IMG/VR virus record: IMGVR_UViG_3300020496_000002
Location: 1 to 30,530 of that record
Origin: a virus
DNA length: 30,530 nt
Direction: 5' to 3' (one strand)
The notes below the pieces were generated by a model, which saw only the letters and a list, made by a program, of their open reading frames with translations, was not told where the DNA came from and searched no databases. How positions within the stretch are numbered: position 1 is the first letter of the stretch; the number at the start of each line of letters is the position of its first letter. The position numbers were made by a program, and so were the translations under genes. This document shows, piece after piece, positions 1 to 30,530 of this stretch.

Positions 1-3000
1 CCCCACTCAATATAACTCTCTGGGTTTAAGCTTATACCATAATCCTCAATCCTAGCAATTTGATTGCCTAGAACTTCTGGAATAGCAGCAATAGCTCCAG
101 TTCCTGCGGCAGCGTCTGATAGTACGTTCTTACCTGCAAGCACATAAGATATCTTGTCCTCTTGTAAAACAAGAATATCTGTCTGTCTTCCAGACATCTT
201 TTGAATAGATCCAAATCTTCTCTCAAGATCCTTAAAGTTTGCTAGACCAAGGTTGAATTCGTTCAGCTTGTTTACGTTATTCTCTGGGTTAAATATACCG
301 CTATATGTAATAGATGAAAATCTATCAGCAAGTTGGAAATCTTGTCCCGATACAGAAGAAACTCTTTCTCCAAGTCTAAAGTAAGGAGCAGCCAAAGAGT
401 CTTCAATCTTGTAACTTTCTACTCCATTTGCGAATGTGAAGCAATCAGAGAAATTTAGAATTATGCTATCTTCTGAGTGCTCACCATTGATAATATCAAA
501 GGTTTCGCTTCCTTCGTAATAAATTGCAGGAGCTGGCTCAGTTGGTTCTGTTTCAAATACAATTATTGAGTCTTGGCTGATTACTGTTATTGATCCAGTT
601 ATAGTTGACCTAGCTCCAACCTGAGAAGGTGTGCCAGATCTTATACCAAAATTTAATTTTCTACCAGTCTCGCCTGGAAACAAAGTAGCATTAAAAAATT
701 GATATTTATTTATACCTCCTGTTGCATTAGGATATGACGTGCCCAATGCTGGGTTAAACTCATTCAAATTAGGAACCTCATCTCCAGTCTCAAAACTATC
801 TCCAAGACTAAAGTCTATATTTTGAGCCAAAGTAAATTGATGTAAATCACTATAGTTTGAAGCAGCAACAAACTGCTTATTAAACACGTACTTTCTCTGT
901 CCTACTTTTGCTGATTTATCTGGTCTATTAATAGTAAAATTAAAAGTAATTATACTTCCCTCTGGTATTTCCCAAGTTGTAAATGTATTTTCTGGATCTT
1001 CAGTGTATAGAGGTATAGATATCGCTGGATATACTGGATCAGTAAATGGTATAATATTACTATTTATTGTTTCATTACCTAATATTTTTTGAGAAAATGT
1101 ATCTATAGAAAACCCAACTGGCTTTACTTTCATATAAAGACCAGCTGGTTCTTCCTGGCCACCCTCTATAAAGTTTACTGGCATTGAAACGATGTCTAAC
1201 ACGTCACATCTAATCAAATCAAGCACTGGACCGTTGCTATCTCTCTTTACAATAAGAGAATCTCCAATCTTGGCTTTATTTTGATTGTTGCCTTCTAGGT
1301 TTAAAAAAACAGATCCGTCTCCAGGATTTAAAAAATATAATGTGCTATATATTGTCTCATAGTCTAAACCAGAAGGCAATAAAGCAAACTTATATTTCTT
1401 TGCCCAATATGGAGGATCTGAAAATATGTCAACCTTTATAGAATTCTTTTTTACTGAATTTGATGATGGAACATGTATTGAGTTATTTTCTGAAACAAGT
1501 ACAGTAGTAGATCTATTGAATTCATCCATGTAGATTATTCCCAAAGAATAATCTCTGTTACTATGCAAACTGCTTGCATCAGATTGACTTATGTATTCCG
1601 CTGAAACAAACTGAGCTGAAAAATATTCATATTCAAATACTGTAGGGTTTGTATCACTCTGATAAACCATGACTATCATCTGTAATGAAAATGATGAAGA
1701 ACCAGGCGTAGCTGTAATTTTAATTCCTTCTCCTAAAGCATTTATACCATAACCATAGCTACTAAATCCAGAAGGAGGAGTAGCCTGACATGATATCTTA
1801 TCAGTTAAAGATGTTCCTTCGTCTTCAGTAGCACAGTCATCAACAGTAGCATGAAATGTTTCTGAGCCAATTGCTTCCTTAAATTCCTGACTTGTAACTA
1901 AATCATATACAGAAGAATAATCTTTCTGTAGTTGAAAGTAAAATGACTGAACAATATTATTTGAAGAAACAGGTGGTGCTCCAACGATTTCTCCGTCTAG
2001 TGTTAAATCTATACCTATTGCCCCACCAGCTTTTAAACTTACTCCAGCTAAATTTATTGTTATAAGAGTTTTGTTAAATGTTTGAGGAGTTGGTGGTATT
2101 ATATTATATACAGAAGAAGATTCAACTGTAGGAACCTCTAAATAACCAAGTTCCTCTGACACTAATGACGCATTAAATCTTACATCAATTTCATTTCCGT
2201 TAGAATCAACGATATCGTATCCATCCTTATAGTTTCCGTAAAACAATCTATTAGACATAACTGTCTGTGATTTTGCAATCAAAGGCACATTGTCAAAAAG
2301 TCTTACTACCTCAGATTCTGGAAGTGTTGTAAATATTTTTTTAGAGCTAAACTGTACTGTGTAATCAGAATTATCTGGTAGGTTAAGCAATCTTTTATCA
2401 TACTTCTCTATGACATTTATTACGTTAGACACAGAGTTTTTAAATAAAAGGTCAACCCCAACAATATTATCTCCTCCAGTATTAAATGTTACGTTTACAG
2501 CATTGAAAGAATTCCTCATTCCTCCATTTCCAAAAGTTTTAAAATTAAAATTAAAAAACCCTGGTTCAAAAGCTATTTCGCTAAATTGAGATACAGCACT
2601 GTATTCACCGTCTAAATACTTATATCTGTAAGCAAAAGACAAGAACTTATCTTCAATATAATTTTCATCCCCATTAATATTAATAAGCTCTATGGTTGGA
2701 GCTTCATGAGGAGGAGCAACAATAACAGAAATATCAGACTCTTTAAGATCAGGCTCTGTAGGGTATGATCTCTTTACGTTTATTTTTCGTGGTGGATTGT
2801 ATCCGTCAGTAAAGAAAAGAAGATCCTCTACTTTATTTACTCCATTGATCAGGTGCTGTCTACTGAAATTTAAAATAGATGTGCTAACTACATGATATAC
2901 AGTAAACCCACTATTGACATTCATTGACACAATCATGTCAACACCGTCTGTTGGAGAGTGTATGAACCAATAAATAGTATCGTTTACACCATCTTGAAAT

Positions 3001-3218
3001 GCGCCAATGCAAGTTGCAGTAGGATCTAGTGGCTCATCGTTGTAAAGTATGTTAGAAATCTTTACGTTACCCTTCGTGTTTTCTAAAGAACCAACGTCAG
3101 TCAACTCAGTAGAGCCAACACGAACATTCATGGCGTCAATATATTCGCCATCAGGTATAAGCCTCTCATCAAGGCTTTTATTCATCCTTCCCTTTACAAA
3201 GGTTTTAACTAAATCCAT
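1..3218 (-). CDS. Stabilization/muzzle-type tail protein (partial, runs off left edge)
   Basis: The reading frame is open from the ATG at 3218 to the left edge of the window, giving at least 1072 residues with no stop, so the C-terminus is missing. The N-terminus carries the signature MNKSLDERLIPDGEYIDAMN (residues 12-31), which I associate with the long proteins annotated as stabilization protein, or muzzle in the crAss001 virion, in crAss-like phages. Near the left edge the stretch YGISLNPESYIEW also fits this family. Such proteins sit at the neck/tail of short-tailed virions. The rest looks like a large beta-rich structural protein without signal peptide or membrane segment. The start lies 2 nt after the stop of the upstream gene, so translation is probably coupled. 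The family is fairly sure; the exact position in the virion is inferred. Confidence 0.72.
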   Translation of the reverse strand, partial: MDLVKTFVKGRMNKSLDERLIPDGEYIDAMNVRVGSTELTDVGSLENTKGNVKISNILYNDEPLDPTATCIGAFQDGVNDTIYWFIHSPTDGVDMIVSMNVNSGFTVYHVVSTSILNFSRQHLINGVNKVEDLLFFTDGYNPPRKINVKRSYPTEPDLKESDISVIVAPPHEAPTIELININGDENYIEDKFLSFAYRYKYLDGEYSAVSQFSEIAFEPGFFNFNFKTFGNGGMRNSFNAVNVTFNTGGDNIVGVDLLFKNSVSNVINVIEKYDKRLLNLPDNSDYTVQFSSKKIFTTLPESEVVRLFDNVPLIAKSQTVMSNRLFYGNYKDGYDIVDSNGNEIDVRFNASLVSEELGYLEVPTVESSSVYNIIPPTPQTFNKTLITINLAGVSLKAGGAIGIDLTLDGEIVGAPPVSSNNIVQSFYFQLQKDYSSVYDLVTSQEFKEAIGSETFHATVDDCATEDEGTSLTDKISCQATPPSGFSSYGYGINALGEGIKITATPGSSSFSLQMIVMVYQSDTNPTVFEYEYFSAQFVSAEYISQSDASSLHSNRDYSLGIIYMDEFNRSTTVLVSENNSIHVPSSNSVKKNSIKVDIFSDPPYWAKKYKFALLPSGLDYETIYSTLYFLNPGDGSVFLNLEGNNQNKAKIGDSLIVKRDSNGPVLDLIRCDVLDIVSMPVNFIEGGQEEPAGLYMKVKPVGFSIDTFSQKILGNETINSNIIPFTDPVYPAISIPLYTEDPENTFTTWEIPEGSIITFNFTINRPDKSAKVGQRKYVFNKQFVAASNYSDLHQFTLAQNIDFSLGDSFETGDEVPNLNEFNPALGTSYPNATGGINKYQFFNATLFPGETGRKLNFGIRSGTPSQVGARSTITGSITVISQDSIIVFETEPTEPAPAIYYEGSETFDIINGEHSEDSIILNFSDCFTFANGVESYKIEDSLAAPYFRLGERVSSVSGQDFQLADRFSSITYSGIFNPENNVNKLNEFNLGLANFKDLERRFGSIQKMSGRQTDILVLQEDKISYVLAGKNVLSDAAAGTGAIAAIPEVLGNQIARIEDYGISLNPESYIEW

Positions 3219-3220
3219 AC

Positions 3221-4198
3221 CTATTTAATCATCTTGTTTTGACCTCTCATATTCATGAGTAGTCTTCCTGGGTGAATATTGCTAATTCTTATTTTCGCAT
3301 TTCTCAATAGAGCTGTCATTTCTTTTCTAGCTCTAGCAACAATATATTCCTGAACTCCCAACTTATTGTTTAGTATTGAATACTTAATGAATGAGTAGAT
3401 ATAGTTCTCAAACATTTTGTTTACACTGATAGCAGAGTCATCTCTAACAGCAACTGGCTTACCAGGAGGTGCTGTGGCTACAGATGTATACTCCATTCCG
3501 TCTGAAATGTATTCTAGTATGCATGACTCGTTAGCCATTTGATTAGTAAAATTAATAACACCAGCTTTCTTGTCTATCTTAAAGGTAGGGTTTTGATTAG
3601 CTGTTTCTGTATTTAGACCGTATCTACTACCAGCAGCATAATCGAAGTACCAGTTTCCTCCGTACTCCCATCCCCACATATTGTGGTATGGACTAGATGG
3701 ATTCAAGTAAATACTTTTCTGAATGTTATTTAATCTGTCAAAATCTAGTGTTGAGTTTTGAGCTTCAATAACTACACCGTTCTGATCTACAACAACCTTA
3801 TAATTGTTATCCTGAACGTATTCAACCGCTGAGTTTATCTGAATATTCTCAGTTAATGGAAGAATTAAACCATCCTTGTATAAAGAGATCTTAACCCAGT
3901 TCACGTAGTCAGAAGGCAAGACAAACTTCAAGTTTGGGCCTACTTTTTGCTCAAGGACTTTAATCTCCTTCATCGCATCGTAGTTCAATTCTTGAATAGC
4001 TCTCTTCGTGTAAAATAAAACCTTATACCTGTTGAGGTTATTCATCAGTTCATGGTCTCCTTGGTACATCAACATGAAGTTGTTGACGATATCTTCTAAA
4101 GATACGTACTGATAAGATCCCCAGTTAGCATCCTCTGGTGTGTTACCATTGTTGCTATAGTACTGAAGGTCAGATAGATATTTGTTGTATAGTGGCAT
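3221..4198 (-). CDS. Conserved virion neck/tail protein, 325 aa
   Basis: A 325-residue soluble protein with no signal peptide or membrane segment, located between the probable ring/adaptor protein and the stabilization-type protein. Its N-terminus is helical (residues about 25-90, including RYKVLFYTKRAIQELNYD), followed by a beta-rich segment with LPSDYVNWVKISLY (about 94-107), resembling the LPADYYTIVRVI segment of its upstream neighbour. The shared helical start plus LPxDY-strand layout suggests that the two are related or structurally analogous neck components. The start ATG overlaps the upstream stop by one base (TAATG), a strong sign of translational coupling. In crAss-like phages this position holds ring or tail-hub proteins. 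The role is inferred from position, not from a recognised enzyme motif. Confidence 0.65.
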   Translation of the reverse strand: MPLYNKYLSDLQYYSNNGNTPEDANWGSYQYVSLEDIVNNFMLMYQGDHELMNNLNRYKVLFYTKRAIQELNYDAMKEIKVLEQKVGPNLKFVLPSDYVNWVKISLYKDGLILPLTENIQINSAVEYVQDNNYKVVVDQNGVVIEAQNSTLDFDRLNNIQKSIYLNPSSPYHNMWGWEYGGNWYFDYAAGSRYGLNTETANQNPTFKIDKKAGVINFTNQMANESCILEYISDGMEYTSVATAPPGKPVAVRDDSAISVNKMFENYIYSFIKYSILNNKLGVQEYIVARARKEMTALLRNAKIRISNIHPGRLLMNMRGQNKMIK

Positions 4199-4899
4199 TA
4201 TTTCTCAATAACAATTTCTGTTTGTTCTTGCTGATTTGCAAAGTTAAGAGCTTCAATCTCTCTAATTGACATTCCAGCAAACTGCAAAATTTTAGCGACA
4301 AGAGTCGGTTCATCTGTAAGTGGTAACTCAAAGTCCTGATAATCTACGGCTCCTTGGTTAAACAATGGCTCACCAGAAACCAGTGTATATGTCCACTTAG
4401 GATCTTTAGGATATCTAACGTAGTAGCAAGAAACACCAGTTGAAATTGTGTCAGGATAAACGGTTAACTTATCCTCAAGTTGTACGTACGCTGGGAACAA
4501 TTCAATTGGCTGAGTCAAGTTCGACATCAAAAGTTGTTGAGCTCTAGCAATTGGAACCTTCTCGACTTCCACCATCTTGCCAACATTGTTTGTATGGATT
4601 ACCCTAACAATAGTGTAATAGTCAGCAGGAAGATCAAATGTACCAGAAGTCTTAGTAAGTGATACAATTTTTGATAATGAGTCAATAACTTCCTCGTACT
4701 GCTTCTTAATATCAGCATAGCCAGTACCAGACTCTCTAGCATTTTCTTTCAAGATCTGGTAATTGTATCTGTAGAAATAATTTTCAAAGATGTCTAGCTG
4801 TGCTTGCTTGGCAAATAGGTTGAAATCATTAGGGCTAATGTACCCGTAATTATTTTTGTTCAAAACAGACAGTACCGTATTTCTTACTGAATTTATCAT
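4198..4899 (-). CDS. Head-tail ring/adaptor-like structural protein
   Basis: I place the start at the ATG at 4899 (protein begins MINSVRNTVLSVLNKNNYGY). A frame extension to 4917 would need a TTG start and lies across a promoter-like box. The protein is about 233 residues: an N-terminal helical part with NDFNLFAKQAQLDIFENYFY, a central LPADYYTIVRVI strand, and an acidic C-terminus. The NKNNYGYISPNDFNLFAKQAQ pattern is one I recognise from crAss-like and related environmental phages, where proteins at this locus form ring/adaptor layers below the portal. The gene follows a strong terminator (4932-4953) and a TATCTTTG box (4915-4922), so it probably starts its own transcript, with a very short leader, running on through the next two genes. 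Confidence 0.68.
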   Translation of the reverse strand: MINSVRNTVLSVLNKNNYGYISPNDFNLFAKQAQLDIFENYFYRYNYQILKENARESGTGYADIKKQYEEVIDSLSKIVSLTKTSGTFDLPADYYTIVRVIHTNNVGKMVEVEKVPIARAQQLLMSNLTQPIELFPAYVQLEDKLTVYPDTISTGVSCYYVRYPKDPKWTYTLVSGEPLFNQGAVDYQDFELPLTDEPTLVAKILQFAGMSIREIEALNFANQQEQTEIVIEK

Positions 4900-4914
4900 C
4901 CCATTCTTTTTGTA

Positions 4915-4922
4915 CAAAGATA
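4915..4922 (-). promoter_or_regulatory. Candidate Bacteroidetes -7 promoter box (TATCTTTG)
   Basis: On the minus strand the sequence reads TATCTTTG, matching TAnnTTTG. It lies directly after the T-run of the terminator at 4932-4953 and 15 nt before the ATG at 4899. A terminator followed at once by a promoter box makes sense for starting the neck/tail transcript. No clear -33 TTTG was seen, since the upstream sequence is the terminator itself. Confidence 0.4.
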
Positions 4923-4923
4923 G

Positions 4924-4953
4924 TAAAAAAAAAGAGAGGTATTACCCTCTCTT
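4924..4953 (-). terminator. Rho-independent terminator after the 243-aa gene
   Basis: On the minus strand an 8-bp stem (AAGAGAGG/CCTCTCTT, arms 4946-4953 and 4932-4939) with a 6-base loop is followed by a run of T residues. The hairpin begins 8 nt after the stop at 4962. On the plus strand no T-run follows, so it acts only for minus-strand transcripts. This is the clearest terminator in the left half. Confidence 0.85.
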
Positions 4954-4961
4954 AATTTAGA

Positions 4962-5693
4962 CTACTCAACATTTCTTTCAAGTAACTTTAGTGTTTCAAT
5001 ACCTTCATCTGTCTGTAGGTATTTAGATACTGTTGAGATTCTATGCTCTCCGAATGGGATAGTCATAAACTTGCTCTTGTTATCTGAAAGGTTGAAATAA
5101 ATATCTCTTCCCTTGTTTCTAGTTTTAAGGATTTGCTGCTCAAATGCTCTGGCTACAATGTCTTGAACTCTTAGCATTGGATCATTTAATATCTCCATAA
5201 ATCTAATTGGGTACTGCTTCGCAAAAACAAGTACGTCTCTCTTTAGTTCTGAAGATGTTTTCTTATCTGCCTGAATACCAAGACCAATTCTAGCAACTGT
5301 CTCCATCATTGAAAGCTCCATTGATTTAGCAGCAATAAGCGCGTTCACCTCAATATCTAGATCGATAAGATCATTCTGAGCGTCTTTCTCTGGATCTAGT
5401 TCTTCAAAAATCTTTCCATTTCCTGGGTGATAATAAAGAAACTGCTGTAGTACTGGATTGCTTTCTGGTACGTGTAACATACCATCCTCAAATACAATTG
5501 GCTCAAGGACTACATTCCCGTCCTGCTCGTCAATAAATGGGCTTGGCTGATTTGCTGAATATCTCAGCTGTCTGTTTGCTTTACCATCAAAGTAAAGTAG
5601 CGGTCTTCTAGCTGTTCCCTTAGATGGGATCATCAAACTAAGTGGCGCGTCTGATCTTAGGAGAATATAAGTTCTCGATTTTAATTGTTCCAT
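4962..5693 (-). CDS. Conserved phage structural-module protein, 243 aa
   Basis: A 243-residue protein between the capsid region and the neck genes. The N-terminal third is beta-rich and carries LLYFDGKANRQLRYSANQ, SPFIDEQDG and LEPIVFEDGMLHVPESNPVLQ (about residues 32-83), then YYHPGNGKIFEELDPEKDAQ. The C-terminal half is helical. I recognise this pattern (FxDEQDG, LEPIVFxDGxLxVP, NPVLQxFLxxHPxNG) as a conserved but functionally unnamed protein in environmental Bacteroidetes phages. There is no membrane segment and no enzyme motif. It is bounded by hairpins on both sides (5719-5741 upstream, 4932-4953 downstream). Its place just after the capsid gene suggests a head or head-completion role, which is inference. 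Confidence 0.65.
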   Translation of the reverse strand: MEQLKSRTYILLRSDAPLSLMIPSKGTARRPLLYFDGKANRQLRYSANQPSPFIDEQDGNVVLEPIVFEDGMLHVPESNPVLQQFLYYHPGNGKIFEELDPEKDAQNDLIDLDIEVNALIAAKSMELSMMETVARIGLGIQADKKTSSELKRDVLVFAKQYPIRFMEILNDPMLRVQDIVARAFEQQILKTRNKGRDIYFNLSDNKSKFMTIPFGEHRISTVSKYLQTDEGIETLKLLERNVE

Positions 5694-5711
5694 TTGATTT
5701 TAAATTAAATT

Positions 5712-5741
5712 GAAAATAGAGGGAGCCACAGCGACCCCCTC
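5712..5741 (-). terminator. Terminator-like hairpin after the 93-aa gene
   Basis: The arms GAGGG (5737-5741 read on the minus strand) and CCCTC (5719-5723) form a 5-bp GC-rich stem with a partly paired interior, followed on the minus strand by TATTTTC. It begins about 9 nt after the stop at 5751. The short stem and interrupted T-run make it a weak or partial terminator. Confidence 0.5.
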
Positions 5742-5750
5742 AGTTAATTA

Positions 5751-6032
5751 TTACTTCTTTGCTTTAAGCTTGCTAACCATTTCTCTAGCTCCAGCCTTAC
5801 CAATACCTTCGCTTAAGTTTCCTTTTCGGACAACTTTTCCAGCTGAGTTAGTGATTGTAAAGTTAAAGGTCTTAGGATCTGGTTTACTCATACTAGTTGT
5901 ATCAACAGCCATTTTCTGACCTTTACCAACATTTACATTCATTAATGGAGCTCTACGTGTTGAGTTCGCAATAGGTCCACTAACTTTTGTACCCTTCTTA
6001 GGAGGATCTACTTTTTTGGTTGTCTTTTTCAT
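5751..6032 (-). CDS. Small basic virion-module protein, 93 aa
   Basis: A 93-residue, strongly basic protein. The N-terminus is lysine-rich (MKKTTKKVDPPKKGTK), followed by a central FNFTITNSAGKVVRKGNLSEG segment that looks like a beta-hairpin, and a short C-terminal helix ending in KLKAKK. It follows the 166-aa basic protein with only 4 nt between them. No family was recognised. Basic tails in capsid-adjacent genes often bind DNA or decorate the capsid interior, but nothing here proves that. It is a real gene by spacing and by the hairpin just after its stop. Confidence 0.55.
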   Translation of the reverse strand: MKKTTKKVDPPKKGTKVSGPIANSTRRAPLMNVNVGKGQKMAVDTTSMSKPDPKTFNFTITNSAGKVVRKGNLSEGIGKAGAREMVSKLKAKK

Positions 6033-6036
6033 ACTT

Positions 6037-6537
6037 TTACTTTTTACGAATTTTTTGAATCTTACGTTGAGCAGAAGCCTTCATAGTTCCATCATTCTTC
6101 TTGCCAGTCATAAGCAAAGCGTTAATTTGCTTTTCTTTGTCTGTGTAAGTTCTAGAAGGAGTTACATTGATTGCCTTTGGAGCAGCCTTAGCAAGTCCAG
6201 CGACACCCATACCATCGATACCAGATTTTCCAACTTTTGCAACAACTGGTTTAGCAGCAGCCGCTCTTTGCTGGGCAATAGAAGGACCTTTTGGTGCTGA
6301 CGCTTTAACAACAGGTTTTGGAGCATTCATAGCAGCCGCTACTTTCTTTCCAAAATTTTGCATTCCAGCAGAATCAGTTCTACTAAAAATTTTATTGCCT
6401 CCAATTACTTCACCGTCCTTATTATATCTTGTCTCAGCAGGTTTTGAAGCTGGAGTTCTTCTAATTTTAGAAGATACGCTTCTCAGACTGTTCACCCATC
6501 CAAATGGGGAAGCAGGTTGTGATTTTCCGTTAGCCAT
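6037..6537 (-). CDS. Ala/Lys-rich low-complexity protein next to capsid gene, 166 aa
   Basis: A 166-residue basic protein rich in Ala, Lys, Pro and Ser. It includes repeated proline-lysine stretches (about residues 89-113, APKPVVKASAPKGPS) and a C-terminal KASAQRKIQKIRKK. It is probably largely disordered. It lies directly downstream of the major capsid gene, separated by the terminator hairpin at 6561-6584. No family was recognised. An internal head protein, DNA-condensing protein or capsid accessory protein are all possible. Confidence is moderate that it is a gene and low on role. The antisense frames over this gene look like shadows of its repetitive codons. Confidence 0.55.
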   Translation of the reverse strand: MANGKSQPASPFGWVNSLRSVSSKIRRTPASKPAETRYNKDGEVIGGNKIFSRTDSAGMQNFGKKVAAAMNAPKPVVKASAPKGPSIAQQRAAAAKPVVAKVGKSGIDGMGVAGLAKAAPKAINVTPSRTYTDKEKQINALLMTGKKNDGTMKASAQRKIQKIRKK

Positions 6538-6556
6538 TATTTTGTTTGTTTAAAGG

Positions 6557-6584
6557 TAAAAGGAGAGGCCGAACGGCCCCTCCT
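6557..6584 (-). terminator. Intrinsic terminator after major capsid gene
   Basis: On the minus strand a 10-bp stem with one G-U pair (arms 6575-6584 and 6561-6570) closes a 4-base loop and is followed by TTTTACC. It starts 10 nt after the capsid stop at 6594. It probably gives partial termination or protects the 3' end of an abundant capsid mRNA, since the next gene starts only 24 nt further on with no obvious promoter. Confidence 0.75.
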
Positions 6585-6593
6585 ATTTTACTA

Positions 6594-8012
6594 TTACTTC
6601 TCGAACAAGAAGAAGTTGTTAGCACCCATTGTGCACAACGCTCTTTCAGACAAGAAGTGAACCTCCATTGCATCCAAGCTTGAAGTCTGAGCTCCACCAG
6701 CGGAACCAGTTACCCAAGTCTTGTACTTACGATCTTCAGTCTCAGAAGCTCTGTAACGAACGTGCAAGAATGGACGCTTAGCGTTCTTACCAAGTACGTT
6801 GTCGTAAACGGTAGTAGTTCCAGCTGGAACAAGAACACCAGATACAGCTCCACCTACTAGACCACCACGCATGGTTGGATCGTTCAAGTACTTCCAGTCA
6901 GACTTGTAGAAGTCATAACCTCTACGGAAGCCAGTGAAACCAAGAGTAAGAGCCATCTTCTCATCGTTGTCGAATAGACCGTAAGAAGTACCTCCAGCTC
7001 CATAGCTGTTTTGAGCTGCCAACATATCGTCAATGTCGAAACCAAACTGACGATCCAAGAAGATTACGTTTTCTTCGATAGATCCCTGCTTGTCAAGACG
7101 AGATACGATGCTGTCGAAATCATCCAAAGTAGATGGGTTACCACCTGCCCATACGTTACCTCTCTTACCGATTGCGTCAAATAGACCTTCAGATCCTTTG
7201 TATCCCAACACCTTAGCAGATCCAGCAGCAGAACCTGCCGCAGGGATAGCTTCGATCATTGCAGTCTCAAGATAATCTTCGAAACGAAGACGGGTCTCGT
7301 GCTGAGACTTTAGGTACCACAAGAAACCTGGGCCATTGTCACCTTCAACCTCTACCCATCCGATCTGAGCCATGTCAGAACCAGATACTGCATAGTGATC
7401 TTTGATGATGATTGGAGAGTTCTCGAAGATCTCACCATCAGACTCAAGAGAGTTCTCCATTCCAAGAGTTCCTTTCTTAAACTCAGAACCGTAAACAAAC
7501 ACAGAAACAGTCTTAGTTGCTGCGAAAGTTTGTCCAGCTGCTTCGTAGTAAGCTACGTCAAAAGTTCTTGCTGCATAGTCAACAGCGGTAACGATACCTT
7601 TGTTTAGACCTTGAGCACCAGCACCTTCTTCAGAGATAAGGACAGTTTGTCCAACACGGATAGCAATGCTACCGTTTACAAATCCTTTACCAGATAGCTG
7701 ACCAGCAGGTACGGTAAAAGTTGCATTAGAGTCGCCAGCGGCTCCATCTTGAGTTACGTTTACATACTTAGTATGAAGACGTCCTTGCTCAGTCCACTTG
7801 ATCAAGTCAGAAGTAGAAGGCAATTCTGCGCTCACCAATCTCAAGAAAGATGCTACGCTTCGGTTACCGTAACGCTCAAATTCTTTCTCGTAAGTATCAG
7901 GTAGATACTGGTTCAAGAAGTTGAAGTCGGTAATGTAGTTAGTTGCGAGGGCTACTCGCTCTGCACTTGGCTGTAATTGAAAGCCAGGTACAGTTTGTAA
8001 TGATCCTGCCAT
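6594..8012 (-). CDS. Major capsid protein (HK97-fold, crAss-like type)
   Basis: A 472-residue protein forming the icosahedral shell. The C-terminal part contains KSDWKYLNDPTMRGG, FLHVRYRASETEDRKYKTW and FLSERALCTMGANNFFLF, segments I recognise from capsid proteins of crAss-like and related Bacteroidetes phages. The N-terminus (LATNYITDFNFLNQYLPDTYEKEFERYGNRS) is helical. The middle (about 90-170) is a beta-rich insertion or A-domain-like stretch. It directly follows the scaffold-like gene and is followed by a terminator, as expected for a highly expressed capsid gene. No N-terminal delta-domain protease motif is seen. The fold is assigned from family knowledge, not from a computed model. Confidence 0.85.
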   Translation of the reverse strand: MAGSLQTVPGFQLQPSAERVALATNYITDFNFLNQYLPDTYEKEFERYGNRSVASFLRLVSAELPSTSDLIKWTEQGRLHTKYVNVTQDGAAGDSNATFTVPAGQLSGKGFVNGSIAIRVGQTVLISEEGAGAQGLNKGIVTAVDYAARTFDVAYYEAAGQTFAATKTVSVFVYGSEFKKGTLGMENSLESDGEIFENSPIIIKDHYAVSGSDMAQIGWVEVEGDNGPGFLWYLKSQHETRLRFEDYLETAMIEAIPAAGSAAGSAKVLGYKGSEGLFDAIGKRGNVWAGGNPSTLDDFDSIVSRLDKQGSIEENVIFLDRQFGFDIDDMLAAQNSYGAGGTSYGLFDNDEKMALTLGFTGFRRGYDFYKSDWKYLNDPTMRGGLVGGAVSGVLVPAGTTTVYDNVLGKNAKRPFLHVRYRASETEDRKYKTWVTGSAGGAQTSSLDAMEVHFLSERALCTMGANNFFLFEK

Positions 8013-8024
8013 TGTTTTGTTTTT

Positions 8025-9083
8025 TTATTTTTTAAACCTAATTCGAAGACCTCGACCATCGTTGTCTCCTAAGCTAGTAACCTTGAAACTTCCCTTGTTC
8101 ATCACTTCAGGGGATCTTCTCACATCGAAGTTTATGTTCTTGCTTGATTTAGCTTCCTTTTCGACAGCGTCAGCAATCCCCTGCTCATAGAAAAACTTAG
8201 CGAATTTCTCTGGGTTCATAGCAACAGCTAACGACTTGTGGTAACCTTTAGCATCCTCGATCAATCCATCATTATTTACAAATTTTGCAATGAAGTTGTT
8301 GATGTTAGACTGAACTTTCTTCAGTTCATTATGGTCTCCTGGTGAAAACTTCAGTTCTTTGTCTCCAATCTTGAAATCAAAACCTTTGAAATCGTTGTTG
8401 AAAACCTCTTCTGTCTTCTTAAGAAACCACTCTGCCTGACGTTGTTCAAGCTCTTGGCTACTATTAGCTTTCGCTGAGTATTCCTTGTAAGCCCTCAGTG
8501 CCTCTTGGTCCTCAGCAGAAAGGCCACCATAGCTTGACTCAAGCGGTGCCTTGTACTTCTGCTTTTGTTCCTCAAGGAACTTCTTAGCTTTTGCAAGTTC
8601 TTTTTTCTTTTCAATCTGTTTTTTCTTGATATCCTTTTCGTCATCGAGATCCTCGTCATAGCTGAACTTGTCAGCTATCAAGTACTCAATTTCTTCAGGG
8701 TCAAGATCACTCTCCTTCTGAGAGTAATATTCTTTAAGTAGCTGATCTGGGTTCATTGAATCCAAGTCAGTATTGATCTTAATAAAATCATTAAGCCCTC
8801 TTCCTGTTTCCTTCTTGAAGTTCAAGAACGCAGAAACATCTTCTGGTAACTCTTCTTTCTGTTGTGCGAATAGATCCTCTACGCTTGAGAGTTTCTTTCC
8901 GTACTTCTTGTCAAGAAAGTCAAGGACTTTATCCTCGCTTAAATCCTGCTGCCCTACAACTACAGTTTCTTCTACAGTTTCTGTAGCAGCAACCTGCTCT
9001 TCGTGCTTCTTAAGCAACTCTTCTTCAACTTGTTGAGCAGACTTCTGCTCTACATCGTCTAACGCTCTTACTTTTAATTCCAT
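8025..9083 (-). CDS. Putative scaffold protein
   Basis: A 352-residue, very charged and mostly helical protein lying between the portal and major capsid genes, the usual place of a scaffold. The N-terminal 60 residues are Glu/Val/Gln-rich. A lysine/glutamate coiled coil spans about residues 148-180. The C-terminus ends in a basic tail (GRGLRIRFKK), which could contact the capsid protein. There is no protease motif and no membrane segment. The gene is 12 nt upstream of the capsid start, so the two are co-transcribed. The function is inferred from position and composition. A TAAATTTG box just before its ATG may start a capsid-rich transcript. Confidence 0.65.
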   Translation of the reverse strand: MELKVRALDDVEQKSAQQVEEELLKKHEEQVAATETVEETVVVGQQDLSEDKVLDFLDKKYGKKLSSVEDLFAQQKEELPEDVSAFLNFKKETGRGLNDFIKINTDLDSMNPDQLLKEYYSQKESDLDPEEIEYLIADKFSYDEDLDDEKDIKKKQIEKKKELAKAKKFLEEQKQKYKAPLESSYGGLSAEDQEALRAYKEYSAKANSSQELEQRQAEWFLKKTEEVFNNDFKGFDFKIGDKELKFSPGDHNELKKVQSNINNFIAKFVNNDGLIEDAKGYHKSLAVAMNPEKFAKFFYEQGIADAVEKEAKSSKNINFDVRRSPEVMNKGSFKVTSLGDNDGRGLRIRFKK

Positions 9084-9090
9084 TAGATTA

Positions 9091-9098
9091 CAAATTTA
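9091..9098 (-). promoter_or_regulatory. Candidate -7 promoter box (TAAATTTG)
   Basis: On the minus strand TAAATTTG fits TAnnTTTG and ends 8 nt before the scaffold ATG at 9083. If used, the transcript would be almost leaderless. The spacer between portal and scaffold genes is only 28 nt, so this is a plausible but unproven internal promoter for scaffold and capsid. Confidence 0.3.
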
Positions 9099-9111
9099 GT
9101 TATTATTTAAT

Positions 9112-11550
9112 TTATTTTGGTTCGAATGAAGCTAGATCAAACTTGTCTAAACTGTCTTCGTTTGATTCAAACTTCATTGGAGGTAAGTTATTTTTTCTCT
9201 GAGTAATTAACTTTGACTGCTGAGTGTTTTGCTTGCTGATTCTCTCATCCTTTCTGTCCTCCTTCATTTCCTCTCGATCCTTCAGCAACTGGGTTTGCAT
9301 ACCATTCAACTGCATGTTGTACTGGAACTCTCGCTCCATCAACTGTAGTTTCAACATTGCCTCACCCTTAAGCTTCTCTAGATCCATTGCATTCTCAGCC
9401 TGCTTAAGCTGGATCTTACTTTCTGTTTCAAGTTGAATCTTCTGAACTTCCATTTGAGCAGCTGCCTGTTGAGACTGCATGTTAATCTGAGCCTGCATCT
9501 GCTGCTTCATCATATCGTTCTTCTGATCTTGCTCCATCTTCTTAGTTCTCTTAACCTTAAGAAGCTGGTTAGCCATCTTAATGTTCTTGATCTCTCTGAT
9601 GTCGATAGCATCCTCAAGGTTGATATCGTTTCTAGATAGAGCAATCTGAATGTTTTGCTCAAGTCTCTCCTTCTGCTCTTCATCTGGAGAAAGCTCAATA
9701 AAGATTCCAAAGTCATGCAAGTACAAGTCCTTAATATCTCTTAGGATACCAACATTGTACTTACCGATCTGCATCGCAAACTCTTCTGCAAAGTCAGCGT
9801 ACTCCAAGATATCAGAAACCCTAACACTAAGTGCCTCAGCAAATGTCTTGGTCATAAACAAACTTGCGTCAAGAATATGTCTTGTTGCAGTGTTTGAGTT
9901 AAGTGCTGCAAGCTTCTGTACACCAACCAAAGCACGTGGGTCTGGATCGCTTCCGTCACGAGCCTCATTTAGCCCCGTCACGCCACGCAACATCTCAAGG
10001 TAGTGGTTATAGTTATTTATTAGCGCGGCCATCTTAGACTGTCCCGTAGTGCCTGTGAGAGGCTGTACAGGAACCCTTGCGTTGTTGAAGTCACCGTCTC
10101 CAGTGTAGCTACGTCCAACAACACTACCAGTCTGGAAATATAGTCTTAGCGCATCCTCTGGATTGTATGCGTTACCGTTACCAAGGTCAACCTCATTTAA
10201 ACCATCAGCATCAATAAACACACCGTCTGGCACCATTCTTGAAATAACCTGCTGCAACTTAAGGTGAGTGATCTGGATAAGATCTGCAAAAGGGATCATA
10301 CGTCTAGTCAAAGACTCGATCGTTCCCTTGTACATTCTTGGAGCAACGGCAACGTAGTTTGGCATGGCCATCTGAGATGCAGACTTTGGACGAACCATGT
10401 TCTCCATCAACTGCCACTTCAATACAATCTGAGTACCAGCTACCATAACACCTTCGTACCACACGTCAATAGTCTTCTCAATTCTTTCGAATCTTCCCTC
10501 CTCCATCATCTCGGCTGGAGGATTAAATGTGTCATCCTTCTCGATTACTCTAGCAGCGTTGCCATCTAGAATCTTCTTCTTATAAACGTAAGTCTTTGTG
10601 GTCTTGTAATTGTAGTATAGAAGAGTACAAGTGTCTCTTGAGAAAACATCATCAGAATAAAATCTTGAAACAGAGTAGTATTCACCCCAAGACTGATTTG
10701 TTTTCGAAATCTCTTCCAACTCCTCTTTAGTAAGTCTAGGGTTGATCTTGATCAGCTCACTCATTGGAACTGTCTTAACTTCACCCCAGTAGAAGCAATC
10801 TCTAAAGTATGGATCTTCTGTGTAACTGTAGATCACGTTAGCTGGATCTACGTAGTTAATCTTTACCCCTTCTCCAGGAAGAAACTCGTGCTTACCTACA
10901 GCGATACCAATAGTTGTTAGATCGTAATCAAAACGTCTCTTGATGTCATCGTAATGATTCTCCAATAAGATTGTATTGATTGCCTCTTCTTCAGCGATCT
11001 CAATAGCTGGTTTATAGTTAAGCTGCATAAATAGAGATAGCTCTTCGTCATCGTTTGGCAAGTCTTCTGGGCTTACCATGAATGGATCTATACCAAACTT
11101 ATCTTGAACTTGTAGTAGAACTTCTTTTGCAGCCATCTCACCTTCGATCATGTCCTGATACTGATTTCTCCTTTCGGCAGAAAGAGCATCTTGAGCGTAG
11201 GCTTTAATTGTAAAAAGTCTGTCAGACATACCGTTAACAACGATGTCTACAAACTTAGGGATAATTGGAACTGGCGTCCAGTCAATGTTTAAGTAGGAAA
11301 GGTCACCATCAATAGCTAATTCGTTCTTGTACTTCTGAATAGGCTGCTCTCCACGAGCATACAATCTAAGACGATTAAAGTCTTTCCACTGATTGTAGTA
11401 CCTTGCAGATCCGCTGTCTCTCCTAAACCATTCGTATTGAATGGCCTGTCCAACTCTTAATCCAAAATCTACGCTCGCCTTCTCTGCATCTGTGGCAAGC
11501 TGACTTGGAAACTGGATCGGAGATATGTTTATATTCGACTCTTTCCGCAT
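9112..11550 (-). CDS. Portal protein
   Basis: An 812-residue portal protein, the dodecameric channel for DNA entry and exit. Residues about 55-110 (RLYARGEQPIQKYK, LSYLNIDWTPVPIIPKFVDIVV) match the conserved N-terminal part of crAss-like portals. The central region holds the stem/clip and crown parts. Residues about 665-790 form a Gln/Met-rich coiled coil (for example KQQMQAQINMQSQQAAAQM), longer than in most short portals. Its start overlaps the terL stop by one base (TAATG), so terminase and portal are made from one transcript. The length agrees with the roughly 750-850 residues usual in this group. Confidence 0.85.
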   Translation of the reverse strand: MRKESNINISPIQFPSQLATDAEKASVDFGLRVGQAIQYEWFRRDSGSARYYNQWKDFNRLRLYARGEQPIQKYKNELAIDGDLSYLNIDWTPVPIIPKFVDIVVNGMSDRLFTIKAYAQDALSAERRNQYQDMIEGEMAAKEVLLQVQDKFGIDPFMVSPEDLPNDDEELSLFMQLNYKPAIEIAEEEAINTILLENHYDDIKRRFDYDLTTIGIAVGKHEFLPGEGVKINYVDPANVIYSYTEDPYFRDCFYWGEVKTVPMSELIKINPRLTKEELEEISKTNQSWGEYYSVSRFYSDDVFSRDTCTLLYYNYKTTKTYVYKKKILDGNAARVIEKDDTFNPPAEMMEEGRFERIEKTIDVWYEGVMVAGTQIVLKWQLMENMVRPKSASQMAMPNYVAVAPRMYKGTIESLTRRMIPFADLIQITHLKLQQVISRMVPDGVFIDADGLNEVDLGNGNAYNPEDALRLYFQTGSVVGRSYTGDGDFNNARVPVQPLTGTTGQSKMAALINNYNHYLEMLRGVTGLNEARDGSDPDPRALVGVQKLAALNSNTATRHILDASLFMTKTFAEALSVRVSDILEYADFAEEFAMQIGKYNVGILRDIKDLYLHDFGIFIELSPDEEQKERLEQNIQIALSRNDINLEDAIDIREIKNIKMANQLLKVKRTKKMEQDQKNDMMKQQMQAQINMQSQQAAAQMEVQKIQLETESKIQLKQAENAMDLEKLKGEAMLKLQLMEREFQYNMQLNGMQTQLLKDREEMKEDRKDERISKQNTQQSKLITQRKNNLPPMKFESNEDSLDKFDLASFEPK

Positions 11551-13832
11551 TAGCTAATTATTTGACTGGTTGTCCCATTGTTCTTGTATCTTGCAAATTT
11601 AATGCTTATTTTTGACTCTTTTCTCTCAGGCTGATACATGTGCTTTTGATTAGCCATAATAGCTAAACCAGAACTAATAGAGGCATCGTATTTTGTTCTA
11701 TTACTAATATCAAACTTAGCCCAATCATTTAAAGTTCTGTTGAAGTACATCGACCCCATCTCTGACGGATCTCTGTACGTCCCCTCCATATCAAATCCAA
11801 CATTCTTTTCAATGTACGTCTCAATAGCTGATGCGTGAGCCTGTCGTACGTCCTCACTTGAGTTAGGTATACCACCAAGCTCTCTCTCAGTTGGAGAAAG
11901 TTTTGAAAGTGGCTTATCTGGCCTATTCAAGCAAAAGTGTCTGTAACCTCTATTCTTAAAGTGATACAACAATCTTGGCTTATTATTTTCTGCAAGGACT
12001 GGCATACCGTAAAAGAAGCACGCCATCAATACTTCCTCAAAAAATATCTCTGCCGTCTGAGGTCGTGCCACATACTCTAGGAAAAACTCATTACTTGGAG
12101 CGTCTTCCATATTAAACTTAGTCAATCCATGCAATGCTCCGTTAGATCCAAAACCATCTACAGTACCAGAAATATCGTAGGAGTCGCAACCGAACGCACC
12201 GATATGCTCATTCATTGGATAGAACAAATCACCTCTCCTATCAACTCTATTCTGTAAACCACGTGGAGGAACCCAGGATATGTTGAACCTACCTCTTGGA
12301 TCTGGAGTCCAAACAACCTCGCTGTCCTTCTTACCATCTCTCCAACTAAAGAACCCTCTAGTGGTAAAGCTGCCAGCGATCAAGCTGTCATTAAAGTCAA
12401 TCTGAGTGTAGATCTTGGTAAGGTTAAATATCGATTGCTTGCTCTCATCTCTGAACGCGTGAGACTCTGTTCTAGGGTACTGACGATAGAACTCGTTAAG
12501 GGCATCAGGATCGCTTTTAAGAGACTTTACTTCATTCTCCCAGTAGTCTATAGCCCCAAGGTTTATAACCTCACCATCGACCCCTATTACAGGCTTATCA
12601 GGCTTTCTAAATACTGGCATGCCGTACTTATCTATGAAGCCTTCCATGTTCCACTCCATAGGGATAAATAAAGCATAAAGACCGCTTTTAGTCTGATCGT
12701 TCTCAGATCTCTTATTTGGCCTTGAGTCTTCGTACAACTTCTTGAAGTTCTCACCACCCTTGTCAAGTGCGTTGGACGTAGATCCCATCATGCACTTTCC
12801 AATAATCTTTCTACCTAGACGCAAACATGTTTTTGTTACACGCCAATTGTTCAGAATATTATTTGGTTGTGACCACTTACCACTTTCGTCATGTACCAAC
12901 AATTGCAACTTCTCACCATCGTAACTATTGTCTGCGGTGTTCTTCCAGTCAATGGTAGTGTTAAGACCTTCCTCTGGCTCCTCCTCATCATGCATAGTCT
13001 TAAAGTTCTTTGCCGTGATCTTAGAGGATGGTATTCTAAATGCCAGCTCAGTTCTTGGGTTATCCATACCGTCCTGAATAGGCTTAAAGAAAAACGGATA
13101 ATTCCTAAACGTAGGCACAACCTTATCCGTAAACATCGTCTTTGCATCTGGACCAGTCTTGGATAGTATACCTATACGTCCGTTGTGAATGTTTGTACCG
13201 ATGTTAACAATCTCACCATCTGCCATGTACGAGAAACCAGAACGTCTGATCTTCAAGTACACCATTCCAAACGATCTTGGATCAGCCTTGCAAGCCTCCC
13301 AGTAAATGTAAAGTATTCTGTTAGCCTCTCTGAAGTCTGGGAAACCAACGTCAATACTAGACCACTGCAAGTACATGTAGTGACCACCAGTAATGTATGT
13401 TGATACCCCGTTGTTCTTAAACCAGAAACCATTGTCTCTCCTGTCAAACTCAGTGTCAATGTAATCAACCCAAGTATTTCTAAACTGGAGTGGCATCTTG
13501 TTCCACTGGAAGATTGACTTTATCTTAGAAAGTGCTGAAGGAAATTCAAACCTCTCCCAGTACTGATCTTCTTTCTTTGCAGATCTGCTGTAAACTTTCT
13601 TAGGATCCTCTGGTAGTGCAACCTTTAAACCGTTGATCTGATATATTTCACCAATGGTACCATCCTTAGATATAACCACAAGGTCATACTCAGAGTTATA
13701 CCCGTACTGGTATATCTTTTTGGTATTACCCTTGATTCTATCCTTTTCGGGTATAACATCAATGATTGTGTACAGGGATTTACCCGTGTCTCTTTGCTCT
13801 TCGTTCAGCAAATCCACCTTTTCCAGTTTCAT
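11550..13832 (-). CDS. terL: Terminase large subunit (ATPase-nuclease)
   Basis: A 760-residue packaging motor that drives DNA into the capsid and cuts it. The ATPase has a Walker A-like KIRRSGFS (194-201) and a Walker B with acidic pair LQLLVHDES (D315, E316), followed by a coupling motif at STSN (351-354). The C-terminal RNase H-like nuclease has candidate metal ligands D550/D553 (FGCDSYDISG), E615 (VLAENN) and D661 (SEDVRQAH). The Walker A lacks the usual Lys before Ser/Thr; the Lys is at the start of the loop instead, as in the deviant motif of lambda gpA. The gene overlaps the preceding small gene by 53 nt and the portal gene by 1 base. Confidence 0.88.
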   Translation of the reverse strand: MKLEKVDLLNEEQRDTGKSLYTIIDVIPEKDRIKGNTKKIYQYGYNSEYDLVVISKDGTIGEIYQINGLKVALPEDPKKVYSRSAKKEDQYWERFEFPSALSKIKSIFQWNKMPLQFRNTWVDYIDTEFDRRDNGFWFKNNGVSTYITGGHYMYLQWSSIDVGFPDFREANRILYIYWEACKADPRSFGMVYLKIRRSGFSYMADGEIVNIGTNIHNGRIGILSKTGPDAKTMFTDKVVPTFRNYPFFFKPIQDGMDNPRTELAFRIPSSKITAKNFKTMHDEEEPEEGLNTTIDWKNTADNSYDGEKLQLLVHDESGKWSQPNNILNNWRVTKTCLRLGRKIIGKCMMGSTSNALDKGGENFKKLYEDSRPNKRSENDQTKSGLYALFIPMEWNMEGFIDKYGMPVFRKPDKPVIGVDGEVINLGAIDYWENEVKSLKSDPDALNEFYRQYPRTESHAFRDESKQSIFNLTKIYTQIDFNDSLIAGSFTTRGFFSWRDGKKDSEVVWTPDPRGRFNISWVPPRGLQNRVDRRGDLFYPMNEHIGAFGCDSYDISGTVDGFGSNGALHGLTKFNMEDAPSNEFFLEYVARPQTAEIFFEEVLMACFFYGMPVLAENNKPRLLYHFKNRGYRHFCLNRPDKPLSKLSPTERELGGIPNSSEDVRQAHASAIETYIEKNVGFDMEGTYRDPSEMGSMYFNRTLNDWAKFDISNRTKYDASISSGLAIMANQKHMYQPERKESKISIKFARYKNNGTTSQIIS

Positions 13833-14058
13833 CCTTGTCTGTTTTATTTAGAAGTTCTTCCTCTGCCTCAACGCGATCAAGTATCTCAAACGCATCAAAT
13901 ATTGCCAGCTTCTTAGTGGCAGCAGCGTTCTTTAACTTGTCAGCAGAAAGGTCTTCTTCGCCACCAGAGATAATCCTCTCCTCGGCAACCTCTATCAAGT
14001 GCATCACAGCCTTTCGGCCAGCACTGATAATCTTTCTCTTTGTTTCATTTAACTCCAT
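13780..14058 (-). CDS. Possible terminase small subunit, 92 aa
   Basis: A 92-residue, mainly helical protein just upstream of terL, overlapping it by 53 nt. It has a first helix (TKRKIISAGRKAVMHLIEVAEERI), then a second (LSADKLKNAAATKKLAIFDAFEILDRVEAEEELL), and a charged flexible C-terminus (KGGFAERRAKRHG). Small size, two-helix architecture and position fit a small terminase subunit, which recognises the packaging site. TerS proteins of this phage group are poorly defined. No classic helix-turn-helix was recognised, so another packaging accessory protein is possible. It overlaps the upstream gene by 14 nt. Confidence 0.45.
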   Translation of the reverse strand: MELNETKRKIISAGRKAVMHLIEVAEERIISGGEEDLSADKLKNAAATKKLAIFDAFEILDRVEAEEELLNKTDKDETGKGGFAERRAKRHG

Positions 14059-14623
14059 TTAGTTCTATGCAAACATTTTTAGAATACATTCTGTAGAGTG
14101 TAACTCCATCTATCTCAAACTCATACTCGCTTTCTGGAGTAAAGGCAACCTTGTCACCGCTCTTCAATCCCTTGTCAATAAGATCTTGGTTAGGGTATAT
14201 AAGAGTTCCTCTCAAGTATTCTTCGTTTCCAATCTTTGAAAGAATGTAGTTATCCATTCGTTTCTCTGGTTTAACAAAGCAATACCGTGAATGAGCCTTC
14301 CAGTCTCCATCTCTCTTGTACAGGTAAAACTGATCATCATCAATCAAGAAGATGCTGTCGAATAGATGTGATCTGCCACTACGCTCATTGCCATGAATGT
14401 CGTTGTAGTACTTAAATACGTTGTGGTGAACAATCACAATATCCCCTGGCATAACGTCTCCAGTATACCCAATAGGTGTAGCCAAAACTTTAGCGTGCCT
14501 ATTAGATGCCTTGTGATCTTCTTTTGAAGTGCTAGTAATAAAGTCTATACCTCCAATGCTCTTCACGTTATCGTACCTAGAACCACCTACTGGCTCTACA
14601 ATAAAGTGAAATGGTGACCTCAT
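14045..14623 (-). CDS. GroES-like beta protein (tentative), 192 aa
   Basis: A 192-residue beta-rich protein. Two segments resemble parts of cochaperonin-10 chains: VLATPIGYTGDVMPGDIVIVHHN (about residues 46-68) and GTLIYPNQDLIDKGLKSGDKVAF with EFEIDGVTLYRMYSKNVCIEL (about 139-189). Both have the GD-I/K-V turn, and the second has the typical final strand. This suggests a GroES-like barrel, perhaps two half-copies, but the pattern is weak and no mobile loop is obvious. It lies among small genes before the terminase. It overlaps the upstream gene by 4 nt and the downstream gene by 14 nt. The role is unknown; a capsid-assembly cochaperone is one speculative option. Confidence 0.4.
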   Translation of the reverse strand: MRSPFHFIVEPVGGSRYDNVKSIGGIDFITSTSKEDHKASNRHAKVLATPIGYTGDVMPGDIVIVHHNVFKYYNDIHGNERSGRSHLFDSIFLIDDDQFYLYKRDGDWKAHSRYCFVKPEKRMDNYILSKIGNEEYLRGTLIYPNQDLIDKGLKSGDKVAFTPESEYEFEIDGVTLYRMYSKNVCIELNGVK

Positions 14624-14853
14624 TCAAAATCAAGATTAAATTCTAAAGTTGCTGGCATGTTCTCGTTGAAGGTCTTCCATAGATAAATCTCACCTGATCC
14701 TTCTTCACCGTGAATAACAAATATCTCGATACGTCTATTGACCTCTCTAATAAGATGTATTCTGTAAGTGTCGTTGAAAACAGATTGACCTACAACGTAG
14801 TGCATAGAACTACCCTTGTAGTCTGCACCGATAGATACTTTACGAATTACCAT
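14620..14853 (-). CDS. Hypothetical small beta-rich protein, 77 aa
   Basis: A 77-residue protein with alternating hydrophobic residues suggesting beta strands (RIEIFVIHGE, GEIYLWKTF, ATLEFNLDFE). It has no signal peptide, membrane segment or known motif. Its start overlaps the previous gene by 14 nt and its stop overlaps the next start by 4 nt (ATGA), so it is a real member of the operon. No family was recognised. Confidence 0.5.
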   Translation of the reverse strand: MVIRKVSIGADYKGSSMHYVVGQSVFNDTYRIHLIREVNRRIEIFVIHGEEGSGEIYLWKTFNENMPATLEFNLDFE

Positions 14854-15070
14854 TGGTCACCTCACCCGTCTTAAGGTCGATAACTGCGTCCTCTCCGAAC
14901 TCAGCCTTAATAGCTTCCTCTTCTTCAGCAATCTTTTCAGATACCTTTGATAGTTGAATGAAAAGACCCTGCTTCTCAATTTCGATCTCAGCAATTCTCA
15001 ACTTAGCTGTTGCGTAAGCTACTCGTAGACTGTGGATCTTTTCTAGTTGTGTTTTTTCAATTTGTGCCAT
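14840..15070 (-). CDS. Hypothetical coiled-coil protein, 76 aa
   Basis: A 76-residue protein that is almost entirely helical and heptad-like (residues 3-58, rich in Leu, Ile, Glu and Lys), with a short acidic-to-polar C-terminus. It looks like a small coiled coil that would form dimers or bundles. No family was recognised. It follows the spanin candidate with a 10-nt gap and overlaps the next gene by 14 nt. Confidence 0.5.
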   Translation of the reverse strand: MAQIEKTQLEKIHSLRVAYATAKLRIAEIEIEKQGLFIQLSKVSEKIAEEEEAIKAEFGEDAVIDLKTGEVTNGNS

Positions 15071-15080
15071 TTGATTGTTA

Positions 15081-15608
15081 TTAAAATATTCTTCTTCCTA
15101 TTCTTATTGTGTTTGAATTGTCAAGACCTCTGCTATAACCTAGCTCCCACTTCTTGTGAACAAATGTTAGACCTACAGATAAGTGATTGTTAATTGTGTA
15201 TGATGCGTTTGCGTACAATGACGAACGCTCTATTGTCTTTTCAACTATTGTATTTGTTACTGGGATCTGAAAATCTGGTTTAAATTCTAGATCTAAAAGA
15301 TGACCAGCGGTTGAAGCCTTATAACCTAGATCTCCAAACTCAGTCTTCTGTACACCCTCAAAAACATTTACTGGATACTTTACTTCTTTAATAACAGTAT
15401 CTCTAACGTACTTTGGCTTTGGGACATCAATGAATACATACTCCTTAAACGGTACGTTCTTTGTCTCATACTTGATTTTAACCTTCTCTTCTTTCTCCTG
15501 AATAGAAAGCACTCCAAATACAAAACCAACAACTACAGCGAGTAGATGAGTGTAGTACCTACGGATGGAAATACTTTTTAGTTTTTTTAATTCGTTGATC
15601 AATTCCAT
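15081..15608 (-). CDS. Membrane-anchored lysis accessory (spanin candidate), 175 aa
   Basis: A 175-residue protein with a short cytoplasmic N-terminus, one membrane helix (about 20-36, THLLAVVVGFVFGVLSI) and a periplasmic part. The periplasmic part starts as a charged stretch (QEKEEKVKIKYETKN) and ends in beta-like strands (SLYANASYTINNHLSVGLTF, KWELGYSRGLDNSNTIRIG). It overlaps the endolysin gene by 50 nt, which recalls Rz-type genes. An inner-membrane spanin is therefore plausible. No lipobox and no separate outer-membrane spanin were seen. The C-terminal strands look like outer-membrane beta-hairpins, which could reach the outer membrane directly. The function is inferred from topology and neighbours. 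Confidence 0.45.
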   Translation of the reverse strand: MELINELKKLKSISIRRYYTHLLAVVVGFVFGVLSIQEKEEKVKIKYETKNVPFKEYVFIDVPKPKYVRDTVIKEVKYPVNVFEGVQKTEFGDLGYKASTAGHLLDLEFKPDFQIPVTNTIVEKTIERSSLYANASYTINNHLSVGLTFVHKKWELGYSRGLDNSNTIRIGRRIF

Positions 15609-16152
15609 TTAGTCCTCCATTTATTCGCCTAGTTACAGCGGTTATTGATTCGTCAGACAAATCTTTACATAATGCAAATATGCGATTTTTTTTGAAGAAC
15701 CACAAGGCTATCTCAAAACCATACTGAAGTGTAAGATCTGGATTCTCTACAAAGTCGATACCAAAGTGCTTTGAAGCTTGTTCGTAGTTTGCTTTACCAG
15801 TTAGATGAATAGGTGTTCTTCCTCTGTACTTCCATCCGTCTCCTGACGATTCTGGACCGTTACCCATCCTGTTAGCATAAGCAATGTTAGCAATGTTTTG
15901 AGGCTTCCTCGCGTTAGCCATAGCAGTTTTTTCATTGAAATATTTTGGAAAAGTTTTTAATAATCCTTGAGCTGAATAATTAAGGTTCTCAACAAACGCT
16001 GTAAATCCAGCAGTCTCATGATCACACTGTCCAAAAAAATGAGCACACTCTACTGCGTTTAACTTGTGCTTTTCCGCGAACTTATTTACAGTTACTTTGC
16101 CAATAAGCCCGTCATCTTTAACACCAAGTGACTTCTGTAAATCTCTTACCAT
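15559..16152 (-). CDS. Endolysin, glycoside hydrolase family 19-like
   Basis: A 197-residue muralytic enzyme that cleaves the peptidoglycan glycan strand. Residues about 3-28 (LQKSLGVKDDGLIGKVTV) resemble a short peptidoglycan-binding repeat. The GH19 domain shows GQCDHETAGF with catalytic Glu46, ENLNYSAQGL, NRMGNG, GDGWKYRGRTPIHLTGKANY (104-123) and TRRINGGLNG near the end. The usual YRGRG-IQLTG is changed to YRGRTPIHLTG. There is no signal peptide, so release depends on the holin encoded just upstream (7-nt overlap). It overlaps the spanin candidate by 50 nt. The family is clear; the exact bond cut is not determined from sequence. Confidence 0.88.
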   Translation of the reverse strand: MVRDLQKSLGVKDDGLIGKVTVNKFAEKHKLNAVECAHFFGQCDHETAGFTAFVENLNYSAQGLLKTFPKYFNEKTAMANARKPQNIANIAYANRMGNGPESSGDGWKYRGRTPIHLTGKANYEQASKHFGIDFVENPDLTLQYGFEIALWFFKKNRIFALCKDLSDESITAVTRRINGGLNGIDQRIKKTKKYFHP

Positions 16153-16616
16153 GACTCCATCCAGTTAGATAGCCTTTTCAATATTTTTTCTAAAGGACTC
16201 TTAACGGATTTTGGAGGGTTTAGTTTGTAAAGGTTTTTAATCGCTGAAACAGCCTCAAATGCCATAAGTACTGATAAAGCTGCCGAATCAATAATGTCGC
16301 TAAAGAAACTTTCCTTACCTCCAATCTTTGCATTGTCAATTATACCAATAAGCATTACTGACATTGCTATGTAACCAAGTTTCTTAATAAAGCCACTCAT
16401 GCCTTTTGTGGCACTAAATCTTTTCTCTTTAATTGCGAGCCAAGAACCGAACACGGTGTCAAATAAAACTAGAAGCCCTATGCTTACTAGAAAGTCCCAG
16501 TCATTAAATACATACCTCTCGAATAGGTATATCACTGGCGTACCAATGAATGCTGAGTGAAATCCAAATGTGATGTTATCGCTGATAGTCCAGGGGGATA
16601 GGGCTTTTACTTGCAT
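16146..16616 (-). CDS. Phage holin
   Basis: A 156-residue membrane protein with about four hydrophobic helices (roughly 15-33, 42-61, 79-95, 105-125) and a basic C-terminal tail (KSPLEKILKRLSNW). The segment LLVLFDTVFGSWLAIKEKRF followed by SATKGMSGFIKKLGYIA fits the pattern of the Phage_holin_4 type (a D near the second helix, then a basic loop with G-F-x-K-K). It makes the inner-membrane hole that releases the endolysin. It starts the lysis cassette and overlaps the endolysin gene by 7 nt. A hairpin and a promoter box upstream may time its expression. Confidence 0.8.
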   Translation of the reverse strand: MQVKALSPWTISDNITFGFHSAFIGTPVIYLFERYVFNDWDFLVSIGLLVLFDTVFGSWLAIKEKRFSATKGMSGFIKKLGYIAMSVMLIGIIDNAKIGGKESFFSDIIDSAALSVLMAFEAVSAIKNLYKLNPPKSVKSPLEKILKRLSNWMESW

Positions 16617-16625
16617 CTTGCTAAT

Positions 16626-16703
16626 CTATTGACAAAAAGAAATCCCACCACAGCGTCTGCTGAAATGGGAGTTCTTTACCATGTTTAATACTGTATCCTT
16701 CAT
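16626..16703 (-). CDS. Possible 25-codon leader ORF before holin
   Basis: An ATG at 16703, 6 nt after a TATATTTG box, opens a 25-codon frame (MKDTVLNMVKNSHFSRRCGG and five more residues) ending at 16626, 10 nt before the holin ATG. The terminator-like hairpin (16643-16670) lies inside it. It could be a leader peptide of an attenuator or chance. There is no homology evidence. Confidence 0.2.
   Translation of the reverse strand: MKDTVLNMVKNSHFSRRCGGISFCQ
16636..16670 (-). terminator. Terminator or attenuator hairpin upstream of holin
   Basis: On the minus strand TCCCA (16666-16670) pairs with TGGGA (16643-16647), with an inner stem CAGC/GCTG (16659-16662 and 16651-16654), followed by TTTCTTTTTG. 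It lies between the 131-aa gene and the holin. It ends the upstream transcript or acts as an attenuator for lysis. Confidence 0.65.
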
Positions 16704-16708
16704 GGATA

Positions 16709-16716
16709 CAAATATA
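16709..16716 (-). promoter_or_regulatory. Candidate -7 promoter box (TATATTTG) before lysis cassette
   Basis: An exact TATATTTG on the minus strand just before the stop of the 131-aa gene (16718). It is one of five identical boxes placed upstream of minus-strand genes here. It would drive the holin-endolysin genes through the hairpin at 16643-16670. Confidence 0.5.
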
Positions 16717-16717
16717 A

Positions 16718-17113
16718 CTATTTAAGGAATAAGTCGATAAAAACTGGATACGACTCACTTGACTTAAAGTCAAAATCATCTACGTTAAAGTAGAAGTCTT
16801 TGAAGTCAATCTCAGTGTCAAACAACTCAGCTCTTTCGTTGCTATAGTTAATAAATTCCTCGCTTTCAAAGAATTCCTTTGTTTGCTCTGGCTCCGTTTC
16901 TCCGAAATACTTCTTGAATAGTTCCTTCTCAGACTCAGAAAGCTCCTCAATCTCTTTCTCAATTTCTTTAGAAAGTTTTGAAAGCTGATACTTTGCCTTG
17001 AAGTGAATCTCCTGTAGTAGGAGACCTTTGTAGAAAATTTGTCCAGTTGTCCGATCAGACAATCCATTAAGCTCTTGTCTTAAGAGCACTAGGTCTTTTA
17101 ATTTGAGTTTCAT
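16718..17113 (-). CDS. Hypothetical acidic coiled-coil protein, 131 aa
   Basis: A 131-residue protein with a helical N-terminal two thirds (LKLKDLVLLRQELNGL, then a Lys/Glu coiled coil at about 40-70) and a very acidic C-terminus rich in Asp, Glu, Phe and Tyr (DTEIDFKDFYFNVDDFDF). The first half resembles small helical phage proteins such as DUF1617, but the match is too weak to name. It has its own TATATTTG box 18 nt upstream and a hairpin after its stop, so it may be a single-gene unit. The function is unknown. Confidence 0.55.
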   Translation of the reverse strand: MKLKLKDLVLLRQELNGLSDRTTGQIFYKGLLLQEIHFKAKYQLSKLSKEIEKEIEELSESEKELFKKYFGETEPEQTKEFFESEEFINYSNERAELFDTEIDFKDFYFNVDDFDFKSSESYPVFIDLFLK

Positions 17114-17130
17114 AAATATTTAATTTTTGA

Positions 17131-17138
17131 CAAATATA
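17131..17138 (-). promoter_or_regulatory. Candidate -7 promoter box (TATATTTG) before 131-aa gene
   Basis: TATATTTG on the minus strand in the 35-nt gap between the 116-aa and 131-aa genes, ending 18 nt before the ATG at 17113. It is identical to the boxes at 16709, 26709, 27556 and 29918. Confidence 0.5.
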
Positions 17139-17148
17139 CTACTATTTT

Positions 17149-17499
17149 TTACTCTGCACCAGGAGTTGGATCAGGAGTTGGAGGAGCCCAAGGAAGTGGT
17201 TCATCCTTAACCTTCAATTGATCAATCTGCTTTTGAATCTGAGCGTTTACATGCTCTTCATAAGACCCAACAACAACAGCTTGAATCCATCCAAGTACAA
17301 TCTCTTCTGTCAACTGATCGTAAGGAATAAAGTTGTCTGGATCAATTGAGCTAGGAGGAAATGGAGTTGCCCCAGAGAATACTCCCTCGTTACCTTGCTC
17401 ATCAACTCCTGTCTTTGTCCAGTAAGTCTGGATAATTGCGTTTGGCTCGTTAGGCAAGTCAATGCCCTTCATGCCAGTAACTTTCCATGTGTAAATCAT
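17149..17499 (-). CDS. DUF7936-like fibre-associated protein, 116 aa
   Basis: A 116-residue protein of a type common near phage tail-fibre genes. It begins MIYTWKVTGMKGID, has a beta-rich core, then the signature DNFIPYDQLTEEIVLGWIQ (about 66-84) followed by a helix that ends in Gln/Lys repeats (NAQIQKQIDQLK) and a Pro-rich tail. I recall proteins with the same YTWK start and PYxQLTEExVxGWV motif under DUF7936. The exact function is not known. A second protein with the same layout lies at 18759-19088, so the fibre region carries two. Confidence 0.65.
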   Translation of the reverse strand: MIYTWKVTGMKGIDLPNEPNAIIQTYWTKTGVDEQGNEGVFSGATPFPPSSIDPDNFIPYDQLTEEIVLGWIQAVVVGSYEEHVNAQIQKQIDQLKVKDEPLPWAPPTPDPTPGAE

Positions 17500-17510
17500 T
17501 TTTTTTATCT

Positions 17511-17879
17511 TTAAATGTGTGATTTTTCTTCTACAAAGTTAGAGTTATATTTTAAATTAATTTTCATCTTAATAGAAGCCCTTAAATCATTTAACTTATA
17601 AACGCTTCTAGCTGAAGATACAAATGATTCATTAAAAATATTATTGGATTCAAAGACTCTTAAATCATCTTCAACTTGCCATAACATTTGATTAACCTTC
17701 AATAGATTTTCGGAAAGATCATCATTAATAAGACCTTTTATTTTTAAAACTTCATTATACAGATACTCTATCTCTTTTTTGATGTTTATAAGTTTACTTT
17801 GATCTGAAATTCTCTCAGATTTTATCTTAAGTATTGTCCACTTATCTATTAACTCTCCAATTGATATTTCTACCTTCAT
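17511..17879 (-). CDS. DUF6165-like protein next to glycosyltransferase, 122 aa
   Basis: A 122-residue helical protein. It starts with MKVEISIGELIDKWTILKIK, then NIKKEIEYL, matching the ISxGELIDKxTILxIK pattern that I recall for DUF6165, a family often found beside lipopolysaccharide glycosyltransferase genes in bacteria. It has no membrane segment. It overlaps the glycosyltransferase by 4 nt (ATGA), so the two are made together. The biochemical role of the family is not established. Base composition is strongly AT-rich compared with the structural genes, consistent with later acquisition. Confidence 0.65.
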   Translation of the reverse strand: MKVEISIGELIDKWTILKIKSERISDQSKLINIKKEIEYLYNEVLKIKGLINDDLSENLLKVNQMLWQVEDDLRVFESNNIFNESFVSSARSVYKLNDLRASIKMKINLKYNSNFVEEKSHI

Positions 17880-18754
17880 TGATTTTCGATAGATTGAATT
17901 ATTTTTTCAAAACTAAAAATATCATTAAAACTCTCATAAGGCATATTTTGCAAAGGCTCAACAAGTCTAAACCTATTTATCATGTCAGTAGGCTTTTGAT
18001 ATTTTGTATGTGGATTTGCTAAAATATTTTCATGTATTTTGTATCCAAATATGTCATGGCTTGTAACACTCCATACAACTGTAGATGGTAAGTTCAATGC
18101 AGCTGCAATATGCTGAAAGGAACTATCTATAAATAGTCTCTTCTTTGAAGATTTCATTCCTATTGCAATCATCCTCCACTTGTCTTTAAAGTCTAGACAG
18201 TTGTTGTATTTAATTTGATGTTCTGCTCTTACAACACCTACAGAATACTGATCTTTATATTTGTCAATAATTCTCTGAACTATATTTGGTGGCATGTCTC
18301 TAGCCCAATTATATGAATCCATTCCTTGCTGAGGAGGCCCACCACCATTAGCTTGTATTATAAATACATCCTTTGGAAACTTGAAGAACTGTGTGTAATA
18401 TTGCTCTTCTTGTTTGGTAAAATATAGTTCTGGTAATTCGTCTTTGTATTCTTCTCCAATCATTGAGAACCATGACTGTATCAAATGTTCTATCTTATTC
18501 ATGTGACCATTAGATAAATATGGATCATTGAGTAAGAATAACACTTCTTGATTTTCTATATACTTCTCATAAAAATCTGGATCTTCTCCTTTACCAAGAC
18601 AAACGTCTACGTTAGGATTATTTAAAAAAGCATCTTTCCAAAATGTAAATACTATCAATTTACTTTGAGGATACTTTTTTTTTATTCTTGCACAAAAAGC
18701 AGTTGATGCTATGTTCTTGCCAAGACCACCATTTACTTCAAGTATGATATTCAT
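17876..18754 (-). CDS. GT9-like glycosyltransferase (heptosyltransferase-like), 292 aa
   Basis: A 292-residue protein with two Rossmann-like halves (GT-B layout). The N-terminus is IILEVNGGLGKNIASTAFC (3-21), the acceptor-side glycine loop seen in ADP-heptose:LPS heptosyltransferase relatives. The C-terminal half has RLFIDSSFQHIAAALNLPST (206-225), corresponding to the G/S-x-x-H-x-A-x-A-L-x-x-P motif of family 9. It is shorter than typical bacterial members (about 320-360). No membrane segment is present. It probably transfers a sugar to a host surface glycan or to a virion protein; donor and acceptor cannot be told. It pairs with DUF6165 downstream and lies in the tail-fibre neighbourhood. 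High AT content suggests horizontal origin. Confidence 0.7.
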   Translation of the reverse strand: MNIILEVNGGLGKNIASTAFCARIKKKYPQSKLIVFTFWKDAFLNNPNVDVCLGKGEDPDFYEKYIENQEVLFLLNDPYLSNGHMNKIEHLIQSWFSMIGEEYKDELPELYFTKQEEQYYTQFFKFPKDVFIIQANGGGPPQQGMDSYNWARDMPPNIVQRIIDKYKDQYSVGVVRAEHQIKYNNCLDFKDKWRMIAIGMKSSKKRLFIDSSFQHIAAALNLPSTVVWSVTSHDIFGYKIHENILANPHTKYQKPTDMINRFRLVEPLQNMPYESFNDIFSFEKIIQSIENQ

Positions 18755-18758
18755 TAAA

Positions 18759-19088
18759 TTACAATTCTATTATTAGAGTTTTTGACTCTTCTTCATTGAG
18801 CTGCAATTTAACAATTTTTTCTATATACTGTTTTTCTTTAGGATTAATTTTTACAAGTGCCCATTGAAGCACTTCTTCTTTTGAAAGTGTTGATGCATCT
18901 TTGAAGTCAGAAAGATCTATCAAGTTAAAAGAAACGTTAGTCGTATATTCTTTTTTATCATCTTCTTTTTCACCAACAAATATAAGTTCTACTGATTTGA
19001 TTACATTTTCTCTTACGTTACCAAACTTATCTGTAAAGCTTTTTTTAGCTTCTATTTTTCCTATTTTCCAATTATAAACCGCTTGCAT
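18759..19088 (-). CDS. Fibre-downstream protein, DUF7936-like layout, 109 aa
   Basis: A 109-residue protein overlapping the end of the tail-fibre gene by 17 nt. It begins MQAVYNWKIGKIEAKKSF, has a strand-rich middle (VIKSVELIFVGE, YTTNVSFNLIDLSDF), then a helical end with LSKEEVLQWALVKINPKEKQ. The YxWKI start and the EEVLQWAL helix followed by a second amphipathic helix repeat the layout of the 116-aa protein at 17149-17499, with low identity. Position right after the fibre suggests a fibre chaperone or fibre-bound protein. This is inference. Confidence 0.5.
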   Translation of the reverse strand: MQAVYNWKIGKIEAKKSFTDKFGNVRENVIKSVELIFVGEKEDDKKEYTTNVSFNLIDLSDFKDASTLSKEEVLQWALVKINPKEKQYIEKIVKLQLNEEESKTLIIEL

Positions 19089-22000
19089 CTAATCTAGATT
19101 TTATGTTATCAACTTGGACCTTAAGCTCTTTTATTGATTGAATAAGAAGAGGCGTAAACTTTTCGTAGTCAACAACAAGAGCAGTTACCACATGATCTTC
19201 TCTTTCTTTAGAAACTTCTCTTACCGCTTGAGGATATACAGCTTGAACTTCTTGTGCAATCACTCCAACCTCATGTCCTTTTCTAAATGCTTCTTCTTCA
19301 CCTAGTTCATTCCAATCAAACTCAACACCACGCATTGCTTCAATCTTATCAAGAGCTGAATCAATCTCTGTAATATTCTCTTTGTATTTGCAATCTGAAT
19401 ACCAATTTTGATAAAGAGTTCCTCCAATGTAAACGTCACCACTCCAAGAATCATAATAGAAACACTCGCCTGATGGTGGTGAAACTACAATTTGATATTG
19501 ATTTAAGTAAGCACTATTTCCGTAACTATTAAAGCTAAATCCACAACCACCTACACTCCAATTCACACAATAGGAATTAGTATTGCCATTTAATCCATAC
19601 CAATACAATGTATTAATTCCATCATAGCAACTAGCAGCTGATGCACGAACAAAACCACAACCTCCTGTTTGAATCGCTGCTTCGACACAAAGGCTATTAT
19701 TGATGTAAACATTACCTCCACCAAATCCATCTGATCCATTATTAACTGACATAACTTGTGTTCCCATGTCAGTATCCGTATAGAATCTTATACCGTTGTA
19801 AGAAGCATTAGCTCCAAGTTTAATTCCTGTATGGAATGAAATTCTTAAATCAGGATAAGGAAAAGCCCAAGATCCGCTTTCACGATATATTGCATAACCA
19901 GTAGATCCTCCTGAATCAAAATAAATACCATACGCATGATCTACATCTACAGTGTAATTATTCCTAAGGCTAAGGCTTAATAGTACATTAACTCTAGATG
20001 TTGAGTTAGGATCTAAATTATAATAAGTATCATTTGAATCATAAAATATTGGAGCTCTTAGAGATGTAATAGAATAAGTATACCCACCTCCATTATTTAA
20101 TTGAATATTATTGGCAGCACTATATCCTATATGAATCTGGCCTCCATCTGGTCTCCAAATTTGATCATAATTAATATTAATTTGACTACCATTACCAACG
20201 TAAAACTGATTTTCTACTCTTAAATAATTTAATAAAGATGTACTAGCAGGATCTACATAATATGAAGTGTTATTTAAGTCATAGAATATAGGAGTACGAA
20301 TAGAATTAATCGCTCTTACTGCACTATCTCCATCTCCAACACTAAATAATATACCAGTCGCAACATTCAATGAGTTATTATAAAAACGAACTCCATTATA
20401 AGTTGGATCTGCTCCTATTATTATTCCAGTATGCCAAGATAAATCTAGTCTATTATATGAATAAGATCCATAAGATTGATAAGTGGATTTAACCATATAA
20501 TATGGAGAGCTATCTGATCTAAGTCCCCAAGTAAGACCTATTATACCTCCATTACCTAATGAAGATGGATCCGCACTTGAACCACCTAAATTAATTACTC
20601 CTCCAGCTGCACCACTTGTTGTATTACTTCTTGCTACTAAATTATAATTAGCGCTTATATCTCCAGCTGTTAAAGATTTGGTACCTCCTGCGCCAATAAT
20701 TACACCACCTCCATCATAGTAATTAAGTTCTAAAGGATCTGATCCTCTACCATTTACTGTATCTGCATATACGTTTCTTCCTAAGAATCCATAAGTGGAA
20801 TCTCCTGAAAAGTAAAGATTATCATACGTTATAGAGTTCATTCTAGATCCTGATGCAGGATCTACATAATATCCAGTATTATTAGAATCATAGAAAATAG
20901 GAGCTCTGAAAGAGTTGATAGCCTCAACATAAGCACTAGAGTTAGGAATAAACATGGCAGGACCACTATATCCAGCTCCAAAATAGAAGTTTGCTTTAGA
21001 GTTACCGTATGCACCCAAGCCAATTACCCCAGCATAAGTATATTGACCACTGTTTTGACCAGAACCTCCTGAACCAAATACAATGGTTGATTCAACAGAT
21101 ATACTAGAAGAGTTGATCTGAAATTGACCATAACCTCCACTGTCAGAGTTCAATAGTAATTTACCTGAAAGTACTGAACCTGAAGCTGGATCAACATAAT
21201 ATGCCGTATTATTCTGATCATAATAAATAGTAGCATATAATGCTCCTCCTCCATTAACATTTATCCCATATATAGCAGGATATTTCCAGGAGTTAAATGT
21301 TCCAGTGTCACCATTTCTAGTTCTGAAAGCTAATCCATAACCATCCCCACCATAAGGAGCATTTAACCAAAGATCGTATCCACCATTTGCACTAAATCTT
21401 GCGATTGGTCCAGTATACGGTGCGTTTACACCATACGTGAATCCAGTCGCATTGGTATCCATTGTATTTGCATCCAAGGTAAAACCTTGATAATACATCA
21501 AATAAGATGGCTTACTTGTAACCCCACTCCAAGGAACTGAACTTGCAGATGCAGCACTACCAGCACTGTTAGCATAAGCAACACGAACTGCACCAGGAGT
21601 CGCTGGAGAAACTTTAAGTTCCCAATAGCTACCACCATCATAATTCATGTACATATAATATGGAGATGAACCCCCGTATGTATATGGTGCGTCTGATGCA
21701 TAAAGCCTGGTCGAGTTTAATGCATAGGTAGCATTACCTGTAATATTAATTCCCCAAGATCCAGAGGCAACACTTCTAATTGAAGACATTGCATTTGTAG
21801 GAGAAACAGACCTATAATAATTATCTCCCTGCTTGGTAATAAACGAGGTAATAGCTGTTCCTGCTCCAGGATTACCATCATCAGTCATGTTTATATAGCT
21901 ACCAAAGATGTAACCACTAGAGTCTCTTACAACAATATTATTTGGAACATTAGACTGAGAAGCACTAAATCCATCTACAGTCTCAGCGTTACCAGTAATA

Positions 22001-25000
22001 CTAATGCCCCATGTACCACTTGCATTGCTACCATTAGCATTTGCTTTACTATTGAATGTCGTCCAATCTGAGCTAGATAGGAATCCATTCTGTGACGCAG
22101 TTGCTTGTTGAATGGTAATGTTAGGAGTAGAACCACCGCTTGAAAACAATGGGCTTGATGCCGTTACCGATGAAACTCCAGCTGTAATAGTCCATGATCT
22201 ATCAGCAGACAAGTCATAACTTACTCCATTAATTGTGAGAGTTCTAGATGTTGGAACATAACTACCAAGCTGACCAAGCGCAACAAATTCGTTCGAGTTT
22301 ACAGCGTTAGATCCAATAACTCGACCATTGAAGTTAGCAACAACACCAGAAGGCAAGTCAGAAATAGCTCCTGTTGCAGCGTTAACAACTCCAGTAGTCT
22401 TTCCAACAATAATACCAGTAGAAAACTGTTGTACCCCAGTATTATAAGTGTACACAGGATATCTACCAGATGGATTGTTTGAGTAGTAGTCTAAAAGGTT
22501 TGAATTAATAGACGCACTTAAAAGTCTTTCTCCTGTAACAAGAACTCCTCTAAAGAATGAGATAGGAGTTGTTTCAAAACCGCTTCCATTTCTATTAAAT
22601 GTATTCACAAAGCTCCATGTAGCCTCTCCACTTGGAACAAGCTCATTTTGATTATAAGCAACCCTCAATCCATAAAGAGTATCAGTGCCAATCTTAAAGT
22701 TCAATACATCACCACCTCTAACAATAGTTTTAAGGCCAGTAATAGTTTGATCAGTAGCTAAAGTTACGTATCCACTTAAATCAGGAGCGTAGTTAGGGAT
22801 ATTTAACGTAGAACCTACTAACGTAGCTGCTCCACTTGTACCAGTTGTTGTAAGTGTTATAACATTCTGCTTGCCATTAAATGTAATCCAGTCAGAATTG
22901 CTTAATAATCCTGTTTGTGTAGCAGTAGCAACAGTAGAAGGAATAGTAACAGTCTTAGTATTGATAGCCGTAACATGACCCTCAGCAGATGATGTAACGC
23001 TATCGATAGCAGTGAATGATCCACCAAAAGATGGATCTTGAGTAGATGTTGTATCTGTTCTAGATACAGCATTGTGTATAAGAGTAATCGTGTTGTTAGT
23101 AGCCTGATTTGCACTAAATGTACCTGACCCTGAAAGAACTCCATTACCCTGGACAGTAAGAACTCCATCCTTAATGTCTGCTATTAAAGGATAAAATGCT
23201 GAGTAATCAGATTGATTAGCAACAATATTACCAACCCTTCCAAATACACTACTTACTGAGTCACTGTTATCAACCTTCTGCCAAGCAGTATCATGAAATA
23301 CGATCCAGTCACCTACCTGCCAATCAGTAATTCCGTTGATGTTTGTTGTACCTGCTACGCTTACAATGTAAAAAGTACCATCTGTACCAACACTTGAAGT
23401 AATTGTAGGAGTATTAGTCGATGCGTTCCAAGTTCCTTCATATTGAAGACCACCAACCAACTGGTTTACTTGATGCTGAAGTTTTCCAAACGCAGTTAAT
23501 ATTGAGTCTGTACTAAGAATCTCATTTCCTGCTATATTCAAACCTGTCAATACCTTTCCAGTTACAGCAGAGTTTGATAGCGTAGCAGCTACAGATCCAG
23601 GACCAGCAGCAGTAACTTCACCTGTAAGAGCAGTGATATAATTACCTTGAGGTGCAGGAGTATATCCAAGGATGGTACTAATAGTTGCACTCTTCCAAAG
23701 ATTTAAAGTAGTGTCTCTGTAAAGTAATCCATTATTTACAAATGGTTCAGCAGAAACATCGTGTAGTTCCTCAAGCTCATAACCATTGTCAATCTTTACA
23801 TAAATCTTACCATTGTTTGCATGAGCATACTCAACATATCCAAGAATAACAGTATGCTGAGGAGCAACTGGTTTAATATTTGTAATTGCTCCAGCTATTG
23901 TTGGACTCAAATAAATTACATCACCGTCATTCCAAGTTTCACCCTGAAGACTTCCAGTAGTGTTTATATTTGTGATCTGCCCAATATTTATAACAAAACC
24001 TTCTTGATTTTTAGATATGTTCTCACATACTAATCCTAAAGTTGATGCGCTGTTTAAATCATTATTAGCCTGAGCTAAAGTAACAGCAAGCCTCTGACCT
24101 TGAGCACCAGAAATTTTTACTGCTTGATAATTAGCTCTAAGTAGATTAACATCTGTATTATTTCTTACCTTAGAAATAACACTTTGACCAATTGGCACAC
24201 TGTATATGTTTCCTTGAACTGACAGCCTTACTGTTCCATCTGTATTATCCCACCACATTACACCTTCGGCAGAAGGTATGCTAGTGTTAGTTGTGTTAAA
24301 TCTTACAAAATCAGAAGTTAATCCATAAGTTCCAAGGTCCACATCTTGAGTAGCTCCTGTGTAAGGAACATAACCTGCTAAAGAAGGGAATGCGGCTAGA
24401 GATCCATCACCACGTATGTAATCAGCAGTAGTACCAGCACCAACAACAGTAAGCGTTCCAGATCCATTTACAGGGCTATTAGAGACAGTAAATGCAGATG
24501 GCATACTAAGACCTACGCTAGTAACTGTACCTACGTTCCATGTTCTATCTGCTGATAGATCGTAAGTTGTTCCGTTAATAGTAAGCTGTCTAGTTCTATA
24601 TGCGTATCTAATATCTCCCCAAGTAGTATCAAATGAAATATTTACATCTGAAGACAAGTTACCACCACCAGTAAGTCCAGTACCAGCATTGATTGACCTA
24701 GTTGTTGGCACATATTGACTAGCGTCAACAGATCCATCAGCCTTCAAGAACTGAGAAGATGTACCTCCAACCTTAATAAAAGAGTTTGCATTAATGTTAT
24801 TTGAACCAAGGTTCACGTTAGCACTTGCTCCAGTGTATGGGACAAACTTGTTGTCTGCCTCAGTCTTCGTATAAGCGTCAGTAATACCGTAACCACTCAA
24901 AGTTGTTGGTGTTCCTGTAATCTTTGACCAGTTTATAGAAGAGATAGAATCACTTGAAATAAGACCAAACAAAAGGTTGCCAGCAGATCTTAATAGAACA

Positions 25001-26121
25001 TGACCATCAGAGTTTGCCTGTATGTCAGCAGGATCACCAGTACTAAATACAGATCGTCCTATTACAGAAGTTCCTACGCTGTCTCTGAGCTTTTCATTGC
25101 TCACAGCGTTGTTTGATATGGTCGTAGGAATGGACGTCTTACCGCTGCCCGTAACGTCTCCAGAGAGCGTTATAGTTTGATTCTCCAAAAGGAATGGAGG
25201 AACGCCAGTAATTTTTGAAAATGCAAGGCTGTTAATCCATGTTGGATTATCGTAAGCCTGAGAAAGTCTAGGGTAAAAAGATTGATAGTCAGCCTCTAAA
25301 GGTAAAATAGCTCCAATTCTGCCAAACACGCTAGTTACAGCGTCAGTGTTATCTACTTTTTCCCAGTAAGACCCATTAGATATAATCCAGTCACCAACTT
25401 GAAAATCAATACCACCAAATACTCCAGCAACAGAAACAACATAGTAGTGTCCCTTTTCTTCTGGAACTAAAAAATTTAGAGTTGGCGTATTAGTAAGCGC
25501 ATTCCAAGTACCCATGTACTGAACCTGACCAATAATGGAATCAGGAATCTGAGATAATGGAACCTTACCACCTGCGTCTAGAGAAGCAACCCCGTTAGCA
25601 ACTCCAACAGAGGTCTTATCAACCTTAAGAGCAAGTAAAATATCTATCTCAGCATCTAAGTTAGATATAGCAGCATTTAACTGACCAAGTGTTGCAGACT
25701 CAGTTGTAAGAACAGCTGGAGGATGAATAATTCTTCTTGAGCTGGTAATAGATTGGCCCAAGTCATTTGGAATAACAAAAATGTTTTCTCCTTCGGAAAT
25801 AACTCTAAGCGCGTCAGCACCTGAGCTAGTTGTTTCTATTACAGCTCCGTTAAAGGCATAAATAGTTCCTCCTACAGCAAGACGATAACCCATGGCATTC
25901 ACGCCTCCAATCACGATGTTTGAACCGTCTTGGAAAATCTGTGAGTTACCTATTGAGGTATTTGATGTAAAAACAGGAACATATCCTGCATTTCCAGAAC
26001 CAGTTATGTTATCACCAAAAAAATCAGTAACACTAATTCTAATGTTCTGTTCTTCTGTATAACCTACAATGAAGTCTAGATCGCCAGGATCGCTTACTAA
26101 TAGAAAGTCCGAAAATCTCAT
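19072..26121 (-). CDS. Giant tail fibre with C-terminal S74 self-cleaving chaperone
   Basis: A 2349-residue receptor-binding fibre. The N-terminus (MRFSDFLLVSDPGDLDFIVG) is a probable virion-attachment segment. Residues about 195-275 and 885-965 are two copies of a module (QYMGTW/QYEGTW, DWQVGDWI, VFGRVG). The middle has trimeric-fibre repeats (VPYTGA, LTINGTTYDLSADRTW, STLNIPNYAPDLSGY). Four YDxNNTxYYVDP-type repeats lie near residues 1630, 1740, 1945 and 2025. The last 108 residues are an intramolecular chaperone (peptidase S74): SDCKYKENI with the Ser2242-Lys2247 dyad, GVIAQEVQAVYPQAV and a C-terminal coiled coil. Seven Cys lie in the 120 residues before and at the cut site. After trimerisation the chaperone is expected to cut itself off. 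Confidence 0.92.
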   Translation of the reverse strand: MRFSDFLLVSDPGDLDFIVGYTEEQNIRISVTDFFGDNITGSGNAGYVPVFTSNTSIGNSQIFQDGSNIVIGGVNAMGYRLAVGGTIYAFNGAVIETTSSGADALRVISEGENIFVIPNDLGQSITSSRRIIHPPAVLTTESATLGQLNAAISNLDAEIDILLALKVDKTSVGVANGVASLDAGGKVPLSQIPDSIIGQVQYMGTWNALTNTPTLNFLVPEEKGHYYVVSVAGVFGGIDFQVGDWIISNGSYWEKVDNTDAVTSVFGRIGAILPLEADYQSFYPRLSQAYDNPTWINSLAFSKITGVPPFLLENQTITLSGDVTGSGKTSIPTTISNNAVSNEKLRDSVGTSVIGRSVFSTGDPADIQANSDGHVLLRSAGNLLFGLISSDSISSINWSKITGTPTTLSGYGITDAYTKTEADNKFVPYTGASANVNLGSNNINANSFIKVGGTSSQFLKADGSVDASQYVPTTRSINAGTGLTGGGNLSSDVNISFDTTWGDIRYAYRTRQLTINGTTYDLSADRTWNVGTVTSVGLSMPSAFTVSNSPVNGSGTLTVVGAGTTADYIRGDGSLAAFPSLAGYVPYTGATQDVDLGTYGLTSDFVRFNTTNTSIPSAEGVMWWDNTDGTVRLSVQGNIYSVPIGQSVISKVRNNTDVNLLRANYQAVKISGAQGQRLAVTLAQANNDLNSASTLGLVCENISKNQEGFVINIGQITNINTTGSLQGETWNDGDVIYLSPTIAGAITNIKPVAPQHTVILGYVEYAHANNGKIYVKIDNGYELEELHDVSAEPFVNNGLLYRDTTLNLWKSATISTILGYTPAPQGNYITALTGEVTAAGPGSVAATLSNSAVTGKVLTGLNIAGNEILSTDSILTAFGKLQHQVNQLVGGLQYEGTWNASTNTPTITSSVGTDGTFYIVSVAGTTNINGITDWQVGDWIVFHDTAWQKVDNSDSVSSVFGRVGNIVANQSDYSAFYPLIADIKDGVLTVQGNGVLSGSGTFSANQATNNTITLIHNAVSRTDTTSTQDPSFGGSFTAIDSVTSSAEGHVTAINTKTVTIPSTVATATQTGLLSNSDWITFNGKQNVITLTTTGTSGAATLVGSTLNIPNYAPDLSGYVTLATDQTITGLKTIVRGGDVLNFKIGTDTLYGLRVAYNQNELVPSGEATWSFVNTFNRNGSGFETTPISFFRGVLVTGERLLSASINSNLLDYYSNNPSGRYPVYTYNTGVQQFSTGIIVGKTTGVVNAATGAISDLPSGVVANFNGRVIGSNAVNSNEFVALGQLGSYVPTSRTLTINGVSYDLSADRSWTITAGVSSVTASSPLFSSGGSTPNITIQQATASQNGFLSSSDWTTFNSKANANGSNASGTWGISITGNAETVDGFSASQSNVPNNIVVRDSSGYIFGSYINMTDDGNPGAGTAITSFITKQGDNYYRSVSPTNAMSSIRSVASGSWGINITGNATYALNSTRLYASDAPYTYGGSSPYYMYMNYDGGSYWELKVSPATPGAVRVAYANSAGSAASASSVPWSGVTSKPSYLMYYQGFTLDANTMDTNATGFTYGVNAPYTGPIARFSANGGYDLWLNAPYGGDGYGLAFRTRNGDTGTFNSWKYPAIYGINVNGGGALYATIYYDQNNTAYYVDPASGSVLSGKLLLNSDSGGYGQFQINSSSISVESTIVFGSGGSGQNSGQYTYAGVIGLGAYGNSKANFYFGAGYSGPAMFIPNSSAYVEAINSFRAPIFYDSNNTGYYVDPASGSRMNSITYDNLYFSGDSTYGFLGRNVYADTVNGRGSDPLELNYYDGGGVIIGAGGTKSLTAGDISANYNLVARSNTTSGAAGGVINLGGSSADPSSLGNGGIIGLTWGLRSDSSPYYMVKSTYQSYGSYSYNRLDLSWHTGIIIGADPTYNGVRFYNNSLNVATGILFSVGDGDSAVRAINSIRTPIFYDLNNTSYYVDPASTSLLNYLRVENQFYVGNGSQININYDQIWRPDGGQIHIGYSAANNIQLNNGGGYTYSITSLRAPIFYDSNDTYYNLDPNSTSRVNVLLSLSLRNNYTVDVDHAYGIYFDSGGSTGYAIYRESGSWAFPYPDLRISFHTGIKLGANASYNGIRFYTDTDMGTQVMSVNNGSDGFGGGNVYINNSLCVEAAIQTGGCGFVRASAASCYDGINTLYWYGLNGNTNSYCVNWSVGGCGFSFNSYGNSAYLNQYQIVVSPPSGECFYYDSWSGDVYIGGTLYQNWYSDCKYKENITEIDSALDKIEAMRGVEFDWNELGEEEAFRKGHEVGVIAQEVQAVYPQAVREVSKEREDHVVTALVVDYEKFTPLLIQSIKELKVQVDNIKSRLDASGL
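20001..21230 (-). repeat. Four YDxNNTxYYVDPASxS coding repeats in the fibre
   Basis: Short, diverged repeats encoding YDQNNTAYYVDPASGS (about 21179-21230), YDSNNTGYYVDPASGS (about 20847-20900), YDLNNTSYYVDPASTS (about 20249-20297) and YDSNDTYYNLDPNSTS (about 20001-20045). Each follows a segment like LRAPIF. The fourth has lost the second YV. They mark tandem shaft modules of about 80-200 residues. Confidence 0.8.
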
Positions 26122-26143
26122 CCGATGATTATTCCAATTACAA

Positions 26144-26410
26144 TTACCATAATGCTATAATGTTTAGAGCTGAGGTACCACTAGCCCAAACCTTGATAAC
26201 CTGAACTGGAACAAATGTTCCACTCACGATACCAGTAAAGGTTACATCATCACCACCAGCGGTAGTAACTCTTAAAGTACCTCCAGTTCCAACATACAAC
26301 ACACAACCATTGTTTCCAAGGCCATCCTGGGTTGCAATATTAGGAATATCAACAGTATTACTTGGTGTAACAGCAGCAGCTCTAGCTGCTTGTAATTTTT
26401 GTACTGCCAT
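26144..26410 (-). CDS. Small virion protein, spike-base-like, 88 aa
   Basis: An 88-residue beta-rich protein with the layout A-rich start (RAAAVTPSNTVDIPN), CVLYVGTGGTLRVTTAGGDD, VTFTGIVSGTFVPVQVIKVW and TSALNIIALW. The LYVGxxGxxxVxTxGGDxVxF...GxxxPVxVxxV...TxAxxIIAL pattern is widespread in phage structural loci and resembles the RCAP_Rcc01079-type spike-base family. It lies 22 nt before the tail fibre, so a role at the fibre base or as a decoration protein is likely. It overlaps the preceding CGC-motif gene by 29 nt. Confidence 0.6.
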   Translation of the reverse strand: MAVQKLQAARAAAVTPSNTVDIPNIATQDGLGNNGCVLYVGTGGTLRVTTAGGDDVTFTGIVSGTFVPVQVIKVWASGTSALNIIALW

Positions 26411-26558
26411 TTTCTTGTTGTTTAAAAGGAAATAACTCGTTTAACTTAGCTTTTCTAGCAGCACATCCACAATTTTTCTTACCAGCAACTTTTTTTACTA
26501 CATAAGAAATACCTGTGGAGTCAACTACCTTTTCAATTACGTCTCCGAGCCCTTCCAT
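26382..26558 (-). CDS. Small CGC-motif protein, 58 aa
   Basis: A 58-residue protein starting MEGLGDVIEKVVDSTGISYV and containing KKNCGCAARKAKLNELFPFK (about 27-46). The CGCxxRKxxLNxxFP motif recurs in small proteins of Bacteroidetes phages. Three-residue spacing of two Cys suggests metal binding only if other ligands come from a partner; just two Cys are present. The frame runs 29 nt into the next gene. The function is unknown. Confidence 0.6.
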   Translation of the reverse strand: MEGLGDVIEKVVDSTGISYVVKKVAGKKNCGCAARKAKLNELFPFKQQENGSTKITSS

Positions 26559-26564
26559 GGTTAA

Positions 26565-26693
26565 TTATTTTTTACTTTTACCAGCTTTAGAAAGAGCAAT
26601 AGCAATAGCTTGCTTTCTAGGCTTGCCAGCCTTAATCTCTTTTCTTATATTTTCACTAATCACTTTTTGTGATTTTCCAGACTTTAATGGCAT
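26565..26693 (-). CDS. DUF6496-like small basic protein, 42 aa
   Basis: A 42-residue protein ([20 protein letters not shown], then [22 protein letters not shown]). The pattern MPLKxGxSxKVISxNI...GxPxKQAxAIALxxAGKSKK is one I recognise from many phages and associate with DUF6496. It is helical and basic; the role is unknown. A TATATTTG box ends 16 nt before its start, and the next gene starts 7 nt after its stop. It was found by direct reading because it is short. Confidence 0.75.
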
Positions 26694-26708
26694 AGCTAAA
26701 TGTTTTGA

Positions 26709-26716
26709 CAAATATA
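26709..26716 (-). promoter_or_regulatory. Candidate -7 promoter box (TATATTTG) before small-protein/fibre genes
   Basis: An exact TATATTTG on the minus strand in the 30-nt gap between the 78-aa gene and the DUF6496-like gene. It probably starts the transcript that carries the CGC-motif protein, spike-base-like protein and tail fibre. Confidence 0.55.
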
Positions 26717-26723
26717 CAACTTT

Positions 26724-26960
26724 TTACCTCTTCTTGTTCTTGTGTAGACCATGAGAAGCGTATTGTTTTCCAGATTTTGTTGCCTCTCTCTTCTCTTTGT
26801 TAGCCATGGCAAGCTTTGCTCTACCAGCTGGAGTAGACTTCAACTTAGAAATAGTTGCAGAAGGCGCATAAACCTCTCCAGTCTCCTTAGATGGCTTACC
26901 ACTAGGAGTTCTCCATTTTTGTTTAGTCCACCTATTTAGATCCTGCTGCTGCTTTTTCAT
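26724..26960 (-). CDS. Small basic phage protein with W-x-K-x-KW motif, 78 aa
   Basis: A 78-residue basic protein: LNRWTKQKWRTPSGKPSKET (about 8-27), GEVYAPSATISKL and a Lys-rich C-terminus (ANKEKREATKSGKQYASHGL). The WxKxKWRTPSGKPSxxTGExYxP pattern is known to me from small marine phage proteins and resembles the DUF5872-type proteins of phages and large DNA viruses. The function is unknown; nucleic-acid or capsid binding is possible. It overlaps the upstream gene by 4 nt (ATGA). Confidence 0.6.
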   Translation of the reverse strand: MKKQQQDLNRWTKQKWRTPSGKPSKETGEVYAPSATISKLKSTPAGRAKLAMANKEKREATKSGKQYASHGLHKNKKR

Positions 26961-27133
26961 TTGTATCCTCCACCTTTTTTCTTATAATCACTGGCAAGAA
27001 GCTGTGCCTTTCGAGCCGACCACTCCCCAGGATCACCACCTTTGCTTCCAGCTTTGATCTTTTCGAACAATGCCTTTCTCATACTTGGCTTTGTGTAGTT
27101 GCCAGCAGAGTTAACAGTAGATTTCTTTTTCAT
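26957..27133 (-). CDS. Small conserved phage protein, NYTKPxMRKxLF type, about 58 aa
   Basis: A basic protein with AGNYTKPSMRKALFEKIKAG and GDPGEWSARKAQLLASDYKK followed by GGGYK. This AGNYTKPxMRKxLFxxIKAGxKGGxPGxWSARKAQxLAxxYKxxGGGYK layout is very widespread in environmental phages and has no known function. Two starts are possible: ATG 27139 (60 aa) or ATG 27133 (58 aa). I prefer 27133, which forms a TAATG stop-start overlap with the upstream gene. Confidence 0.7.
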   Translation of the reverse strand: MKKKSTVNSAGNYTKPSMRKALFEKIKAGSKGGDPGEWSARKAQLLASDYKKKGGGYK

Positions 27134-27399
27134 TACCATTTTACCTTATCTGCCCAATAAGCTGCTGACATTGGCCCTTTTGCAATATTTTTACTATGTC
27201 TTGCCTTAAAAGACGATCTTTTCTTCTTCATAGCCTCAGACTCTCCAGCCTTCGGTTTGCCAGCAGTCTTAGCTCCCTGCTCACCAAAACGGATAACCTT
27301 CTCCTTTCCAGCAGAGCAAGCCTTGACAACATGTGATTTTTTTGGATGTGATGGTGTTCTCTGTGGAGAGTTACACTTCATCTCACTTTTTCTTACCAT
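27133..27399 (-). CDS. Small basic phage protein with RHSKNIA...SAAYWADKVKW end, 88 aa
   Basis: An 88-residue basic protein: KVIRFGEQGAKTAGKPKAGE (about 34-53), KKKRSSFKARHSKNIAKG and a C-terminal PMSAAYWADKVKW. The IRFGxxGAxTAG and RxSFxARHxxNIxxG..SAxYWAxxxxW segments recur in small phage and large DNA virus proteins of unknown role. It carries Cys9 and Cys28, too few to suggest a metal site. It overlaps the upstream 50-aa ORF by 17 nt and is coupled to the next gene by TAATG. Confidence 0.65.
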   Translation of the reverse strand: MVRKSEMKCNSPQRTPSHPKKSHVVKACSAGKEKVIRFGEQGAKTAGKPKAGESEAMKKKRSSFKARHSKNIAKGPMSAAYWADKVKW

Positions 27400-27535
27400 A
27401 ACCTAGAGCTTCTTTAGTCTTAACCATGGCAAGTGCCTCCATGACAGCTTCGGCTAGTTCTTCTTTCTTATCATTTGCTTTCTTGACCTGAATACATTTC
27501 TCGATTCCAGTCATACTTAGTGTTGGTCTGTTCAT
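27383..27535 (-). CDS. Hypothetical helical protein, 50 aa
   Basis: A 50-residue frame from ATG 27535, read directly because it is short: MNRPTLSMTGIEKCIQVKKA, then a helix KKEELAEAVMEALAMVKTKE ending in GKKK. It starts 21 nt after a TATATTTG box and overlaps the next gene by 17 nt, the packing seen for its real neighbours. No family was recognised. Confidence 0.5.
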   Translation of the reverse strand: MNRPTLSMTGIEKCIQVKKANDKKEELAEAVMEALAMVKTKEALGYGKKK

Positions 27536-27555
27536 ATTTTTTTTTAGCTTTACTG

Positions 27556-27563
27556 CAAATATA
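27556..27563 (-). promoter_or_regulatory. Candidate -7 promoter box (TATATTTG) for small basic gene cluster
   Basis: An exact TATATTTG on the minus strand between the divergent starts of the 50-aa ORF (27535) and the plus-strand regulator (27569). A TTTG lies 16 nt upstream inside the regulator's first codons, slightly short of the usual -33 spacing. The regulator could therefore occlude this promoter. Confidence 0.5.
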
Positions 27564-27568
27564 CGAAT

Positions 27569-28156
27569 ATGAATTCATTCAAAAGAAGAGCAAAAAGAGT
27601 TTGGGATAAAGAAAACATCCCGATCAGAAACATCAAGCGTCCAATATACGACAGAAGACATCCAGAGCACGACTACCTAAAGTACTGGAGGGTAATACGT
27701 TACTGGACACTACGCAAGTACAACCTAAAAAGTCAGGACCTGGACATGCTCCTGTTCCTATACAGCGAGGGTTATTTTGACAACGAAAGATTTGAGGAGT
27801 ACAACAACGTACTGAGCTGGGATATCGATAGATTTAGAAGGCTCCTAGAGAATGGATGGGTTCACGTATGGCGTGAAAAGACATACAACTCTAGGGCCCT
27901 CTATGAAATTACTGAGAAGGGTAGGCGAGCAGTGAACGCAATGTACAAGAAGCTCAACCGTGAGGAGATCTCAATGGACCCTCACACTAATCCAATGTTC
28001 CTCAAGGACACTGTCTACTCAGACAAGGTCATGAGAAACTTCATCAGAAAGATGAACATGGAAATGAAGGAGGCTAAACGCCAAAGACGTCAGGAGATTC
28101 AAGAACAACGACAACGTCTCGCTCAAGTATTACAGTCAAAACCTCTCCAGCAATAA
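27569..28156 (+). CDS. Winged-helix DNA-binding protein (MarR-like), 195 aa
   Basis: The only plus-strand gene in the window. It encodes 195 residues: a basic N-terminus (MNSFKRRAKRVWDKENIPIR), a winged helix-turn-helix at about 45-125 (LRKYNLKSQDLDMLLFLYSE, then WDIDRFRRLLENGWVHVWRE and a wing through RALYEITEKGRRAVNAMYKK), and a long basic Arg/Gln-rich C-terminal helix. The layout fits MarR/PadR-like regulators. It probably binds DNA to switch phage transcription. It is divergent from the small basic gene cluster (34 nt between starts) and convergent with groES, overlapping its end by 83 nt. Its likely terminator is at 28285-28315. No TAnnTTTG box was found upstream. Confidence 0.75.
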   Translation: MNSFKRRAKRVWDKENIPIRNIKRPIYDRRHPEHDYLKYWRVIRYWTLRKYNLKSQDLDMLLFLYSEGYFDNERFEEYNNVLSWDIDRFRRLLENGWVHVWREKTYNSRALYEITEKGRRAVNAMYKKLNREEISMDPHTNPMFLKDTVYSDKVMRNFIRKMNMEMKEAKRQRRQEIQEQRQRLAQVLQSKPLQQ

Positions 28157-28355
28157 TCATTTCATGAGAAGCAAACTTATCATAGTAGATAAACTCGCCA
28201 TCGTTGACCGACTTAACATCGTCACCAACCTTGACAATCTCACCTATACCATAGCGCATTTTATTTTTGTCATCAGCTGACAGTAGAAGCCCGACTTGTG
28301 TTCGGGCTTCTTTTTCTATTTTTCTGATTACCAGATACTTACCTATTGGTCTCAT
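28074..28355 (-). CDS. groES: Phage-encoded GroES cochaperonin, 93 aa
   Basis: A 93-residue cochaperonin-10, close to the bacterial length of about 97. It starts MRPIGKYLVIRKIEKEARTQ, with a mobile loop at about 16-30 (ARTQVGLLLSADD; the hydrophobic tripeptide is LLL where bacteria have IVL). Then come YGIGEIVKVGD, GEFIYYDKFASHEMIIAGEV and ILERDVVVVL. It should cap the phage GroEL heptamer, or that of the host. It lies downstream of groEL with a 17-nt overlap, the opposite of the usual groES-groEL order. The codons of the mobile loop contain a perfect 10-bp inverted repeat that serves as a terminator for the opposite strand. Confidence 0.85.
   Translation of the reverse strand: MRPIGKYLVIRKIEKEARTQVGLLLSADDKNKMRYGIGEIVKVGDDVKSVNDGEFIYYDKFASHEMIIAGEVLTVILERDVVVVLESPDVFGV
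28285..28315 (+). terminator. Plus-strand terminator inside groES
   Basis: The stem AGAAGCCCGA (28285-28294) pairs perfectly with TCGGGCTTCT (28302-28311) around a 7-base loop and is followed by T-rich sequence. It is oriented to end plus-strand transcripts of the winged-helix gene, whose stop is about 130 nt upstream. On the minus strand no T-run follows, so groES transcription is not stopped. It lies wholly within groES coding sequence. Confidence 0.8.
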
Positions 28356-29895
28356 TTGCGATTATTGCGTTTGTAGTTAAAATTGTAGTCGCCACGGAGA
28401 TGGCGTTTTTCAAAGCGGTCTTTGTAACCTTTAGCGGATCAACGATCCCCATGTCGAACATGTCTCCAATCTCGTTGGTCTTAACATTGAGACCCTCGTT
28501 ACCTGACGTATCTCGAAGCATCCCAAGGATAAATTCGCTGTCTAGGTCCGCATTCTTAATAATTTGGTTGAACGGAGCCTGGATTGCACTCACAAAACAC
28601 TCAACAACCCTGTTGTTATAGTTTTCATTCAGCAACTGCTGACCGATTCGGTACAGAGCGAGACCTCCACCTGCTACAATGCCCTCCTCCATCGCTGACT
28701 GAACCGCACAGACTGAGTCATCGACCCGATCGTACAGCTCCTTTTGCTCAACGTCTGAGTTACCACCCACGTGGATGATACCAACACCACCAGTTAAGTA
28801 CGAGATACGCTCCTTGATGAAGTCTCTGTCCTGCTTTTTGTTCGCCTGGTCGTGCGCTTGCTTCAACTCACTCACCAAAATCTCCAATGCCTCGGTGTTG
28901 TCGGTCTTTGGGTCTGGAACCAGCACCGTCTTGTCTCTCGATACTACTACTTTTGACGCAAAGCCAAGATCATCGAAGCCAATTAGTGCTGTGTCATCGC
29001 CTGACATCTGACTGAAGAACCGTCCTCCTGTCGCAACCGCCAGGTCTTGCATCAGCTCGTGCTGCTTATAGCCAAACTGAGGCGGCTCTACGATGCAGTA
29101 CTTCAAGTTATTCTTCAACACGTTCGCTGCGATCGTATTTGTGAAGTTCGCAGAGCATGGCGCAACGATCAACAAAGGCTTCCGACTGTCAATCACTGGC
29201 GCAAGTGCGTTCTGGATCTGAGTGATGCTCGATAGCTCGATGTCTGTCATCAAGATGTAGCAGTCCTCAGCAACGTACTCGTCATTCTTCTGATTGTTCA
29301 CGAACAATTTGTTCGTATACCCACGATCCATGCGGATACCTTTGATCACCTCAGCGTAGGTCTCCGTGGTCATCGACTTCTCAACCGTCACCACACCGTT
29401 CTTCCCGATCTTCTTGTACGTGTCAGCGATCAATTTCCCAATGTGTCTGTCGTTGTTGGCAGAAATTGTGGCAATGTCCTCTATCCAACGCTTAGTTGTC
29501 CGAACTGCCATCTTGGCAAGCAAGCCCTCAGTCCTCTCTGACAGCTCGTTGATCTTCTTGACCGTACCCCAGTCAGCGTTCAACGCCATCCCACCCTCAA
29601 CAAGGGCCTCGGTTATCACCACCGCAGTGGTTGTCCCATCGCCTGCCGTCATCGCAGTCCTCTCACTGGCCTCCCGAACGATTCGAACAGCCATGTTCTC
29701 CACTGGATCGTTCAAGTGAATGCTCTTTGCAACTGTAACACCGTCCTTTGTGATTGTTAGACCACGAGTATGTGTCGGAGAGTCAATGATCACCGTCTTA
29801 CCACTCGGTCCAAGAGTGCTCTTCACTGCACTCGACATGGTCTTGACACCACGTAGTAGTTTGTCACGACCTTCTTGGTCAAAGTAAACTTCCAT
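28339..29895 (-). CDS. groEL: Phage-encoded GroEL chaperonin, 518 aa
   Basis: A full-length chaperonin, 30 residues shorter than E. coli GroEL (548). ATP-binding elements are present: LGPSGKTVII (28-37), TITKDGVTVAKSI (47-59), AGDGTTTA with Asp86 (84-91), and RVDDSV (390-395), where Asp393 matches the catalytic D398, then EGIVAGGGLAL. The apical domain is diverged: the stretch LLIVAPCSANFTNTIAANVL (241-260) replaces the usual EDVEGEAL-type substrate-binding helix. The C-terminal Gly-Gly-Met tail is absent; it ends in NETNR. It probably folds phage proteins such as capsid or fibre. By eye it is more GC-rich than the fibre and glycosyltransferase genes, suggesting a different history. It is preceded by a good -7/-33 promoter. 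Confidence 0.93.
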   Translation of the reverse strand: MEVYFDQEGRDKLLRGVKTMSSAVKSTLGPSGKTVIIDSPTHTRGLTITKDGVTVAKSIHLNDPVENMAVRIVREASERTAMTAGDGTTTAVVITEALVEGGMALNADWGTVKKINELSERTEGLLAKMAVRTTKRWIEDIATISANNDRHIGKLIADTYKKIGKNGVVTVEKSMTTETYAEVIKGIRMDRGYTNKLFVNNQKNDEYVAEDCYILMTDIELSSITQIQNALAPVIDSRKPLLIVAPCSANFTNTIAANVLKNNLKYCIVEPPQFGYKQHELMQDLAVATGGRFFSQMSGDDTALIGFDDLGFASKVVVSRDKTVLVPDPKTDNTEALEILVSELKQAHDQANKKQDRDFIKERISYLTGGVGIIHVGGNSDVEQKELYDRVDDSVCAVQSAMEEGIVAGGGLALYRIGQQLLNENYNNRVVECFVSAIQAPFNQIIKNADLDSEFILGMLRDTSGNEGLNVKTNEIGDMFDMGIVDPLKVTKTALKNAISVATTILTTNAIIANETNR

Positions 29896-29917
29896 AGATT
29901 AGATTTTTAGTTCATGG

Positions 29918-29948
29918 CAAATATACAAACCCTATGCCAATAAACAAG
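29918..29948 (-). promoter_or_regulatory. Promoter of the groEL-groES operon
   Basis: On the minus strand a -33-like CTTG (29945-29948) and a -7 TATATTTG (29918-29925) are separated by 19 nt, the spacing expected for Bacteroidetes housekeeping promoters. The -7 box ends 23 nt before the groEL ATG. A dyad, TGACA-GAAA-TGTCA (29951-29964), lies right upstream and may be an operator. Confidence 0.6.
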
Positions 29949-29950
29949 CA

Positions 29951-29964
29951 TGACAGAAATGTCA
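29951..29964. promoter_or_regulatory. Dyad TGACAGAAATGTCA upstream of groEL promoter
   Basis: A perfect 5-bp inverted repeat around GAAA, placed 3 nt upstream of the -33 element of the groEL promoter. The half TGTCAGAAA recurs at 30125-30133. It is a candidate binding site for a regulator, possibly the winged-helix protein. Confidence 0.35.
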
Positions 29965-29976
29965 GAAAAGACGTCC

Positions 29977-30042
29977 GTATATATATATATATGTACGATA
30001 TGTATAAATAGATATTTTTTTTTATTTATTTTAAAGATAAAA
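29977..30042. other. AT-rich tract, possible DNA-unwinding element
   Basis: It contains an alternating TA run, then TATAAATAGATA, then a T-rich block and TTTATTTATTTTAAAGATAAAA. Next to iterated motifs, such a stretch could melt at an origin or act as a UP-like element. Confidence 0.35.
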
Positions 30043-30085
30043 TGCGCATTTTGAGCATCTCTCTAAGTATCAGCAACTTAACTAA

Positions 30086-30242
30086 CACTTTTTCGACATT
30101 TTGCCAGTTTTCATTTACACTTTTTGTCAGAAATAAGCACTTTTTGGGTTATACCCCAAGAAATCACGAGGCGGCCCCAGGTGGAAAACGATCCAAAATT
30201 GGCATGGGGGGCTGCAACATGGTTGCATTTACGGCACTTTTT
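30086..30242. repeat. Four copies of CACTTTTT
   Basis: CACTTTTT occurs at 30086-30093, 30118-30125, 30138-30145 and 30235-30242. All are in the same orientation; the first three are 20-32 nt apart. The motif is short and AT-rich, so chance is possible. Confidence 0.4.
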
Positions 30243-30271
30243 TGGCTTTTTTCCATGCAACATGGTTGCAT
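30213..30271. repeat. Two exact copies of a 15-bp dyad (TGCAACATGGTTGCA)
   Basis: Copies lie at 30213-30227 and 30256-30270, each a perfect TGCAAC inverted repeat around ATG. Both are followed by T, and their centres are 43 nt apart, about four helical turns. This is a typical layout for a dimeric DNA-binding protein. Confidence 0.7.
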
Positions 30272-30292
30272 AAAGGCCTCTTTTGACACGGA

Positions 30293-30352
30293 TTGTGTCG
30301 ATATTTTAGGCATTTGTGTCGATTTTGTGCTGGCTTTGTGTCGTTTGTGTCG
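30293..30352. repeat. Four TTGTGTCG iterons
   Basis: Direct copies at 30293-30300, 30314-30321, 30336-30343 and 30345-30352 (steps of 21, 22 and 9 nt). An inverted GACAC at 30285-30289 faces the first copy. The steps of two helical turns suit cooperative protein binding. Confidence 0.6.
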
Positions 30353-30392
30353 GCAGTTCTGTTACGAATCTATGACAATTAGTGACAAAGTT

Positions 30393-30458
30393 GCCTAAGC
30401 AAATAAGCAGATACGCAATGTCCGTGCGTGTATAACCGCCTATGCAAATATGCAGATA
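30393..30458. repeat. Two 21-nt direct repeats, GCCTAWGCAAATAWGCAGATA
   Basis: 30393-30413 and 30438-30458 are identical except for two A-to-T changes. Both changes convert AAGCA to ATGCA within the same sub-motif, so each repeat keeps internal symmetry of its half-sites. The repeat step is 45 nt. Confidence 0.65.
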
Positions 30459-30471
30459 AGCAGTTATTGAC

Positions 30472-30525
30472 CGCGAGTCAACTTACGCAATTGACGCAAT
30501 TATGACGCAATTGAACGCGGGTCAA
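30472..30525. repeat. ACGCAATT triplet flanked by CGCGRGTCAA
   Basis: ACGCAATT occurs at 30485-30492, 30494-30501 and 30505-30512. CGCGAGTCAA (30472-30481) and CGCGGGTCAA (30516-30525) flank the set in the same orientation. The array runs close to the right edge, so more copies may lie outside the window. Confidence 0.6.
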
Positions 30526-30530
30526 AAATG

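Follow-up and report, generated by a model that had tools for sequence, protein, structure and literature searches.

A fibre-linked glycosyltransferase and DUF6165 gene pair in a phage genome, with a possible role in fibre-tip modification

Gene order and integrity of the pair

Why a freshwater phage should carry, between its tail fibre and its lysis genes, a glycosyltransferase-like gene and a DUF6165 gene is the question raised by a 30.5-kb stretch of DNA from an IMG/VR virus record (30,530 nucleotides, referred to as a whole as the window), which also contains genes for terminase, portal, capsid and chaperonins. By terminase, the closest isolates were Flavobacterium phage elemo, at 45.5%, and Cellulophaga phages; the spring-water record MW202828 stood at 71%. 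The original prediction had described the two genes as typical of bacterial lipopolysaccharide (LPS) loci, and had suggested that they change the host surface or glycosylate the fibre or capsid.

All genes of this neighbourhood lie on the minus strand, in an order beginning with a tail fibre of 2349 aa (19072-26121; PHROG tail fibre matches) that ends in an S74 chaperone (Peptidase_S74 at residues 2242-2301, 59.7 bits against a cut-off of 22). This is followed by a DUF7936-like ORF of 109 aa (18759-19088; 26.3 bits with Pfam, narrowly below its cut-off of 27), the glycosyltransferase (GT) gene of 292 aa (17876-18754), the DUF6165 gene of 122 aa (17511-17879), a DUF7936 paralogue (17149-17499; Pfam 53.8 bits), a 131-aa ORF, a holin (16146-16616; Phage_holin_4_1, 51.1 bits), which marks the boundary of the cassette neighbourhood, and a GH19 endolysin (15559-16152; Glyco_hydro_19, 42.3 bits; PHROG endolysin, 201 bits). 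Both genes of the pair start with ATG. The DUF7936-like ORF overlaps the fibre by 17 nt and is separated from the GT gene by 4 nt, and the plus-strand letters "tcat" at 17876-17879 read as ATGA on the minus strand, so that the GT stop overlaps the DUF6165 start. The placement between fibre and lysis genes and the co-translation by ATGA overlap were thus as originally described, as was the AT-rich composition, with a GC content of 31.4% for GT, 24.9% for DUF6165 and 27.9% for the DUF7936-like ORF against 41.2-45.5% for the terminase, portal and capsid genes. The cassette is likewise AT-rich in the relative L004. Both frames are open in close relatives, with dN/dS values against L004 of 0.093 for GT and 0.198 for DUF6165; both genes are intact, with purifying selection acting on them, and the possibility that they are degraded remnants, raised in the original prediction, is ruled out.

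The pair is flanked by the two diverged DUF7936 paralogues, neither of which was mentioned in the original prediction. No relative of DUF7936 with a solved structure was found.

A GT9-like fold and its probable DUF6165 partner

The GT9-like identity proposed for the GT gene was borne out by fold and less so by sequence. Pfam GT9 (PF01075) gave only 11.9 bits over 34 residues, below the gathering cut-off of 22. The AF2 model (pLDDT 92.2, built from 31 related sequences) aligned to the GT9 structure 3tov with a VIA Z of 21.6 (rmsd 3.4, 265 residues aligned), followed by WaaF (20.3), TibC (19.3) and WaaC (19.1), the next unrelated entries scoring about 11; three plant NDH-complex chains also reached 17-18. 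In an hhalign comparison with a GT9 alignment of sequences from bacterial and viral loci (99.1% probability), Lys13 of the phage protein, a member of the “GGLGK” clade, fell on the Asp of the N-lobe "GD" motif, so that the catalytic Asp, placed in that motif by these alignments, is absent. The C-lobe D-S/T ... H ... AAA motif is present, with D210, S211 and H215 conserved. The model thus shows a GT-B fold like that of GT9 heptosyltransferases, and the active site departs from the canonical one. The label "plain GT9 heptosyltransferase" was not adopted, as the Pfam score lies below the cut-off and the catalytic Asp is replaced.

The same features place the protein with respect to characterized enzymes. 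It resembles the LPS heptosyltransferases WaaC and WaaF in having a GT-B fold of two lobes along its full length and the C-lobe DS..H..AAA..P motif, but differs in having Lys13 at the catalytic Asp, a sub-cut-off Pfam GT9 score and linkage to a phage fibre. TibC, whose catalytic base Asp was named from superposition with WaaC and MurG, heptosylates a surface protein (PMC4358343), so that glycosylation of such a protein by a GT9-like enzyme is not without precedent. The GT-B core is shared (Z 19.3), but the 292-aa GT model aligns only from TibC residue 97 onward and lacks the N-terminal beta-barrel and an equivalent of Asp110, with three scattered Cys rather than a four-Cys iron finger.

The replaced Asp raises the possibility that the transferase does not work, or that the two genes were carried over from a bacterial sugar locus and do nothing connected with the fibre, which would also accord with the AT-rich composition and with the small number of relatives that carry the pair. 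However, among 118 GT-family sequences position 13 was K in 97, D in 14, R in 5, N in 1 and a gap in 1, so that the Lys/Arg is itself conserved, and D210 was retained in 117; together with the dN/dS values of 0.09-0.20 and the repeated linkage to fibres in unrelated phages described below, this makes such a reading very improbable.

The DUF6165 assignment (PF19662) was confirmed by Pfam at 56.1 bits against a cut-off of 27, and the phage protein holds all 28 invariant residues of a 50-row alignment in which it is itself included. Its AF2 model is a four-helix protein (pLDDT 95.6). A fold search of the PDB gave a best Foldseek E of 0.39 and a best VIA Z of 7.3, which is in the chance range for helical bundles, and a profile match to 3jqh (E 1.9e-5), covering 54 residues of a C-type lectin chain, was taken as a helical-repeat coincidence. 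Six matches with E of 1e-3 or lower were found in BFVD, all within longer proteins of 212-723 aa, one being labelled a glycosyltransferase and one an acetyltransferase. No paper naming DUF6165 was found in a literature search on the domain.

In bacteria, a GT9 or GT match lay within 500 bp of DUF6165, or was fused to it, in 58 of 80 loci (the best 80 of 520 matches), the tally of GT9/GT matches in this sample being 56 within 500 bp or fused and 13 elsewhere. The 58 loci are not independent, since many represent one convergent arrangement in Stenotrophomonas and relatives. The association with bacterial LPS loci in the original prediction therefore holds for DUF6165 more exactly as an association with GT9 genes than with LPS loci generally. 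Three loci of the same sample, from Reyranella, Methylocella and a planctomycete, encode a TPR region, a GT9-like part and DUF6165 in a single chain (L295:6057-8378, L325:5595-8381 and L327:6366-8384). By Pfam, the GT9 part passes in L295 (27.8 bits) and falls below the cut-off in L327 (18.3 bits); in L325 it was matched by a custom profile only (28 bits), GT9 being absent among the 25 Pfam families listed. No flagellar family was found around these fusions among the 25 of 99 families listed (60 of 116 listed neighbours). This architecture matches that of FlmG, a flagellin glycosyltransferase with TPR and GT-B parts (PMC7591256), whereas the phage GT has no TPR. Among viruses, a GT lay within 500 bp of DUF6165 in 21 of 76 loci (from the best 80 of 388 matches), the commonest surrounding families being methyltransferases and sugar-synthesis enzymes (117 of 147 listed neighbours scanned). 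On the evidence of these gene neighbourhoods, DUF6165 is probably a partner of GT9-like enzymes and may bind the transferase.

Exchange with the fibre end and linkage to fibres

These locus scans covered the best 80 of 545 GT, 388 viral DUF6165, 520 bacterial DUF6165, 600 terminase and 598 anchor matches, and the resulting counts are samples of best matches, not censuses. Among the best 80 of 600 terminase matches, DUF6165 was present only in L016, a 7.2-kb contig that also carries the downstream DUF7936. The relatives L018-L020, with terminases 94-97% identical, are without the pair, and their fibres end differently; when 13 contigs including these three were searched again, none matched (0/13), the positive control giving 5/6. 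Conversely, L004-L006, with terminases about 70% identical, carry the pair with an 83%-identical GT. The interval from the fibre end to DUF7936 (17161-19472) shares 82.6% identity with L004 against 70.6% for the terminase/portal stretch, and by gene the values with L004 are 83% for GT, 69.5% for terminase and 51-60% aa identity for the neighbours o192 and o92. This higher identity of the GT and fibre end than of the terminase and neighbours implies that the fibre end and cassette moved together. Immediately ahead of the S74 domain, the tip sequences of the fibres vary among these phages. The pattern fits an accessory cassette that would be exchanged together with the distal end of the fibre. 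The pair, which the original prediction had suggested looking for in other genomes, thus occurs in L004-L006 and also in two loci from unrelated phages, L184 and L185, besides the bacterial associations given above. A plasmid search gave no match.

A hotspot slot for GT genes in this lineage was considered and found unsupported, since 34 relatives without a GT yielded 131 listed proteins for the slot, of which 103 were scanned and showed no GT family. In one relative of the same lineage, L173, the slot is taken by sulfotransferase-, APS-kinase-, nucleotidyltransferase-like and small membrane-like ORFs (90-2296), ahead of a DUF6165 whose matched segment is 66% identical; these enzymes, named by resemblance to Pfam-tested relatives, suggest sulfation of a glycan. 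In the GT-less relative L018, an ORF containing NUMOD3 and resembling homing endonucleases (2315-2995) lies directly 3' of the fibre.

Linkage to fibres extended beyond the lineage. A fibre-like, S74 or DUF7936 ORF lay within 3 kb in 26 of 30 dereplicated viral GT loci compared with 9 of 42 viral DUF6165 loci (p = 4e-8). Such a gene was found within two genes of the GT in 17 of 30 loci and of similar-size background ORFs of the same loci in 46 of 107, so that part of the signal arises because GT loci are fibre regions overall. In three unrelated phages (Pelagibacter phage HTVC112P, L184 and L185) the GT lies beside an S74 fibre, with DUF6165 in L184 and L185. HTVC112P gp48-gp49 are an S74 fibre followed by a 25%-identical GT, with a lysis gene soon after, as here; it differs in having no annotated DUF6165 at that place and in belonging to another phage lineage. 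Related GTs were also neighboured by sulfotransferase, APS kinase, 2OG-Fe oxygenase and carbamoyltransferase genes.

A GT that changed the receptor bound by the fibre would be expected to show this linkage as well. The pair may accordingly be read as acting late in infection on glycans of the host surface, at the LPS core or the O-chain, either blocking superinfection or freeing progeny from debris, in which case the GT would have to match the receptor of the fibre and linkage would follow. In keeping with this, the GT fold is equally near to the LPS heptosyltransferases and TibC, viral DUF6165 is often found beside GDP-mannose dehydratase, epimerase, WavE and GT25 genes, and GTs of the pelagimyophage "host recognition cluster" have been interpreted in this way (PMC7029224). 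However, no sugar-synthesis genes were seen in the window (from the ORF list, with Pfam or PHROG scans of most ORFs), a late gene would on general grounds be ill-timed for exclusion, and both the Cys-rich tips described below and the TPR-GT9-DUF6165 fusions are left unexplained. We regard a host-surface role as a substantial possibility and as less probable than modification of the fibre.

The DUF7936 genes bear on another candidate acceptor. Close relatives of the DUF7936-like ORF were found in six loci, whose contigs are precisely the six with the GT, whereas the downstream kind lies directly 3' of the fibre in the GT-less relatives L019 and L058. In the window, as in several unrelated GT loci, a DUF7936-like ORF directly precedes the GT, and DUF7936 was present within 600 bp in 13 of 76 GT loci (from the best 80 of 545 matches). 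The GT might thus act on DUF7936 proteins, another tail part or another phage component, its position by the fibre being an operon convenience; but most GT loci have no detectable DUF7936 nearby and the Cys signal sits in the fibres, and we consider this unlikely. In many relatives an ORF of 100-120 aa lies behind the fibre, as if each fibre end came with its own small partner.

Cysteine-rich fibre tips and the proposed function

Seven of the eight Cys of the fibre fall within one stretch of 110 residues adjoining the S74 chaperone. Fibre-like ORFs with at least 5 Cys per 110 aa were found in 33 of 48 dereplicated GT loci compared with 3 of 44 GT-less terminase relatives (p = 4e-10), where dereplication and "fibre-like" follow composition rules of our own and the counts require a fibre-like ORF (65 of 76 GT loci kept, 61 in the terminase set, 24 for viral DUF6165). 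Among fibres sampled by their S74 domain, the 140-aa tip held 5-8 Cys in the six loci with GT and DUF6165 (contigs L001-L006, in effect two lineages) and 0-1 in the other 57, the tip being shorter than 140 aa in 12 of the 63 loci (contig edge or short fibre). The 57 Cys-poor fibres included L422-L425, with 63-66% S74 identity and no GT in the locus. In a lineage-matched test, 7 of 11 loci with GT and 4 of 22 without were Cys-rich (p = 0.017); with thresholds of 4, 5 and 6 Cys, inspected before one was fixed, p was 0.008, 0.017 and 0.017, respectively. Fifteen of the 48 dereplicated GT loci were not Cys-rich; the maximum in L012 was 3 Cys per 110 aa, and L463 and L464 combine a GT with an S74 tip that has no Cys. 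That Cys-rich tips are exclusive to GT loci is ruled out by the Cys-rich, GT-less L337, L348, L361 and L398, in which no GT was found elsewhere on the contigs (possibly fragments). The association is therefore clear and non-exclusive, with phage relatedness only partly controlled. No clear sequon was found around the fibre cysteines. The locus L104 has a fibre-like ORF of 1820 aa (3-5465) with 84 Cys (4.6%), followed by an APS-kinase-like ORF and a GT.

Glycosylation of the fibre tip by the GT, with DUF6165, is favoured over host-surface modification because the fewest assumptions are then needed to account for the fibre linkage, the joint exchange, the high Cys content of the tips and the TPR-containing chains, and we hold it to be an evenly balanced proposition. 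The two genes would form a fibre-linked modification cassette, presumably expressed late, in which a cytoplasmic GT-B enzyme of GT9-like fold has DUF6165 as its partner subunit and takes a sugar from the host nucleotide-sugar pool. We infer this activity, the sugar, the contact between the two proteins and the acceptor, which would be the newly made tail fibre, most likely modified at the distal, Cys-rich tip and ahead of virion assembly; the added sugar might tune receptor binding or protect the tip. The intactness of the genes, their overlap, the modelled fold, the fibre linkage, the exchange with the distal fibre and the DUF6165-GT9 association are what the analysis itself shows. Against a role at the tip, most viral DUF6165 genes sit amid sugar-synthesis or other enzyme genes. 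Of the two roles first suggested, a change of the host surface thus came out second on the grounds of exchange, proximity, tip composition and fusions, while glycosylation of a virion protein is preferred for the fibre, nothing pointing to the capsid.

Elements of such a system are already known. GT genes occur among the fibre genes of aquatic phages in the pelagimyophage cluster, as here, but GT8 is the most represented there, the genes are read as LPS modifiers, and neither a DUF6165 partner nor a Cys-rich tip is described in the available part of PMC7029224. Virion proteins of mycobacteriophages are glycosylated by a phage-encoded system (Freeman et al. 2023, as cited in PMC12619734 and PMC10955285), with capsid and tail tube as targets and, in the portions available of these two sources, the fibre tip not among them. 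A literature search on fibre-linked GTs and Cys-rich fibres, which most subscription papers lay outside, returned no description of this system, and the DUF6165-GT9 association, Lys-for-Asp clade and Cys-rich-tip link appear to be without description in the literature searched.

More speculatively, and with a rather low likelihood in our estimation, the locus could belong to a widespread system of aquatic phages in which a Lys-for-Asp enzyme of GT9 fold, with DUF6165 or, in related loci, another partner such as a sulfotransferase, an APS kinase or 2OG-Fe oxygenases, puts a sugar, perhaps S-linked on Cys and sometimes sulfated, onto Cys-rich fibre tips and is swapped with the distal fibre. If the fibre-tip reading is right, many aquatic phages would recognise their hosts through fibre sequence together with an enzymatic decoration that travels with the fibre, and knowing the fibre gene would not suffice to predict host range. 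DUF6165 would also gain its first functional clue, as a companion of GT9-like GTs in bacteria, phages and possibly giant viruses.

In addition to the cassette, phage-encoded GroEL (28339-29895; PHROG 438.9 bits) and GroES (28074-28355) genes adjoin the fibre region, as also found in the relatives L033 and L034 and in MW202828. A plus-strand gene of 195 aa (27569-28156) lies amid the minus-strand run and weakly resembles winged-helix regulators, and may control the late genes.
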